A program made the position numbers and the translations under genes. From NCBI GenBank assembly GCA_015075005.1, contig JABTVC010000001.1, forward strand, positions 1,364,001 through 1,428,000: a stretch of DNA of 64,000 nt. Direction: 5' to 3'. The notes below the pieces were generated by a model. The model was given only the letters and a program-made list of their open reading frames with translations. It searched no databases and was not told the DNA's origin. The DNA is from Planctomycetia bacterium. GTDB lineage: Bacteria > Planctomycetota > Brocadiia > Brocadiales > Brocadiaceae. Positions 1 through 64,000 of the stretch are shown piece by piece; the first letter of the stretch is position 1; each line of letters opens with the position of its first letter.

Positions 1-2637
1 GTTTTGCGGGTGAAAGCTACGACTGGAGAAAGATCACTTGACCCCATAAAATCAGGACCCAGCCACCCTGGAATAAACCACCACATACCCACTCAGTACT
101 AATTTTTTCATCCATAGTGTCAGTATTTGTCCAACTTGACCCTTCATTTGCGGAATAATATACGCATGCTTTGAAGGCCATAATCCATGCAGTGCGACTA
201 ATAATCTGTTGGGATTTGCGGGGCTTATGGCAATATTTCTACTTTCCCACCACTGGAAATAGCTGTAGAAATTCCACTATTTCTTGCGTTAAAACTAGCA
301 CCGCTATCCGATGACCTGTAGACTCCGTGATCATAAAGCACTACATACATAACATAAGGGCCCCAGGCTTAAAACAACTCTTTGTGGAGCGGAAGGTAAT
401 CCACTGCCTATTTTTGTTTGTGTAGCAATACACTCCATATATCAAGCCGATAAAGGCCGGAAGAAGTGCAGGCATATAATATAGAATTGTCGGCTGGATG
501 AAGTTTTATATCATATGAGCACCAATACCAGTTAATGCAACACCACCACCACTTTTTGGAAACATCAGACCATGTGTTTCCATTATTAGTAGATGAGATA
601 AGTCCTCCACTATCGCTCTTGATTGCATAAATGGTACTTCCTGTAAATACAAAGCAATTACCCCGTTGACTCTTTGTATAGTAACCAGCAGAATATACTC
701 TTGTCCAGTTATTACCACCATCTGTTGTTTTATAAATACCGTCCATGGCTTGAAGTGCTCTCTCAAAATTCCGCCGGCAGCAAGAACAAAATTGGGATCG
801 GTAGGGTGCACTCCTAAAGATGAAGCCCCGAAGGCATAGAATCCATTACCTTTTCTAGTCCAGTTTGTTCCACCATCTGAACTTCTCATACTTGATTAGT
901 ATCAGTAGAAAATACGCAATTGAGGGGTCTGATGGAGCATAAGTATATAAAGTATCATCTGCCAGCCTTCACCGGGTAAATATCCCAGTGACTTCTGCAG
1001 CAGTTCTCTTTGCCACCTGCTGCCACATCTGAGTTGATCCCGATTGTTGAGATATCTTCGCCTTGGCGCTGATTCCTTTCCATCCCTCACTTTAAAGAAA
1101 CGTACCACCCACGCCGAACCAGACAAATCACGGCCATTTACTGTTCCATCCGAAGTCTCTGAACCTGACGTCCCGTCTGACTCAGACCCGACCATTACCG
1201 TGGACTGATCACCTTTTGCCGACACGGTAAAGATGTATCCTTCCAATATCCTTCCTGCTCTTTAAGCGTATTTCATCCCCGTGATAACAACATCGCCACT
1301 CCCATCCCCAGACTCAACAAAGAAGCCGTTAGCGCATTCTACAGAGGTTACCAACTCACCTGTATTGAGCGTTATAGCTTCCGACAGCGTCAAAACACTG
1401 CAAATAATTTCCCTGTCCTCGGATGTCGTGAATACATAATATCTCCTTGCATAACTCTTTGTACTTTTATAAACACTTCCATCCCATGATCGGTCACCGA
1501 GGCGCACAGTATTCAGATTGTCCCAGTTGGGCAAACACCGTATGAGCTTGAGCCGGGATAAATTTCGGTAATACCCTTGAAATCCGACATGTCTCCTACG
1601 CCGCCAGACTGCCCGCACCAATTATACCATGCCCGTTAACACCCTTTGGCGGCAAAGAGACGATTCTTATATTCATCCACTTCACCGGCCTGAGAGTTGC
1701 CAACCCTGTCTTTGGTAATATTTACCCTAGAATTGAAATTATTCGCATCATCCACAAAATTCGTATTCAGCCAACTTCCTGGCTCAGCAGGTCAGGCGTT
1801 AACTCGTCTTTGTCTGCGCGGTCCTTTATCTGATATATCCATTCATCATTACCTGATTCACTATAGAGTGCTGTTGGTTGAACAATCCACTTTGGATTCG
1901 TAAACTCCCCGGTCAGTCTTGCCCGTAATTTCTTGTAAATGCCGCCATCCCTCAGAATACGTTGCATACTCGTGGGTAATCGTGTCATGCACCAATCCCG
2001 AATTCACCCCGGTCCAATAAGACAAACCGACCGGTATATTGATCCCCTTTTCATCTAATCGATAAAATTCACCCGCAAGCTTTGGCTCGTTAATTATATA
2101 TCCACCAAAAGCAAATGACAAACCCTGATTCTCATAACTCTTGCCAGCAGAATAATCTGCTCTACTACCTCATCAATAACCGCCTGTTGCTGAAAATCCC
2201 ACATAACAGAAAATTTCGAGGAATCCCTGTAGAATGGTATCCTGTCGCCAGATTATACGGAAATGGGTCGTTACTCTTCCATACCATCCGCTGATTATAA
2301 AATTCCTTTGCCTCATCTGAAACAGGCTTGCTGATGTCTATATTTTCTCTTATGTCCAGATAAAATCTGAGGATACCATTGAGGGTCGATGAGATAAAAT
2401 TTCAGGCCAGTACAATCAGGATTTTTGTGGTACTCTTCAGGGAAGAGGTCGGATTTAGTGCAATATACTCATAACCCATCTGTCTTGCGCCGCCCGATAT
2501 CCTCTGATGGTTTGCCACTCCCGGCAATTGCCATAAAATTCCTGTAACCGTTCTCCTCTGCACCAACCTTCTCGTTTATGAAAATACCTGAACAAATAGT
2601 AAAACAGACATCCTAAAAGATTAATAGTAAACTTCAT
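1..2637 (-). pseudogene. Frameshifted Asp-box (BNR/sortilin-like) surface protein gene
   Basis: The minus strand can be read as one long protein only by hopping between frames. The 3' part shows repeated Asp-box motifs typical of beta-propeller blades (S-S-D-G-G-T-N-W near 870, T-T-D-G-G-N-N-W near 715, S-T-N-N-G-N-T-W near 640, R-S-S-D-S-G-A-S-F near 305). The middle has stretches such as SRVNITKDRVGNSQAGEVDE that stay readable for 30-80 codons before the next shift. At least six frame changes or stops are needed from the probable start near 2637 down to base 1, where the window cuts the gene. Asp-box proteins are usually secreted or cell-surface, but their function is not predictable from the fold. 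Two c-di-GMP aptamers lie directly upstream in the same orientation, so the intact ancestor was probably c-di-GMP controlled. The number of shifts is far above what sequencing error would explain. Confidence 0.75.
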
Positions 2638-2675
2638 AAGTACTTCTCTAACAAAAGGTTACTTAAACAAATTGC

Positions 2676-2740
2676 GGCAAACCTGGCAGTCTTCATTGAA
2701 GACCCATGGCTTTGCGTCCCAACCTCACGATTGGTTTGCC
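2676..2740 (-). promoter_or_regulatory. c-di-GMP-I (GEMM-I) riboswitch aptamer, gene-proximal copy
   Basis: Read on the minus strand, the segment opens with GGCAAACC and closes with GGUUUGCC, which form a perfect 8-bp P1 helix. It contains an AAUC/GGUU helix capped by a GUGA (GNRA) tetraloop, the family hallmark GGGACGCAAAGCC, and a third arm GUCUUC/GAAGAC with an AAU loop. This matches the GEMM-I architecture, in which the GNRA loop docks on the third arm and c-di-GMP sits at the three-way junction. It ends about 40 nt upstream of the Asp-box pseudogene start. No obvious terminator hairpin with a U-run follows, so control may have been translational. The fold was deduced by eye. Confidence 0.85.
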
Positions 2741-2781
2741 CTTTTCAAATTCGTTTCTTACTTTGTCCTTTTAGTACTTAT

Positions 2782-2843
2782 GGCAACCTGGCGGTCTTCA
2801 TTGAAGACCCATGGCTGCGTCCCAACCTCACGATTGGTTTGCC
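2782..2843 (-). promoter_or_regulatory. c-di-GMP-I riboswitch aptamer, distal tandem copy
   Basis: This is a near duplicate of the downstream aptamer: the same GGCAAACC 5' strand, the same AAUC-GUGA-GGUU arm and the same GUCUUC/GAAGAC arm. The junction reads GGGACGCAGCC instead of GGGACGCAAAGCC, so two adenines are missing where the family places the ligand-stacking A. The 3' strand is GGUUGCC, one U shorter than in the other copy. About 40 nt of similar linker separates the two aptamers. The copy may therefore bind weakly or not at all. Tandem GEMM aptamers are known to act as paired switches in other bacteria. Confidence 0.8.
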
Positions 2844-3116
2844 TTTTCAAAGTTACTATTTTTTCTTTTATCTTGCCTTCGCCTTTTCGTACTCTAGTAG
2901 GACCAATCATCCTCCTTTTTTAAAAAGACTAAATTGGAACGAATATCTATTGTTTGTACAACCAGCTACATTCATGGACTATTTTGCAATGACTCAGTAC
3001 AATCATCGGCACGTAGTTTGAAATGTTTAGCAAAAGTTTAAAAATTACACCAATATTGAGCGTTGTCTGATTGGAACACTTTAGTTCTTTGAAAATTTAA
3101 CAAGCGATTTTACAAG
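2844..3116. other. Non-coding leader and spacer upstream of the tandem riboswitches
   Basis: No credible gene is seen here. The segment should hold the promoter of the riboswitch-controlled transcript on the minus strand, but I could not pick a convincing -35/-10 pair by eye. Confidence 0.4.
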
Positions 3117-3272
3117 CTAACCCAGAAGGTGTTTCACGGGATTAGCTCCTTGTAATTTCGCAGAGCGAAGCAACGTCATTATGATAGCCTGGGTATTTGC
3201 ACCTCCGGGCAGAACGATTTTGTTGAGACCTTTTGGGTCAATACCGACTTTCGCATCTGTTGCTCGGTATGG
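3117..3272 (-). pseudogene. C-terminal remnant of an IS66-like transposase
   Basis: The minus strand encodes about 50 open codons. They end in a glycine/alanine-rich segment (GGANTQAIIMTLLRSAKLQG) followed by N-P-V-K-H-L-L-G and a stop. This resembles the C-terminal tail of IS66-type TnpC transposases, where a G-rich turn is followed by a helix ending in K-x-Q-G-x-N-P. Upstream of an in-frame stop near 3273 the frame is lost, and no DDE domain remains. The assignment rests on this short tail only, so the family is tentative. Confidence 0.35.
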
Positions 3273-4119
3273 TTATTTCAGGGGACTGAAACCCTCGTGG
3301 TTTAGGAACGTGAAAGGTTCTTGTCTATGGCGATTCAGGCGTTTGGTCAATCTTTGTGCGTCTCTATCCTGGCAGGGTGTCGCCAAAACTGACCATGCCG
3401 AGCCAAAACCCATAAATAATACTGAACAAAACAATCCATTTTTGATATGTTGCAGGCATTGAAAACAAAATCAAATAAACAGAACACTATCACAATCGGA
3501 AACAATTGAATATGTTTGTAGCATACTATCATCTAACCAAGACACAACAAGGACAGAGCTGGCAAAACAGATCTTCGACAAATTTTGATTTATAGATACT
3601 CGTGGAGAGAGACAGAGTGCCGGGTTCATAAAAGCGCTTCGGGAGTTGGTGCACCTTGAAGTATGGAATACCTGAGTGATTGGAAATATCACCTGTGCGA
3701 GCCTAATTTTTGTACAGAAGTCTGTATCTATGCACATACTGAGGAGCAATCCGTATGCGTAGAAAGATAGCGTATCCACCGTGAGGTGATATGACGGAGT
3801 TACGAGGCACAGATGACCCTTTGGGGTGTATGACTATGGCGTGTTATTCGTGCCAACCTCCCATTTCTGGCGAAGCACAAACAAAGTCCGTGTTAGAGAC
3901 GTTGAAAGAAATTAGGTAAAACCATCTCCGGATAATGCGTTCGAACATACATCACGAAGGGAAATAAGATAGAATATTAGTATTGTTGTTTTGAATTATT
4001 TTATGCTTAGAGTGGCAGGAAAACTCCACCATGCGACCGTCCGTCCAGGCACTCTCTTACAACCTTTATTATCCAGCTATTTAATACTTATTATCACTTC
4101 TCCTTTCCACGCCTTTGCA
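3273..4119. other. Gene-poor region between transposon remnants
   Basis: Only short shadow ORFs occur. The stretch 3690-3850 has hairpin-like segments (for example ATGCGT/GCGTAT around 3748-3770) that faintly recall group II intron domain V, but no reverse transcriptase is present and the match is weak. I see no supported gene. Confidence 0.3.
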
Positions 4120-4972
4120 TTACTGAAAATGCAGCGTTGCTGGTGTTTTGTATTCAAGCGATTGATGTAATCTTTCGTTATTATAAAACTCCAAATACTT
4201 CCTTATGCCTGATTCTGCTTCTCTCACCGTCTTATAGTCCTTTAGATACACCTCCTCGTACTTTACTGATCTCCACAACCGTTCTATGAAGATATTATCA
4301 AAGACTCTCCCCTTTCCGTCCATACTGATCCTTATTCCGGCACCGTCTAATTTCTCTGTAAACACATCACTCGTAAATTGTGATCCCTGATCCGTGTTAA
4401 ATATCTCAGGACATCCCTTTCCTATTGCCTTGTCTAATGCCTCCAAACAATATCCCACGTCTAATGTTATTGACGTTGACCACGATACGACATACCGACT
4501 ATACCAATCCATTATTGCCATTAAATACATATTTCCCTGATTCAACCGTATGTATGTTATATCCGCACTCCACACCTGATTCGAATACCCTATAACCAAT
4601 CCTTTCAGTAAATACGGATATTTCTTATGCCCGTCACCTCCTTTACTTAATCCAGGCTTCGGATATATCGCATACAATCCCATCTCCCTCATCAACCTCT
4701 TTACCCGCTTGTGGTTTACTTTATACCCTTCATTTTTCAACCACCCGGTCAACCTCCTGACCCCATAAAACGGATATCGGGTATAATACTCATCTATCAA
4801 CCTCATCAACTGAAGATTATATCCATTCTCCTCTCGCCTTATAATACAAGCCAGAACAGGATATCCCCAGTAACTCACATTGCCGACGGACACTTATCTT
4901 CTCGTGTTCCGCCTCTATCAACCCCCTCCTTTCCTCAACCGTTTACCCAAGTTCAACAAATTCGTCACAAAA
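4120..4972 (-). pseudogene. IS3-family transposase OrfB, frameshifted, OrfA lost
   Basis: The main 257-codon frame is an IS3 OrfB integrase-type transposase. It keeps an HTH-like N-terminal region (YPFYGVRRLTGWL), then the DDE triad: D111 in WSADITYI, D168 in NTDQGSQFTS and E204 in DNIFIERLW, with the IS3-typical K/R seven residues after the E. Upstream, the usual N-terminus (EHEKISVRRQCELLGIS) lies in another frame, and one base change near 4835 breaks it from the rest. This break is inside OrfB, not at the normal OrfA/OrfB programmed slip site, so it looks like inactivation. Only the last few codons of a possible OrfA (L-N-L-G-K-R-L-R-K-G-G) remain beyond 4920. Terminal repeats were not identified. 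Confidence 0.8.
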
Positions 4973-5880
4973 AGGGGTTGAAAATGGGCAGAAATCGGGT
5001 ATGCAAAAGTCGTAAGTCGTTGATATTGCTAGATCTCTAATTTCAGGATTTCAATTGTAGTGCCTGAATATAATTATTGCCCTTGCCTTTGCGGTCTTTC
5101 CATGGTATACTATCGTTATGTTTATCCGTGAAAAATCTAAAAGGCGAATGGCGGGAAGAGATATCTACAGCACCAACTCATTGAATCCGTTCGTACCCCT
5201 TCTGGACCACGACAGCACATCGTGTTGAACCTTGGACAGCTTTCCTGCCGGAAGAAGTGGAAGGAACCTTTGCCAATTGCATAGAAGGATTATTAGCCAA
5301 TCAAAAGACATTATTCCCGCAAGACCCTGAAATAGAGGCGAAAGCAAGACATTATGCCGATCAGATAAGACGGCAGCGGTTATCCAGGACGCAAGCAGGT
5401 ATTGCCAGCGGAGAAGCAGCGGCCACTATGAGCAGGTGGATGTTAATTCCCTGATAACCACTGATGCGAAGACCATAGGAGGCCCGAACGTGGCGGCTAG
5501 GCCAAATGGATGAATACGGATTGATACGATAGGAAAAGGTCTTGGATTTACCGGGGAACAAATCACGTATGCCAGGATGCTCATCGTGGGAAGAATGGTG
5601 CATCCGGCCAGCGAGCGGGAAACCGTGCGATGGCTTTCAGAGACAAGCGGGGTGGGAGGAGAGCTCCTGGGCAACAGAGGTCAAAACCATACGATATGGC
5701 GTTGCATCGCACGGCGGTATTGTTGTGGGAGAATCATGAAGCGATAGAGCAGGAGTTATCAAAACGGGCACGCGAGATATTTTCGCTCAAAGAGACGGTG
5801 ATTTTATATGATCTCACCAACACGTATTTTGAGGGGAGCAAGAGGGGGAGTAAAGTAGCCAGGCATGGCAAATCGAAAGA

Positions 5881-7241
5881 GGCTCTTCAGGCAAGTGAGT
5901 GGGTAAAAATAAGCCATGAAGTGACTGCAACATAGCATAGAACAAGGGGAAAAGGTTTTATATGAGCAAAAAACTGTATGATAATTAAATGGAAAAAAAG
6001 AGACGACTGCTGGACGAATATCGGTTCCCCGGGTTTGTTCCGAGAGCAGAAATTAAGGGATATTTGGAGACTCAAATGCCCGCGATATAAGACTTAAGCG
6101 GACACAAAAAACGGTATGCGGGTGTTGTGGAAAGATTCATTGGAGTCAATACGACAAGAAGGAGCGTCGGGTACGGGATTTATCCTGTGGAGATGCACGG
6201 ATTTACCTGGAAGTGGAGGTACGGCGAGTATTATGTCGGAAGTGCGGAAAGGTGAAGCAGGAAAAACTGGAATGGCTTTGCGGACAATCCCTTTTACACG
6301 AAGCGATTTGCCTGTTCTGTGGGACGGAAGTGCAGGACTATGACCGTAAAGGATGTGGCGAAGGATTTCAGGCTGGACTGGGATACGGTGAAGACATTGA
6401 GACAAAGAATACATGAAGAAGCAACTGGAGGTATCCAGTAGCACACCCTCGTGTAATTGGTATAGACGAAATATCTATAAGGAAAGGCATACCTATCGGA
6501 TAGTGGTAAGCGATTTGGGCGTGGAAGGCCGATTTGGTTTGGAGGAAAGGATAGGTCAAAGAGAGTCTTGATCTATTTTACCAGTGGCTTGGTGCAAAGA
6601 AGGTAAAGAAGCTACGGTTGGCAGTAATGGATATGTGGAAGGCATTTGAGAAGTCAACGAGTGAGAATGCGTTTCATGCGCGATTCTTATGACAAAGTTT
6701 CATGTAATGAGGCATCTTGGGGAAGCGTTGGACAAAGTGCGGAAGATGGAATATGCACGGCTTTCAGGTAAAGAACGTTCGTATATCAAAGGTCAGAAAT
6801 ATACGCTTCTATCGAACAGAGAGAACCTCACCCTTGATGGACGCAAGTCGTTAAAGAAGCTACTCATGGCAAACAAACGGCTCTCAACACTGCCTATCTG
6901 TTGAGGGAATCCTTTGACAGAGTTATGGAGCTATAAGACAGAGGGATGGTCAAGGAAGTTTTCGATAACTGGAAGGAATCGTTGAAGTGGCAACGGTTAA
7001 AGCCTTACGAAAGTTTGCAGAAATGATAGAGAAACACTGGGATGGCATTGCAGCATACAGCAGACCTGAGAACAAAAGTACCTTTAGGCTTTGTCGAAGG
7101 TCTTAATAACAAGATTCGGGTGATACAGAGAAGGGCATACGGTCTGAGAGATGAGGAATATCTTCGGCTGAAAATTCTTACTTGCATGCTACCGGGGATA
7201 TAAAAATGCAAAAATTTACCCACTCACTTGCCTGAAGACCC
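5881..7241 (+). mobile_element. ISL3-family insertion sequence nested in the IS1634-family gene
   Basis: The element is 1361 bp long. The left end reads GGCTCTTCAGGCAAGTGAG and the right end, reverse-complemented, reads GGGTCTTCAGGCAAGTGAG. Identity continues for about 26 bp with one mismatch. The host sequence TCGAAAGA is present on both sides (5873-5880 and 7242-7249), a perfect 8-bp target-site duplication as expected for ISL3. Excising the element and one repeat restores an open host frame (K-S-K-E-R-R-N-D). The insertion is therefore well defined even though the internal transposase is broken. Confidence 0.9.
5989..7203 (+). pseudogene. ISL3-family transposase, multiply frameshifted
   Basis: Pieces in three frames assemble into an ISL3 transposase. 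There is an N-terminus M-E-K-K-R-R-L-L-D-E-Y-R-F-P-G-F and a zinc-binding region with C-G-C-C-G-K and C-R-K-C-G-K. Next come an HTH-like part (MTVKDVAKDFRLDWDTV) and the catalytic core, with D in IGIDEISIRKGHTY, D in LAVMDMWKAF and E in GFVEGLNNKIRVIQRRAYG. Frameshifts are needed near 6060, 6300, 6450 and 6690, and a stop falls near 6900, so no functional enzyme is made. The ends of the element remain intact, so it could be moved only by a transposase supplied from elsewhere. Confidence 0.8.
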
Positions 7242-8551
7242 TCGAAAGAGAGGCGTAATGATTGTCCAATACTTACGCTATCCCTTACCGTAGACGAAGA
7301 AGGATTTCCCAAACAGAGCAAGGTTTTTGAGGGCAATGTGTCTGAGCCTGACACCTTGAAAGATATTGTATCGGGATTGAAAAAAGAAGACGGCCTGTTT
7401 TCAAGTGAGAGAACGATTGTTATGGATGCCGGGATTGCAACAGAAGACAACATTGCATTGATAAAAAGAGTGGTTACACCTATGTGGCCGTCTCTGCACG
7501 CAAGAGATCGTATGAAGACGCTTTTTGGTCAAAAGCAGATGAGGAGAAGATTGCTTTATCAGACGGAAAAACAACGTTGAGTATGAAATTCGTGCGAACA
7601 GAAGAAGAGGCATTTCTTTTATGCCACAGCGAGGCAAAAGAGGCAAAAGGGAAGGCCATCCCTTCCCGGAAAGAGCAGAGATTTGAACAGGGACTCCTGG
7701 CAATAAAAGAAGGATTAGCGAAGGTGAAAAGGCAAAAAAAGTACGACAAGACTATCGAACGCATAGGACGGCTAAAAGAACGTTATAAGGTGGGCAATTT
7801 ATATACGGTCAAAGTGGAACAGGCTGATGGAAAAGCGACCGGTATCCAGTTTGAAAAAAATGATCAGGCACAAGCAAAGGAGGATGCGACAGGCACGTAT
7901 GTATTACGGACAAACCGGCTTGATCTTGGCGGGGAAGAGATATCAAAGCTCCATAGGTCGCTGACTACCATAGAGGAAAGTTTTGAAACGATGAAAGGTG
8001 ACTTGGGTTTACGGCCAAACTTCATCACACGGATATCCCAACCATTGCCCACGTGCATATAACGGTATTGGCCTATCACATGCTTGCCGGGATATTAAAA
8101 AAGCTAAGAACCGCGGGGATTCATCATACGTGGAATACGATCCGTAATATCCTTACTTGCTACCTATAAAGGGTAACAACTACCATGAACACAGAGGATG
8201 GCCACGTTATTGATGTCAGAACCTGCACAACGCCCACGAAAGAGCAACGCGTGATTTATAACAATCTTCATATGAAACATACACCGCTCGGCAGAAAATA
8301 TATAAAATCACCTATTAAAACTCAAAGATGTAGTGCCGAAAAATGAAGTGCTAAAATTGTAACTTATTGATGTTACAAGAGATATGATTTTTACTTGTTG
8401 AACTTGGGTTAACTGGTTTCTGGCAAAAAAGCAGTTTTCGTCTGGTGTCGATGAAGGATTAAACACCAAAGTGAAATTGTCTATCAGAAAATCTTATGGC
8501 TTTAGGACTTTCAAAGCTGCTGAAATTGCCCTCTATCATACACTTGGGAAA

Positions 8552-9829
8552 TTACCGGAACCGCAACTTACCCATAGATTTTACTGAAGAGCCCTTTTTT
8601 TTAGTTAAGAGTTTACTATATATCTGCAGAGTCTTCTCTGCTATCTTTTCCCAATCATATCTTTCAGATATTATACGTATTTGTCTTTTTCTATCTTCCT
8701 CACTTAAAGGTTTATCAATAAATTCTTTTATTTTTATAGCAAGCGCCTTAACGTCCCCAGCTTTAAAAAACCTATCTTCACTTAATTCAACATTTCTATT
8801 AGCCGGTATATCACTCGCGATACAGGATAGACCATAACTCATCGCCTCAAGTAAAACTATAGGCAAGCCTTCATAATAGGAAGGAAGTGCAAAAAGCCCT
8901 GCATAACTATATAATTCATGCAGTGGTTCTCCAGTTAGAAATCCTGTTAAAATAACGTTACTATTTTTCCTTGCCTTTTCTTTTAAACCCAGGCTATATC
9001 TATCCTCATGATCTGCACGGCCAACGATAACGAGTTTCCAATAAACAGTGGACAGTGGACAGTTGTCAGTGGTCAGCGGTCGGTGATGTGTTACGAATTC
9101 GGAGTTGGGAGTTTGGAGTTCGGAGGTTCGAGGTTCGAGGTTCGAGGTTGAAATTTGGATTAAGGAGTTTGGGTTCTGGATTTGATTAAAAGCGTCTATC
9201 AAATCATGGAAACCCTTTTCCGGAACAAAGCGTCCAACCGCTAAAACATATTTTCCTCTTTCTAAACTATATTTCTTTAGAATATTATCGGTTTTTAAGA
9301 TAGACGGAATTGTTACCCCGTTAGGTATGACAGCCACAACTCGGTTATAATTTTTCTTAATCTCATCCGCAATATTCTGAGAAATAGCTATTACTTCACT
9401 CGCATAGAATACTCCTATCAATTCACCGAATCTTAGAATAAGTTTTGCAAATCTTCCCCATTTAAGATGCTTATAATTTGAACCATGTGAAGTCATTACT
9501 ACTTTCATGCCAAAAATTCTTGCTAACGGAGCAAAAAGAGACGGCCCAATACCATGAATATGTAAAATATCTGGACTATATCTTAAGGCAGCAAAAACTC
9601 CAATTAATGTATGTAAGAAAGCTTCAATTGATTTGTGTCTTATGATGGGAAGAGAAATTAATTTCACCCCTTTGTACTCTTTGATATTGCTATTTACATA
9701 CGGTCTCCTTGTAAAAACTACAATCTCACAACCTAATTTTGCAAGGACATGATAAAGATTTTGACAATGGATCTCGACACCACCTTGAACATCATGAAAA
9801 CCTATAGTTCATAACAAAATGATTCTCAT
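8552..9829 (-). pseudogene. Family 4 glycosyltransferase with early TGA and an internal repeat insertion
   Basis: The protein is a GT-B fold glycosyltransferase: an N-terminal acceptor domain (DILHIHGIGPSLFAPLA, V-V-M-T-S-H-G-S-N) and a C-terminal donor domain with GRFVPEKGFHDLIDAF, KLVIVG and the E-x7-E-like segment PSYYEGLPIVLLEAMSYG. The natural start at 9829 (M-R-I-I-L-L) is followed by TGA at 9809-9811, where relatives usually have a sense codon, and then by T-I-G-F-H-D-V-Q-G-G-V-E. An ORF from GTG at 9667 stays open to the stop but lacks the first beta strand and the glycine-rich loop, so it is probably inactive. A 42-codon low-complexity insertion (9041-9166) also sits between the donor-domain strands. 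The gene is probably dead or nearly so. Confidence 0.7.
9041..9166. repeat. In-frame low-complexity repeat insertion in the glycosyltransferase gene
   Basis: This 126-bp stretch is built of short drifting tandem units (plus strand: CAGTGGACAGTGGACAG, then GTTCGAGGTTCGAGGTTCGAGG and variants such as GGAGTTTGGAGTTCGGAGG). It divides NQIQNPN from WKLVIVG in the protein and is a multiple of three, so the frame is kept. The region it encodes has no counterpart in family 4 glycosyltransferases. Confidence 0.75.
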
Positions 9830-10087
9830 TAAACATTCAACGATATGAAACCTTAATTCTGCAAACGATTTTCGCACTACGAAAATCGACTTTCAATAAT
9901 ATTCATAAAGAAGCACTAACCAAATAAATAACTTCTATCAATAGCAAATTTCGGAGCCGTATAGAACGATAAAAACCAGAATACAAACATAGTCCCTTTT
10001 TTTGTATTCTCAGCACCAAAAATCATTCAAATATTAGTCACATGCTATTGATTATGAGAAATTAGTGTAGCCTTTGGTAAATATAAC

Positions 10088-11103
10088 TTAAAAATGAAGT
10101 CCAGCAGAAACCACAATATCTTTATTAGTCTTTAACCTAATTTTGTTCTTTAAAATCCAAGAAATTGGTTTCAGAGGATGTCTTTTCATATCAAATCTTG
10201 CAGTACCAATAAAAGCACAATCTCGTCCACATTTGCTCACTCGGCTCCGTATTTCATTTGCTCGTTCGCTATTCCAAATTTCATTCCAAGATTGTTTCTT
10301 AAGATTACCCATTATCCATTGTTCATCTGTTCCGTTACAAGGCAATAGGTTACTAAAAGGATCAACAAAAAACAAGTCAGTTCCTGCACAACAAGATTCA
10401 AGTATATTACCAGTCTCTTCCAAGTGGCTTAAAATATTAAGATTAAAATATGCACGAAGCCAATCTTTGACTCTCATTATTAAATTTTTTCTCCGCGACT
10501 GCAGCAAAGCCTTAATAAATTCTCTTTCCGTTCTTATAGCTAATTCCTTATCTTCTAATTTGTTATCATACTTATGGAAATACCAGGAATTATGCATGGT
10601 AGAATTACCAAACTCAATACCCATCCGACTACAAAGTTCGTATACAGACAACAAATCAGCAGCATTTTTATCACATATTACAATACTAAAACCATAATCT
10701 TTAACTTTTGTTTTACCAATTCCAAAACGGTTCTGAGTGCATGATCAAAACCGTCTTTCATTCCCCTCAACTCATCGTTTAATTTTGGCAAACCTTCAAT
10801 ACTAATTCTAAACATCACTTTAGTAGGGTATTTTTCTGCTATTTTAATAATTTTATCCGTAAAATACCCATTTGTGCTAATTTCGACTAATTCAGCCTTT
10901 TCGCGTAAAATCTTAACAAAGTCCTCAATATCATCCCTAAGCATAGGCTCTCCGCCCGTCAAATTGACTCGACCAAGTCCACTAGGTAATTTTGCAACAA
11001 TATCCGGCGTTATCTCATCTTCTTTTCGTGTAGGATGCTGCCAAATATCACACATGTGACATTTTGCATTGCATCTATATGTAGTAATCACACAAGCATT
11101 CAT
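10088..11103 (-). pseudogene. Radical SAM protein, split by one frameshift
   Basis: The N-terminal piece (10678-11103) carries the radical SAM [4Fe-4S] motif C11-x3-C15-x2-C18 (TYRCNAKCHMCDIW), the GGEPMLR turn and the strand VEISTNGYF. The C-terminal piece (10088-10654) continues with DLLSVYELCSRMGIEF and a cysteine-containing tail near L-L-P-C-N-G-T-D. The two join through V-K-D-Y-G-F-S-I-V-I in the second frame if one base is corrected near 10700-10710. It belongs to the broad radical SAM/SPASM type often found in polysaccharide loci; the substrate is unknown. A single slip next to an A-rich run could be decay or a sequencing error. Confidence 0.7.
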
Positions 11104-11200
11104 AATATTGTTTCCCCTATATTTTTTAATATCTAACTAATAGTTCCCAACGCTTTAATATTCTAAAAGGCATAATGGGTTTCCCATGCTTCTCCTCTTC

Positions 11201-11641
11201 TTAACTATTTTGTGAAACCATAGCGGTGTCAGTTTTCGCCAATATGAATTCAGGAGCAGTGGGGTTTGGAACAGAAGTAACATATATCCCTCTGTTTTTC
11301 AAAATGCGATAAATTTCTGAAGCAACCTTATTCAAATCTCGAACATGTTCCAACAGATAGTTAGAAAATGCTGCATTATATTCCCTAGATTTTATAGGGT
11401 GCATAGACTCGACCGAACATAGATGACAATTACCCATATAATCATTGCTTATTTGAAAATTATCTATATCGGCACGGTCACATACAAAAGTGCATCCACT
11501 ATTAACTAATTGATTTTCAATGACAACGTTTCTGCCTGCTCCGATATTCAATATTATGGGTAGTTCACTATCTTTTTTGTAATGTTCACATAAATAAGAC
11601 TTAAGTGTTTCTATGATATATTTTTCAGCTGGAGTTTGCAC
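11201..11641 (-). pseudogene. Class I SAM-dependent methyltransferase with frameshifted C-terminus
   Basis: The 146-residue frame shows a Rossmann methyltransferase core: motif I ILNIGAGRNVVIENQL, an acidic strand end (V-C-D-R-A-D-I-D), and FSNYLLEHVRDLNKVASEIYRILKNRG, typical of the Methyltransf_11 family. It stops soon after GIYVTSVPNPTAPEF. In the next frame a continuation L-T-P-L-W-F-H-K-I-V is readable, then another shift, then W-E-T-H-Y, which is how related glycan-locus methyltransferases continue. The C-terminal part is therefore lost by at least two shifts. The likely ancestral role is methylation of a glycan or lipid-linked sugar. Confidence 0.65.
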
Positions 11642-11652
11642 AATTTATCCCC

Positions 11653-12927
11653 TTATCCAATTTGTCTACTTGTAACCTGTTTATATATTTCCATCAACCG
11701 CCGATAATGCTCATCAGCATTCAGCTCATTTTCTATAAACAATCTCGCATTCTTTCCCATCTCTTCAGCTTTGTCAGGGTTATACGTATAGTATTCAATT
11801 TTTGAACGCAAATCCACTGAATTACCAGGTTCAAAGGTTAACCCTGTTTCTCTATCTTTTACCAGTTCAGGAATGCCCCCAATCCTTGAACCGATAACAG
11901 CTTTTCCACAAGCAAAAGCTTCTAATATTGAATATGGGAAGTTTTCATACCACTCTGAAGGCACAACCACAAATTTACAACCTTTCATAAATTCAATCAC
12001 TTCATTATGGCTTTTATGTCCTAAAAAATCTATCGTCCTGTTTTTATCTTTCGACTTTGCATAGAAAATCATTTCTTCTCTCAGCGGACCATCTCCCACA
12101 ATTTTAAGTGAGATTTTGTTATCGGTAATTGCTGCATCAATAAGAGTTCGTATGCCCTTTTCTTCTGATATTCTCCCTACATACAAATAATAATCATCTA
12201 TATTTTTGTTATCCCTTTTTTTATCATTCAAATCAACGTCAATAAAATTGTTAAGGCATAATATCTTTTCTTTTTTAAATCCGTATTCTATTAATTTATC
12301 CCTTAAATAATTACTTGGCGTAATAAGTATATCAACGAGATTATAAACCCCCATGATCCTGTGCGCGGTATTTTCAATTGCAGCCATTGCACTTGCCGCA
12401 AAGGAATTTTTCTTACATTTAACCAAGAGTGGCCAGAAATATCTTGTTTTTTTGCATCTCTCACAAACTTTCCCCTGGCACAAAAAAGAGGTGTTTGGAC
12501 AAATAAGCGTATAATCGTGAAGTGTCCAGACAATAGGGATCTTATGTTTTTTTAGTACATAAAAAATAGATGGGGTAATATGGTGGTGAATATTTTGTAT
12601 ATGTGCTATATCTGGTCTTTCTTTTTCAATAAGTCGCTCTAAATTATTTCTGGATTCGAAAGAATATATTGTACGGAATAACACCTTGAGTCCCGAAAAT
12701 AGATTTTTGCTTTTTATCTCCTCGGCATAATTTACATAACTCACAAAATATCCAGAATACTCTGATTCAAAATTTTGTGGATGATGCATCGAGAAGACTA
12801 CGACCTTGTGTTTGTTTTCTTCTAAAAGCCTTTTTACTGAAAATAGATACGTGCAATCTCCACCACGATTATAGTAAAAATTATTTACCAATAATACTTT
12901 CATCATTTTTTCTTGCATTTGCCCCAT
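11653..12927 (-). CDS. Family 4 glycosyltransferase
   Basis: The 424-residue GT-B glycosyltransferase is intact. The N-terminal domain has LVNNFYYNRGGDCTYLFSV, which forms the usual glycine-rich donor-side loop, and PDIAHIQNIHHHITPS. The C-terminal domain has YLYVGRISEEKGIRTLIDAA, LKIVGDGPLREEM and PSEWYENFPYSILEAFACGK (E-x7-E motif). A cysteine-rich loop C-P-N-T-S-F-L-C-Q-G-K-V-C-E-R-C lies between the domains, as in many mannosyl/glucosyl-transferases of capsule loci. It lies 25 nt downstream of the next glycosyltransferase gene in the same direction, so the two are probably co-transcribed. Donor and acceptor cannot be read from sequence. It probably adds one sugar of the repeat unit in the cytoplasm. 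Confidence 0.85.
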   Translation of the reverse strand: MGQMQEKMMKVLLVNNFYYNRGGDCTYLFSVKRLLEENKHKVVVFSMHHPQNFESEYSGYFVSYVNYAEEIKSKNLFSGLKVLFRTIYSFESRNNLERLIEKERPDIAHIQNIHHHITPSIFYVLKKHKIPIVWTLHDYTLICPNTSFLCQGKVCERCKKTRYFWPLLVKCKKNSFAASAMAAIENTAHRIMGVYNLVDILITPSNYLRDKLIEYGFKKEKILCLNNFIDVDLNDKKRDNKNIDDYYLYVGRISEEKGIRTLIDAAITDNKISLKIVGDGPLREEMIFYAKSKDKNRTIDFLGHKSHNEVIEFMKGCKFVVVPSEWYENFPYSILEAFACGKAVIGSRIGGIPELVKDRETGLTFEPGNSVDLRSKIEYYTYNPDKAEEMGKNARLFIENELNADEHYRRLMEIYKQVTSRQIG

Positions 12928-12952
12928 TTAATGAATTTTACTATGGATAATA

Positions 12953-14110
12953 CTATAAATGCTTTTTAAATTCTCTATATCTAGCTTCCCAAGAATTTTC
13001 ATTTATAAAGTGTTCAAACTGACTCTCTGTAACCTTGTTTAATTTGTTCTCTCCCTTAAATAAAGAATTTTGAACATACGCAATGAATTCTTCACTTGTA
13101 CGGGCAACGTATAAATATTTTTCATATTCCAGGATATCAGGTAATGCGGTAGCAACTACGGGTTTCTTAAAATACAGATATTCAAAAAGTTTTGTTGGGA
13201 ATACCCCCTTTCCGTGTTCACTCAACACATATGGAATGATAAATAAATCCATATATCTCATGTATACCGGAAGTAATTTGTAATGTTTCCAACCGAGAAA
13301 AACAACATTCTTGCAATCGAGTTTTTCCTTTGCTTCGGATGTTTCACTTCCAATTAATATCACCGTAGCATAAGGTATATCTATTGCAAGTTTTCGAACT
13401 AGATTAAAATCGAAGGTCTGGTGGAAGCTGCCAACATAACAAACTCTATTCTTGCCGATATTCGTCAAATCACCAGGAATACTAATATCTTTTATTCTGT
13501 TAATATTAAAGTTCTTGATATCTATTCCTTGCGGTATGCGTATTACATTTTTATTCAATTCACTTTTTTCATTAAAAATAGTTATTGAATCTGCAATAAC
13601 TAAATCAACTTTTCTTGCTATGCTTTTATCATTAACAACCACTTCAGGTGGAAAGAGTTTATTAAACTCAAATCTTTGAACACAATCATATATCCTTTTT
13701 ATACTGGGAATTTTATCAAAAATATCATTCACATAATTCGCAGGATGGGTGATAATAATATCATCAAAATGATTTATTTTATATTTCTTCATTATCTTCC
13801 TTATCTGGAAAAGGGCTAACTCAGCATTCAGTAATCGGAAGACCCCTTTTTGAAAAGGAAATATCTTTAATTGTATAAAATGTAAATGCTTTGCAAGAAG
13901 CCAACTGTTTCCATCGACGTTTCTATATAACATAATTCGCTTGATAAGTGCTTTAAGAACAGTAATAATTCCAACACTTTTCGGATTTATTCTTTCTATA
14001 TAAAACACATCAAAATCTTCTGCGAAAAAATCGACTAATGACTGCTGTCTTTGTCTTAACAACTCCCAGTCCCGAACAGAAAACGAACCAAAAACCAGAA
14101 TATTCTTCAT
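12953..14110 (-). CDS. GT-B glycosyltransferase, group 1 type
   Basis: The 385-residue protein has an N-terminal strand-loop (ILVFGSFSVRDWELLRQRQQ) and a C-terminal donor-binding half with RVCYVGSFHQTFDFNLV, VILIGSETSEAK and FPTKLFEYLYFKKPVVAT. This is the usual layout of glycosyltransferases that process capsule or O-antigen units. It is close to the size typical of the family and has no signal peptide. It follows a 240-bp gap after the O-antigen ligase-like gene and precedes the family 4 enzyme. The specific sugar is unknown. No frame disruption is seen, unlike several genes further downstream. Confidence 0.75.
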   Translation of the reverse strand: MKNILVFGSFSVRDWELLRQRQQSLVDFFAEDFDVFYIERINPKSVGIITVLKALIKRIMLYRNVDGNSWLLAKHLHFIQLKIFPFQKGVFRLLNAELALFQIRKIMKKYKINHFDDIIITHPANYVNDIFDKIPSIKRIYDCVQRFEFNKLFPPEVVVNDKSIARKVDLVIADSITIFNEKSELNKNVIRIPQGIDIKNFNINRIKDISIPGDLTNIGKNRVCYVGSFHQTFDFNLVRKLAIDIPYATVILIGSETSEAKEKLDCKNVVFLGWKHYKLLPVYMRYMDLFIIPYVLSEHGKGVFPTKLFEYLYFKKPVVATALPDILEYEKYLYVARTSEEFIAYVQNSLFKGENKLNKVTESQFEHFINENSWEARYREFKKHL

Positions 14111-14354
14111 ACATTTTTCCCAATATCAAGATGCTTAATTTCGATAATAAAGTTGTCATTAAGCGATGAATAACAGTTTGAGACTTTACAATGATTACTA
14201 TATTTAGTGGATAGGTTTTCATAAATCAACAGAATTTACTGGCAATTAATTGTAACGATGTACATATCACGTATCTCCGATATGCTCAATTTCAGAAATA
14301 GACAAACTCAATTCAGTAAAAATCATAACTAATATATTTTATCAGACTCCATCT

Positions 14355-15731
14355 TTATACTGGCAACAACGTGTCTTTCAACTTCACGTCTACTTTACCG
14401 CGGGATATTTTTGTCTTTAACCGTATCTTTTCTCTTACAATTACTCCGTTATAGATTCCAAGTAATCCCCAGAATATGTGGCAATATCCCCAAGCATTAT
14501 CAGTTATACCAAATATCAAGAAGCCCATTATCATAAGAAACGAAACTTTTGCAAAATCATTTTCTTTAAAATTTTTTATTGCAAAAATAATCATCATAGA
14601 TAATAACATCAAACTGCCAATGCCACCAAATGCTCCCGTTTCAGCAAACATTCGAATATAATCCCCATGCGCAGCAATATTCTCACCGAATCTGGAGGTT
14701 GATAACTCGAAAAACGTCTCAAGACCACACCCAAATACAGGATGTGCTTTGAAGAGTTCCAATCCAAATTGAAGAAATTCAAACCTTTGCAAAGCAGAGC
14801 CATCAACTGTAGTTGCACGTGCTATAATCTGTCCCGACAACAATATAACAGCTATTCCTAACGGCAAAGCAAATCTCATTATCTTTTTAGGCTTAAACAG
14901 TATCAGAAAAAGAAGTAATTGGATAAAAAGAGCTATCCATGTTATTCTTGTAAAAGTTAAAAGTATATTGATCAGGAATAAAAGGACAATTAGGCCGTAG
15001 AAGTACTTTTTTTCTTTCTTTTTTACAAAATAAAAAAGATACAGCGGTAACAATATTAAGAGAGCAAACGAATATTGAGACGGATGGTAAAAGGTGGTTC
15101 GTATTCTGCTGAAAGTTTGGATAACCTCATAACCTAGATAAATTTTAGAGGAAATTAGCCGATTATAAAAAATATTATACCCAGTAACGTATTCAATAAT
15201 TCCGTATACTGATAAAAAAACAAAAACGATAGTAATGAATTTAAATATTTTCTTTTCCACATGGCTATTCTTAACAACGACAAAATAAGCTAATAAATAG
15301 AAAGAAAATGCCGATAGCAGTCTGGTTAAACCCCTGATAGATGTCAATAAACTTATTGAAAATGGTACTGTCAACAGTAAATAGAGTGAAAAGAGAATTA
15401 CCGGATAGATGATATGTTTATTCCAATACCACGTTTCTAGCTGAAGGAAATCTTTTACCTTAAAATAAAAAAACAATATCATTATTATATTCAGAATTCC
15501 AAGCAAATTAATACTCTGAGCTCCTGATAGCGAAAAGCTCATTCTCCCCACAAAACCCGCCAAAACAAAATAAACAAAAAAATAGATACAGATAAAAACC
15601 AGTTCGCTTCGTGAAATAAGAATTACACTCGTAATCATTAGGATAATGGCAATCGCTAGTTTGAGGTCATATACTAGAGAAACTGCAAACAGAAGCGATA
15701 GAAGCACTACCGAGAAAATGTTTTTTCCCAT
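14355..15731 (-). CDS. O-antigen ligase/polymerase family membrane protein
   Basis: The 458-residue protein is almost wholly hydrophobic, with about 11-12 predicted membrane helices. A large loop between the later helices carries FQFGLELFKAHPVFGCGLET, the signature of the Wzy_C/WaaL family, and an A-H-G-D-Y-I-R-M-F segment. Such proteins join lipid-linked oligosaccharides, either to a lipid A core or to each other during chain growth. In this locus, which contains Wza- and Wzc-like proteins, a polymerase role fits better, but sequence cannot separate ligase from polymerase. It lies 4 nt downstream of the family 2 glycosyltransferase. No Wzx flippase is seen in the window. Confidence 0.8.
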   Translation of the reverse strand: MGKNIFSVVLLSLLFAVSLVYDLKLAIAIILMITSVILISRSELVFICIYFFVYFVLAGFVGRMSFSLSGAQSINLLGILNIIMILFFYFKVKDFLQLETWYWNKHIIYPVILFSLYLLLTVPFSISLLTSIRGLTRLLSAFSFYLLAYFVVVKNSHVEKKIFKFITIVFVFLSVYGIIEYVTGYNIFYNRLISSKIYLGYEVIQTFSRIRTTFYHPSQYSFALLILLPLYLFYFVKKKEKKYFYGLIVLLFLINILLTFTRITWIALFIQLLLFLILFKPKKIMRFALPLGIAVILLSGQIIARATTVDGSALQRFEFLQFGLELFKAHPVFGCGLETFFELSTSRFGENIAAHGDYIRMFAETGAFGGIGSLMLLSMMIIFAIKNFKENDFAKVSFLMIMGFLIFGITDNAWGYCHIFWGLLGIYNGVIVREKIRLKTKISRGKVDVKLKDTLLPV

Positions 15732-15735
15732 ATTT

Positions 15736-16611
15736 TTAAACTTTCCACACCATTTTTCTAAAAATAAGCAATATCCCTTTTAAATATTTTATTCTTAATG
15801 TAAAACAAAATGCCGTAAAAAAATTGAAAAACGCATATCGCTTATCGTCTATATCATATAAAAATATTAAACCCCGGTAATAATAATGGTTAGCCCTTAT
15901 TCCTTTTGGTAATTTGTTTATCTTGTATTTATCTAATACTTTATTGTGCCCTGCGATTACAGCCCATTTTTTATTTGAGATGCTTTCCAAATTTTTAGAC
16001 CTCGAGTACTTAACTAAGGGTTCCACGTTAAATTCAAACGTACATATCTCGCTCAATCTCAGATATAAATCCCAGTCCTGGCAACTCGGCAAAGTCTCAT
16101 CAAAACCCTCTATTCTTCTCAAATAGCAAGTTTTTGCAAGAATTATGGAAGTTGTTCCAACGCAATTTCCTACAAGCAGTTTAGAGAACAGGCTCCCCCG
16201 CTCATTAGGAATCATTTGATTATGAATCTCTCCATATTCATTTACAACGTAAAAACCAGTGTAAACAACACCTACGGTATCGTCTGATTTGAAAAATATA
16301 TTTAATTGTTTCTCAATTTTTTCTGGCAACCATTCATCGTCGCTATCCAAAAAGGCTATATACTCACCCTTCGCAATCCTTATTCCTGAATTTCTGGCAG
16401 CGCTTCCTCCCATATTACAGGTGTGTCTTAAATATTTCATTCTGTCGTCTTTAAATCCCTGTATTACTTTCTCTGTATTGTCTGTAGAGTTATCATCGAT
16501 TATCAGGATTTCTAAAGTTTTGTATGTCTGATTTAATACGCTCTGTATTGCCCGCACAATTGTATGTTCCCTATTATATGTGGGAATGACTACAGAAACT
16601 AATTTTTCCAT
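15736..16611 (-). CDS. Family 2 glycosyltransferase
   Basis: The 291-residue GT-A enzyme starts with VSVVIPTYNREHTIVRAIQS, continues with the nucleotide-binding IDDNSTDNTEKV, and has the metal-binding motif AFLDSDDEWLPEKI. A conserved G-x-D-E-x-L-P-S-C-Q-D-W-D acceptor/base region follows near residue 180. It lacks C-terminal membrane helices, so it is a cytoplasmic inverting transferase acting on lipid-linked acceptors. It is the first gene in a short operon leading to the membrane ligase/polymerase and the two GT-B enzymes. Insertion-sequence debris lies just upstream (16648-17340). Confidence 0.85.
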   Translation of the reverse strand: MEKLVSVVIPTYNREHTIVRAIQSVLNQTYKTLEILIIDDNSTDNTEKVIQGFKDDRMKYLRHTCNMGGSAARNSGIRIAKGEYIAFLDSDDEWLPEKIEKQLNIFFKSDDTVGVVYTGFYVVNEYGEIHNQMIPNERGSLFSKLLVGNCVGTTSIILAKTCYLRRIEGFDETLPSCQDWDLYLRLSEICTFEFNVEPLVKYSRSKNLESISNKKWAVIAGHNKVLDKYKINKLPKGIRANHYYYRGLIFLYDIDDKRYAFFNFFTAFCFTLRIKYLKGILLIFRKMVWKV

Positions 16612-16647
16612 ATTTCAATCGACCCATTAACATTACTTTGTTTAAAA

Positions 16648-17340
16648 TTAAGCGGCTTTTTGCAGTTTTTCGCACTGCTTCCGTGCCTTTTCCCGAAGCA
16701 CGTTTCTCAGCTTGTGCAAATTTGCAGCGAACACGCCCAATGCACAATATCTCTTAAAGGACTTCAACCCTTTGTCCAGACACCTATCCGGGCCGTGATG
16801 TTCCAAACGATTGATATCCGATTCTACCGCTGAGTGCTTGTGCTTTAGCTTCTTAAACATCTTACTTGACTCCTCTTCCTGTTTCACCTTATTCTTCCCT
16901 TTTTTAGGCATGATTACCGCAGGTATATACAAACTCAGCAACTCTTTATTCTCTTTCTTGTAAAAACTTTTATCAAAACTTATGCTCTCTATTACTCCCT
17001 CTCTGTAGCGATTCAATAACCTATCTGCCAAGGGAATTGACAACGATACATCTGCCTGTTTTTCTCCTACTACATGGTCTATCTGTTTGTTCAACATCCC
17101 GTGAAAATACTCCAATGCCTCTATTTTCTTTCATATACCTCTACCTGGTTCGTCGTTAGCACCCTTTCGTAGATGGCTAACAGACTTGCTCCTATCTTTA
17201 CTCTTAAACCCCTCGACAATTCCAAGTAACTCTTCACAGGCCTTTTTTTGTTTCTTCCTTATTTTTCCCTCCGCCACTTGAAGCCGTTGCGCTGATTCTC
17301 ATCAGCTTTTTTAACTCTCTCCTCCAATCCGCATCAATTT
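16648..17340 (-). pseudogene. ISNCY-family transposase remnant
   Basis: The clean part (16648-17115, 155 codons) is a transposase C-terminus. It has ISFDKSFYKKENKELLSLYI, V-I-M-P-K-K-G-K, then FKKLKHKHSAVESDINRLEH, H-G-P-D-R-C and a final K-R-Y-C-A-L-G-V-F-A-A-N-L-H. This order (S-F-D-x-G/S-F-Y ... M-P-K-K-G ... H-S-A-V-E-S-x-I-x-x-L-E-H-H-G) is typical of ISNCY DDE transposases. Further upstream, ERVLTTNQVEVYERK lies in a shifted frame, and stops occur beyond it. The N-terminal half is unreadable. Confidence 0.65.
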
Positions 17341-17341
17341 A

Positions 17342-17466
17342 CCAGAGTCCCTTTGTTCAAACCGTATCTTACCCTATCCCGCGAAAATATTCAACACTAT
17401 TCATAACCTATTTCCACCTGCTTTACCTTATTTTGTTTGGCTTTTTAGTGTTTCCGTTCAAACACT
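17342..17466. repeat. Dispersed repeat, copy 1 (partner at 27290-27411)
   Basis: About 125 bp is clearly related to 27290-27411 in the same orientation. Shared blocks include CGCGAAAATATTCAA, CTATTTCCACC, a C-T-T-x-x-C-C/T-T-A-T-T-T-T-G block and GGCTTTTTAGTGTT-type ends. The partner copy overlaps the 3' end of the TPR-glycosyltransferase gene at 27382, so this copy may be the stump of a paralogue or the edge of a mobile segment. Confidence 0.6.
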
Positions 17467-17800
17467 ATGGAAATGATAACGTTGCTCTGTCCTGGAGTTT
17501 ATTGAACGGATCATCTGCCACATCCCCAATAAAATTCAAGAAATATTCGCTACTGTGGGTTCTTGGCAAGCAGACACAGAGGAGAATTCTTACCCTTGGT
17601 TTACAAACTCCTTGATATTAAAAATATTGTTATCGCAAAAATCTACATCTCGTGGAGAACTCTGATACAGGCTGCCTACAAATACGACTCCCTGAAATGC
17701 CCTTTGTGTATGTCAATTATGCTACTAAAGGCCGTTGTACTGCCTTCTTATTTGTTCCCTTGTCTCGAAACACGAGGAGATTACCCGTGACAATTTCCCC
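17467..17800 (+). pseudogene. IS91-like transposase C-terminal remnant
   Basis: Plus-strand pieces in two frames read L-E-R-I-I-C-H-I-P-N-K, then ASRHRGEFLPLVYKLLDI, and finally Y-D-S-L-K-C-P-L-C-M-S-I-M. IS91/IS801 transposases end with the same order: I-x-R-H-I-P-x-K, a G-F-L-A-N-R-x-R-G-x-L-L-P-x-V-Y segment, and a Cys-x2-Cys in D-P-x-x-C-P-x-C. The catalytic tyrosine domain is absent. It is convergent with the ISNCY remnant beside it. Confidence 0.55.
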
Positions 17801-18100
17801 CTTCTTCCCCAAAAATAAACAACCTGTACTTGTTCGTTGTACGTACCGCTAAGACGAGTTCTATCCCTCACCGAGAGAGGTGCGTCTTCTGAAGACAAAA
17901 AACGCTGGCGATCCTGTCTGTCTTGTCAAAGAAGAATGCAATGTGTGTCATATTGGTTTTATGCTCCCAGTAAATTAGACCAACAAGCATGGAAAAACGT
18001 ATTTTTTCTATGAAGTGAAACCAAAAATCAAAAACCTTGTCACTAATAACGTTATGAAACGTTTATTTGGTCAGGTTTCTAAAAGTTTGAAATTCCTGAA
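17801..18100. other. Intergenic insertion-sequence debris with no readable gene
   Basis: I see no ORF with family resemblance. The stretch lies between the IS91-like remnant and an inverted-repeat-bounded element. Confidence 0.4.
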
Positions 18101-18236
18101 CAATGTGCTAAGTCCCAGAATAAATACCCCAAAAATTCCCTCTTAGTCTCAGAATATTTGAGTTTCATATCCAGCCATTACCCAGCTACCCCATCTGAGA
18201 ATCTCAGGATCATTTATTGTGGGTCTTAGCACATTG
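18101..18236. mobile_element. MITE-like element with terminal inverted repeats
   Basis: The left end CAATGTGCTAAGTCCCAGAA and the reverse complement of the right end CAATGTGCTAAGACCCACAA continue to a 25-bp inverted repeat with two mismatches, enclosing about 86 bp with no coding capacity. The right end overlaps the last codons and stop of the GDP-fucose synthase gene. No clear target duplication was found. The size and the lack of a transposase suggest a MITE or an internal-deletion derivative of a larger element. Confidence 0.6.
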
Positions 18237-19353
18237 AACATAAATATATTCTATATACCTCTTCAATCCCCTTATGTAACTCAATATTAGCTTTCCATCC
18301 TAAATTATTCATCTTCCCAGTATCCAATAACTTCCTGGGTGTTCCATCCGGTTTCGATGTGTCCCATTGTATCTCACTCTTATATCCCACGATATCCTTA
18401 ACTAGATAGGCCAAGTCTTCGATTTTAATTTCTTTCCCGGTTCCAATATTTACAAACTCACCTATATCTTTTGCATTACATTTTTGCAGTAATAATATGC
18501 AGGCATCGGCCAAATCATCTCCGTGAAGAAATTCACGATAAGGAGAACCGCTTCCCCAGAGTTCGATAGTAGTTAAAAGCTGAGAGTTAAGAGTTGAGAG
18601 TTGAGAGTTAGTGGAATAATTACTTTTTATTCCATATTTAGAAAGGAGGTTTACGATTTCTTCATCCGATATCATAGTTACATCATGATTAGGTATCGGA
18701 TGTTTTTGTAAATCAATTCTAATCGACCGAAAATCTCCATTTTCCAAACACTTTCCCAGATGCATTTTCCTTACCAGTGCCGGCAATACATGCGATTTCT
18801 TTAAATCAAAATTGTCATTTTGGCCATAGAGGTTCGCAGGCATTACGGAGATGAAGTTTGTTCCGTATTGTTCATTATAATATCTGCAAAGTTTGATTGC
18901 AGATATTTTTGCTATAGCATAAGGCTCATTGGTAGGCTCAAGACTGCCCGTAAGCAAGTGCTCCTCCATCAGTGGTTGAGGAGCAAATTTTGGGTATATA
19001 CATGACGAACCAAGATTTAACAATTTTTTAACACCGTATTTATAGCTTGCATGAATCACGTTTGCTGCGATCATAATGTTCTGATAGATAAACTCAGCCT
19101 TGTACGTGCTATTAACCAATATTCCACCAACCTTAGCTGCGGCCAAAAAAACGAATTCTGGTTTTTCCTCTTCAAAAAATACCTCTACCTCAGACTGCCT
19201 TGTTAAGTCCAATGCCTTATGGGTTCTTATAATAAGATTTTTATACCCTGAATCCTGAAGTTTACGTACAATAGCTGAACCCACCAAACCTTTGTGTCCG
19301 GCCACGTAAATTTTAGAGCTGTGGTTCATGGCTATTTGATTATTTATTGTCAT
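18226..19353 (-). CDS. fcl: GDP-L-fucose synthase
   Basis: This bifunctional epimerase/reductase makes GDP-L-fucose from GDP-4-keto-6-deoxy-D-mannose, using NADPH in the cytoplasm. The N-terminal Rossmann motif is G-H-K-G-L-V-G (residues 19-25). The family signatures LAAAKVGGILVN, N-L-G-S-S-C-I-Y-P and EPYAIAKISAIKLC (Tyr and Lys of the Y-x3-K pair) are present, then MPANLYGQNDNFD and YREFLHGDDLADA. Two oddities are visible. About 15 codons of low-complexity sequence are inserted before IELWGSGSPYREFLH, and the last codons and stop come from the right end of a MITE-like element, replacing the usual tail. Whether it still works is uncertain. It belongs functionally with the gmd gene upstream, from which it is separated by about 300 bp. 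Confidence 0.85.
   Translation of the reverse strand: MTINNQIAMNHSSKIYVAGHKGLVGSAIVRKLQDSGYKNLIIRTHKALDLTRQSEVEVFFEEEKPEFVFLAAAKVGGILVNSTYKAEFIYQNIMIAANVIHASYKYGVKKLLNLGSSCIYPKFAPQPLMEEHLLTGSLEPTNEPYAIAKISAIKLCRYYNEQYGTNFISVMPANLYGQNDNFDLKKSHVLPALVRKMHLGKCLENGDFRSIRIDLQKHPIPNHDVTMISDEEIVNLLSKYGIKSNYSTNSQLSTLNSQLLTTIELWGSGSPYREFLHGDDLADACILLLQKCNAKDIGEFVNIGTGKEIKIEDLAYLVKDIVGYKSEIQWDTSKPDGTPRKLLDTGKMNNLGWKANIELHKGIEEVYRIYLCSMC
18570..18612. repeat. In-frame low-complexity insertion in fcl
   Basis: The plus strand reads as repeats of G-A-G-A-G-T-T with variants such as GAGAGTTAAGAGTTGAGAG. On the coding strand this gives T-N-S-Q-L-S-T-L-N-S-Q-L-L. The frame is kept. Other GDP-fucose synthases have no such segment between the mid-domain and the L-W-G-S-G strand. 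Confidence 0.75.
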
Positions 19354-19649
19354 TCGTTATTTATGACTTTGTTGATTAACTCTCTTTTCGAGATCGCAGC
19401 ATACCATATATAGTATATATATCTTGTTAATTTACAACTAATAGTATGTATATTGAGTTGACTGGGACTTAATCAACAGAGTCATATATATCAAAATGAC
19501 AGAAATTGGAAACAAGCTTTGGAGCATTTGAATTTGTAATTTTATAATTGTTTCTTCCTGAACTTGATTCAGAGTCATACTTCGGATTTAGCAGTTTTAA
19601 ATAAACAAAAAATTACAAAAAAAGATGTTTTTACACAGTACTACAACAA

Positions 19650-20804
19650 CTAACATTCCTCTCTTATCTTTTCATAGAGTGAAAAGTCATGGTTTGTATA
19701 TCCGAATCCTTTTTTCTTTGAGATTTCCATTCCTTCTCCAATGGGATCGAGTCCCATAAGTTGCATATCATAATCAATCATGATCTTGATTAGCTCACCA
19801 AAAGTAGTTCTTGGATGCCAGCTAAGTTTTAGTTTTGCTTTTGTTATATCAGACCGAAGATGCTCCACTTCGGCAGGTCGAAAATATTTAGGATCGACTT
19901 CTATCAATATAACTCCCTGTTTAAGGCTACTTTTCCATCTTTTATTGACACTTTTAATAATCCCTTTTTCTTGTATTCCATGATCTTTCCATTCGATCTC
20001 TATACCCGCATATTTGCATGCTTTTTCTGCAAATTCTCTTACAGAGTAACTCTCTCCAGTACCTATCACATAATCATCTGGTTCATCTTGTTGTGTCATA
20101 AGCCACATCGCCTCTACATACTCAGGAGCAAAACCCCAGTCCCTTTTTGCATTTAAGTTTCCGAGAAAAATTTTTTTCTGCTTGCCAGTAAGGATGTTGG
20201 CAATTGCTCTTGTAATTTTTCTTGTCACAAATGTCTCTCCTCTCCGGGGACTTTCGTGATTAAAAAGTATTCCATTACAAGCAAAAAGTCCATATCCCTC
20301 TCTATGATTCACTGTCATCCAGTAGGCATAAAGTTTTGCTATAGCGTAAGGACTTCTGGGGTAAAAAGGAGTTTCCTCATTTTGAGGAGGCAAAGACGCT
20401 CCAAACATTTCCGAAGATGATGCCTGATAGAATTTTGATTTTATCCCACTTCTTCTTATGGCTTCCAAAATACGTGTTGTCCCTAAACCAGTTATGTTTC
20501 CGGTAAATTCTGGCATGTCAAAAGAAACCCTTACATGGGATTGTGCGCCCAGATGATATATCTCATCAGGTTTTATGTTCCATATGATTTCGGTTATAAG
20601 ACCAGGATCTGAAAGGTCGCCATAGTGAAGAAAAAGTTTTGTCTTAGGGGTATGCGGGTCAATATAAATATGGTCTATTCGATGGGTATTAAATGTCGAT
20701 GCCCTTCTTATAATCCCATGCACTTCGTAACCTTTAGAAAGTAAGAACTCTGCCAGGTACGAACCATCCTGCCCGGTAATCCCGGTTACTAACGCCTTTT
20801 TCAC
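19650..20804 (-). CDS. gmd: GDP-mannose 4,6-dehydratase
   Basis: The enzyme converts GDP-D-mannose to GDP-4-keto-6-deoxy-D-mannose with bound NADP. It shows [80 protein letters not shown] (Y-x3-K), [17 protein letters not shown] and G-Y-R/K-type tail signatures, and has the usual length of about 384 residues. I chose the GTG at 20804, which has AGGA about 9 nt upstream. The frame stays open further upstream to 20915, but that part translates a palindromic repeat and has no homology. It feeds fcl and acts downstream of manC. Confidence 0.92.
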
Positions 20805-20872
20805 GATTTGTTTTTTCCTATTAAATATTTTATTAGCATAACGTTTCTTTAAAATGTATATACCAACAATTA

Positions 20873-20952
20873 TCATTGCGAGGAGTAAAGTGCCGCAGCA
20901 ATCTCTTGTTCGCAAAAGACTTAAAATTGCTTCGCTGTCGCTCGCAATGACA
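20873..20952. repeat. Palindromic intergenic repeat upstream of gmd
   Basis: An imperfect palindrome starts TCATTGCGAGGAG and ends CTCGCAATGACA, with internal arms GCAATCTC and ATTGCTTCGCTG. Elements of this kind (a T-C-A-T-T-G-C-G-A-G ... C-G-C-A-A-T-G-A pair) recur in many bacterial genomes between genes. This one lies in the gmd leader and inflates the open frame of that gene. Confidence 0.65.
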
Positions 20953-21098
20953 GATAATATGTCACGTGTTTAATGAAACGTTATACCAGTGCACAATTTC
21001 AAGGAACACGATACTCGTTCCCACACTCTGTTTGAAAACGAGCAAAAAACATACCTCTATGTTCAACCTGAAGCTTCACATAGCAAGTTTAGGTTAAA

Positions 21099-21122
21099 CA
21101 CGGACAAACAAGTTTGTCCGTG
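21099..21122. repeat. Perfect palindrome downstream of manC, copy A
   Basis: CACGGACAAAC and GTTTGTCCGTG flank an AA loop, giving an 11-bp hairpin. A second copy with the same arms and an AAA loop lies at 27177-27201, and similar sequence extends for several bases around both (G-T-G-C-C-x-C-C-C-T-A on the right). It could act as a weak terminator for manC, but no strong U-run follows on the minus strand. Confidence 0.7.
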
Positions 21123-21157
21123 CCACCCTATAATCAGCTTAAATAAACTGAAAATTC

Positions 21158-22576
21158 CTATACTTTTATTCTATCATACATATCTTCACATCTTACAATA
21201 TCATCCTCGCCCAGGTACTCTCCATTCTGTACCTCGATTATCTCTAAGGGCACTTTACCAGGGTTTTCAAGTCTGTGCAAAGTTGATTTCGGAACATATG
21301 CAGATTCGTTTTCATGGATAAACATCTCCTTATCGCCTATGGTCACCTTTGCACTTCCTTTTACTACCACCCAGTGTTCAGACCGGTGATAATGCATTTG
21401 GAGACTTAATTTTTCATTCGGATTCACCACTATCCGTTTTATTTTGTACCGTGGCCCTTTCTCAAGAATTGTATAGCTTCCCCATGGTCTGTAAGTGACA
21501 ACATGTTCCTCTGCTTCAATTCTCTCATCTTCCTTCAGCTTACTTACGATATCTTTTACCCTTTGCGCCTCTCCCTTTTTTGCAATCAATATGGCATCAT
21601 CAGTTTCAACGATCAGACAATTCTCTAACCCTATGGTTGCTATGTACCTTTTATTACCAAGGATAAGTGACCCCCTTGTGTCTATTGTCAGGACATCGCC
21701 TTTTTTGACATTACCGTTTTCATCCTTATCCAGAATATCGTATAAAGAATCCCATGACCCTATGTCATTCCAGTACAAATCAAACGGTAGCACTACCACC
21801 CTATCTGATTTTTCCATAACTGCATAATCAATGGAGATGGTTGGCATCTGCTTGAAACCAGACAACATATCTTCAAAACTCAAATCCATCATTCCCCGTA
21901 TTTCAGGTGTATAGCGGTTCATCTCTTCAAGCATCGTGCCTATGCAAAAAGCAAACATACCGGAGTTCCAGAAATAAGTCCCCTCGTTTATATATTGTTC
22001 TGCAGTTTCACTATTAGGTTTTTCTGTAAATTCCTCTGCCTTAAAATAATTCTTACCGCCGTCTGTTGAGTGCGGGCTACCGAATCTGATGTATCCATAG
22101 CCGGTTTCAGGTTTATCAGGTTTTACACCAAAGGTTACGATATAGCCTTTCATGGCTATTTCATCTGCAAGTTTCACGTATTCTGCAAATCTATCAGCCG
22201 GTCTTATTATATGGTCTGAAGGCGATAAGAATATAACCTCGTCTTTTTTGCAGTCAAGCTTTTCCATACAATATTTAACTCCAAGCGCTATAGCCGGCCC
22301 TGTATTTCTACATGCAGGCTCAAGAATTACATGAGCGCTTGATACTTGCTGATTGAACAGAGGTAAAGAATTTAGATCTGATAAGACGTGAAATTTGTAG
22401 GCATTATTTGTTAATATAAGAACATCTTTTGCAGAGACAACACTCAAAAGTCTCTCTGCTGTCTGTTGTAAAAGAGATTTGTCTCCATTTAGTTTTAGGA
22501 ATTGTTTGGGATAGTTCTTTCTGGACAATGGCCAGAGCCTTTCCCCGCCACCCCCTGCAAGAATTATTGCCTTCAC
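21158..22576 (-). CDS. manC: Mannose-1-phosphate guanylyltransferase / mannose-6-phosphate isomerase
   Basis: The bifunctional 472-residue enzyme makes GDP-mannose. The N-terminal nucleotidyltransferase has LAGGGGERLWPLSRKNYPKQ (pyrophosphorylase signature), FLSPSDHII, FTEKPNSETAEQYINEG and WNSGMFAF. The C-terminal cupin is of the type II phosphomannose isomerase, with R-P-W-G-S-Y, LSLQMHYHRSEHWVVVKG (metal-binding H/E residues) and an ending around N-G-E-Y-L-G-E-D-D-I-V-R. The start is GTG at 22576, preceded by GGAG about 9 nt away. It supplies gmd and fcl downstream and belongs to the exopolysaccharide locus with the Wza/Wzc-like genes upstream. Confidence 0.93.
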   Translation of the reverse strand: MKAIILAGGGGERLWPLSRKNYPKQFLKLNGDKSLLQQTAERLLSVVSAKDVLILTNNAYKFHVLSDLNSLPLFNQQVSSAHVILEPACRNTGPAIALGVKYCMEKLDCKKDEVIFLSPSDHIIRPADRFAEYVKLADEIAMKGYIVTFGVKPDKPETGYGYIRFGSPHSTDGGKNYFKAEEFTEKPNSETAEQYINEGTYFWNSGMFAFCIGTMLEEMNRYTPEIRGMMDLSFEDMLSGFKQMPTISIDYAVMEKSDRVVVLPFDLYWNDIGSWDSLYDILDKDENGNVKKGDVLTIDTRGSLILGNKRYIATIGLENCLIVETDDAILIAKKGEAQRVKDIVSKLKEDERIEAEEHVVTYRPWGSYTILEKGPRYKIKRIVVNPNEKLSLQMHYHRSEHWVVVKGSAKVTIGDKEMFIHENESAYVPKSTLHRLENPGKVPLEIIEVQNGEYLGEDDIVRCEDMYDRIKV

Positions 22577-22656
22577 ACAAATGCACTCCGACTCTTTTAA
22601 ACAAAAACATACTATCTGAAAACTAAATAGTTTTTAGTAACCAATAAACTGTAATA

Positions 22657-24318
22657 TTACAATCTCTCATAAATCATCTTTGGAATCACATATGTACGAT
22701 TTTTCAAAATAACACCCAACAGGTTGGCTTTTTTATGTTTCAAAGGTGCAAGTAACGGCTTTATTGTATGGTGTCTGGTCTTTCCTTCGCTCACGACCAG
22801 GATAATTCCATCTATATGCGGAGAAAGGACACAGGCGTCTTTAAAACTCCTTAAGTTTGCATAATCAATAAAAACCATCTCGTACTTTTCTTTTGCAGCT
22901 TTGATTACATTGGCCATACGAGTAGAATCTAAAAGGGGTGTTGGATTAAGTGAGGTATTGCCTGCTGATAATACTGTCAAATTAGGGCCTAAATCACAAG
23001 CCGCCTTTTCTGATGAAATTTTACCTTCAAGTACATTTGCAAGACCTGTATTATCCGGGACATTAAAGATATTGTGTATTACTGGTGCCTTTAAATTAGC
23101 GTCAATAATCATCACCTTATGGCCTGCCTTATTTGCCAGGAAATTAACGAGGTTGGCAGTGATGGTAGTAGAACCCTCAAAAGGTGAGGCGGCAGTTATC
23201 ATAATAGACTTCAGATTTTTATCTTTCATCAAGAGATATATCTGATCGGAAAGATTCTGGTAGGGCGGAATGAAAGCGCTCATTCTTTTTGAATCAGCAA
23301 TTAATGTATTATTTCTAAATCCTTTTCTTGGAATAGAGCCTAAGAGTGGTAAATTGAGAAATGTTTCTACATCCTGTGGCGATTTAAATGTTTGGTCAAC
23401 ATATTCAAATCCAAAGGCAAGCATAACCCCTAAAAACAAACTCATAACAGTGGCAAGCAGAAGAACGAGGCCTTTGCTTATTCCAGCCGGGCTAATGGGT
23501 ACCAATGCCTGCTCAATAATCTTGACACTCGCCGGACCAATAGCCTCAATAGCGGGAAGTGTCACACCCGTGAGATTTTTGGTTATCTTATCTATACCAC
23601 TTCCTAATTGCACTACGATCGGATGTTTTTCTCCATATTGCAATTGAAATTCGGCCATCTGTTGCTCAAGATCAAAAATAATATACGAGCGACTCACTAC
23701 ATTTGCAATCATTGCAGCCGCGACAGGACTAAAGTCCTTAACTTCTATCGTAAATAAATCAGTGCCTCCTATTGGCTCCACCTTTATCCTGCTTTTTAAA
23801 CCTTCTACTGCCCATCGAAAAGCATCAGGCTGCCACAGTACTTCTTTTGCAACGGATGCGTCCTGATTTTCGACTTGAGAAAGAGCACCCTCCTGTTCAG
23901 GTAAAAAATGCTTTATCTCTGATACCTTTCTTAACATCTCATGCATCTTTTGTCTTATATCTATTGCCCATGCCCTAAGCGGAGAGCAAAAATTCTTCTC
24001 ATAATCAAATGGACGTTCGTCGAGTTTAAGTACCTTTACTGCGCGCTCAATGACAGGGTTTGAAATTACAATCTCGCTCTGCGTAGTAGATATTCCACCC
24101 CCTTCTCCTCCACCCAGACCCCTATAATAAGGCGATTCAACCTGTTTTTGTGCGGTGACAAGCAACTTAACCTTAGACTCATATGTTGGCGTCTTAAGCT
24201 CCAAACCAACGATGGCACTCACTGTCACTGTTATGAATGAAGTTATAATAACAGCCTTATGTCTGAATATAACTCTTATATAATCACGCAAGTTACTTCC
24301 AGAAAAATTTAAATCCAT
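22657..24318 (-). CDS. Wzc-like polysaccharide co-polymerase with degenerate kinase domain
   Basis: The 553-residue protein has a Wzz-type N-terminus with membrane helices near 22-38 and 284-304 and a periplasmic domain between them. A C-terminal cytoplasmic domain homologous to BY-kinases (CpsD/Wzc) follows. Its nucleotide motifs are broken: the Walker A segment reads SPFEGSTTITANL with Ser383 where the catalytic Lys of G-E-G-K-S/T should be. Walker A' reads IIDANLKAP with Asn408 for the second Asp, and Walker B reads FIDYANLRSF. The tail has two tyrosines (Y543, Y550), not a full tyrosine cluster. It should still act as a chain-length/export scaffold with Wza, but phosphotransfer is unlikely. 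The RBS AAGGGGGG precedes the ATG. It is 9 nt downstream of the export gene. Confidence 0.85.
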   Translation of the reverse strand: MDLNFSGSNLRDYIRVIFRHKAVIITSFITVTVSAIVGLELKTPTYESKVKLLVTAQKQVESPYYRGLGGGEGGGISTTQSEIVISNPVIERAVKVLKLDERPFDYEKNFCSPLRAWAIDIRQKMHEMLRKVSEIKHFLPEQEGALSQVENQDASVAKEVLWQPDAFRWAVEGLKSRIKVEPIGGTDLFTIEVKDFSPVAAAMIANVVSRSYIIFDLEQQMAEFQLQYGEKHPIVVQLGSGIDKITKNLTGVTLPAIEAIGPASVKIIEQALVPISPAGISKGLVLLLATVMSLFLGVMLAFGFEYVDQTFKSPQDVETFLNLPLLGSIPRKGFRNNTLIADSKRMSAFIPPYQNLSDQIYLLMKDKNLKSIMITAASPFEGSTTITANLVNFLANKAGHKVMIIDANLKAPVIHNIFNVPDNTGLANVLEGKISSEKAACDLGPNLTVLSAGNTSLNPTPLLDSTRMANVIKAAKEKYEMVFIDYANLRSFKDACVLSPHIDGIILVVSEGKTRHHTIKPLLAPLKHKKANLLGVILKNRTYVIPKMIYERL

Positions 24319-24327
24319 ATCCCCCCC

Positions 24328-25185
24328 TTAAAGAATTCCTTCCAACACTGTTACTATGTCTCCTGATTGTAAACGAATATCTTTACCAATCTCTCCCTTT
24401 ACAGCACTTTTAATATCCACTTTAATATTTTCATATCCCACTTTACCTGGAACTGTTCTGAGTATCCTGACCCTGTCGGGAGAACCAAATTTCGCGAAGC
24501 CTCCCGCAATGGATATTGCCTTCAAGACAGTCGTATTGTCCTCAAGGGTATATTTCCCCGGTTTGGCAACTTCGCCATACACAAAGAAATCTTTACTACG
24601 TTCAACAACAACAATGTCCTCGTCCTCGATAAGCATGTCACAGTTCTTATTACTTTCTACTGTGTTTTTAAGATCAACATTTATTTCCTTGTATTCGTGT
24701 CCACCTTTCTGCTTGCGACGGAGTTTTACTTCACCATAAAGACCATCCGGCGTAATTCCCCCAGCCGCTGAGATGGCTTTTAATACAGTCATACTACTCT
24801 CAAGCACAAATCTCCCTGGATTTTTAACCTCGCCATAAACATAAAATTTCACAGCTTCATAACTCGTCAAGGTCACAGATACGACTGGATACTTTATATA
24901 ACTACTGGAAAGCCTTTTTGTTATTTCTTTTTCAATATCCGTCAAACCCAAACCCTTAACATTGATACTACCAATATAAGGAAAAGATATTGAACCATCA
25001 GAGGTTACGGGTGCTTTAGTCTTAAGTTCGGCATGATCAAGAACGTTTATGTCAAGTACGTCTCCCAAACCAACCGTGTATTGCTTGTCCTTAGGTTCAT
25101 CAGCGTAGTATGGTAATGACGATGTAATAAAGATACCGCATGATATAAGTAAAACCACAATTATATTCCTGACCATCTTTGCCAC
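24328..25185 (-). CDS. Polysaccharide export outer-membrane protein (Wza/GumB type)
   Basis: The 285-residue precursor has an N-terminal hydrophobic signal (residues about 6-24, I-I-V-V-L-L-I-S-C-G-I-F-I), then the Poly_export domain (YTVGLGDVLDINVLDH, SDGSISFPYIGSINVKGLGL). Two SLBB domains follow (FYVYGEVKNPGRFVLE with TVLKAISAAGGI, and FFVYGEVAKPGKYTLE with TVLKAISIAGGF). These proteins form the outer-membrane channel for capsule or exopolysaccharide. It is shorter than E. coli Wza and lacks its long C-terminal helix. The ATG at residue 4 has a better-placed RBS (AAGGTGG) than the GTG of the long frame. It heads the transcription unit with the Wzc-like protein. Confidence 0.88.
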   Translation of the reverse strand: MAKMVRNIIVVLLISCGIFITSSLPYYADEPKDKQYTVGLGDVLDINVLDHAELKTKAPVTSDGSISFPYIGSINVKGLGLTDIEKEITKRLSSSYIKYPVVSVTLTSYEAVKFYVYGEVKNPGRFVLESSMTVLKAISAAGGITPDGLYGEVKLRRKQKGGHEYKEINVDLKNTVESNKNCDMLIEDEDIVVVERSKDFFVYGEVAKPGKYTLEDNTTVLKAISIAGGFAKFGSPDRVRILRTVPGKVGYENIKVDIKSAVKGEIGKDIRLQSGDIVTVLEGIL

Positions 25186-25499
25186 CTTTTTTCAATTTAA
25201 AAAATTAAAAAAATGTAAAATTTCTATATATATTTAAATTCGTTAGTTTTATTATCGGCAATTTTAAAAATTATTGTACTCTTAAACTTTAGCAGATTAT
25301 AAAATTATGTTTGAGAAAACTTACAAAATTCTTCTCGTAAATTTCCATTCTTGCTTTAAATAAGTGTCCTTAATAATTATAATTCAATTTGCAAATAAAG
25401 GATTACCTGTTTCAGCTATACCGACGGAGTTATTATAACATCTCTGGCCAACGGAGTATATAAACATCATAAGCTAAACACAAGCATTTTCTTGCGTCG
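25186..25499. other. Intergenic region between the export operon and cobJ
   Basis: AT-rich, with no readable gene. It probably holds the promoter of the exopolysaccharide export operon on the minus strand. No clear hairpin terminator for cobJ was identified. Confidence 0.4.
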
Positions 25500-26216
25500 T
25501 TATAACTGATACCCCCGTCTTGTAATCATATAATCATGGTATTGAAAGGTAGTTGAATTCCCAATAATAACAACGGTCGTCATATCAATAGAAAAGGAGG
25601 TCATTTTGTCAAGTGTCGTAATAATAACCGATTCATCCTCCCGGGATGCGCCTTTCACGATACCCACGGGGGTAGATGAGGATTTATATTGGAGGATGAT
25701 ATGTGCAGTTTTCTCAATCTGCCAATCCCTTTGAGAACTCTTGGGATTGTATAGCACAATGACAAAATCTGCTTCAGCGGCACATTTCACGCGCCTTTCT
25801 ATGGTCACCCACGGTGTGAGCAAGTCGCTGAGGCTAATAACGGCATAGTCGTGCATAAGCGGTGCACCCAATACAGCAGCAGCAGCATTTGCGGCAGGAA
25901 TACCTGTAATAATTTCTATAGGTAAATCTATATTTCCCCGAGAAACCACCTCCAGTACAAGTCCTGCCATACCATAAACACCCGGGTCTCCACTGCTAAT
26001 AACAGACACGATCTTTCCCGACAGGGCTTCCTGAATTGCCTGTTCCACCCGTTCAATCTCTTTGCGCATGGCAGTGGCGATGACCTGTTTGCCTCCTATA
26101 ATATCTTTTATCAGATCGACATACAATTTATAGCCAACGATCGTTTCAGACCTCTTTAATGCATCTAATGCCCTCTGGCTAATCTCGTTCCTCGCACCGG
26201 GGCCTATGCCTACCAC
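25500..26216 (-). CDS. cobJ: Precorrin-3B C17-methyltransferase
   Basis: This SAM-dependent enzyme methylates C17 and drives ring contraction in corrin synthesis. The 238-residue protein shows the tetrapyrrole methylase motifs: VVGIGPGARNEISQRALDAL at the N-terminus, VISSGDPGVYGMAGLVLEV, IITGIPAANAAAAVLGAPLM, FVIVLYNPKSSQRDW and a C-terminal TTVVIIGNSTT. The size is normal for CobJ/CbiH. The likely start is the GTG at 26216, which overlaps the 3' end of cbiG by 7 nt, so translation is coupled. Other cob/cbi genes are absent from the window, so this pair is an isolated part of a dispersed pathway. B12-dependent radical SAM enzymes in the nearby glycan island would be consumers. Confidence 0.92.
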   Translation of the reverse strand: MVGIGPGARNEISQRALDALKRSETIVGYKLYVDLIKDIIGGKQVIATAMRKEIERVEQAIQEALSGKIVSVISSGDPGVYGMAGLVLEVVSRGNIDLPIEIITGIPAANAAAAVLGAPLMHDYAVISLSDLLTPWVTIERRVKCAAEADFVIVLYNPKSSQRDWQIEKTAHIILQYKSSSTPVGIVKGASREDESVIITTLDKMTSFSIDMTTVVIIGNSTTFQYHDYMITRRGYQL

Positions 26217-27022
26217 ATAAAGTTTTCCTGTGCGATGGCCACTGTCACCCCCGGATATTTCTGCTTTATTAGTAATAATTGAGTCTTCCTTCCCGAAAGA
26301 AGGGCTGCTGGTTCACACACCCCCCACACCCCTATTTTTTCTTTTACAAAATTCGATTTGCCGTGCTCTTTGGCACATGCTGCAATTTCCTGGCAGGAAA
26401 CAATCCTTAACGGGATACCCAATTCTGCCGCTGCCTGTAATAAACCCGGCTCTTCAGACTTGATCTCGATGGTCGAGAGTAGTCTGACCCGTTCTAACAT
26501 AAGATTTACCCTTTGCAGGGCATCAATAACGGATTGTTTCACGACCTCTGAACCAATTCCCTTTTTACAACCAATGCCAACGATTATATCCTTCTTTGCC
26601 TCAGTGCCAGTGGTAATCACGGCATCTGTATGCATGATGGCGGCTATACGATGGGCTAACAGATTAGCACCTCCATCATGACCAGAAAGCACGCTGATAA
26701 CAAAGCGCCCCACATCATCAACTACCACAACTGCAGGATCAGTGTATTTATCCTGTATGTTTTGGGCAATCACCCTTACGACAATCCCCATGGCCATAAT
26801 AAAGACAAGTCCATCATATTGTTTGAAGATTCGATTAATCAATTGGTGAAGTGGTTCAGAAAAAAATATCATGTGTGGCGATATCTTATCCTCAACAATA
26901 CTATTATTTCCTGCTCCTCTCTTTTTAATAACATAAATCGAAGGTAAAGGGCTAAAATCTGTTCCAATTCTTCGTGCAGTTTTTAGCCCTTCTTCCGTTA
27001 AAGTAATAATAGCTATATTCAA
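26210..27022 (-). CDS. cbiG: Cobalt-precorrin-5A hydrolase, short form
   Basis: CbiG opens the lactone ring of cobalt-precorrin-5A in the anaerobic B12 route, releasing acetaldehyde. The N-terminal domain has DGLVFIMAMGIVVRVIAQNI, VVDDVGRFVISVLSGHDGGAN and LAHRIAAIMHTDAVITTGTE. The C-terminal domain has IIVGIGCKKGIGSEVVKQSV, and ends with IGVWGVCEPAALL and K-Y-P-G-V-T-V-A-I-A. The two are joined almost directly, so the middle CbiG domain is missing and the protein is 270 residues against about 330-370 in classical CbiG. The start is TTG at 27022, with AAGGA about 8 nt upstream. The reading frame is clean, so the short form is probably functional. Confidence 0.88.
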   Translation of the reverse strand: MNIAIITLTEEGLKTARRIGTDFSPLPSIYVIKKRGAGNNSIVEDKISPHMIFFSEPLHQLINRIFKQYDGLVFIMAMGIVVRVIAQNIQDKYTDPAVVVVDDVGRFVISVLSGHDGGANLLAHRIAAIMHTDAVITTGTEAKKDIIVGIGCKKGIGSEVVKQSVIDALQRVNLMLERVRLLSTIEIKSEEPGLLQAAAELGIPLRIVSCQEIAACAKEHGKSNFVKEKIGVWGVCEPAALLSGRKTQLLLIKQKYPGVTVAIAQENFMW

Positions 27023-27176
27023 GCTAATCCTTCTCAGTCTCCCTTAAATAAGTGCGACTCCGGGAGTTGTGTTTTCTTTTCTGGTTATCGACAACCCCAC
27101 CTTTGTTAATTTACAGTTTGGCAAGATCAGTTATACTTATAATTTGTGTATTACCGACAATGTCGTACAAGTTCAA

Positions 27177-27201
27177 CACGGACAAACAAAGTTTGTCCGT
27201 G
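27177..27201. repeat. Perfect palindrome upstream of cbiG, copy B
   Basis: CACGGACAAAC and GTTTGTCCGTG flank AAA. This is the same hairpin as at 21099-21122, with matching flanks (A-A preceding, G-T-G-C-C-C-C-C-C-T-A following). It lies between the TPR-glycosyltransferase gene and cbiG. Confidence 0.7.
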
Positions 27202-27289
27202 CCCCCCTATTATCAACGCAAAATTCACATTTCTTGTCGAATGTCTTTCGCATGTTTGATTAATGAATTGAATATGTAACCATTTCACC

Positions 27290-27411
27290 CAGACTCCCTG
27301 TTCGCCACCATAGTATACCATTTATCGCGAAAATATTCAATGCAATTCACTAACTATTTCCACCCTCTTTGCCCTATTTTGCTAGGCTTTTAAGTGTTCC
27401 TGCTCAGACAC
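27290..27411. repeat. Dispersed repeat, copy 2 (partner at 17342-17466)
   Basis: Shares blocks with 17342-17466 in the same orientation: CGCGAAAATATTCAA, CTATTTCCACC and GGCTTTTAAGTGTT. Its right part covers the last 30 bases of the TPR-glycosyltransferase gene. The rest of 27023-27381 holds the palindrome above and no gene. Confidence 0.6.
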
Positions 27412-29457
27412 TACCCGTGATACCTTTTTAAGATTTTGGTGCGCTTCCTGGTAATTCATATCTATTGATAATGCATTTTTAAAGCAAATCCTGGCATCGT
27501 TGTGTCTATTTTTTTTGAAATATAATACCCCTAAATTGTTATATACCGAGGCATCATTGTTGTTTAATTCAGCTGCTTTTTTAAACGCAGAAATGGCATC
27601 GTCTGTATGGTTAATGCTTTCATATACAAAGGCAAGACTGTAATACTCATGAAATGATGAGGGATTAGCCTTTAGTGCCTTTTTATATGCATCAATGGCT
27701 TCTTCGGTTTTCCCATTCAACTGATGAGCAAGTCCCATTCCGTACAGAGCATTGCCGTCAATGGGATTGGTTTTCAGTACCTTTGAAAATAGTTCAATGG
27801 CTTCCCCGATATTTCCCAAGTCTAATGACTGTTGACCCTGCATAAGCAAGATAGTGTTCAGATCGACTAAACTATTATGCAACTCAAGTAATCCTTCATA
27901 ATCGACATCAGGCCATTTTTCTCTGAACCTGGATTCATTGACAGAGAGACTGTTTCGATAATCAATTTTATTTTCGATGAAGGTCTGGCTTTTATAGTGA
28001 TGTATGAACACACTTTCGTCAACCATAATAGCATAGCCCTTTCTCCGGATTTTTAAACATAAGTCATCGTCTTCATAATTTCCTGTACCAAAGGATTCAT
28101 CTAGTCCACCAACCTCATTATAAAGTGATTTTCTCAGTAATACCGCAAAACCGGCAATACGGTATCTAGGTGTCAGCCGTCCGTTATATGTTTTTCTTAC
28201 CCGTCGGGAAAAATCATGAAATCCATTTTCGTTGGTATAGGGAACCGCTCTTACCATCTGTCTACCACTGATAGAGTTTGTTATTGGTCCTACCATGCCA
28301 ATTTTGTCATCCCTTTCAAGACTTTCCACAAGACCTTCCAACCAACCATCCGAAACCAGAACATCATTATTCAGGAGCATAACGAACTCACTACTGGCTA
28401 AGGCTACTCCCCGATTATTTCCAGCTGCAAAGCCTTTGTTTTCATGGTTTTCTACAAGTTTATACCATGGATATTCTCTAGCCAGGTTACGGAGGTATTC
28501 TACGGTACCATCCGTTGAAGCGTTGTCAACGAAGATGACCTCGTGTGGATAGTGTGTGTGGGCTTGGAGTGAAAGAATGCACTTTTGAGTATATTCCAAA
28601 GCATTCCAGGTCAAGATAACAATGGAAACGGCCTTTCGCGGGAGGGTAAGGAAAATTGATTTGGCCGAAGTTTGTTGTGTCATAAATAATTCTTGAAATT
28701 TTTTATTATATCTTTTGTAAATCAATTCTCGAACTCTCGCAAACTCTTCCTGTTTGCTACTGGTAGTCGATGTTCCATCTGTTCTCCAACTGAATTCACA
28801 CGTAACTTTCTTTATATGATAAAAATCATATCTCTCAGCCATCCTAATCCATAAATCCCAATCTTCAAGGACAGGCAGTGATTCATCAAATATCCCGACT
28901 TCGTTAAGGCAGTTTTTGTCATGAACCACACAGAGGATCGGTGTAATGTTCGTCGTGTAAAAAACGCCTCTGGTATAATCAACAGAGTATGGGACATCTT
29001 TGTTGATTGTTTGGTAGGTATCTCCAAATTTCAGCTGCTGTGTCCTGCAAGCATCCGTATAGACTACTTTATGATTTGTAGTAGTTAATACCTGCAATGC
29101 TGTTTCGATATGCTCAGGATAGAAAATGTCATCATCATCGAGATAGGCAATATACTGACCCGATGCATGTTTGATGGCCGTATTTCGTGCAGCTGAACGA
29201 TCTTTGTTCACATCAAGAACGAGATATTTGATGAGTAGTTTATTTCGAAATGCATAAACAATACCTGATACATCCTCTCCTGCATCATTAACCACGATTG
29301 CTTCAATATGCTTGTAGGTTTGCGCTGCAATGCTTTCAAGGGTACTTTTCAGGGAATCTGGCCTGTTGTAAGTGGGAATAATAACAGAAACTAAGCAGTT
29401 ACCGGTTTGCGTGAAGTTGTCATCTGAATTAATATTATGTGTTTTCGTTGGTGTCAT
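27382..29457 (-). CDS. Double family 2 glycosyltransferase with C-terminal TPR domain
   Basis: The 691-residue protein carries two GT-A domains in tandem. The first (about 22-260) has SVIIPTYNRPDSLKSTLESI and AYLDDDDIFYPEHIE. The second (about 277-520) has SIVILTWNALEYTQKCILSL, FVDNASTDGTVEYL, MLLNNDVLVSDGWL and G-T-G-N-Y-E-D-D-D-L-C. Three or four tetratricopeptide repeats follow (about 555-680), with typical A-L-x-x-x-P-x-x-x-x-A-x-x-x-L-G patterns. TPR-fused family 2 enzymes commonly glycosylate proteins, the TPR part binding the acceptor. The start ATG overlaps the stop of the upstream CgeB-like gene by 4 nt (ATGA). It ends the long glycan operon; its 3' end lies in a dispersed repeat. 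Confidence 0.87.
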   Translation of the reverse strand: MTPTKTHNINSDDNFTQTGNCLVSVIIPTYNRPDSLKSTLESIAAQTYKHIEAIVVNDAGEDVSGIVYAFRNKLLIKYLVLDVNKDRSAARNTAIKHASGQYIAYLDDDDIFYPEHIETALQVLTTTNHKVVYTDACRTQQLKFGDTYQTINKDVPYSVDYTRGVFYTTNITPILCVVHDKNCLNEVGIFDESLPVLEDWDLWIRMAERYDFYHIKKVTCEFSWRTDGTSTTSSKQEEFARVRELIYKRYNKKFQELFMTQQTSAKSIFLTLPRKAVSIVILTWNALEYTQKCILSLQAHTHYPHEVIFVDNASTDGTVEYLRNLAREYPWYKLVENHENKGFAAGNNRGVALASSEFVMLLNNDVLVSDGWLEGLVESLERDDKIGMVGPITNSISGRQMVRAVPYTNENGFHDFSRRVRKTYNGRLTPRYRIAGFAVLLRKSLYNEVGGLDESFGTGNYEDDDLCLKIRRKGYAIMVDESVFIHHYKSQTFIENKIDYRNSLSVNESRFREKWPDVDYEGLLELHNSLVDLNTILLMQGQQSLDLGNIGEAIELFSKVLKTNPIDGNALYGMGLAHQLNGKTEEAIDAYKKALKANPSSFHEYYSLAFVYESINHTDDAISAFKKAAELNNNDASVYNNLGVLYFKKNRHNDARICFKNALSIDMNYQEAHQNLKKVSRVVSEQEHLKA

Positions 29458-31631
29458 TTTTGTAATGTATCAACAATCCCTTTTATCCTGTTTAGTTTCT
29501 CATGAAGAATTATACTCCGCATATTACAAGTCTGTTGAAGAATTTCGTAAATATCAGTAACCTGAGAAACGTTTGTACTATCTATTGTTTCGTTGTTACC
29601 GCAGGTTGAAATATAATCCTCTACTATTTTAAATATCTTATCTGTCCGACCGAGCTCACTCCATATTTCAACGATTCTTGATATTACATTTAAATTATGA
29701 GGATCCTTTCTCAGGTAGTTGTAGAGTAATTTTATAGAGCTGTTCAGTAATTTTTCCTTACAGAGGTTGTAGGAGTAGTGAGAAGCCGAATAGTTTTCTG
29801 CTAACATATTCAGCGCAGACATATATCCTTTTAGTGAAGGAATCGCCCTGGCAATCTTTAATGCATTCTTTATTTCACGCATTGCTTTATCATGCATGCG
29901 ATATGAATACAAATGCATGATAAATTCAATTCTAAGATCAATATGGAGAGGGTATAAGCCAATTGCCTTCTGATACATGCTGAGGCTTTCTTCATTATAG
30001 CCGAAAAGGTATAATCTTTTGGCTGAATTCATTGCAAACAAACCGGATTCAGGACAAAGATTGCTGGCTTCAAGAAGGGCTTCGTGTACTTTAAAAATAT
30101 GTCCATTTTCTTCTTCGATTAGCGAAATAAAGAAGTGTGTTGCAGACTGATACAACTTTCTCGTATTTTCAATTGCTTTAGCCTCTTCACCTTTACAAAG
30201 CAGGAGAAGGTTCAGATTAAGAGGTCTGCGGAGTAGTTTATTGAATAAATCAAGATCTCGATTATGTAAACACCACGGGTCAATATAATTATTACCGTCC
30301 TCTAACAATTTAAGAGTAGTGACAAAAACGGTTAATGCTTTGCTGTAGTTACGTACACGCATATGTAATAACCCTAAATTGAAATGTGCCATTACGTACG
30401 TTGGATGGGTCGAAATAATTTCTTCAAATATGCCGATAACATCCCGTATCATGTCATTTATGTTCTCTTCCCTGGTATCCAAAAAACCATAAGCCATTTT
30501 AGCAACTGCCAGGTTCGTCATAGCTCTTGGAGAAGGTTCAATGTTAACGGCTTTCCTAAATTCGTTGATGCTTAACGCTAACAACTTGATGTTGTCATTA
30601 GGGATATAATTCTTTGTTCTGTAGTGCGCATAAAAATATATTTCACCCCTTCGAATACATCGTTCATTTTCAGAAAGGGTTTGTAATTTTCTCGTAAAGG
30701 TCTTGCATCTGAGTTGTTCTTCGATAAATTCCAACATGCCCAAAAACCGATTTCTGGCTTCGAAATTATTTGTCACTTTGGCATAGGCTCTATCTGACAT
30801 GTCCTGTAGAGTTTGCTCGTCATGCAAATATTTCGTTACTTGTTCTTTAAAATTGTTCGGTGTAACGGGGATATATTCGTAATCCGGTGAAAAGTATTTC
30901 TTAACTTCAATGCCCGTTTCTACAACAACAGTTCCCTGTGACCCAGCCTCCAATACGCGTCCTGACATTGAACCATATCTATGATGTGATAATACAAGTT
31001 TTGAATCTGCTAATAATGCGTTGTAATCAGCATAGTCCAGACTTGGATTGGCTATGCATACATTAAAGTTATCAGAGAGTTCGCACAGATTAAGTATCCA
31101 TTGAGAACGATCGGGGTAGTTGGCTTCATCAATCCACGTCGTATAAAGAATATCATACTTTCTATCCTTTATTTTTCTGGGGTTTGAAGAAAAGTACTCT
31201 TTCATAACGCCGATTATATAAAATACTTCTACGTTAGCGGCGCCTATAGCGCGTATTGCATCCTTTTCAAAGTCTGCTAAAGCTATGGTAAAATCAGTAG
31301 ATTCAAAAATTCCCTTTGCAAAGGGGATGTCATAATCCCAATCCCAGGCAATAGCAACAATAGGAAATGGGGCGTTTTCTACACCCTTTGGTAGCAAATT
31401 CCAGTCTACCTCCCATAAAACACAGACATCCGGTATCCATGCGTGAGGCAATTTATCTATAACTTTTCCAAAATCATCATCAACTTGAATTTGTACGTCA
31501 ACTCCTTCGTTATAACCAAAAGTCATTATTTCATGACCTTCCATGTTCCTGCTAATCCAGTTTTCACAATTAATTGAAACAAGACTAAATCTTTCTGGAA
31601 TATTACCTTTCCCCAGAAGAAGAACTTTCAT
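29454..31631 (-). CDS. CgeB-like glycosyltransferase with TPR region (paralogue 1)
   Basis: The 725-residue protein begins with KVLLLGKGNIPERFSLVSIN, a GT-B-like start. It continues with PFPIVAIAWDWDYDIPFAKG, YDILYTTWIDEANYPDRSQW and the donor-site region SKLVLSHHRYGSMSGRVLEA, as in CgeB/Glyco_trans_1_2 proteins. The second half (from about residue 320) is helical with degenerate TPRs (M-A-H-F-N-L-G-L-L-H-M-R-V-R-N-Y-S-K-A-L). The neighbouring gene 31664-33862 is clearly a paralogue in both halves. Such proteins occur in flagellin and spore-surface glycosylation loci, where they are taken to glycosylate protein or glycan acceptors. The exact sugar is unknown. Confidence 0.75.
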   Translation of the reverse strand: MKVLLLGKGNIPERFSLVSINCENWISRNMEGHEIMTFGYNEGVDVQIQVDDDFGKVIDKLPHAWIPDVCVLWEVDWNLLPKGVENAPFPIVAIAWDWDYDIPFAKGIFESTDFTIALADFEKDAIRAIGAANVEVFYIIGVMKEYFSSNPRKIKDRKYDILYTTWIDEANYPDRSQWILNLCELSDNFNVCIANPSLDYADYNALLADSKLVLSHHRYGSMSGRVLEAGSQGTVVVETGIEVKKYFSPDYEYIPVTPNNFKEQVTKYLHDEQTLQDMSDRAYAKVTNNFEARNRFLGMLEFIEEQLRCKTFTRKLQTLSENERCIRRGEIYFYAHYRTKNYIPNDNIKLLALSINEFRKAVNIEPSPRAMTNLAVAKMAYGFLDTREENINDMIRDVIGIFEEIISTHPTYVMAHFNLGLLHMRVRNYSKALTVFVTTLKLLEDGNNYIDPWCLHNRDLDLFNKLLRRPLNLNLLLLCKGEEAKAIENTRKLYQSATHFFISLIEEENGHIFKVHEALLEASNLCPESGLFAMNSAKRLYLFGYNEESLSMYQKAIGLYPLHIDLRIEFIMHLYSYRMHDKAMREIKNALKIARAIPSLKGYMSALNMLAENYSASHYSYNLCKEKLLNSSIKLLYNYLRKDPHNLNVISRIVEIWSELGRTDKIFKIVEDYISTCGNNETIDSTNVSQVTDIYEILQQTCNMRSIILHEKLNRIKGIVDTLQK

Positions 31632-31663
31632 GTGTTAGTATCCTTTTACCGGTTATCGAAATA

Positions 31664-33862
31664 TTAAGTCCGAGGTGTCGCAGCAAAACAATTTTTCAAT
31701 TCTGAGAGTTTTTCTACGAATATTTTACTATCTGTGTCTACTCTTTTCGTAAGATTATCGTAAATATCAGCAAGACGTGCCTGAACTGCATGATCTAGAT
31801 CATATTTATTGAAGTAATTAGCCGTATAATTATCCATCAGTTCGACAACCTTATCGGTTTTTCCGAGCTCATTCCATATTTCAACAATTCTCAAAACAAG
31901 ATTTATGTCTTTTGGATTTGCTCTCAGGCAGAAAAAAAGCGTTTCCACCCAGGAATCAAGGAGTAATTCTTTGGTGTCATACTGAGAGTAACAGGAATCG
32001 GAATTAAATCGTTTAAAACTTGCAAACAGTGTTTTCAATTCCTTTGCTTTTTCCCTCAGAGCGATAACAGTTTTCGTTATTTTAAAGGCGTCTTTTAATT
32101 CCTGTACGAGTTCATTGTCCTTTTCATACGCATACAATAATTTTATGTATACAATTCTCAGATCAACACTAAGGGGCAATAGATTTATTGCCCTCTTATA
32201 CAATAAAATGCTTTCATCTTTAAAAGAAAGATTGGCTAATAGTCCAGCGGCTTTCCAGGCAATTACACCGGACTCAGAATACAAATTGTAAGATTCAAGG
32301 CATGCCTTAAGTCCTTTATGGATGCTCCTGTTTTCTTCTTCAATTGTAGCAATTAAGTACAATATAATTGACTGATATAATTTACGTATATTCATCTCCG
32401 CGTTTTCGTCTTGTCCTCCGCAAAGCGATATTAAATTTGCATTGAGTGGGCTTCTTAGCAATGAATTAAATAAATTATATTCACGGCTCTGTAAGCACCA
32501 CGAATCAAAATCACTGCATTCATTCTTAATGATTCTCAGTGCTTCACTAAATGTATGCAATGCTTCCTGATAATTCCCAACCCTAAAATGTACAATTCCC
32601 ATATGGAAATATGCCATGGCATAGGATGGGTACAATGATATTATTTTTTCAAATAAAGGTATTATCTCTTTGGCTTTGTTTTTCAGTATCTCTTCTTTAT
32701 GAAATAAAAAATCAAAGGCGCTTTTAACCATGGCAAGATTCATCAGACACCTGGGCGCTGATTTGATAGCAAGTGCCTTTTTAAACTCTTCAGCGCTCAG
32801 TTTTAATAATCTACTTCCAGGATTGCTGAAAAAAACGCCTGGTGCCCCGGAAAAGTATGCATAATAATAATTTTCACCTCTCCGCATACATTTATCGCCT
32901 TCGGTATATAAGTTAAATCTTCTTTCTGATATTTTATTTTTCAGACACTTCTCTGCAAATCTTAACATCTCTATAAAGCGTTTCCCCGCCTCATAGTTTT
33001 CAGTTACTTTTTTATAAAACTTGTCTGCCATTTTTTGCAAGGTCTTTTCATTCTTTAGATACCGCTCAATCTGTTCTGCAAAATCATTCACTGTTATTGG
33101 GATATATTCTTCATTTGGAGTAAAATATTGTTTAATTTCTTCTCCAGGGTCAAGAACAACAGCACCCTGTGCACCTGCATCTGCAACGCGAACTGCTATT
33201 GATCCATGTCTGTTGTAAGATAAAACAAGTTTTGAATCACGCAGAAGGGCAATATATTCAGGGTAATTAAGGTTTTTGTCTATATGTACAGTATATCTAT
33301 CAGAAAGGGAACAAAGTTTGCGAATCCATGCAGATCGTCCCGGTTGGATTGCATCATCAATCCACGTAGTGTAAAGGACATCAAACTTCCGATTCTTAAT
33401 TTTTTTGGGTGTAACGGCAAAATATTCTTGCATTACTCCAACGGCATGAAATGCTACTGCATTGTTTATACCAGTAAAGGTGCGGATAGCTTTGCTGTCT
33501 GGTTCTCCATGACTTATTATCAGATCGACCGACTCTGCACAAGTCTTAGTATATGGAACATTGTAATCCCAGTCTGGTAGCCACGCAACTGTTGGAAAGG
33601 GAGCACATTCAATCCCTCTTGGTAATAAATTCCACTCTGCCAACCACAACAGACAATAATCGGGCATCCATCCTTGAGGGAGTTGTTCAAGTACTGTTTT
33701 AAAGTCATCTTCCGGGTGAATAATGACATCCACACCTTCGTTATAACCAAAAGTTATAATTTCGTATTCTCCCATATTACGACTTATAAAATTTTCGCAA
33801 TGGGTCGAGGGTGGGTTAAACCTGCCCGTAGCATTCCCGAACCCTAATACAAGGACTTTCAT
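31664..33862 (-). CDS. CgeB-like glycosyltransferase with TPR region (paralogue 2)
   Basis: The 732-residue paralogue of the next gene shares the start KVLVLGFGNATGRFNPPSTH, the motif PFPTVAWLPDWDYNVPYTKT, FDVLYTTWIDDAIQPGRSAW and the donor region SKLVLSYNRHGSIAVRVADA. The C-terminal half has helical repeats (M-A-Y-F-H-M-G-I-V-H-F-R-V-G-N-Y-Q-E-A-L). The copies are diverged, so the duplication is old and the two may use different acceptors or sugars. The start overlaps the stop of the upstream gene (ATGA), which indicates translational coupling. Confidence 0.75.
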   Translation of the reverse strand: MKVLVLGFGNATGRFNPPSTHCENFISRNMGEYEIITFGYNEGVDVIIHPEDDFKTVLEQLPQGWMPDYCLLWLAEWNLLPRGIECAPFPTVAWLPDWDYNVPYTKTCAESVDLIISHGEPDSKAIRTFTGINNAVAFHAVGVMQEYFAVTPKKIKNRKFDVLYTTWIDDAIQPGRSAWIRKLCSLSDRYTVHIDKNLNYPEYIALLRDSKLVLSYNRHGSIAVRVADAGAQGAVVLDPGEEIKQYFTPNEEYIPITVNDFAEQIERYLKNEKTLQKMADKFYKKVTENYEAGKRFIEMLRFAEKCLKNKISERRFNLYTEGDKCMRRGENYYYAYFSGAPGVFFSNPGSRLLKLSAEEFKKALAIKSAPRCLMNLAMVKSAFDFLFHKEEILKNKAKEIIPLFEKIISLYPSYAMAYFHMGIVHFRVGNYQEALHTFSEALRIIKNECSDFDSWCLQSREYNLFNSLLRSPLNANLISLCGGQDENAEMNIRKLYQSIILYLIATIEEENRSIHKGLKACLESYNLYSESGVIAWKAAGLLANLSFKDESILLYKRAINLLPLSVDLRIVYIKLLYAYEKDNELVQELKDAFKITKTVIALREKAKELKTLFASFKRFNSDSCYSQYDTKELLLDSWVETLFFCLRANPKDINLVLRIVEIWNELGKTDKVVELMDNYTANYFNKYDLDHAVQARLADIYDNLTKRVDTDSKIFVEKLSELKNCFAATPRT

Positions 33863-35526
33863 TTTTGGTTCTCCCCTGCGAACGAAGTGGTTTGGATTCT
33901 TTTCTGCTTGAGATACTGTAATTTTTGAAGATTCTCCCTTACTGCATCAATGTTAGAGCCTTCGTTTATAAGGGCATTGAAAATTTGCTCTGCATTATCA
34001 AAATTTCCATTATTTATATGAAATATTGCCATATTATTCATAAGAACGCTTTTTATATTGTTAACTCCCTGAAGCATCTTAGAAAAAAGTGTATAGGCTT
34101 CATTTTGTTTGCCTTGAGCAAAAAGGTCTACACCATTGTTTACCATTTCGTCCAGGAGTTGAAATGCATTGAGACCTTCACATTTTGATTTAAGGCCCTC
34201 ATAATTTACTTTGAGATCTTCGTATGACTTTTTTTGTCTCCTATAAGACATGACAGAATTGTTGTGGGGTATATCTTCGTCAAGACCGTTTGCTAAATTA
34301 TCAAAGATATTTTTATCATTATCAATGGGTTCGAAGAAATTAAAGTTTCTTCCTCCATCTCTGAACTTTTGAAGTGAAGTAAATAAATGATTCGATAGCC
34401 ATTCAGGGTCATGAAAGTATTCTCCGGTTATTGTGTATCTCGTAAGTAACCAATATAGGATACTATCTTTATTTACAAATTCTTTTTGCAAGACGCCGGA
34501 AATATCTTCTAGATTGTTCGAATCAGCAATAATATTGAGGTTGCCAAGATTGATAAACTTCTTATCCCATAAAAGAGATTGCCAGCAAAGGCTGGAAAAT
34601 ACACCAATGACAACATCTACATAAGATAAGAGATACTGCGACGGTGCATAATATTTTTCAAATTCTTCATGATAAATAAAATTCGGATACTTTAGTTTTA
34701 AATATTCAATTACTTCTCTCGCTAAAGAATTAACAAAATCCGTATGGGTAGTAACAATCAATCCTATGTTTTGGGGTATATTTTCTAGGACATATACCAG
34801 ATATTGATATTGATTTTTGAATTTATCCTTAAATTTGCCATAAAAACAATACGTATCTATGGTTGTTAAAGGGAAAAGAGCTAAATAGTCGAATCTCTTC
34901 ATTTGCGGTTTTATGATCGCATCAAAAGGAGATCTTGCTTTTAGAAGTATTTGACACTTTTGTTTAAAATTATTAAGCAACCTCTGCTGGAAATTATTTA
35001 AACCCATCCTTTTGATTTCTTTTTCAAATCTTTTGAGTGAGGAAAAGTTACTAAACATCATTCCATGAGGGTCTAAATACCATGTCATAGGGTAAGGTGC
35101 TCTGGAAAAAAAACTTACTTCGTGATGAAGGACCAATGCGTCTGGAAATATATTTCTTAAATATGGGGCAGGAGAAAAGGTTATAATGACGTCTGGAATG
35201 AAGTCATAAAATTTTTCGTTCATAAGGTTTTTGTAATAAGACATTTGCTCTTCCGAATAGTCCTCGTTATACCAGGATGCAGAAATAACAAGTGCATCTC
35301 CTATCAAAGAGGGAAGCAATTCCTCCTGGGTGAAAAATATTTTCGTTATACCTTCAATGGATTCATATTTTATCTTTAACGGTTCGTTCAAGGTGATACA
35401 GAATTCAAATTCCTTTGAATGTGATGACTTTCGTAAGGTGTCGATAATATTTATGCTAAATGGATTTACCCATGGCTCTCTTAAATAGGGCATTCCCATA
35501 TCAATACGTGGTTCAACAAAAAACAA
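33859..35526 (-). CDS. Capsule-synthase-like (GT-B) protein with TPR-like tail
   Basis: The 555-residue protein is not a close match to a named enzyme. The central part has IGLIVTTHTDFVNSLAREVI and YLLSYVDVVIGVFSSLCWQS followed by LLWDKKFINLGNLNI. This recalls the C-terminal half of capsular polysaccharide (KpsS/KpsC-type) glycosyltransferases, where a conserved Ser/Thr near the end of a strand binds the nucleotide. A tail from about 465 looks like TPRs (A-Y-T-L-F-S-K-M-L-Q-G, M-A-I-F-H-I-N-N-G-N-F-D-N-A). The start TTG at 35526 is used; a better start upstream is blocked by lack of ATG, although L-K-I-L before it looks like the true N-terminus. It sits between the CgeB pair and the B12 radical SAM gene. 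Confidence 0.5.
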   Translation of the reverse strand: MFFVEPRIDMGMPYLREPWVNPFSINIIDTLRKSSHSKEFEFCITLNEPLKIKYESIEGITKIFFTQEELLPSLIGDALVISASWYNEDYSEEQMSYYKNLMNEKFYDFIPDVIITFSPAPYLRNIFPDALVLHHEVSFFSRAPYPMTWYLDPHGMMFSNFSSLKRFEKEIKRMGLNNFQQRLLNNFKQKCQILLKARSPFDAIIKPQMKRFDYLALFPLTTIDTYCFYGKFKDKFKNQYQYLVYVLENIPQNIGLIVTTHTDFVNSLAREVIEYLKLKYPNFIYHEEFEKYYAPSQYLLSYVDVVIGVFSSLCWQSLLWDKKFINLGNLNIIADSNNLEDISGVLQKEFVNKDSILYWLLTRYTITGEYFHDPEWLSNHLFTSLQKFRDGGRNFNFFEPIDNDKNIFDNLANGLDEDIPHNNSVMSYRRQKKSYEDLKVNYEGLKSKCEGLNAFQLLDEMVNNGVDLFAQGKQNEAYTLFSKMLQGVNNIKSVLMNNMAIFHINNGNFDNAEQIFNALINEGSNIDAVRENLQKLQYLKQKRIQTTSFAGENQK

Positions 35527-35559
35527 TATCTTCAGTTTAGAATCCCCATTAATTTTTTC

Positions 35560-36948
35560 TTAAGTTTGGCGAAAACCTCTAAAGTCGCTATCTCGCTCTA
35601 TATACAGTTTTCTTGCGTTTTCAACGGTGGCATCTATTTGCTTTCGATAGTAATTGTTGATCAATTTTGTATTTGCTTCAAATAAACATCTGTGGAATTC
35701 TTCATCGCTCATATTGGTAAAATTGACCGCCAATAAATCTGAATTGTTGTGTTTGTTTTCGTAAAAATCTTCACAATCCTTTAACAACCCATTGTTGATA
35801 GCATAATAGTACAAAGGTGAACCAGGATACGGTGTTACCGGCCGTATGGTACGGAACTGTGTGCCATCATCGTATTTCAATAAAAATTCAACCCCTTTCC
35901 CAAGAGTTTCTTTTGTCTCTCCAATATTGCCAAAAATAATGTTGTATCCAGGACTGATTCCTGCTTCTAAAGTGGCTTCAATTCCTGCAATAATCTGTTT
36001 CGTTGTTAATGCCTTGTTCATATTCTTAAGAATTTGATCATCCATTGCTTCAATTCCATAATTAATAAATACACATCCTGCTTGTCTCATCAACCTTAGA
36101 AGGTCTCGTTTGGCATAATTCAGGCGACCATTACAAAACCATTTTATATTCAAATTTGCTTTGATAAAATCACGACACAACGATTCCGTTCTTGCCACGG
36201 AGGACATCAGAAGTTCGTCAGCAAAAAAAACATAGGTAATTCCGAATTTTTTCTTCAGGTACGTAATTTCCTCCATGATTGCTTCGTTCCTTCGTGGTCG
36301 GAAGCCGTCATCCATACGATAACAGAAGTTACAATGGAATGGGCAACCCCGTCCCGACAATATCCACAAAACAAAATCTGTCTTTGAGGTGTGTGGCATA
36401 CGGAGTAATCTGTAGTATTCCATTGGAAAAAGGCTATAGGCTGGCCATGGGATTGTATCTATATCTGCGATTAACGTTCTGCGTTCATTAACGAAAACCT
36501 TTTGTGCATCACGAAAGGCGATACCTTGTACTGTTGATAACGGTTGGTGTTTGCTCAATGCTCGTACTAAATCTAAAATAGTTATTTCACCTTCGCCAAT
36601 GACAATTGCATCTGCTTGAGTTTTATTTAAAAAATATTCTGGTTCCGGAGAGGGGCCGTGTCCACCGATAACATAAAATGGTCTGTTTCTTGATTTATTT
36701 ATTGCTTCAGAAATCCGGAGTATTTTTCGGTACTGGTAGTAACCACCCGTGATACTTACACCCACGACATCAAATCTATTCTTATCCAGATATTCTCGTA
36801 GATGCTCATCGGGATAGTGATGGACATCCTGATTGTATATCTCCACGTCTACCCCTTCCCGAATTAACACAGCGGCAATATAGCCAAGACCCATTGGGAA
36901 ACTGTGAATATATGATTCGTTATCGTACACAACCAACAAAACTCTCAT
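35560..36948 (-). CDS. Cobalamin-binding radical SAM enzyme
   Basis: The 462-residue protein has an N-terminal B12-binding-like domain (MGLGYIAAVLIREGVDVEIY, FDVVGVSITGGYYQYRKI, G-E-G-E-I-T-I-L-D-L). A radical SAM core follows with ILSGRGCPFHCNFCYRMDDG (C-x3-C-x2-C) and F-A-D-E-L-L. Members of this class methylate or rearrange unreactive carbons, in antibiotic, hopanoid, chlorophyll and lipid pathways. No specific member is identifiable from motifs alone. In this island it may alter a glycan or a lipid carrier. The cobJ-cbiG pair lies 9 kb downstream in the same genome segment. Confidence 0.85.
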   Translation of the reverse strand: MRVLLVVYDNESYIHSFPMGLGYIAAVLIREGVDVEIYNQDVHHYPDEHLREYLDKNRFDVVGVSITGGYYQYRKILRISEAINKSRNRPFYVIGGHGPSPEPEYFLNKTQADAIVIGEGEITILDLVRALSKHQPLSTVQGIAFRDAQKVFVNERRTLIADIDTIPWPAYSLFPMEYYRLLRMPHTSKTDFVLWILSGRGCPFHCNFCYRMDDGFRPRRNEAIMEEITYLKKKFGITYVFFADELLMSSVARTESLCRDFIKANLNIKWFCNGRLNYAKRDLLRLMRQAGCVFINYGIEAMDDQILKNMNKALTTKQIIAGIEATLEAGISPGYNIIFGNIGETKETLGKGVEFLLKYDDGTQFRTIRPVTPYPGSPLYYYAINNGLLKDCEDFYENKHNNSDLLAVNFTNMSDEEFHRCLFEANTKLINNYYRKQIDATVENARKLYIERDSDFRGFRQT

Positions 36949-36992
36949 AGATTATTCTGCTTAAATCCTTAAATAGTCCATATATCTCTTTT

Positions 36993-37994
36993 TTATTGTT
37001 GTATATTAAAGGTATTTTCCAAACATTGACGACAGACAGGGAACTTATTCCATGTCCTGTGTTTCATCATCATCCTTAGTTTTGATTCTGTCTCCCTATG
37101 CCAAATTTCATATAAAGAAGAGTCGTGGACGTTACCAAGAAGAATTTCCGTTCCAATTGGTGAACAACACGGGTAGACTTTTCCATCGACACTGATAGCC
37201 AATCGCTCAAATGGCTGTGAACAGGTAACGTTCGTCATACTACTCTTGTCGTTTGGGTGTAACTCCAATGCCCACTCCTTCGGGGTGTGTGGAATATAAC
37301 TTTGAATGGAGCTATAGTCAGCCTTTCCATCCCAGAATTTGATGAATGCAGCCAACTCGTCTTCGTTTTCACGTATACGTACAAACGTACACCTCAATAA
37401 AGGAAGTTTTGCCCCTTTCCGATTGCGGATATCCAGAAAATTTGTTAGATTTGAGACTACTTTATTGTAATCACCACCAATGCGAATTTTAGCATAGGCT
37501 TCTGCCGTTACAGCATCAATGCTCGCGGATAGTCGTGTAAGACCGGCATCAATTAACTGTTCTGCCTTCTCCGGGGATAGAAGGTTTGCATTTGTATTAA
37601 TCCTGATATCGAAGAAGCCATACTTCTTTGCCATCGATATCCGCTCAGGGAGATAAGGGTCTAATAGTGGTTCATTATTCCAGTTTAAAGACAGGGATGG
37701 GCAATTGTAGTTAAAAGCCTCTGAAAGTATCCTTTCATACAATTCCATAGACATGACACTGGTTTTTTGCTTTGGCATTTCGTGTCTGAAACACATGATA
37801 CATTTAAGGTTGCATGTATTAACGGTTTCTATTACGAGAAACAGGGGAAAGTCAAAGATGTGCAATTGTTTTTCAGCAAGTTCCCACCGTTTCCTGTACT
37901 CACGAAAGTCTTCACCGAACATCTCAATCAGACACTCATTGACATCAGGATGTAAGGTGCTGAAATTGGAAATTTTATTGAGTTCTGTATTCAT
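36993..37994 (-). CDS. Radical SAM/SPASM enzyme 1
   Basis: The 333-residue protein has the radical SAM motif in LVIETVNTCNLKCIMCFRHE and a helix EKAEQLIDAGLTRLSASIDA. A C-terminal SPASM-type cluster region follows, with C-S-Q-P-F-E-R-L-A-I-S-V-D-G-K-V-Y-P-C-C and a final C-R-Q-C. SPASM enzymes bind extra Fe-S clusters and modify peptides or small molecules. A paralogue with the same layout lies 80 nt upstream (38077-39090). The substrate is unknown. Together with the neighbours it may modify surface sugars or a peptide part of the glycoprotein. Confidence 0.85.
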   Translation of the reverse strand: MNTELNKISNFSTLHPDVNECLIEMFGEDFREYRKRWELAEKQLHIFDFPLFLVIETVNTCNLKCIMCFRHEMPKQKTSVMSMELYERILSEAFNYNCPSLSLNWNNEPLLDPYLPERISMAKKYGFFDIRINTNANLLSPEKAEQLIDAGLTRLSASIDAVTAEAYAKIRIGGDYNKVVSNLTNFLDIRNRKGAKLPLLRCTFVRIRENEDELAAFIKFWDGKADYSSIQSYIPHTPKEWALELHPNDKSSMTNVTCSQPFERLAISVDGKVYPCCSPIGTEILLGNVHDSSLYEIWHRETESKLRMMMKHRTWNKFPVCRQCLENTFNIQQ

Positions 37995-38076
37995 TGGTAT
38001 CTGTTACAATGATCTTTACGATAGTTTGTAATAATATCTCTTGTCAGGGAGATGATGTGACTCACGAATAGTCCCA

Positions 38077-39090
38077 TCACACTGCCGGTAACATGGGTAC
38101 GCTACACTTCGAGCAAAGTGCTATGTACTTAATACGTCCGGAGAGATGTAGTTTCCTATAAAGTCGCATTGTTTCATCCTTCCATGCATCTTCAATTGTC
38201 GTTTCGTCGAGTGAACCCAGAGTTACTTCATTCATGTCGTCAAGATGACAGAATTTGATCTTACCGTCATGCGCTATACCTAATCTTTGCCAGGGTTTCT
38301 CGCAAATAAAATCTTCCTTATATTTCATCGTGTGGATATATCGGTCTGTCTCGTCCCACTGGAAATAGTTTATATACTCCAGGAAACCGATACCATCTAC
38401 CTTGTGACTCCACATCTTTATCATCTGATCACGTTCGTTGAAGTTTTCTTTCATAAGTACCATATTGATACGTATGAAAGGATTTACTGAACCGCATTTA
38501 TTTTTAATTTCTACTGCCTGATTGATATTTTTAACAACTGTATCATACGATGCATTTACACGAAGTTGTTCATAATGCTCTTTTACCGGAGAATCAAAGG
38601 AGATAATGAGTTTGGTCAGGCCATTCTCAATCAGAGAAGCCATTAAATCTTTTGTGAGATACACTGCGCTTGTGTGGAGCATGATGTCTAATATTCCATG
38701 CTCTCGGGCCAGCTTGACCATGCGTGTTAAGTCTTTATGAAGAAGCGGTTCTCCACTCGCATTTAAATTAACTGACATGAGACCTTTTTGTGAACCTTCA
38801 AGCAGACTTTTTTTGAATATTTTAAAGGGCATGTAGTATGTTCCGGGATACTGGCCTCTCCTGATTAGTTGTGTTCTTGGACAGAAGGCACATGCCAATG
38901 TACAAGCATTTGTAAGATCAAAGTCAAGGTGCATAGGAAACCTTGTTACAATGTGTTTCCGAGTAACTTCTGCCCACTTTTTACGGTATTCCAAAAATCT
39001 GGGTCCCATGTCATTCTCCCATGTATTGTTGAAGTTTAAAAATTCACATAGGATGTTGACATCTCTTTGGTTTTTACTCGATATTATCAT
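38077..39090 (-). CDS. Radical SAM/SPASM enzyme 2
   Basis: The 337-residue protein has FDLTNACTLACAFCPRTQLI (C-x3-C-x2-C), a helix SLIENGLTKLIISFDSPVKE, and a C-terminal region C-E-K-P-W-Q-R-L-G-I-A-H-D-G-K-I-K-F-C-H followed by A-L-C-S-K-C. It has the same domain layout as the gene at 36993, and the two probably arose by duplication. The role cannot be deduced from sequence. Confidence 0.85.
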   Translation of the reverse strand: MIISSKNQRDVNILCEFLNFNNTWENDMGPRFLEYRKKWAEVTRKHIVTRFPMHLDFDLTNACTLACAFCPRTQLIRRGQYPGTYYMPFKIFKKSLLEGSQKGLMSVNLNASGEPLLHKDLTRMVKLAREHGILDIMLHTSAVYLTKDLMASLIENGLTKLIISFDSPVKEHYEQLRVNASYDTVVKNINQAVEIKNKCGSVNPFIRINMVLMKENFNERDQMIKMWSHKVDGIGFLEYINYFQWDETDRYIHTMKYKEDFICEKPWQRLGIAHDGKIKFCHLDDMNEVTLGSLDETTIEDAWKDETMRLYRKLHLSGRIKYIALCSKCSVPMLPAV

Positions 39091-39188
39091 TGTTGCTCAA
39101 ATTGTATTTTATTATTTATGAATCCAGTATTTCAGAAAAAGGCCGATATAGAATGTCGGTTTGGCAAATATTTTTACCTGTTAAAGGT

Positions 39189-39818
39189 TTAACTTTCCAA
39201 CCACTTTACTACTTCAAAAACTTCAGCAAAATTTACGCCAATTTTCTGGCCTGCATTTTCTGCCTCGTTTCTAAAGAAATTCAACCACTTATAACCCGTT
39301 CTTTCGAGTTCTGAAGCGTGTGCTTTAACCGCATCTTCTTTGATTTGCCAGTAATTGGTAACGTTGATATAAAAATTTCCACGGAAGTCAAGATTCGACT
39401 GGTACCAATTGCTACGGTACATTAACATCCTGGGGACATGCCGGCAACTATGTAAAGACGCCCTTGCTAATGCCTGATGGTCATGATGAATATCTCCCAC
39501 CCAATGGGCATATACTTTGTCTATTTTTTTTTCTTCAACAACTCTCCCAATTTCTATATTTAATTCGTCAGAAAATTCCACTTCGAATGTATCGAATCGA
39601 CCACAAATTAACTGAACCCCAAGAATTGACATCGATTTTTCACCTTCTCTTAAAGCAATCTCGTTGGTTCTGATTATTTGTTTATTGTAACCAGTAAAAC
39701 CAGAAACAGTCGCAACATACGCATAAACCTTGTCCCCTTCTCTTGCGTGTTTCGCCAAAGCTCCACCGCACCCTAACTCAACATCATCAAAATGGGCACC
39801 AATCGCTAAAATATTCAA
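39189..39818 (-). CDS. PIG-L (LmbE) family deacetylase
   Basis: The 209-residue protein has the family motif I-G-A-H-F-D-D-V-E-L-G-C-G-G (A-H-x-D-D-x-E; zinc ligands His, Asp) and the second ligand site HWVGDIHHDHQALARA. PIG-L enzymes remove acetyl groups from N-acetylglucosamine-type sugars, as in GPI, mycothiol and bacillithiol synthesis. In a surface-glycan island it could deacetylate an amino sugar after transfer or in the nucleotide-linked form. The first helix carries no signal peptide, so the action is cytoplasmic. Confidence 0.83.
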   Translation of the reverse strand: MNILAIGAHFDDVELGCGGALAKHAREGDKVYAYVATVSGFTGYNKQIIRTNEIALREGEKSMSILGVQLICGRFDTFEVEFSDELNIEIGRVVEEKKIDKVYAHWVGDIHHDHQALARASLHSCRHVPRMLMYRSNWYQSNLDFRGNFYINVTNYWQIKEDAVKAHASELERTGYKWLNFFRNEAENAGQKIGVNFAEVFEVVKWLES

Positions 39819-39900
39819 GATATCTCCCGTTCCAGTGAAGTTATATATATGTTATGGTTTCTATATTCAAGCCATTCGGCAGAACAGGCCAGAATTAAAA

Positions 39901-40599
39901 TTATAGCCTGCGTAAAATTCTGCGAGATTCTTCGACTCCACAGTTAAATAATATGTCAATGCTGCTTAAAAACGGTATGAAATCACCAAATATTTGTGAA
40001 TAAACCGGATGGTGAAAATCCTGCCAGAGCACTTTAATGCCAGCCTTATTAAAAGGCAGGGGGTCATAATAATCTTTAGCTCCAACGCCAGATAAATAGT
40101 GTGTCGCCCCTACCTTTTGCAGTATATCTACAAGTAATTCATTGCTTTTCCCCTTAGGATTGAGTTCACTGGCAAACGTCGTTTCAATCTTCAAATCGAA
40201 TAAAGACATCAATATTTGAATGGACTTTATGTTAAAATCAATCATTTTGTGACATCTGAAATAATATAACTCCTCAATGCGGGGAAATATTTCGTTAAAA
40301 TACGGCGCTTTCCTGTAGTTTTGGATGATGAGATTCAGGTTTCTTTCTCTCCAATTCACATCAACGGCAAGAATTATTTCATTGATTATGGTCCCCCTTG
40401 GTGCTTTTATGACGCTTACAGTAAGCCATTTTGCGCCCTGAGGAGTTTTGATTTTGTCCCTGTGGTGCCAGCTTTTGCTGTTATTAAGGAACTGGACATT
40501 ATCTAATGTAACATATAAATCAGCGCTTAAAAACCGGTGGAAAAACCCCAAATATGGCAAAAAATCAGGTTGATGAATCACAACGATTTTAGAAGTCAT
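39901..40599 (-). CDS. WbqC-like family protein
   Basis: The protein shows the WbqC signature near its start: I-V-V-I-H-Q-P-D-F-L-P-Y-L-G-F-F, then L-D-N-V-Q-F, and HYLSGVGAKDYYDPLPFNKA with the conserved F-x-x-A-G-I-K-V. WbqC proteins are found in O-antigen and glycan clusters, but the reaction they catalyse is not firmly established. An inner ATG at 40599 is a better start than the frame opening at 40629, which would overlap the PseG-like gene by 41 nt. It follows directly on the SpsG-like gene. Confidence 0.8.
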   Translation of the reverse strand: MTSKIVVIHQPDFLPYLGFFHRFLSADLYVTLDNVQFLNNSKSWHHRDKIKTPQGAKWLTVSVIKAPRGTIINEIILAVDVNWRERNLNLIIQNYRKAPYFNEIFPRIEELYYFRCHKMIDFNIKSIQILMSLFDLKIETTFASELNPKGKSNELLVDILQKVGATHYLSGVGAKDYYDPLPFNKAGIKVLWQDFHHPVYSQIFGDFIPFLSSIDILFNCGVEESRRILRRL

Positions 40600-41554
40600 A
40601 CTTAATTTGCCGATAAACTCTTTCAACACCGTTTGTGGGGATACTCCTCAATCCTTGACGGCTCATGGATTCAATATCAATTCTTTTGCTCTTTAAAATA
40701 TCAGTGAAGATCGAGATGTTTAAATCCCGATGATAACATACAAATGAAGAGGATCCATTCAAATCAAGAAATCTACCATTAGAAATTTCAAAGGGTTCAT
40801 TGGCAATCACAAAGCAAGGTAAACCAGATGCATTCGCTTCAAAAGGGGTTATACCTCCCCCGGTAACGGCAAGGTCATAGCGTGAAAACAGTTGAATTAA
40901 TGAGGGCACCCGTTCAATAACTTGAAAATTTTCATCTATAAGTTTTTCCAATTCTTCTCTATGCTCGAATGAGGGACCTATATGAACCGTTGCACCTTGA
41001 CCAATTTCTTTTAATATTTGAACTACTTTTAGAGTAACACCATGTGTATCACTACCACCGAGAGACACAATTATATTATTCACTCCGCTTCTTAGACGTT
41101 TATAATATTCGATTTCTGTATTGAGGATGAGATAATCGATACCAGTGAATACCTTGCGACCTTTAAGTTGTGTGGTCTTTTTGAAATGCAACGGAGCAAA
41201 ATGTAAATCACTAAGTCCGGCTCCACTCCCTCTATCGTCGAAAGTAACAAGTAGGATATTATTCTTTTTTACATTAATAGCATGTTGAATGTTTGTTTCC
41301 AATCTATCATTTAGCCAAATATCGACTTGATATTCCTTGATCAATTTTGATTCCCAATCGCTTTCTCTATCGGTGATATCAACAATTATGAATATTATTC
41401 TTTTTTCTGTTAGAATGTTTACAGAGGGTTCATGGTTATTAATTAATACCAGATATGGTTCATGTATTAATTTCAAATACTCCAATAAATTCAGACACCT
41501 GAATAAATGTCCCATGCCTTTTTGGTGGGAAGATTCAACACAAATAACAAACAT
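40589..41554 (-). CDS. SpsG/PseG-like nucleotide-sugar hydrolase or glycosyltransferase
   Basis: The 321-residue protein begins M-F-V-I-C-V-E-S-S-H-Q-K-G-M-G-H-L-F-R-C, the H-x-x-R-C motif of PseG and the SpsG family. A MurG-like donor domain follows (VSLGGSDTHGVTLKVVQIL, AVTGGGITPFEANASGLPCF). PseG cleaves the UDP-linkage of a pseudaminic acid precursor; SpsG-type relatives act in spore-coat and legionaminic-like pathways. With the adjacent SpsF- and SpsE-like genes it forms an E/F/G set. The missing PseB/PseC/PseH-type genes argue against a standard pseudaminic acid route. Confidence 0.72.
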   Translation of the reverse strand: MFVICVESSHQKGMGHLFRCLNLLEYLKLIHEPYLVLINNHEPSVNILTEKRIIFIIVDITDRESDWESKLIKEYQVDIWLNDRLETNIQHAINVKKNNILLVTFDDRGSGAGLSDLHFAPLHFKKTTQLKGRKVFTGIDYLILNTEIEYYKRLRSGVNNIIVSLGGSDTHGVTLKVVQILKEIGQGATVHIGPSFEHREELEKLIDENFQVIERVPSLIQLFSRYDLAVTGGGITPFEANASGLPCFVIANEPFEISNGRFLDLNGSSSFVCYHRDLNISIFTDILKSKRIDIESMSRQGLRSIPTNGVERVYRQIKYDF

Positions 41555-41587
41555 AGATGTTTTCAGTCGTTAACGGTTTCCGCCTGC

Positions 41588-42271
41588 TTAAAACCCTTCA
41601 AATCTTGAACATAAATCGATAGCTTCTTCTGTTGTGATATAATCACTTTTACTGTGTTTCACAATGAAACATGCTTTTTGATAATCTTTTTCAGTATCTA
41701 CCGTTAGACGAATATCCTTTCTGTTTTTAGAGGGGATTGCCTGTAAGGTCTCAATGTGAAACAACGCCGGATTTTCCTGAATATATTCGTTTACATGTTC
41801 TCGATGATTGGGTTTTATTCCATCGGTAAAACTTCGTTTCAATGTCTCAAAAGTAAATATTTCCGCTCCTGAACCAACAGGTAAAACATTGAACGAGTGA
41901 GAGTAATCAGCATCTCTCTTAAAATGCAAATCGATCAAGCGATCAAGTTCTTCAATATCTACAAAGGGATTGTCGCTGGTAAGCCGAATCACGTGATCAA
42001 ATTCATACTGTTGTGCACACTGATAATAACGTTCCAGGACATCATGCTCATTGCCTCTGAAACAATTTACAAAATGCGATTGACAAAATGAGGCTAACAC
42101 ATCGTCTCTGGATAAAATACTGGTTGCCAAAACCAATTGCACCAAATGTCGTATAAAAGAAACACGATAAATAATATGTTCCAACATTAGCTTACTGCCT
42201 AGAGGTTTTAAGATCTTTCCCGGTAGTCGACTTGAACCAATTCTTGCCTGTAAGATAATACCAGTCCTCAT
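41588..42271 (-). CDS. SpsF-like cytidylyltransferase
   Basis: The protein starts R-T-G-I-I-L-Q-A-R-I-G-S-S-R-L-P-G-K (CMP-sugar synthetase signature Q-A-R-x-G-S-S-R-L-P-G-K), then LKPLGSKLMLEHIIYRV and IRLTSDNPFVDIEELDRLID. This matches the SpsF/CMP-KDO/NeuA cytidylyltransferase family, which activates a 3-deoxy-2-ulosonic acid with CTP. The ATG at 42271 overlaps the stop of the NeuB-like gene (TAATG), better than the 18-nt longer frame. The trio order SpsE-SpsF-SpsG on one strand indicates one pathway for a nonulosonic acid used on the cell surface. Confidence 0.82.
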   Translation of the reverse strand: MRTGIILQARIGSSRLPGKILKPLGSKLMLEHIIYRVSFIRHLVQLVLATSILSRDDVLASFCQSHFVNCFRGNEHDVLERYYQCAQQYEFDHVIRLTSDNPFVDIEELDRLIDLHFKRDADYSHSFNVLPVGSGAEIFTFETLKRSFTDGIKPNHREHVNEYIQENPALFHIETLQAIPSKNRKDIRLTVDTEKDYQKACFIVKHSKSDYITTEEAIDLCSRFEGF

Positions 42272-43287
42272 TAATTGAAATCTCCCCACATTAATACATC
42301 GTCTTTATTCAGGTCTTTATTGGCCCTTTTCCCAATGATCTGTTCATAATATTTAGGTGGAATTCCATTGCCCGGTCGTTTTATTGCGATGTGTTCTTTC
42401 TTAATCAGTACACCTTGATTGATCGCCTTTACCATCACGATACTTTTTCTGTTATTGATTCTTGTTGTTTTTTCACTATCAGCGGGTCTTTTAATACCCG
42501 ATCCCCTCATGATTTCATATTCACGAATTATATCCACGATTTCCTTCATTTCCTTGGTATCAGCCGAAAGCATATGATCAGGTCCCTCTGCATTTTTGTC
42601 ATAGGTGAAATGTTTCTCAATCACCTTTGCCCCCATAGCTACTGCACAAATACAGGCAGTTATCCCAATCGTGTGATCTGAATAACCTACATCAAATTCA
42701 GTAAATTCTCTCATCATTGCTTGCATTGCCGTAAGGTTGACATACTCTGGATGTGTTGGATAACTTGTGATAGCATGTAACAACATAATCTTTTCGTTAC
42801 CTTCCTCTAAAATTGTACTCACAGAACCCCTGATTTCTTCCATAGTACACATGCCTGTGGACAAAAGAATAGGTTTTCCTAATTTCGCTATATACTTTAG
42901 GAAATGTGTATTTACTGCATCGTCCGACCCTATTTTGTAAGCTCCCGTACCTAATTTTTCTAACAAATCCACATCACTTTCATGGGAAGGTGTTGAAAAC
43001 CAGTCTAACCCTTTCCTTTCCACGTAATTAAATATCTCTTTATGCAGTGCTTCAGAAACTTCATATTTTTTAAATAATTTGTACTGAGAAACGATACCCG
43101 TATTCTCCATATTAAACACGGCTTTTTTACTTGTAATAGTATCTGCTTTATATGTTTGTAATTTGATAGCATCTACACCACAGATATGGGCTTCATCAAT
43201 TAGTTTTTTTGCTTGTTCAAACGTGGTAAAGTTTCCTCCAATTTCGGCAATGATGTAGCACCTGGTTTTACTATAGTTTTTAAACAC
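42271..43287 (-). CDS. NeuB/SpsE-like nonulosonic acid synthase
   Basis: The 338-residue enzyme condenses PEP with a six-carbon amino sugar to make a sialic-acid-like nonulosonic acid. It shows CYIIAEIGGNFTTFEQAKKL, GVDAIKLQTYKADTITSKK, GSDDAVNTHFLKYIAKLGKP and ILLSTGMCTMEEIRGSVSTI, then the H-A-I-T-S-Y-P-T-H-P motif and D-H-T-I-G. The C-terminal SAF (antifreeze-like) domain from about 285 is complete (I-A-I-K-R-P-G-N-G-I-P-P-K-Y). Metal-binding and PEP-binding residues of the family appear present. It begins the SpsE/F/G set and is 33 nt downstream of an SDR gene. Confidence 0.88.
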   Translation of the reverse strand: MFKNYSKTRCYIIAEIGGNFTTFEQAKKLIDEAHICGVDAIKLQTYKADTITSKKAVFNMENTGIVSQYKLFKKYEVSEALHKEIFNYVERKGLDWFSTPSHESDVDLLEKLGTGAYKIGSDDAVNTHFLKYIAKLGKPILLSTGMCTMEEIRGSVSTILEEGNEKIMLLHAITSYPTHPEYVNLTAMQAMMREFTEFDVGYSDHTIGITACICAVAMGAKVIEKHFTYDKNAEGPDHMLSADTKEMKEIVDIIREYEIMRGSGIKRPADSEKTTRINNRKSIVMVKAINQGVLIKKEHIAIKRPGNGIPPKYYEQIIGKRANKDLNKDDVLMWGDFN

Positions 43288-43320
43288 TTTTGTCTCCCGG
43301 ATAATCTTGCGGATATAAAT

Positions 43321-44238
43321 TCAAATCAAACGATAATCACAAGACAATCTACCGCTATCAATGGAGATATTGTTCTCTTTTTTAAGATAGGTTAGCTCAT
43401 ATTCAACAATTTGTTTTAATCCATCACGAAATGAATGCCTGGGATACCAATTTAATTCTTTATTGGCTTTGGTAATGTCAGCTATAATATTAAAAATCTC
43501 ATTCTTTCTGGGCATTTCTTTGGAAATAACAGGTTTATCTGTACCCAATATCTTCTGAACAGTACTTACGATGTCTTTAACGCTGATTGAATTTCCTGAA
43601 CCAATATTGTATACAGAAGCATTTTGTATATAAGTCATAGAGAGAATTAATGCATCTATTAAGTCACTTAAGTAAATATAATCTCTTTTGGGAGATAAAT
43701 CGTGAAGTATAATTGCATTATCATGTAATGCCTGATTGATAATAGATGGGATCAAGAATCTTTTGTCCTGTCCAATACCATACGCATTGAAGGGTCTTAT
43801 AATATTGACCTTTAAATTAAATTCTTGAGCATAAAATCTGCAGAGATGCTCGGCTAAATATTTAGATTGGGCATATGGGTTGTTTGGACGAATGGTACAA
43901 TTTTCTGCAATAGGTAATGTTTCTGGTTTACCATAAACATATGCACTAACAAAAGTTAAGCTGATTTTATATTTCCTGCAAAACTCTAAGACATTTTGAG
44001 TACCGAAAACATTAGTTGTAAAATATGTATCTGGTATTTTCCAGCTATCGGGAACAAATGTTTTTCCTGCTAAATGAAAAACATGGGTAATGTCTTGAGA
44101 TAATAAACCTTCAAATGTTTTTGGATTATTTATCCCACCCTTTTGTGAATTAACTTCGATAATATCAAAATGCAAATTTATGAGTTTTGCCTTTAGAGCA
44201 CTACCAATAAACCCACGTGAACCCGTTATTAAAATCAT
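43321..44238 (-). CDS. NAD-dependent epimerase/dehydratase (SDR)
   Basis: The 305-residue extended SDR has the dinucleotide-binding G-S-R-G-F-I-G, VFHLAGKTFVPDSWK, and the active-site Y-A-Q-S-K preceded by N-N-P, then VNIIRPFNAYGIGQD. It is similar in layout to dTDP-4-dehydrorhamnose or UDP-sugar 4-reductases/epimerases. It overlaps the nucleotidyltransferase gene by 4 nt (ATGA), which in turn overlaps the LegB-like gene. The three therefore probably work in sequence: activation, 4,6-dehydration, then reduction or epimerisation. Confidence 0.82.
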   Translation of the reverse strand: MILITGSRGFIGSALKAKLINLHFDIIEVNSQKGGINNPKTFEGLLSQDITHVFHLAGKTFVPDSWKIPDTYFTTNVFGTQNVLEFCRKYKISLTFVSAYVYGKPETLPIAENCTIRPNNPYAQSKYLAEHLCRFYAQEFNLKVNIIRPFNAYGIGQDKRFLIPSIINQALHDNAIILHDLSPKRDYIYLSDLIDALILSMTYIQNASVYNIGSGNSISVKDIVSTVQKILGTDKPVISKEMPRKNEIFNIIADITKANKELNWYPRHSFRDGLKQIVEYELTYLKKENNISIDSGRLSCDYRLI

Positions 44239-44972
44239 TTCAAAAACCTATCCTTTAACACTTGAAATTCATCAATAGCCTGGGTGTAATCATCCGGTCG
44301 TCCGATGTCAAGCCAGTAACCGTCAAAATTCTTTATGCGGGGTGGGATTTTAGCCTTAATTAAATCCAGCATCAAATGATCAAATCCGTAAGGTTGACCT
44401 TCGGGAATATATTTTAAAATTTTATTACTTACCATATAAATACCCATGCTTACATCATATTTAAAGGTGGGTTTCTCTCGAAAACCATATAACCTGTTAG
44501 CAGTGTCGATTTCTAATACTCCATAATCTGCACGTTGTTTCCGTTGACAGGAAGAAATAGTAAACAGATGCCTGTGACTGACATGGTGTTCATAAAATGT
44601 GTTAAAATCTAAATCAGTGAGAATATCTCCATTCATGACCAAAAAATCAGACGGAAGGTTTCTGATTAACTTGAGTGGTCCCATAGTACTTAAAGGCCGA
44701 TCTTCAAAAGAATAATCAATAGTAATATTCCACTTTTCCCCGTTACCAAAAAAGGCTTTAATTATCTCAACCTGATGGTTTACACCCATGGTCAGATGGG
44801 TAAACCCATAATATGCTAATTGTCTCACAATAACTTCTAAGATAGGATAATCTCCTATTGGCATGAGGGGTTTTGGCAGGACAACCGTATACGGCCGCAG
44901 TCTTGTACCTTTACCGCCAGCAAGAATGACTGCTCTTTTAGACATAATAGATATCCACTTTGTACCAATCAA
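44235..44972 (-). CDS. Sugar-1-phosphate nucleotidyltransferase
   Basis: The 245-residue GT-A-like enzyme has AVILAGGKGTRLRPYTVVLP, L-V-M-N-G-D-I-L-T and F-D-G-Y-W-L-D-I-G-R. This is the signature of the RmlA/GlmU/HddC family; the order with a LegB-like dehydratase recalls the GDP-GlcNAc pyrophosphorylase step of legionaminic acid synthesis in Campylobacter. The nucleotide cannot be read directly. It overlaps both neighbours by 4 nt. It is distinct from the second nucleotidyltransferase at 46468 and has a different local partner. Confidence 0.82.
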   Translation of the reverse strand: MIGTKWISIMSKRAVILAGGKGTRLRPYTVVLPKPLMPIGDYPILEVIVRQLAYYGFTHLTMGVNHQVEIIKAFFGNGEKWNITIDYSFEDRPLSTMGPLKLIRNLPSDFLVMNGDILTDLDFNTFYEHHVSHRHLFTISSCQRKQRADYGVLEIDTANRLYGFREKPTFKYDVSMGIYMVSNKILKYIPEGQPYGFDHLMLDLIKAKIPPRIKNFDGYWLDIGRPDDYTQAIDEFQVLKDRFLK

Positions 44973-45967
44973 ACATTATAAATATGCCATTTGTACCTAC
45001 TAAGATATTCTTTGTTTTTGAACCACTCTACTGTCTTAAAAAGTCCTTCTTCTAGAGAGGTTTCTGACTCCCATCCGGTGAGCCTTTGTATTAAACTGTT
45101 ATCACATACCAGTCGACCTACCTCGCTTTTGTCAGGCCTTTTCCTTATGTTTTCAGAAGAAATTCTTACTCCTGGTTTTATTAATTTTACCAGTAAAGCC
45201 GCAATGTCGCCGATAGATATTTCCTGCCCTGACCCGATATTAATCGTTTTTCCAACAGTCTCATCGCATTTTGCCAGTGATATAAAGCCATTACAGATAT
45301 CGACAACGTAGTTTAAATCCCTTGTAGGATAAAGAGAACCAAGCTTTATTTCATTGCAGCCTTGTAAAAGTTGAATGATGATCGTTGGAATAACCGCCCT
45401 AGCAGACTGACGCGGGCCATACGTATTAAAAGGTCTTACTATTGTTACCGGCAAATCAAAAGACCTATAAAAACTCTCTGCCAGGTTATCAGCGCCAATC
45501 TTTGAGGCAGAATAGGGCGATTGTGGTTGAAGCGGATGCCTTTCATCAATAGGGACATACTGTGCTGTTCCATACACTTCAGATGTAGAGGTAATAAATA
45601 CTCTTTTAACATCGCAATCCCGGCATGCCTGTAAGATGTTTAAAGTGCCCTTTATATTCGTATCGATATATGAATCTGGTGAATGATAGGAGTAAGGAAT
45701 ACCAATTAAAGCCGCCAAATGAAAGACAATTTCTACCCCTTTCATCGCGTTTCTGACGTTATTCGGATCCCGAATATCACCAGCAAAAACTTCGACACCT
45801 TTTAGTATTTTATTTGGAAAAGTATCCAGCCAGCCCAACGAATTAAAGGAATTGTAAAGAACAAATGCCCTGATTTTCCCCTGTTCTTTCAGTAGTCGCT
45901 CCACAAGATGACTTCCGATAAAACCTTCAGAACCGGTAACGAGGATTTTTTTATTTCTTAATACCAT
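44969..45967 (-). CDS. LegB-like nucleotide-sugar 4,6-dehydratase
   Basis: The 332-residue SDR shows ILVTGSEGFIGSHLVERLL, ALIGIPYSYHSPDSYIDTN, FITSTSEVYGTAQYVPIDE, QSPYSASKIGADNLAESFYR and IVRPFNTYGPRQSARAVIPT. This run of motifs closely resembles LegB-type dehydratases (GDP-N-acetylglucosamine 4,6-dehydratase in legionaminic acid synthesis). It begins this subcluster, about 500 bp downstream of the heptose block. No clear LegC aminotransferase or LegH acetyltransferase gene is present, so the keto intermediate must be processed by the SDR at 43321 or by enzymes elsewhere. Confidence 0.82.
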   Translation of the reverse strand: MVLRNKKILVTGSEGFIGSHLVERLLKEQGKIRAFVLYNSFNSLGWLDTFPNKILKGVEVFAGDIRDPNNVRNAMKGVEIVFHLAALIGIPYSYHSPDSYIDTNIKGTLNILQACRDCDVKRVFITSTSEVYGTAQYVPIDERHPLQPQSPYSASKIGADNLAESFYRSFDLPVTIVRPFNTYGPRQSARAVIPTIIIQLLQGCNEIKLGSLYPTRDLNYVVDICNGFISLAKCDETVGKTINIGSGQEISIGDIAALLVKLIKPGVRISSENIRKRPDKSEVGRLVCDNSLIQRLTGWESETSLEEGLFKTVEWFKNKEYLSRYKWHIYNV

Positions 45968-46467
45968 TACTCTTTCTTTTCGATAATCACAAACTGCCCT
46001 ATTTTAGCTCTAAATATTTCAATAGAAAAATCCTGTAATATAATCAAAAGCAATCCTGATACCAAATATCCAAGTGAATCATTTTTCATAGATGAGAAAA
46101 TGAGGCGGTAGAAAGTATGATGAGTTATTGATAAGTGGACGTTGATGTTTAATAGGGATGGACAGGTATTGACAGGATAAAATCCTGCAGTCTTGCACAG
46201 TAAATATGTTACCTAATGTATCTTGCAATATCTCGTGTCGAAACACTTTCGTTATGGAGGAGATAAAAAACAATGTAACCCCGTTAGGGGCGGTCTGTTT
46301 GTAGCACAATAAAATTCAATAGGGTAAATAGCTCCGTAGGAGCGGCCTGTATACTTAAAATATTTGGAAAATTTTATAAGGAGGGAGGAATTATTATAAG
46401 GGCAAGGAGGAAATGTTTAAAAAATAGACATAGTGTTTAAAAAATGGTAGTTTAGATAAGAGTTAAT
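45968..46467. other. Intergenic region with REP-like palindromes
   Basis: No credible gene is seen; a short frame on the minus strand (46079-46309) has no family resemblance. The gap splits the glycan island into two transcription blocks and probably holds a promoter for the LegB-like gene on the minus strand. Confidence 0.45.
46278..46352. repeat. Pair of REP-like palindromes
   Basis: ACCCCGTTAGGGGCGGTCTG is followed 40 nt later by GCTCCGTAGGAGCGGCCTGT. Both have a short stem (CCCC/GGGG or GCTCC/GGAGC) around GTA-type loops and a shared C-G-G-x-C-T-G-T tail. This is the pattern of REP sequences mobilised by RAYT-type transposases. No RAYT gene is seen. Confidence 0.55.
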
Positions 46468-47187
46468 TTATAATTTCAATGTATCAAGCAATCTTTTTGG
46501 TTCATTATTTAGATTTATATAGTCGTACGGCACTCCAATATCGACAAAGAATCCATTGACAATTATCCCATATAACCCCTGATTAACAAGAAAAGGCAGG
46601 ATTTCCTTCTCCAGGGAAACATTTCCGGAAGGAATACTCGTAAAAACTTCGCGACGAAAAATATATACCCCCCCGTTAATCAAAACATCTTTTTCCGTAC
46701 TCTTTTCCACAAATCTTACAACCTCCCCTTTTTCATTCCGTTCTACCCCGCCATAACGGCTTGTACCCTGCGTCTGTACCAGACTTATTGTAGCCTTTGC
46801 TTGCCGGGCATAGTGGGAAGAAACCAATTCATGGAAATCTACGTTTAGAAAAGTATCCCCATTCATCACCATGAACTCTTTACCATCAATACAGGTGAGT
46901 GATTGCCTTATGGCACCACCTGTTCCAAGGAGTTCTTTTTCTTCGGAATATCTGATATTAACCCCGAAATTTCTACCATTACCAAAATGCGCCTTAATCA
47001 CGTCACCCTTATAACCAATGGAAATAATTATTTCTTTCATTTTCCATCTAGCAAGCTGTAATACTAAATACTCCAAAAATGGCCTGCCTGCTATTGTGGC
47101 CATGGGTTTTGGTACATTTTTGATAACCTCTCTTAATCGTGTCCCCAAACCCCCGGCTAAAATGATGGCCTTCAATTGCCTAAGCAT
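46468..47187 (-). CDS. hddC: HddC-like heptose-1-phosphate guanylyltransferase
   Basis: The 239-residue enzyme has AIILAGGLGTRLREVIKNVP, K-P-M-A-T-I-A-G-R-P-F-L-E-Y, GTGGAIRQSL, FMVMNGDTFLNVDFHEL and G-F-F-V-D-I-G-V-P-Y-D-Y. These are hallmarks of HddC, which makes GDP-D-glycero-alpha-D-manno-heptose. The assignment is strengthened by the adjacent GHMP kinase (hddA) and the GMD-like dehydratase. It overlaps the stop of the PLP enzyme gene by 8 nt. The heptose isomerase and phosphatase (gmhA, gmhB) are absent and may lie elsewhere. Confidence 0.83.
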   Translation of the reverse strand: MLRQLKAIILAGGLGTRLREVIKNVPKPMATIAGRPFLEYLVLQLARWKMKEIIISIGYKGDVIKAHFGNGRNFGVNIRYSEEKELLGTGGAIRQSLTCIDGKEFMVMNGDTFLNVDFHELVSSHYARQAKATISLVQTQGTSRYGGVERNEKGEVVRFVEKSTEKDVLINGGVYIFRREVFTSIPSGNVSLEKEILPFLVNQGLYGIIVNGFFVDIGVPYDYINLNNEPKRLLDTLKL

Positions 47188-48379
47188 GATTTTGTAAAAA
47201 CTTCTCTATCGTGTTCAGTATAAAGTCGCATTCTTTCCTGCCCAGGTCCTGATGCACTCCTATGTGTATTCCGTTTTCACCAATATATTCTGCATTGGGA
47301 AAATCGCCAATTTTATGTCCTAAATAACCAAACCCGTGACACTGGGTAGGCATGGAGGAAAACAGGTTTCTCGTATCAATTCCGCTTTTCTCCAAATAAT
47401 TCACGAGTTGTGTCCTGGTAAATTTGGCCTTCTCCTGAATGATAATCGGGAGGGCATGAGGGCCTATCTCCTCATAGGTTTCTTTTCCGATGGTTACCAG
47501 GCAAGGTGCAAACCGTCCAAAATTTTCAATAAGATAATACATGTTCTCTCTTCTTTTGTTAAGGATGTCGTCATAAACTTCAAGATTTCCCAGGCCAACA
47601 GCCGCCTCCAGTTCATTCATCTTCGATGAAAAGCCGATTCTCTCAAAAATAAACCGTATGTCTTCATTTTCCCCATACCGGAACCTCTTTGCACAATAGG
47701 CAGAAGCGGTATTAAGAACGCAACTCTCACACTTGCACGCTCTTCCATGACTTCTCAAAGACCTCAATACCTCTGCAAAATCAGGGTTATTCGTAGTTAC
47801 GATCCCACCCTCTACCGTGGATATTATATGCGCTACATAAAGACTAAATGCCGCCATGTCTCCCAGCGCTCCTGCACTTTTACCCTTATATAAAGCCCCA
47901 TGGGCCTCGGCTGCATCTTCTATCACGATTAAATTATGCTTTTTTGCAATGTCGTTAATGGTATCCATTTCTGCGGGTTTGCCCATGAGATGTACGGGCA
48001 TTATGGCTCGTGTATTTGTTGTGATAACATCTTCTATCTTCACGGGGTCAATGTTCAGGGTCTTTCTGTCAACATCAACAAATATTGGCGTGAGGCCAGC
48101 CTGTAAAACCGCATTTCCGGTCGCTACAAAAGAAAGGGCTGGGATGACAACTTCATCTCCCCGTTTAGCGCCGTAATCGAGTAATACTGCTAGCGCCAAA
48201 GCGTCGGCATCAGTTCCAGAACCAAGCGCAACTGCTTCTTTTACGCCTACAAGCTCAGCAAACCTTTTTTCAAACTCTCTTACATACCTCCCGCTGGATA
48301 GCCTGTTTGACTGAAGGGCATGTTCTATTAATTCTTTGGACTTTTTTGTTACCGTTATCGTGCCAAATGGTATCTTCAC
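47180..48379 (-). CDS. PLP/[2Fe-2S] sugar 3-dehydrase-like enzyme (RfbH/E1 type)
   Basis: The 399-residue protein has the DegT/DnrJ fold: G-S-G-T-D-A-D-A-L, IPALSFVATGNAVLQAGLTP and I-E-D-A-A-E-A-H-G-A with Asp155 for the PLP ring. Where aminotransferases have the Schiff-base lysine, it reads F-S-L-Y-V-A-H-I-I-S-T-V-E-G-G, so His184 replaces Lys. This is the substitution found in the 3-dehydrases E1/RfbH and ColD. It also has C215-x-C217-x2-C220-x8-C229, matching the four-cysteine [2Fe-2S] site of the E1/RfbH group. I infer removal of the C3 hydroxyl of a nucleotide-linked 4-keto sugar. It lies between hddC and hddA, which points to a heptose substrate. No E3-type reductase is seen nearby. 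Confidence 0.78.
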   Translation of the reverse strand: MKIPFGTITVTKKSKELIEHALQSNRLSSGRYVREFEKRFAELVGVKEAVALGSGTDADALALAVLLDYGAKRGDEVVIPALSFVATGNAVLQAGLTPIFVDVDRKTLNIDPVKIEDVITTNTRAIMPVHLMGKPAEMDTINDIAKKHNLIVIEDAAEAHGALYKGKSAGALGDMAAFSLYVAHIISTVEGGIVTTNNPDFAEVLRSLRSHGRACKCESCVLNTASAYCAKRFRYGENEDIRFIFERIGFSSKMNELEAAVGLGNLEVYDDILNKRRENMYYLIENFGRFAPCLVTIGKETYEEIGPHALPIIIQEKAKFTRTQLVNYLEKSGIDTRNLFSSMPTQCHGFGYLGHKIGDFPNAEYIGENGIHIGVHQDLGRKECDFILNTIEKFLQNHA

Positions 48380-49377
48380 TTATACCTCATCTCTTAATTC
48401 TTCGCTATAATACACGATCCGACTTCCCGATGCCTCAAATCCGAAGGGGACATCCAGCAAGAAGCCCAACGTTTCCTTTAAACTCTCCCTGTCTTCGGGT
48501 TTAACAAAAACAAAACAAAACCACCACCACCAGCCCCAGGATCTTGCCGCCAATAGCTCCTGCCTTGCAGGCCATATCATAGACATGATCAATATGAGTA
48601 TTTGACACCTTATTCGACAAATTCTTTTTCAGCTGCCAGCTCTCATGAAGTAGTTTTCCAAAATCAGTAAGGTCACCATTGCCATTTAAGATAGTAATTG
48701 CTTCTTCGACCATGCTGCGCATGGTTTGAAGTTCGCTGACATTATTCTTTATCTTGGAAACTTGATCTTGAGCTATCTTTGAGGCAATCCGCGTAAAACC
48801 GGAAAAAAACAACATTAAATGGTTTTCCAAATTTTGCAATCTGTCCTGACTGATGGTTACCGGACTAATCTCGAAATGGTGCTCATTTGAAAATTCGATC
48901 TTATTCAAACCACCAAATGCGGCAATAATTTGATCCTGTGAACCTACATTTTCCTTTATCATCTCCTGCTCTATATGAATTGCATCGATCGCCAACTTTC
49001 TCTTTGATACCATTCTCCCTTCCTGGGCATACAATGCATGGAGTAACCCCACGGTGAACGACGAGCTCGAACCTATCCCTGATCTGGCTGGAAGATCCCC
49101 GTCATGGTGGATTTCCAGGCCCTCAGAAACATTCATAAATTTAAATGCTTCCCTAACAGATGGATGAATAATTTCATTCGTTTCATTGACCTGTTCAAAT
49201 TTTGAATATGCAATCCTGTGTTTATATTCAAAAAGGTGGGAGTTTTCTGCAACTTATGTAACAATATTTATCAATAGTAGTCGACAAAACAGCGCCGCCA
49301 TTTTCATGAAACCATGCCGGATAATCAGTTCCGCCACCAAAAAAAGAGATACGAAAGGGTGTCCTGCTGATAATCAT
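48380..49377 (-). pseudogene. hddA: HddA-like heptose 7-phosphate kinase, two frameshifts
   Basis: Reading from ATG 49377 (GGAGG about 8 nt upstream) gives [19 protein letters not shown], the GHMP-kinase start of HddA. It runs to L-P-P-F and a stop at a T5 run near 49238. The middle continues in another frame with [10 protein letters not shown], the kinase loop LPARSGIGSSSSFTVGLLHA and KIAQDQVSKI. The final part, G-A-G-G-G-G-F-V-L-F and K-P-E-D-R-E-S-L, needs another single-base correction at a G4 run near 48530. Both breaks sit at homopolymers, so they could be sequencing errors. The neighbours (hddC, dehydrase, GMD-like) argue for a real function. Confidence 0.75.
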
Positions 49378-49424
49378 CCTGGGGCCTCCATAAAATCAGG
49401 TAGTAACATTTGCCCTGTACCATG

Positions 49425-50372
49425 CTATAGTTTTTTTTGTATTCCTTCGTCCAAAGAAACTTGTGGATACCATCCCAGAGTATTCCTGGCCTTTGTTATA
49501 TCAAGACAAAGCCTGGTCTTGATCGTTGGTTTAAATGCATCATATTCAATAGTTATTTTCCTGCCAGAATGAGCGATTATCTTTTTAACAAGTTCATTTA
49601 CCGATATTGAGCTACCGTAGCCAACGTTAAAGATAGCGATATTTGTTTTCTGTTTATCAATCGCAAGCCTTACAAAATTCACAAGATCTGAGACATATAA
49701 AAGATCTCGCTCCTCTTCTCCATTGCCCCACACCGCGACTTTCTTATTTTTTTTTGCAGTCATAACCTTTGTTACCGTTGCACCTAAGACGTGGGATTTT
49801 TCTAAGTCATATTTGTCATACGGACCATAAATATTTGAATGTCGAATGACGGTATATTTGGTATTACCTATCCTGGAATAAAACTCACACATCTTTTCGA
49901 TATAAACTTTTGTCCATCCCACACCAAAATAGCTTGGGTACATCTCCTTATTTGGATCAAAGTCCGTTTCTTTTACCGGAATATCGCTTGATTGATACAT
50001 CACAGTACAGCTAAAGAATATGACATGTGATACCATATTTTCGTGTGCAGCCCTGAAGATAAGGGAGTTCATAACAGCGTTATCGGTAACGTGATAATAT
50101 GGCTTTGTAAGTATCTCCTTCGCTCCTGATGTTGTAGCCGCAGCCTGGATTATCATATCCATTCCCTTTATTACCCTGGTTACATCTTCTTTACAAGTAA
50201 GGTCGGCATGTAGCATCGTAATTTTGGGATACGGTAGCATCTTTGAATCAAAATATGTGCCGTAGACATCAAAGTCATCTCTTTTTATAAAGGTCTCAGC
50301 GATGTTTCTTCCGATGAATCCGGTGGCCCCGCATATCAAAACTTTTCTCTTACGCACTTTTCCAAACCTCAA
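49425..50372 (-). CDS. Extended SDR, fucose-synthase/epimerase-like
   Basis: The 315-residue SDR has VLICGATGFIGRNIAETF, MIIQAAATTSGAKEIL, F-S-C-T-V-M-Y (serine region), an active-site tyrosine in YFGVGWTKVYIEKMCEF (Y-x6-K spacing differs from the usual Y-x3-K) and VIRHSNIYGPYDKYDLEKSH. The K-S-H-V-L segment resembles GDP-fucose synthase. The Y-F-G-V-G-W-T-K arrangement is unusual and should be compared with the family. It lies next to hddA, so it could be the reductase or epimerase for a GDP-6-deoxy-4-keto-heptose. It overlaps the upstream SDR by 23 nt. Confidence 0.75.
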   Translation of the reverse strand: MRFGKVRKRKVLICGATGFIGRNIAETFIKRDDFDVYGTYFDSKMLPYPKITMLHADLTCKEDVTRVIKGMDMIIQAAATTSGAKEILTKPYYHVTDNAVMNSLIFRAAHENMVSHVIFFSCTVMYQSSDIPVKETDFDPNKEMYPSYFGVGWTKVYIEKMCEFYSRIGNTKYTVIRHSNIYGPYDKYDLEKSHVLGATVTKVMTAKKNKKVAVWGNGEEERDLLYVSDLVNFVRLAIDKQKTNIAIFNVGYGSSISVNELVKKIIAHSGRKITIEYDAFKPTIKTRLCLDITKARNTLGWYPQVSLDEGIQKKL

Positions 50373-51120
50373 TAAACTGATTAAGAATTTCTTTTGATGT
50401 TTTTTTAAACGTTGGAAATAATGCTGTTATCTTGTCATTTGATATAGTTCCAACATCATACAAATATTTCCCGAACAGAACTTTTTTTTTGAGTAATTTA
50501 GCTACTTCAGCAAGAAGGAGATTGTCTGTTGATGCCACATTGAATATACCCTTCGTGTCACTGTCTATTGAAAACGTAACGAATGCTAAGATGTCTGAAT
50601 GCAGCACATAGTTAAATTGTGAATTGTCAGAAAGAAATAATGGTTCTGTTACTTCTTCAATAATTTTCGTGAGTGTATTTCTTCTCGCATACTTGCCCAG
50701 AAGTGTTGTTGGCCTTAAGATGAGGAAATTGCGTCCTTTTCCTTTCACAATAGATTCTGATATAAGTTTGGTAATTGCATACATTCCCTTACTGGCATCT
50801 ATATGAATCAATTCATCTTCCCGATGAACCTCTGAATTCTTTGCGTATATGTCTACTGTTGAAAAATATATAAACTTCTTGTGAGGAATTGTCACTAATT
50901 CATGTGTAAACAATACGTTGTCGTTAAAATATTTATGAAGCGAATCAGAAGTAACCTCCTTTTCAGAATTAAAAGCACAATGGATAATGACATCCACACC
51001 GTCCCTTTTTATCTTCTCAAGTTCTTCTTCCGAAGTTGATCTGGTAATACCTGTTCCACCAAGATTCTCGTGAATGTATTTTCCTATACCGCTGACTACC
51101 CCTGTAGTAAGTACTCTCAC
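50350..51120 (-). CDS. Small SDR-like protein
   Basis: The 256-residue protein has an SDR-like start (VLTTGVVSGIGKYIHENL), a serine region (F-I-Y-F-S-T-V-D-I-Y) and Y-A-I-T-K with the Y-x3-K pair, then F-L-I-L-R-P-T-T-L-L-G. The second half is short, so the substrate-binding part is reduced. The start is a GTG at 51120 that touches the stop of a short upstream frame. The substrate is unknown. It probably acts with the neighbouring SDRs on keto-sugar intermediates. Confidence 0.65.
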   Translation of the reverse strand: MRVLTTGVVSGIGKYIHENLGGTGITRSTSEEELEKIKRDGVDVIIHCAFNSEKEVTSDSLHKYFNDNVLFTHELVTIPHKKFIYFSTVDIYAKNSEVHREDELIHIDASKGMYAITKLISESIVKGKGRNFLILRPTTLLGKYARRNTLTKIIEEVTEPLFLSDNSQFNYVLHSDILAFVTFSIDSDTKGIFNVASTDNLLLAEVAKLLKKKVLFGKYLYDVGTISNDKITALFPTFKKTSKEILNQFIEVWKSA

Positions 51121-51228
51121 ATCAATTCTCTGTTATCAACTGTCCATGCTGATTCAATCGCTCTCACTTGAACATAAATATTTGGCATCGTTAAAATCCC
51201 TGACGTTGATTCAAGCCAATAACCTGAT

Positions 51229-53259
51229 TTAAACAGTTTGAAATTCCTGATATGGAATGAGTTGCTTGCTACGGTAAAGATAAGCCCCTTTTTTGTTTCC
51301 ATACCAAATCACTTCTCTACACCAATCTTCCCAGGACGACCATGTAAATAATGAACGGTCAATGAGATAATTATATTTTCCCTTTTTAAGTGAGACTGAT
51401 TTTTCTTTTAGTGATGCCTGGTACATATCCCGGATGTTATATGATAATTCGACGGATATATCCTCTTTCTGGAACGGCAATTTCATCAAATTTTTATTAT
51501 AAAAGACTGCCTCATGCAATAGACGCTGAGGCAGGGACAAACCTTTTTTTCTAAGAAACCATTCAAGCTCTTTTTCTGCTTCTGCATAGAAAAGATCCAG
51601 CTTGTTTTTCGTACACAATTTAATTAATAGTAATTCATCGGCAGGCCACCAAATATTGAGCCATTCTTTGGATTCACAATACTCTGCCCCTCCATGTTGA
51701 ATGTCGAAGGCTTTATCAATAAAATATTTGTTTATCTCAGAAATAATCGGTAACGTCGCCTCTTTTGTAAAAATCTCGATTAAATCCTTAAATCGGATCG
51801 ATAATATGGCGTGCAGAATAGTTAAGGGTATTTGCAAGACCTTGTTAAAGTACAGGAAAGAAGTCATCCAGCTGAAAACCCTGGCTTTGACCCAATCTTC
51901 TGTGGGCATGGTATTCGTTCCGACAACGAGCTGTTGAGTTTCATATATTTCGTCAGTATCATCGAGGCTTCCATGAATGTTAATGATCTTCGTTTCACGG
52001 ATAACAAAATCATATTTTTTTTGATATTCAGGGTTACCCATCTCTGCATTTGGAAGCAGGGACAGGTTATTAAACTGTATCCTGTTATGCTGACCTTTTT
52101 CAATTACCGAGGATACACCATCGGTAAAGGTCTTGTATGTCTCTTCAGGCAAGGCTAAAATAATATCAGTATAAGTTTCCACATTGTCGGTAGTAAATTT
52201 ATGCTGAAGTTTTTGAAAGACATTGGTAGATATATTGTGACGGTTTATACTCTTTAAGGTATCGTTATTCATAGATTGAAGGGAAAGCGTTACCCCTTTA
52301 TTCAGGCCAGCATCAGACAGTATCTTTTGTATCTTATACGAACGTTCTGTGGAATTTTTTGTGTTTTGCACTGATAACGCCTTTGGATAGCCATACTTCT
52401 TTTTGTTCTCAGCTACGTATTTAACAATCTCAATGTCCCTTTTCAGTATCCCAAAGTTGGCATCGCAACAATAAATATACTCAATTTTGCGCTCACTAAA
52501 CCAATCGATTTCTTCAAATATTCTTTCGAGATCATAGGTGTAGACTTTGGCACGAGTAGCTGCTCCCCAGTCACAATACGAGCAGGAAAATGGGCAACCC
52601 CTGTTTGTTTCCCACAGTGCAATCCATTGTTCTTCAGGATGCATCTCCATCAGGCGATCAAATATTCCTGCAAGATAGGGAGAAGGAATTGTGTGCAGGT
52701 TTGAAATCCTCTCACATCTGGAATTTTGAATAAGTTTATCATTTTTGTTGATATAACTTATGGAGGGTACTTTTTCCCAATCCCCAGTATTGCAATTTTC
52801 CAAAATATTCAAAAAGGGAATTTCCCCTTCGCCGTGGCAGACAATATCTACAAAAGGATGATTTCGTAAAAACGGTTCCACGCTATTCGGAACCTGCATA
52901 CCACCAAAAACAATAATCGTATCGGGTCTCCTTTGCTTTACCTGCCTTGCTATTTCGAGAGATATCCTTATATTCCAAACATACGTACTGAAGAATACCA
53001 TATCTGCATGGAGCAGCCTTTCTACCGCTGCTTTAACTGGAATACGCTTGTAAATCGGCAACAAGAACTCAAATTTATTTATATCTTTATGATATCTTTG
53101 CGAATATACCTGGAGAAAACCAAGTGCGTAGGGAAGATAGTTCTGTCCGGAAAAGCTATTGTTTATCTGAACCATTCCCAGCTTTATTGTGTCGTGTGAA
53201 TATTTGCCAACATTCCTCATGTCATGTGTAATGTTTTCTGTGAGACAAACCGTTTTCAT
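51229..53259 (-). CDS. Cobalamin-binding-type radical SAM enzyme
   Basis: The 676-residue protein has an N-terminal B12-binding-like half (LPYALGFLQVYSQRYHKDIN, PDTIIVFGGMQVPNSVEPFL, D-I-V-C-H-G-E-G-E-I-P-F-L), a radical SAM core with LWETNRGCPFSCSYCDWGAA (C-x3-C-x2-C) and a long C-terminal part ending near W-C-R-E-V-I-W-Y-G-N-K-K-G. No specific function can be read. The gene sits between the SDRs of the heptose block, which suggests it acts on a sugar or a lipid-linked sugar. With three other radical SAM genes in the island it is part of an unusual concentration. Confidence 0.82.
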   Translation of the reverse strand: MKTVCLTENITHDMRNVGKYSHDTIKLGMVQINNSFSGQNYLPYALGFLQVYSQRYHKDINKFEFLLPIYKRIPVKAAVERLLHADMVFFSTYVWNIRISLEIARQVKQRRPDTIIVFGGMQVPNSVEPFLRNHPFVDIVCHGEGEIPFLNILENCNTGDWEKVPSISYINKNDKLIQNSRCERISNLHTIPSPYLAGIFDRLMEMHPEEQWIALWETNRGCPFSCSYCDWGAATRAKVYTYDLERIFEEIDWFSERKIEYIYCCDANFGILKRDIEIVKYVAENKKKYGYPKALSVQNTKNSTERSYKIQKILSDAGLNKGVTLSLQSMNNDTLKSINRHNISTNVFQKLQHKFTTDNVETYTDIILALPEETYKTFTDGVSSVIEKGQHNRIQFNNLSLLPNAEMGNPEYQKKYDFVIRETKIINIHGSLDDTDEIYETQQLVVGTNTMPTEDWVKARVFSWMTSFLYFNKVLQIPLTILHAILSIRFKDLIEIFTKEATLPIISEINKYFIDKAFDIQHGGAEYCESKEWLNIWWPADELLLIKLCTKNKLDLFYAEAEKELEWFLRKKGLSLPQRLLHEAVFYNKNLMKLPFQKEDISVELSYNIRDMYQASLKEKSVSLKKGKYNYLIDRSLFTWSSWEDWCREVIWYGNKKGAYLYRSKQLIPYQEFQTV

Positions 53260-53271
53260 TTTAGTATACCA

Positions 53272-54267
53272 TCAGGAGATGAGTGCTTTTTCATGAAATA
53301 CATTATGATGTTGAGATAATTTATCCCTGTTTTCCTGATACCATTCAATGGTTTTGCCAATTCCTTCCTTCAGAGATATCCTGGGATTGTATCCTATTTT
53401 CCCCCTGGCCCTTGTTATATCAAGCACCCTCATGTCCTCACCGACCGGTTTTTCTTTATCCCACCGGACATTTAATCCCGGAATATAGGATGTTATAATA
53501 TCTATAAGTTCCTTAATGGTGGTCCCCATGCCGGAACCGAGGTTTATTGGAATACAATCGGCAGCCTTTTCAAATGCCAATAGCACCCCCTCAGCCACAT
53601 CATCGACAAAAACAAAATCCCGGACTGCAGAGCCATCTCCCCATACAGTAAAAGGGTCTTCCTTTTTTACCGCACGACCGATTAAGGCGGGAATAACCAT
53701 TGCGGATGAGGGATCAAAGTAATCAAAAGGGCCATACACGTTGGCTGGTCTAACAATTGCAATCTTACTCCATCCGAATTCAATTTTGTAACTCTCTGCC
53801 TGAAGTTCTCCCATCCTTTTAGCCCAGCCTGCGAACAGGTTCGTGTGGTGGGGGGGACCATTCCATGCAATGTCTTCTTTCTTAGGTTCATTTGCAGAAG
53901 GATAGATACCAATAGTGCTCGTATAGAGATACCTTTCAACGTCCCATACTCTTGAGGCCTCCATCAGAAATGTGTTAAAAATGAGATGAGGGACAAAAAA
54001 GCTGGCCGCCTTGGCTTTTCCGGTAGAAACAGCCCCTTTTGTCCCGGCGAGGTTAAAGACGTAATCCATTCCCTTTACTACTCTATTACAAAACTGCCAG
54101 TTCGTTAAATTACCACTGATAAATTCTGCTTCAGGATGTGCCAACGCAGCATCATCTAAAGAGACGACCCGAACCTTCGCTCCGCGCTCAATGAGCATTT
54201 TCACAACGGGTATGCCAATCAGGCCTGTTCCGCCGGCTACCAGTACCTTTTTCCCCTTATACATCAA
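53272..54267 (-). CDS. Extended SDR, GDP-fucose-synthase-like
   Basis: The 331-residue SDR has VLVAGGTGLIGIPVVKMLIE, VFNLAGTKGAVSTGK, TSTIGIYPSANEPKKEDIAW and IAIVRPANVYGPFDYFDPSS. It ends in the ISLKEGIGKTIEWYQENRDK tail of nucleotide-sugar epimerases. It appears intact, with FAGWAKRMGELQAE in place of the usual Y-x3-K: the tyrosine is missing, and W-A-K is found instead. This makes normal dehydrogenase chemistry doubtful unless another residue substitutes. It follows the GMD-like gene by 11 nt in the same operon, so a role in processing the product of that dehydratase is likely. Confidence 0.7.
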   Translation of the reverse strand: MMYKGKKVLVAGGTGLIGIPVVKMLIERGAKVRVVSLDDAALAHPEAEFISGNLTNWQFCNRVVKGMDYVFNLAGTKGAVSTGKAKAASFFVPHLIFNTFLMEASRVWDVERYLYTSTIGIYPSANEPKKEDIAWNGPPHHTNLFAGWAKRMGELQAESYKIEFGWSKIAIVRPANVYGPFDYFDPSSAMVIPALIGRAVKKEDPFTVWGDGSAVRDFVFVDDVAEGVLLAFEKAADCIPINLGSGMGTTIKELIDIITSYIPGLNVRWDKEKPVGEDMRVLDITRARGKIGYNPRISLKEGIGKTIEWYQENRDKLSQHHNVFHEKALIS

Positions 54268-54278
54268 TTCTTCCTTTA

Positions 54279-55271
54279 TTATTTTTCAACCGTAAGTGCC
54301 TTCCACGGGCAACGGGAAAGTTCATCTCTCCAGTAATCCAGTATGTCATTGAGAGTTTTTGCCAGCTGTATCTCGGGCTTCCATCCGGTTTCTTTGCTGA
54401 ATTTTTCAGTAGAGGGAATCTGAAGTGTTACATCCGAAGGCCTCAAAAGATTGGGATCAACCTTTACTTCACATTTTATTTTCGAAAATGAAAGCATTTT
54501 TTCCAATGCCTCCCCAATAGTCAGTGTCGTATCACCGCCAATATTATATACCTCCCCGGGCCTGCACTTGTTCACTAAAAGCCAGTAGGCCTTTACGGCA
54601 TCTCTGACATCACAGAATGTCCTGATAGATTTCAAGTTACCCACATGTATAACAGGTTCTTTGATACCCAGTTCAGCGGCGGCAATTTGTTTCCCAAAAA
54701 ACGACATTGCAAAGACATCGCCTCTCCTGGGGCCTGTATGGGTAAACATCCTTGTCCGAATTGTTTTAATTCTGTAAGAAACCCAGTATTGATAAGCAAC
54801 CATATCCTCGCCTACCTTACTCACGGCATAGGGAGAGGCAGGTCTAAAGGGGCAGGATTCCTTGATGGGGACTTCTTCCTCTGAAACCTGTCCATAGACC
54901 TCAGAGGAAGAACAAATATGGATGACAGGATTGATCTCGGAAAGTCGAACAGCCTCAAGCAGATTTGTTGTGCCAATAACGTTTGTCCAGAGGGTCTGTA
55001 CAGGGGTATTAAAGCTGGTCAAAACGTAACTTTGCGCTGCCAGGTGAAAGATGATGTCAGGCCTGATCATCTTAAAATGCCGTAACAACCCGCTCAGGTC
55101 ACAAAGGTCAGCCTCAACCATTTTTATTTTGTTATAAATTGTAGCCAGATTATCTTTCGGGCTTCTCCACCTGCACAGACCGAAGATTTCGTGTCCCTCT
55201 TTCAGGTTAAGGAGGTATTCTGCAAGGTGACTGCCTACAAAGCCCGTTATGCCAGTAATCATAATTTTCAT
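54279..55271 (-). CDS. GDP-mannose/GDP-heptose 4,6-dehydratase-like
   Basis: The 330-residue protein matches the GMD subfamily: MITGITGFVGSHLAEYLL, FHLAAQSYVLTSFNTPVQTL, ICSSSEVYGQVSEEEVPIKE, ASPYAVSKVGEDMVAYQYW (Y-x3-K) and RMFTHTGPRRGDVFAMSFFG, then LRPSDVTLQIPSTEKFSKET. It differs from the gmd at 19650, lacking the [10 protein letters not shown] loop variant of that protein, and lies in the heptose block with hddA and hddC. A GDP-heptose 4,6-dehydratase (DmhA-type) is therefore a good guess, but GDP-mannose cannot be excluded by sequence. Confidence 0.78.
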   Translation of the reverse strand: MKIMITGITGFVGSHLAEYLLNLKEGHEIFGLCRWRSPKDNLATIYNKIKMVEADLCDLSGLLRHFKMIRPDIIFHLAAQSYVLTSFNTPVQTLWTNVIGTTNLLEAVRLSEINPVIHICSSSEVYGQVSEEEVPIKESCPFRPASPYAVSKVGEDMVAYQYWVSYRIKTIRTRMFTHTGPRRGDVFAMSFFGKQIAAAELGIKEPVIHVGNLKSIRTFCDVRDAVKAYWLLVNKCRPGEVYNIGGDTTLTIGEALEKMLSFSKIKCEVKVDPNLLRPSDVTLQIPSTEKFSKETGWKPEIQLAKTLNDILDYWRDELSRCPWKALTVEK

Positions 55272-55405
55272 ACTATGATATCTCCATCAAGTTGTATTAC
55301 TTCGTAAAGATTCCTTTTTCTGAAAGTCTTACCATCTCTTCTTTTATCCCCTTCTTCGCAAGGAGAGATTTGTCTTTGTGAACATCTTAGCAGTGTGAAG
55401 GTTAA

Positions 55406-56449
55406 TCAAAATGGCCCCTTGAACTCTACTTCCTCGGCTTGTAATTCGGTGATAGGTTGCCATGCCTTTTTGTCTGAAAATATCATTTGGTATGCATTGA
55501 GTGCGATTTCTTTTGCATCAGGATAAAAATGTTGTTCAAGTGCGGAAGTTGTTGGACATGGAACAGATGCAAATCCCATTCTTTTTATTACCACGTCTCT
55601 GGGTATATTTCTTTCAATAAGTTGGGCTACTATCTCAGCGCCTGCCCCACACGTCATCCATGCATAATCTATTACTATAAGCATCTTTGTCTTTACTACC
55701 GAATCCAGAATTGTATTGATATCCAAAGGGCTAAGGGATAACGGGTCTATGACCTCTGCATCTATATGAATTTCTTTCAAGTATTGCCGCGCTCTTAAAC
55801 ACTCAATAGCCATTTGTGAAATCCCAACCAGGGTAATGTCTTTCCCTTTTGCGAGAATTCTCGCCTTCCCTAAAGGTACGGTATAGCCCTCGGTTGGCAC
55901 ATGACCCCGTTGATAATAAAGGAGTCTGTGTTCTATGAACAGCACAGGGTTATTGTCGCGAATGCCCTGTATCAAACATCCTTTAGCATCATATGGTGTC
56001 GAAGGAGCACATATTTTGAGACCGGGAATATTCATAAACAACGGATAAATACTTTGTGAATGTTGAGCCCCTTGTCCCCAACTCTTACCAATGATAGAGC
56101 GAACAACTATGGGAATGGAAACTTCTCCTCCAAACATATACCGCATTTTTGCTGCCATATTGATAAGCTGGTTCATGGCTAGCAACACGAAATCCATTCT
56201 TATATGCGTATGTACCGGCCTTAAACCAGCAAGTGCAGCGCCTATTGCAACTCCTGTCATACCGTCTTCTGCCAGCGGAGTATCAAATACTCTTTCACTG
56301 CCAAATTTATCTACAAGTCCTTTTGTAGTTCCTAAAATACCCTTAGGGTCATCTACACCTTGGCCCAAGACTATTACTGACGGATTTTGGGTCATTTCTT
56401 GCACAATAGCTTCCCTTATTGCTTCTGAATAACTTAAAATCCGCTGCAT
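55406..56449 (-). CDS. TPP-dependent dehydrogenase E1 beta subunit
   Basis: The 347-residue protein has the transketolase-like central fold of E1 beta subunits: ILSYSEAIREAIVQEMTQNP, FDTPLAEDGMTGVAIGAALA, RPVHTHIRMDFVLLAMNQLI, W-G-Q-G-A-Q-H-S-Q-S, IDPLSLSPLDINTILDSVVK and VIDYAWMTCGAGAEIVAQLI. It pairs with the alpha subunit directly upstream. No E2 (dihydrolipoamide acyltransferase) or E3 gene is nearby, and the locus is a glycan cluster. I therefore infer that the pair transfers a two-carbon unit from pyruvate to a keto-sugar or other acceptor rather than acting in central metabolism. Confidence 0.83.
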   Translation of the reverse strand: MQRILSYSEAIREAIVQEMTQNPSVIVLGQGVDDPKGILGTTKGLVDKFGSERVFDTPLAEDGMTGVAIGAALAGLRPVHTHIRMDFVLLAMNQLINMAAKMRYMFGGEVSIPIVVRSIIGKSWGQGAQHSQSIYPLFMNIPGLKICAPSTPYDAKGCLIQGIRDNNPVLFIEHRLLYYQRGHVPTEGYTVPLGKARILAKGKDITLVGISQMAIECLRARQYLKEIHIDAEVIDPLSLSPLDINTILDSVVKTKMLIVIDYAWMTCGAGAEIVAQLIERNIPRDVVIKRMGFASVPCPTTSALEQHFYPDAKEIALNAYQMIFSDKKAWQPITELQAEEVEFKGPF

Positions 56450-56452
56450 CTG

Positions 56453-57394
56453 TTAGTCCTTAAAGAGATCAGTATACAGTTCCTTTACCTCAGGGAAATC
56501 GCTTTTCTCTGCAAATTCAAAGGCGTTTTTAGTCTCCAGATCAACTGCAGATTCGATTTTGCTTGAAATATCAGCACCTAAGAGAGATTTCAATTTTTTT
56601 AGCTGATCATTTTGTATCCAATATTCAGCTTCGTCCTTGGTTCGGTATCCTAAATGGAAATCATCGTTAGGGCCAACATGTTCTTTCCATCGGTATGTAA
56701 TGCATTCGAGAAATACAGGCGCTATGTGTCCCATCATAATCCGCTTGATATAGTTATTAGTAAAATCGTATATCCTGAATATATCTCCGTCATCTATGCA
56801 TTCTGCCTGCATGCCATAAGTCTGTACCCGCTCACAGATATTATCAGAATTACGACGGCTTACATGGTGAGAATGTATTGCATAGTGGTTATTTTCACAA
56901 ACAAACAAGATTGGCAATCTTTTCAAAGCAGCGAAATTCACACCTTCATGAAATGCCCCTTCATCAACTGCGCCGTCACCAATAAAGCACACGACGATGG
57001 AGTTAGATTTTCTGTACTTTAGTGCATAGGAATAACCAACAGAAACGGGAATTGTTGTCCCAACGATTGCGGAAGTACCCATGACTCCCTTTGCGACATC
57101 GATGAGGTGCATTGATCCACCCTTACCTTTTGAGCACCCGGTTGATTTCCCATAGAGTTCTGCAATCATCTTTTCTAGATTTCCCCCCTTTGCAAGGTAC
57201 GTTGCGTGACCTCTATAAGTCCCAAATACTATATCATCTGGTCTTAGTGCTTCGCAGACACCCACAGAAATTGCTTCCTGGCCAATTGACAAGTGAACAG
57301 GACTTTTAATTTTATCGGTATGATAAATTCTTGCTATTTCCTCTTCAATCCTGCGAATACGGTATAGTGATCTGTAAAATTTCTCTGCTAACAT
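56453..57394 (-). CDS. TPP-dependent dehydrogenase E1 alpha subunit
   Basis: The protein (ATG at 57394, 313 residues) has the TPP-binding motif: GDGAVDEGAFHEGVNFAALK with E-N-N after about 27 residues, plus GTYRGHATYLAKGG, G-K-G-G-S-M-H-L-I-D and H-S-H-H-V-S-R-R. These are typical of acetoin and branched-chain E1 alpha subunits. The stop lies 3 nt before the E1 beta start, so subunits are coupled. Use of the ATG avoids an overlap with the TPR gene that the longer TTG frame would create. Its place between the GMD-like gene and flagellar genes is unusual for an E1. Confidence 0.83.
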   Translation of the reverse strand: MLAEKFYRSLYRIRRIEEEIARIYHTDKIKSPVHLSIGQEAISVGVCEALRPDDIVFGTYRGHATYLAKGGNLEKMIAELYGKSTGCSKGKGGSMHLIDVAKGVMGTSAIVGTTIPVSVGYSYALKYRKSNSIVVCFIGDGAVDEGAFHEGVNFAALKRLPILFVCENNHYAIHSHHVSRRNSDNICERVQTYGMQAECIDDGDIFRIYDFTNNYIKRIMMGHIAPVFLECITYRWKEHVGPNDDFHLGYRTKDEAEYWIQNDQLKKLKSLLGADISSKIESAVDLETKNAFEFAEKSDFPEVKELYTDLFKD

Positions 57395-57407
57395 ATGAAA
57401 CTGAATT

Positions 57408-58532
57408 CTAATCAATTATAAGACTAACCCGTTTAGGTAAACGAGACAATTGGGGCAGCCTGGATAGTTCATCCTTTATGTCTTTTTGTTGAGGTTGTAT
57501 ATCTAAAGATTTTTCCCAAATGCTCCGTGCCTTCGTTAGGTTTTTCTCCATTTTATAACAGTGTCCCAGCATATTATAAAGCAATACCAGGGTGTCATTA
57601 TTCGTTTGAGTATTATCTGACCATAGTGCGTTGATCGTATCGGAAGCTTCTTTGGTTTTCATAAATTCTTCCAGAGCATAAATGGCATTCGCATATTTTT
57701 TTTGTTTATAGTAAAGATAACCAAGATTATAAAATGCCTCTATGTACGAACTATCGAGTTTGGCAGCCATGGAAAAGAAAGTTTCTGCCTGCTTATCCAT
57801 ACCTGATTCGATACAACATTCACCCAACAGGTTGTAAGCATCTGTATTATTTTTATCTTTGAGCACTGTTTCCCTCAGATAAAACATTGCCCTGATATAC
57901 TTCTTTTGCATTTTATATATAATTCCAAGAAGAAAATTGACTTCGGAAATAGAGGGATCCCCCATGTGTATATACAAAAGTATATTTTTAGCCTTTGTAT
58001 AATCGTTTTTTTTGATTAATAGTTTACAAAGGTATATGGCTGAAGATATATATTCGGGTTTTAACCGATGTGACTCTGAAAAAAACGATTCGGCTTCTTT
58101 TTCCATATTACTATGGATGCAGCATATTCCCATGAGATAATAAGTTTCATAGTCGTCAGGATTTGCTATGACAACCTCTTTAAGGTGTGGAAGTGCCGTG
58201 GTGTATTCCTTCCGTTCCATATATAAGAAAGCGAGATTATAATGTGCTTCTGTCAAACCAAAATCTTTTTGCAATGCCTTCTTAAAGTTATCAATCGCCT
58301 CTGCATACTTTTCCATTCTGGTGTAATAAATTCCAAGATGATTGTACCCTTGTGCATAATCGGGATTCATCTCAACAGCAGCCTTTAAATATTGATACGC
58401 ACCATCCCAGTTACCTTTTTCAATCGCGGTGTTTGCAAGGGCTATTTCAGTTTCATAATCATTATGATCACGAATAAGACCATCATATAGTGAAACTGCA
58501 TTTAATGAATTATTATTCGTTATCTTGAGCAT
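57408..58532 (-). CDS. TPR-repeat protein
   Basis: The 374-residue protein is a near-continuous tetratricopeptide array of about nine repeats with the typical A/G-x-x-x-x-L-G pattern (GYNHLGIYYTRMEKYAEAID, AFYNLGYLYYKQKKYANAIY and others). No signal peptide or enzymatic domain is seen. It lies between csrA and the E1 alpha/beta pair, so it may serve as an assembly or acceptor-binding scaffold for the glycosyltransferases that carry their own TPRs. Alternatively it is a general chaperone-like adaptor; the function is open. Confidence 0.78.
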   Translation of the reverse strand: MLKITNNNSLNAVSLYDGLIRDHNDYETEIALANTAIEKGNWDGAYQYLKAAVEMNPDYAQGYNHLGIYYTRMEKYAEAIDNFKKALQKDFGLTEAHYNLAFLYMERKEYTTALPHLKEVVIANPDDYETYYLMGICCIHSNMEKEAESFFSESHRLKPEYISSAIYLCKLLIKKNDYTKAKNILLYIHMGDPSISEVNFLLGIIYKMQKKYIRAMFYLRETVLKDKNNTDAYNLLGECCIESGMDKQAETFFSMAAKLDSSYIEAFYNLGYLYYKQKKYANAIYALEEFMKTKEASDTINALWSDNTQTNNDTLVLLYNMLGHCYKMEKNLTKARSIWEKSLDIQPQQKDIKDELSRLPQLSRLPKRVSLIID

Positions 58533-58555
58533 GGTTATTTTCCTTTATTGAAATT

Positions 58556-58831
58556 TTACAAAAAAGAAATCATTTCTCTTTCTTTTAAATCCGTTTTTCC
58601 CCCGGTTTTTTGCATAGTTTTGACAACTTCCAGCAGGGCATTTTTCGATACCGTTACCGCTTTTTTATTTTCTTCCTGAATCTTTTCAAAAATCTCTTCC
58701 CTATGCACCTTAACATGCCTTGGTGCAATGATACCCAGTTTGACCTGTTTGCCCTGACATTCTAAAACGGTAATTTTTATTTCTTCGCCAATGGTAATAC
58801 TTTCTCCTAACTTCCGTGTCAGTATAAGCAC
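58556..58831 (-). CDS. csrA: Carbon storage regulator, RNA-binding translational repressor
   Basis: The protein is 91 residues, with the compact CsrA core [18 protein letters not shown] and the following strands [13 protein letters not shown]. The helix [12 protein letters not shown] is complete, so RNA binding through the conserved R and V residues is expected. A 30-residue tail beyond the core ([10 protein letters not shown]) is longer than in E. coli. The start is GTG at 58831 with AAGGTGAG about 8 nt upstream. CsrA typically represses flagellin translation and is antagonised by FliW; the gene for that partner lies 40 nt upstream. Confidence 0.93.
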
Positions 58832-58870
58832 GATATCTCACCTTTCTGAAAATTCTGAAAATATTGTATA

Positions 58871-59338
58871 CTATGCCCTAACAAGAGGATGATGTAAGTT
58901 ATAATAGTCTTCGGTTAATACGAATTGTTTTCCTGTCTTATTTTTCATATTGATAAGTATGGGACCTTTAAGATTTATAGTAACGTCTGTCGGACTATTG
59001 CCCAGGGTAACCGTACAAAACACTTCGACATTTTTCGCATCCTTGATCCCTAGTGATAATAAGTCGCCTATTGACTCCGCCGGATTATAGTCAGTAAAGA
59101 AAGGCATGGGGTTAAGAATAGGAAAAGCCACAGAAGGGTCTTTTACAGAAACCAGCCATTCGAAAGGAAGACACTCATCAATATCAATTATGACAAATTG
59201 TTTTAAATCCTCGAAGCCTAACATGCCATTTTCAAAGGTTAAGATATTTTCTTTTGCGATACGCAAATTACCAAATTTCTCTGTTGACAAATTCACTGTA
59301 TTGCCTTTTTCTTTTTGTTGTTTTTCCATTTTTATCAT
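58871..59338 (-). CDS. fliW: Flagellar assembly factor FliW
   Basis: The 155-residue protein shows the FliW pattern: ILTFENGMLGFEDLKQFVII, FEWLVSVKDPSVAFPILNP, and a C-terminal L-K-G-P-I-L-I-N-M-K-N-K-T-G-K-Q. FliW binds CsrA allosterically and flagellin, coupling flagellin synthesis to filament assembly. The ATG at 59338 has AGGAG about 8 nt upstream. The pair fliW-csrA downstream of flgK-flgL is a common arrangement, here followed by the glycan island, so filament assembly and glycosylation genes may be co-expressed. About 270 bp of AT-rich DNA without a gene separates it from flgL. Confidence 0.93.
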   Translation of the reverse strand: MIKMEKQQKEKGNTVNLSTEKFGNLRIAKENILTFENGMLGFEDLKQFVIIDIDECLPFEWLVSVKDPSVAFPILNPMPFFTDYNPAESIGDLLSLGIKDAKNVEVFCTVTLGNSPTDVTINLKGPILINMKNKTGKQFVLTEDYYNLHHPLVRA

Positions 59339-59611
59339 ATGCTTGCTCCTTTTTTAAAAGATTTATCTGGTATAGTCTTGCTAATATTTCTAGCAAGCAC
59401 CATACCATGAACACATGCAATGCTGAACTTTAAAACAACAAAATCCTATAATATTTCAAAGTTGATAGTTAACGATATTTTCTGTTTCATGAATATTCCT
59501 TAAAATAAATCTTTAGAAAGGCATGTGAGGAAATTTTCTCCCAGGCAGGTATTTATCGTGGAATTGTTGGATACAATTTCTTAACAAATAATGATTAATA
59601 TTTATACATTA

Positions 59612-60523
59612 TTATCGTAAGAAATCGAGCAGGCTGGGCTGGATAATCCGAGCACCTGTTTCTAGTGAAGATTGTAAGACGTTTTCCTGATTCTTTAAAT
59701 CCATAATCAACGATGCTATATCGGCGTCTTCTGTATATGAGATTAATTCTTTCAAGGCCACCAGGGAACTATTAAGACTATTCGCAGTCAATTCTAGCCT
59801 ATTTGCCTTTGCGCCCAAAGTGGTAACCTCTGTCAGTAGAGTGTTTGTTGCTGTATCTAAATTATTCCTTAAACCTAAAAAAGTAGAAGAATCATATGTA
59901 CTTGATTCAAGCTCGTCTCTCAGCGATGTTAGTGTCGAAAAGATTGCATTATTTTGAAATAATGCTCCACCTGGTGTGTTTACTTGCATATACGTATCTG
60001 ATCCTGTCTGATATTTAATTTCTTCATTATTGCCGTTATAAGACACCGAGGATATTTTGCCATTACTATCTCTTGTGGCAGTAAATGGCGATGTAGATGT
60101 TTTTGTACCTGAAAATAGATACCGTCCATTATTATTTGTATTAACATTTTGCAGTATTGATTCCATTAATTCATTTAACTCGGCAGCAATAATATTTCGT
60201 TCTTGCTGTCCAAGGGTATCATTGCTTGCCTGCATGGTTAATGACTTAATCTGAAAAATAATATCCTGAATACCATCAAGAGTATTGTATGTAAAATCTA
60301 TTTGCTCTTTAGCAGCCATTGCATTATCTAAATATTGCTGAACCTGAGATTCCTCTCCCTTTAATCCAAGGACTTTTCTTGTACCTGATGGATCATCAGA
60401 CGGACGGTTTATTTGCTTTCCGGTAGATAATTTTTCTTGTATTTCCATCATTTTTTTCAAGTTTATGTTTATATTGGAAAGAGTAGTGCGTTTTATACTT
60501 TCCTGAGTTATTCTGAATGACAT
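59612..60523 (-). CDS. flgL: Flagellar hook-filament junction protein FlgL (HAP3)
   Basis: The 303-residue protein has the flagellin-like N-terminus (MEIQEKLSTGKQINRPSDDP) and C-terminus (ASLIMDLKNQENVLQSSLET), which form coiled coils at the filament base. The middle, variable part is short. It is secreted by the flagellar type III system without a signal peptide. The start ATG at 60523 lies after AGGA in the 5' region. It follows flgK by 110 bp, containing a low-complexity hairpin-like repeat. Confidence 0.93.
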   Translation of the reverse strand: MSFRITQESIKRTTLSNININLKKMMEIQEKLSTGKQINRPSDDPSGTRKVLGLKGEESQVQQYLDNAMAAKEQIDFTYNTLDGIQDIIFQIKSLTMQASNDTLGQQERNIIAAELNELMESILQNVNTNNNGRYLFSGTKTSTSPFTATRDSNGKISSVSYNGNNEEIKYQTGSDTYMQVNTPGGALFQNNAIFSTLTSLRDELESSTYDSSTFLGLRNNLDTATNTLLTEVTTLGAKANRLELTANSLNSSLVALKELISYTEDADIASLIMDLKNQENVLQSSLETGARIIQPSLLDFLR

Positions 60524-60566
60524 AGTTTAATCCTCCATAATTCATTATGTAGCCGCGGAAACGTAT

Positions 60567-60625
60567 TCAGACATCAGCAATCAGCTGAATATTGTATAAT
60601 TGTTAATGGCTGATGGCTATACGCC
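60567..60625. repeat. Low-complexity hairpin repeat between flgK and flgL
   Basis: Units such as CATCAGCAATCAGCTGAA and GGCTGATGGCTATACGCCTG give partly complementary arms around an AT-rich loop. The style (drifting short units) matches the in-frame repeats in the glycosyltransferase and fcl genes. It could form a weak terminator on the minus strand. Confidence 0.45.
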
Positions 60626-60636
60626 TGATGAATACA

Positions 60637-62599
60637 TTAACCAAATGAGCTTAATAATTTTTCTACAAGCCCATCAATGATGGAGATGTATTTCGCAGAA
60701 GCCTGATACGCCTGCTGAAACCTTATGAGATTGACCATCTCTTCATCCGTAGAAACGCCAGATATTTCGTCCCTGCGATTCTCCAGGCTTGTTTCTATGA
60801 CATGAAAACTTTCCTCCGATTTATAAGCATTACGGGCTTCCTCTCCCAACGATGCCGTAATCCGGTGCAGATAATCGGCAAAAGTCGTATTATCAATCAC
60901 CCCGTTTTCATCCTGCAACGCAGTGAGTCGCAATGCGTTCGTAGTATTTCCTACTTCCCCGGTAGAAGCAGCGATTCGCGAAACATCCTTAGCAATAGCC
61001 GTATTAACAACAATGTTTGACGCATCGGTTCCGTCAAAGAATGAATTTATTCCTAATGCAGCCAGTAAATCAGTTGTATCTGAATCGTTTATAACATCTA
61101 ACGAAAACGTATCGCCAGCTGTAATCGTGCCATCAGAAAGAGTAACTGAAACTCCATTTGCAACATTAATAGTGTTTCCCGGCGTGTAATCACTTCCTGC
61201 GTCAAGCGTAGCGATAACTGTCCCGCTGCTATTTTTTACCTCTATCTGAAGTCCACCAGTACTTCCAATTGTGCCCGTGCCTAGTGCAGTAAAAGTATAT
61301 ACATCATTCGACTGTCCCGAGTAAATACCGGATATTGAAGCCGTAGATGTCCCCAGCGCTCCGGGATTAGGATCTAATGCATAAGAAAAATTTACCTTGT
61401 AACCTGAGTTTGCTTTGATAAGGAGTTTATTATCAACAATTGATGCCGCAATGTTAGCAATACCATTAAGGGAAGTTTGTAAGTCAGTAAGAGAATCCGT
61501 AGAAACATCAACAGATATTTTACTCTTTGTAACTTCGCCTGTACTTTCATGTATCGTAGTGATATAAATATCACCGCTATTGGGTGAAAATTCCAGTCCG
61601 GCAGTATCCAGCGCTACCGTGGCACTTGATACAGCGTTGGTCGCAAATATACTGGTAAATCCGCCCGATAGCCCGACCCCTTCACTATGAATTTTATTAA
61701 CTTCTTTTATAAGACATGCTGCTAATGCATCGAGGTTATCATCGTACTTAGTGATCGTTTTGTTATAAACATCTTGCAATCCTTTTATTTCCCCAGTGTT
61801 AAAGGTATATTTGGAATTTTTATTTCTATAATTTACTATATTGATGCCACCGGATGGATCAATTTCAGAAGTAAGCCTCGTAGCACTCGTACCAGATACT
61901 AAGTTACCGCTGGATGTTGTGACGTTTACCATCCCATTACTTTGAGTATTTATTGTAATATTAACTAGCTGGCTAAGATCGCGTAATAATGCCTCCTGCT
62001 TATCTAACAGATCGTTTGATTCAATGCCTGTAACGTGAAGGGCAGATATTTCTTCATTTATACTTGCAATATTTTCTGTCAGGTTATTAATATCTGATAT
62101 TTTATCTCCTATGGTTTGTTGAATAAATGTCTTCATTTGTTCCAACTCATTCATTATCCGATGGAAGCTATCGGTCAAAGTATTAGCTTTCTCCAGAAGA
62201 GTCGCGCGAGAACTCATGTTTTCTGTGTTTTGAGAAAGGTCGTTTATTCCTTTAAAAAAGGAGGCTAACGCATTATTCAGACTGGCATCTGAAGTTTCGT
62301 TAAATACGGTTTCTAACTCTCCTCAGATTTTGACTTTTTACAGACGCACTGCCAAGTGATGATGAAATATCTCTCAAACGGCTGTTGATATAATCATCTT
62401 TATGCCTTCTGATTTTTACAATTTCTACGCCTTGTCCCATAGTGCCTGCATTTGTATATGCAGGCCTCTTTGCTGCCATGATGGTCGATTGCCGTGAGTA
62501 TCCTTTTGTATTTGTATTTGAAATGTTATGGGCACTGACCAATAAGGCACGTTGGGCAGCTAATATTCCGCTTAAACCTATTTGCAAATCAGAAGACAT
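60637..62599 (-). pseudogene. flgK: Flagellar hook-filament junction protein FlgK (HAP1), one frameshift
   Basis: The N-terminal piece from ATG 62599 (AAGGAGGGG upstream) reads LSGILAAQRALLVSAHNISN and N-T-K-G-Y-S-R-Q, the FlgK rod signature, to L-G-S-A-S-V-K-S-Q-N-L-R. Then the frame shifts near 62325. The rest (60637-62217 and upstream) continues E-L-E-T-V-F-N-E-T-S-D-A-S-L, and ends FQQAYQASAKYISIIDGLVE with the usual coiled coil. One extra base explains the break. A full product needs about 650 residues. Given the intact neighbours, a sequencing error or phase-variation-like slip is as likely as loss of the gene. Confidence 0.85.
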
Positions 62600-62611
62600 G
62601 TGTACCCCTCC

Positions 62612-63112
62612 TTATATTTCAGTATCTATTAAGACCATCGGAATCTCATTTTCTTGCATTTTTCCTGTATGCCGGTAGATAGAATATTGAAGCGCAGTGG
62701 GACAAAATATTTTTATCATATCTTCGGTAATCTCGAGTGAATATTGGATGAGGGTAGTATTAATTTGGTTTACCTCTTCTAATTGTTTTACTGATTGTAT
62801 TAATTTATCAGACAGATTGCAGAATATTTTGCTGTGTGAACTATCAATTTCATTTATCAAAGATTTCATGGTAATATTTTCCCCTTGTACATTACGCTTT
62901 TTACAATATCTGACAACAATATTCTGTCTTTTTTCTTCAAGAAGTTGTGCTATTTCAGCCTGATTTTTTTCCTGATAGATAAGCGTTTCCAGTTCCTCAA
63001 TATTTCCGGACATCAGACAGCGTTGTTTTGATTGTGCTGTCACAAGGAGTTCGTCGCAGACAACAGACAACCGGTCAATTGTTTCTATCAATTCGTCTAA
63101 CAATATATTCAT
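62612..63112 (-). CDS. flgN: FlgN-like flagellar chaperone
   Basis: The 166-residue helical protein has the layout of FlgN (ILLDELIETIDRLSVVCDEL, K-N-Q-A-E-I-A-Q-L-L-E-E). FlgN keeps FlgK and FlgL unfolded in the cytoplasm before export. The gene overlaps the stop of the flgJ-type gene by 4 nt (ATGA) and precedes flgK by 12 nt, as in many flagellar operons. The sequence match is weak, as usual for FlgN; context carries most of the call. Confidence 0.7.
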   Translation of the reverse strand: MNILLDELIETIDRLSVVCDELLVTAQSKQRCLMSGNIEELETLIYQEKNQAEIAQLLEEKRQNIVVRYCKKRNVQGENITMKSLINEIDSSHSKIFCNLSDKLIQSVKQLEEVNQINTTLIQYSLEITEDMIKIFCPTALQYSIYRHTGKMQENEIPMVLIDTEI

Positions 63113-63561
63113 GATTGAATAACTCCTTTTACAACCTGCTCACTTATCGTATGAACAGACTTTTCATGTTCCGGAAAATCAAAGATAGGTTTACCGTTTT
63201 TTTCTAAATTAGGTCTATGCGGATTTTCTGCCTGCTCCTTTTCATGCATCAATTGTTTGTAAATTACCTGCGCAACTCCAAATCCCCCTTTTGTAGCAAT
63301 ATCCTGCGCGAGCAATGTGTGCATTATTTCAGTGTAGGTTTCCATTCCATTGTCAGTTCCCTCAAATAATTCAGACTTTGGTATCGTTTTCCACATGGCA
63401 TTAACAACAAAATTAATGAGAATCGATTCGAAATCCTGCGATGCCTTTTTCAAGGCATGTGCATCCATAATTGTATCTTTTTGCTTGTTTAGGCTTTCGA
63501 TTATTTCAGTACCGGCAGGTTGTAAAGACAGCAGAGGATTTACTGATGCGTAATTCTCCAT
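63109..63561 (-). CDS. flgJ: FlgJ-type rod-binding protein
   Basis: The protein has the FlgJ N-terminal rod-binding motif: SQDFESILINFVVNAMWKTI, F-E-G-T-D-N-G-M-E-T-Y-T-E-I, and LLAQDIATKGGFGVAQVIYK. It lacks the peptidoglycan hydrolase domain of enteric FlgJ, which is common in other phyla. The ATG at 63561 has AGGAG about 8 nt upstream and is preferred to the TTG two codons earlier. It works in the periplasm as the rod cap. Confidence 0.85.
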   Translation of the reverse strand: MENYASVNPLLSLQPAGTEIIESLNKQKDTIMDAHALKKASQDFESILINFVVNAMWKTIPKSELFEGTDNGMETYTEIMHTLLAQDIATKGGFGVAQVIYKQLMHEKEQAENPHRPNLEKNGKPIFDFPEHEKSVHTISEQVVKGVIQS

Positions 63562-63642
63562 ACACAAAACTCCTAAAATATTATGTTTCTCCTGAGTTGA
63601 ACGTCCTTTACTCCGTATCTTCTAACGTGTATTTCTCTGCTT

Positions 63643-64000
63643 TTACATGATAATAAGTTCAGCATGAAGGGCACCCGCTCTTTTAATTGCCTGGAATATA
63701 GAGATAAGATCCCGCGGTGTTACCCCTAGTACATTGAGAGCCCGTGCAACATCAGAGATTGTTACTCCTGCCTGAATTACATTTAATTTCTTTTCCTCTT
63801 CGATTACTTCAATATCCGTTCGTGGTACTACTGCAGTTTGACCGGACGACAAAGGCCCTGGTTGTGAGACCTCGGGTTTTTCACTGATAGTAATACTTAA
63901 ATTCCCGTGTGAAATTGCAACCGTAGAAATCCGAACATTTTCTCCGGCAACAATTGTTCCGGTGCGTTCATTGATAATGATTCTGGCTACACTGTCAGGT
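63643..64000 (-). CDS. flgI: FlgI flagellar P-ring protein, C-terminal part (cut by the window)
   Basis: The open frame from the window edge to 63643 reads ARIIINERTGTIVAGENVRI, S-S-G-Q-T-A-V-V-P-R-T-D-I, GVTISDVARALNVLGVTPRD and FQAIKRAGALHAELIIM, a classical FlgI C-terminus. FlgI forms the periplasmic P-ring around the rod, in the peptidoglycan layer. The N-terminus with its signal peptide lies outside the window. Confidence 0.93.
   Translation of the reverse strand, partial: PDSVARIIINERTGTIVAGENVRISTVAISHGNLSITISEKPEVSQPGPLSSGQTAVVPRTDIEVIEEEKKLNVIQAGVTISDVARALNVLGVTPRDLISIFQAIKRAGALHAELIIM

Follow-up and report, generated by a model that had tools for sequence, protein, structure and literature searches.

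The window analysed here, a 64,000-nucleotide stretch from an anammox bacterium of the Brocadiaceae, contains a minus-strand gene run (58532 to 46468) that holds an E1alpha/E1beta TPP pair, a GMD-like enzyme, three SDRs, hddA, a PLP enzyme and hddC. The first-pass annotation had named these parts, and all were found at their positions on the minus strand; the B12 radical SAM gene, which it had omitted, is also part of the block. Flagellar genes adjoin the block in this ammonium-oxidising bacterium.

46468–47187 (−): hddC-like sugar-1-phosphate guanylyltransferase; best NCBIfam match HddC NF049965, 188 bits (cut-off 300)
47180–48379 (−): DegT-fold PLP enzyme, putative GDP-4-keto-6-deoxyheptose 3-dehydratase; best NCBIfam match RfbH, 268 bits (cut-off 423)
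48383–49386 (−): hddA-like heptose kinase with two frame changes; longest open piece 48501–49136
49425–50372 (−): Fcl-like SDR; FGVGWTK, without the usual Tyr four residues before Lys
50350–51120 (−): SDR, candidate ketoreductase; YAITK, Epimerase family
51229–53259 (−): B12-binding radical SAM enzyme, TokK/CysS/KedN5-like, candidate C-methyltransferase; 676 aa; NCBIfam KedN5, 284 bits (cut-off 700)
53272–54267 (−): Fcl-like SDR; FAGWAK, without the usual Tyr
54279–55271 (−): GDP-heptose 4,6-dehydratase-like (GMD-like); best PDB sequence match 7us5
55406–56449 (−): E1beta-like TPP subunit; Transket_pyr and Transketolase_C; 295 bits to the PDH E1beta model (cut-off 321)
56453–57415 (−; ATG at 57394): E1alpha-like TPP subunit, non-PDH ('glycan') group by tree and neighbourhoods; E1_dh; 295 bits to the PDH E1alpha model (cut-off 394)
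57408–58532 (−): TPR protein, next gene upstream of E1alpha, in the equivalent position in both syntenic congeners
58559–62611 (−): csrA-, fliW-, flgL- and flgK-like genes, upstream flagellar context; names from reading of the sequences

Two of ten congeners (G005 and G009) have the genes from E1alpha to hddC in synteny, at 79–96% protein identity. Parts of the block also recur together in other phyla and, taken with this synteny, indicate that the grouping exceeds chance. In tblastn, the window hddA is matched in two frames by the G005 homologue (locus L033) and in three by that of G009 (L034), hence the two frame changes; both congener copies are single open frames. Given that the flgK-like gene is also interrupted by a frame change (tblastn) and that the reading frame of the SDR gene at 49425–50372 shifts at its 3′ end, following a run of A, assembly error seems likelier than gene decay as the cause of the hddA break. 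The island also has a nonulosonate-like gene run at 40.6–46.0 kb.

Heptose supply and the 3-dehydratase

The best match of each supply gene is a heptose family, by NCBIfam for hddA and hddC and by PDB sequence for the dehydratase. The intact hddA homologue in L033 best matched HddA NF049969 (166 bits, cut-off 600). The GMD-like protein scored 274 bits against 7us5, a GDP-D-glycero-D-manno-heptose 4,6-dehydratase, followed by GDP-6-deoxy-D-lyxo-4-hexulose reductase (223 bits) and GDP-mannose 4,6-dehydratase (142 bits); the last is also its best NCBIfam family, below cut-off. Matches to the HddA, HddC, GMD, RfbH and PDH families were all below curated cut-offs and, since these include the three supply genes, we infer the substrate. 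In other loci too, hddC lies near hddA and the 3-dehydratase gene, and gmhA- and gmhB-like genes are located elsewhere in the genome, on contig C12.

The PLP enzyme carries His184, within SLYVAHIISTVEGG, in place of Lys, a trait of [2Fe-2S] E1/RfbH 3-dehydrases; ColD and E1 (DdhC/RfbH) share both this replacement and the DegT fold. Its PDB matches by sequence were perosamine synthetase (214 bits), E1 dehydrase (194 bits) and ColD (175 bits), all three also among the top Foldseek matches. Its cysteines lie at 215, 217, 220, 229, 293, 347 and 384; the first four form C215-x-C217-x2-C220-x8-C229, which is conserved in 8/8 window-type PLP proteins examined and sits in a loop with pLDDT under 50 in the predicted structure. 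The cysteine set of E1 dehydrase consists of one distant Cys and C-x-C-x7-C; the window enzyme lacks it, as the spacing differs and no Cys lies near 157. Compared with the ColD type, it has the His plus an extra Cys motif, which is itself absent from 10 of 14 PLP proteins at loci of the E1alpha subclade described below. By sequence and Foldseek, the window enzyme is not clearly nearer ColD or E1. The enzyme is probably a GDP-4-keto-6-deoxyheptose 3-dehydratase, and residue 184 does not point to aminotransferase activity. The E3-type ferredoxin reductase that the first-pass annotation proposed to look for did not appear: the genome, 93% complete, gave no FAD_binding_6 (PF00970) match, in a search to which reductases of other families are invisible.

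Among the remaining genes, the B12 radical SAM enzyme matched TokK (7kdx, 339 bits) and CysS (233 bits) in the PDB, and the SDR at 53272–54267 has homologues in L058 (52%) and L036 (59%).

The TPP pair and its neighbourhoods

Adjacent E1alpha and E1beta genes without E2 or E3 beside them, accompanied by NDP-sugar 4,6-dehydratase/deoxygenation genes, are characteristic of alphaKADH2-type sugar-branching pairs, and this arrangement is present in the window: the block showed neither an E2 nor an E3 gene. Assignment to PDH/BCKDH-type E1 was not supported, both subunits being below the curated cut-offs listed above and no E2 being seen in the block. A separate PDH-type E1alpha/E1beta is encoded on contig C17 with E2 and lipA/lipB-like genes, these names being assigned by reading the sequences.

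In the E1alpha tree, a 54-row group that includes the window protein separates from 47 PDH/Aco-type rows with support of 100/99, and the window falls in an 18-row subclade with support of 96/89 (bootstrap not settled in either case). The subclade spans Planctomycetota, Myxococcota, Alpha- and Gammaproteobacteria and Omnitrophota; one Streptomyces pair (L073), at a locus with an RfbH-type gene, is also inside the 54-row group. The loop motif H-[VCA]-G was present in 53/53 listed group rows and in 1/47 PDH-type rows (L117). E2, searched with the genome's own copy and counted from 100 bits upwards, was detected near 0/52 loci of the window's group versus 32/45 PDH-type loci. At L071, this query missed a lipoyl-domain-like ORF that lies some 8 kb from the E1 pair, next to an E1beta fragment. 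The same loop occurs in a pair on a Streptomyces plasmid, where the neighbouring genes are of polyketide type and the stretch seen shows no sugar gene.

Counted at 150 bits or more, hddA was near E1alpha in 12/17 other subclade loci, 1/35 other group loci and 0/45 PDH-type loci. A His-type PLP gene was nearby in 13/17, 1/35 (L073) and 0/45, respectively, the other 34 of the 35 group loci outside the subclade having none. Without the two congeners, the subclade counts are 10/15 for hddA and 11/15 for the PLP gene, and the four subclade genomes without a nearby His-type PLP gene encode one elsewhere, adjoining hddA in two (L065 and L078). The 3-dehydratase type varies: the Cys motif occurs in the window, L033, L034 and L071 and is missing from the rest of the 14. 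In several loci from alphaproteobacteria and planctomycetes, a DegT gene directly follows E1alpha-E1beta. Two Azospirillum plasmid loci show the order E1alpha-E1beta-DegT, with no hddA-annotated gene in the stretch; at one of the two, L144, a single protein matches the models for GmhB and for HddC, in each case below cut-off. Several loci have Fcl-like SDRs near E1alpha; these would point to C4 reduction, which conflicts with a C4 branch.

Viewed from hddA, a two-subunit TPP enzyme was present at 18/23 window-type loci versus 2/19 distant-hddA loci (Fisher 1.2e-5, a value overstated because loci share descent and the best 80 of 586 relatives were retained), and a His-type PLP gene at 15/23 versus 0/19. 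Eleven of the 23 loci were first examined after the test was set, with a TPP pair in 8/11 and a His-type PLP gene in 4/11. The 18 TPP enzymes comprise four of the window E1 subclade, one unplaced E1, two of a second E1 type and 11 split transketolases, which abut hddA in several loci; two kinds never occur together at any of the 23, and Fcl-like SDRs are near 15 of them. Three congeners retain hddA-hddC-PLP without the window-type E1, and the full-length locus L220 (G122) has window-type hddA with neither TPP pair nor His-type PLP gene. The latter gene is also missing beside the transketolase of G004, G030 and G031 (a 4.5-kb stub) and beside the E1 pair of G062, whose E1alpha is outside the tree set and did not display the usual loop pattern. 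In G001, a Cys-motif PLP enzyme is paired with a transketolase. Seen across sister species and other phyla, where a different TPP enzyme sometimes fills the same place, the related gene sets suggest that branched surface sugars are made by a broader, as yet undescribed route.

A candidate route to a branched heptose

We consider it slightly better than even (about 0.55) that the block makes a C2-branched 3,6-dideoxyheptose as a GDP derivative, probably for flagellin, a reading based on families, residues, synteny, tree group and co-occurrence. The gmhA- and gmhB-like products, HddA and HddC would yield GDP-D-glycero-D-manno-heptose, which the GMD-like enzyme would convert to a 6-deoxy-4-keto sugar, and the His-type PLP enzyme would remove the 3-hydroxyl. 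E1alpha/E1beta would then decarboxylate pyruvate on TPP and pass the two-carbon unit to the C4 ketone instead of lipoyl-E2, which would yield a 4-C-acetyl sugar. Possible further steps are reduction of the branch by an SDR and C-methylation of the product by the B12 radical SAM enzyme.

The available text of three papers offers precedents, proposed or shown, for C2 branching of keto-sugars by E1 alpha/beta pairs: AviB1/B2, Pau11/12, the aldgamycin pair and KbDH-alpha/beta, the last in vitro on sugar analogues (PMC12247030, PMC4425429, PMC4753412). Because such enzymes are already known, the window catalyst is not the new kind that the first-pass annotation had suggested; its order of GDP-heptose input, 4,6-dehydration, His-type PLP 3-dehydration and a TPP enzyme is supported by comparison. 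Compared by description, these alphaKADH2 pairs share the E1 alpha/beta architecture and the branch proposed here, but unlike the window they belong to actinobacterial antibiotic clusters. The yersiniose pathway, as far as its available description goes, has the same proposed order of 4,6-dehydratase, 3-dehydrase and TPP-dependent C2 addition at C4, but uses a single TPP-dependent flavoprotein, YerE, with CDP and a hexose. Split transketolases of miharamycin and amipurimycin, divided into TKN/TKC as in 11 sister loci, have a putative role in two-carbon (hydroxyacetyl) branching of keto-sugars, and the available text reports them from Streptomycetes (13 sequences; PMC12247030). Neither the combination of a heptose with E1 branching nor the interchange of TPP enzymes was found in the papers searched.

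The enrichment of hddA and the PLP gene in the E1alpha subclade, together with the TPP pairs around window-type hddA, favours the addition of two carbons to GDP-4-keto-3,6-dideoxyheptose as a branch. That the sugar is instead a 3,6-dideoxyheptose with no branch, like those of Campylobacter jejuni, and that the TPP enzymes serve precursor or acyl supply or another island sugar, is unlikely but the likeliest of the alternatives. In the available text on C. jejuni HS:5 and HS:11, GDP-3,6-dideoxyheptoses are made by a 4,6-dehydratase, a PLP C3-dehydratase, an epimerase and a C4-reductase (PMC10440746); the first two are shared with the window, but none of the four is a TPP or radical SAM enzyme, both of which the window has. 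The Fcl-like SDRs near hddA could be C4 reducers, the nonulosonate-like run may represent another sugar, and a split transketolase abutting hddA could simply supply sedoheptulose 7-phosphate. To our knowledge, that product is not expected from E1-type pairs, and the excess of TPP pairs at window-type hddA loci, their mutual exclusion and the DegT genes directly after E1alpha-E1beta also argue against this alternative. That TPP branching occurs on a hexose, another keto-sugar or an assembled oligosaccharide is improbable: it would fit the sub-threshold hddA, hddC and GMD matches, the Azospirillum loci without annotated hddA and, from the available text, the avilamycin and paulomycin branches, whose addition is proposed to follow glycosyl transfer (PMC4425429), but the 7us5 match, the L144 protein and the hddA enrichment speak for a heptose.

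It is very improbable that the pair is a standard E1 of a 2-oxoacid dehydrogenase, present here by chance and using the lipoyl-E2 of the genome's PDH set; E1/transketolase domains are found in both subunits, an E2-like gene exists on C17 and L071 has its lipoyl-domain-like ORF, but the C17 E2 already has its own adjoining E1 pair, and the tree group, the loop motif and the 52 neighbourhoods without E2 by query are contrary to it. Finally, the pair might be the electron source of the Cys-motif PLP enzyme, oxidising pyruvate on TPP and reducing a putative Fe-S cluster in place of the E3 reductase, in line with the missing FAD_binding_6 protein and the conserved cysteines; this is hardly credible, given that most subclade partners lack the motif, that G001 combines it with a transketolase and that a ferredoxin could serve.

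More tentatively, and with somewhat less confidence than in the branched heptose itself, we propose a multi-phylum pathway, recurrent in anammox bacteria and relatives, for C2-branched (nine-carbon), perhaps C-methylated, 3,6-dideoxyheptoses on surface proteins, in which one genus would have swapped three two-subunit TPP kinds (two E1 and a split transketolase) at the branching step, so that a common heptose core would receive different branches. If so, E1-type and transketolase-type sugar branching would extend from actinobacterial antibiotic clusters to surface glycans of other phyla, heptose would join the scaffolds for branching, with enzymes for making tertiary alcohols, and unexplained anammox glycan residues would gain testable masses. 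According to the available text, the S-layer glycan of Kuenenia stuttgartiensis has a 174.09-Da residue (PMC5088730); a methyl-3,6-dideoxyheptose and a yersiniose-type residue, both C8H14O4 (174.0892), are isobaric with it, a match in mass that does not link the residue to these genes.

The gene block and its host

The genes described in the first-pass annotation are present on the minus strand and were described correctly; its inventory overlooked a B12 radical SAM enzyme within the block and two frame changes in hddA. The features of the region are as follows (window coordinates).

60637-62611, minus strand: flgK-like gene, lying with flgL-, fliW- and csrA-like genes and a TPR gene upstream of the E1alpha run
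57415-46468, minus strand: the block, in the order E1alpha, E1beta, GMD-like dehydratase, SDR, B12 radical SAM enzyme, two SDRs, hddA, His-type PLP enzyme, hddC
40589-45967, after the block: nonulosonate-like run with NeuB-, CMP-sugar synthetase- and PseG-like genes, a nucleotidyltransferase and SDRs (named from sequence reading)

The same block, which the annotation had proposed to look for in related genomes, is syntenic in 2 of 10 congeners (G005 and G009). That hddA is a true pseudogene was considered and set aside as the less likely reading: the flgK-like gene, too, is interrupted by a frame change when compared with the two congeners, which suggests assembly errors in the window's record. 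The host genome (3.9 Mb, 22 contigs) encodes hydrazine synthase alpha, a family missing from all 14 control genomes, and the E1alpha of a Candidatus Brocadiaceae contig (L066) is identical to that of a same-order genome (G037); from these observations, we infer an anammox host belonging to Brocadiales. Hydrazine synthase alpha has two matches of equal score and frame length, G000:C1:203955 and G000:C1:1064798. Genes resembling gmhA, gmhB and hldE are grouped on another contig, C12 (gmhB and hldE named from sequence reading).

The PDB sequence nearest to the GMD-like protein is 7us5, a GDP-D-glycero-D-manno-heptose 4,6-dehydratase. The PLP enzyme, a putative 3-dehydratase, carries His184 and a four-Cys motif that is retained in all eight window-type proteins examined; in the other ten PLP proteins of the E1alpha subclade, the His is present and the Cys are absent, as in ColD (48% identity for L041, 26–31% for the remaining nine). 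Its AlphaFold2 model has an overall pLDDT of 89, but residues 216-232, which include three of the four Cys, fall below 50, and the model is therefore uninformative on Fe-S cluster binding. Foldseek matched this model to GDP-perosamine synthase, E1 and ColD alike. An E3-type ferredoxin reductase, which the annotation had thought worth seeking, did not emerge: a domain search of the window's genome found no E3-type reductase domain. The nearest relatives of the radical SAM enzyme are TokK and CysS, both C-methyltransferases. Two of the SDRs, at 49425-50372 and 53272-54267 (Fcl-like), are without the usual Tyr before Lys, as are their near homologues, while the third SDR of the block has it.

E1alpha groups and their neighbouring genes

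An E1alpha profile scan of one genome collection confirmed 586 relatives, of which the best 80 were used; from the homologue search, only matches in 18 of the 20 regions entered the tree. The resulting tree of 101 rows, rooted for drawing only and with a bootstrap that had not settled, has a 100/99 split: 47 rows are PDH/Aco-type and include the second E1alpha of the host, and the remaining 54 include the window. Neighbourhoods were then counted with the window, L066 (identical in sequence to L036), L101 and L045 (partial E1alpha) omitted. With the host's E2 as query, E2 was found near 32 of 45 PDH-type loci vs 0 of 52 others (best 80 of 586), a query that missed a lipoyl-domain-like ORF at L071:2-1776, beside an E1beta fragment and ~8 kb from the glycan-type E1 pair of that locus. 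The loop after the conserved His has the form H-[VCA]-G in 53 of 53 non-PDH rows listed and in 1 of the 47 PDH-type rows (best 80 of 586). In PDH-type E1alpha, this loop bears phosphorylated serines in some species. A plasmid collection yielded six records, two of them from Streptomyces, and three of the six were examined; an E1 pair on a Streptomyces griseofuscus plasmid (L143:11917-13963) has an HVGP loop and adjoins condensation-domain and ketosynthase-type genes, in a stretch without sugar genes.

The window's E1alpha falls in a subclade of 18 rows, and the counts for its 17 other loci differ from those of the 35 remaining group loci and the 45 PDH-type loci (best 80 of 586 throughout). 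Nearby hddA was found in 12, 1 and 0 of these, respectively, hddC in 8, 0 and 0, and a His-type PLP gene in 13, 1 and 0, the single non-subclade His-type case being a Streptomyces locus (L073). The four subclade loci without this gene nearby (L061, L065, L078 and L084) come from genomes that each encode a His-type enzyme elsewhere, and in two of them (L065 and L078) the distant gene adjoins hddA. In the genome of L101, a locus omitted from the tree, genes for E1beta, a His-type PLP enzyme, a GMD-like protein and hddA lie side by side on a second contig.

TPP enzymes around hddA

The HddA family model matches in 11 of 14 control genomes and is a weak test; therefore, blastp to an intact homologue and the gene neighbourhood were used instead. 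An intact hddA was compared with 147 genomes, the window's among them, and all 42 matches were divided at a score gap (363 vs 280 bits) into 23 window-type and 19 distant loci. A two-subunit TPP enzyme lies near hddA in 18 of the 23 window-type vs 2 of the 19 distant loci (Fisher 1.2e-5, overstated by common descent), where four of the five window-type loci without one (L206, L210, L218 and L223) are stubs of 3.1–9.4 kb ending at contig ends, the fifth (L220) spans the full 19.9 kb, and several distant loci are also short (L225, L230 and L238 below 5 kb). For the His-type PLP enzyme, the counts are 15/23 and 0/19 (Fisher 7.7e-6, with significance again inflated by common descent). Of the window-type loci, 12 had already been viewed before the test was set; among the 11 fresh ones, 8 have the TPP enzyme (p 0.001) and 4 the His-type PLP enzyme (p 0.012).

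The TPP enzymes at the 18 loci are of several kinds: an E1alpha of the window's subclade in four (window, G005, G009 and G078), an E1 pair outside the tree in one (G062), a second E1 type in two (G002 and G008) and a split transketolase in 11. By the thresholds used, two kinds never occur together at one window-type locus. Within one genus, a single hddA-hddC-PLP core is joined by the window-type E1 (window, G005 and G009), the second-type E1 (G002 and G008) or a transketolase (G001). The second E1-like pair (L202:2982-4765) is distinct, at 30%/27% to the window pair, and in both congeners it accompanies hddA, hddC, a His-type PLP enzyme, a B12 radical SAM enzyme and an Fcl-like SDR. Co-directional compact cassettes at L209:7476-13974 and L214:5529-11710 combine the same five genes with a split transketolase.

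If two-carbon transfer were the conserved function, one would expect just such a pattern, with different TPP enzymes standing in for each other at a single position. A plainer alternative is that the split transketolase may supply sedoheptulose 7-phosphate, but this leaves both the E1 types and the controls unexplained.

A candidate route to a branched dideoxyheptose

Under two-carbon transfer, GDP-heptose would be the starting sugar, undergoing 4,6-dehydration and then 3-dehydration; a TPP-borne C2 unit would be added at C4, followed by reduction and perhaps C-methylation. This substrate and step order are those suggested by the protein families and by the yersiniose and C. jejuni pathways. 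The occurrence of Fcl-like SDRs near E1alpha in several loci speaks against branching at C4, except if these enzymes modify the branch itself or work at C5. Considering the comparison as a whole, we put the pathway proposed in the first-pass annotation at a probability of roughly 0.55; its further suggestion that the E1-type pair is a new kind of catalyst is not supported, alphaKADH2 pairs being a precedent.

A 2025 review (PMC12247030) covers alphaKADH2, the E1-type pairs by which keto-sugars gain C2 branches, an activity demonstrated in vitro on sugar analogues for KbDH-alpha/beta; it also reports about 120 gene clusters, as well as 13 split transketolases, every one of them from Streptomycetes. 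Inactivation of pau11 abolishes paulomycins (PMC4425429), and C. jejuni makes GDP-3,6-dideoxyheptoses (PMC10440746). Every chemical step therefore has a precedent or proposal. Searches of the open-licence PMC literature, judged from titles and abstract starts, listed no paper that brings these steps together on GDP-heptose in the surface-glycan islands of multiple phyla, and the pathway is worth a biochemical test.

One same-family genome (G020, a 4.4-Mb single contig) carries hddA, hddC, a His-type PLP enzyme, an Fcl-like SDR, a split transketolase and a B12 radical SAM enzyme at one locus (L216). If this genome is Kuenenia, the unexplained 174.09-Da residue of the Kuenenia stuttgartiensis S-layer glycan (PMC5088730) could be re-examined, as C8H14O4 would also fit a methyl-3,6-dideoxyheptose.
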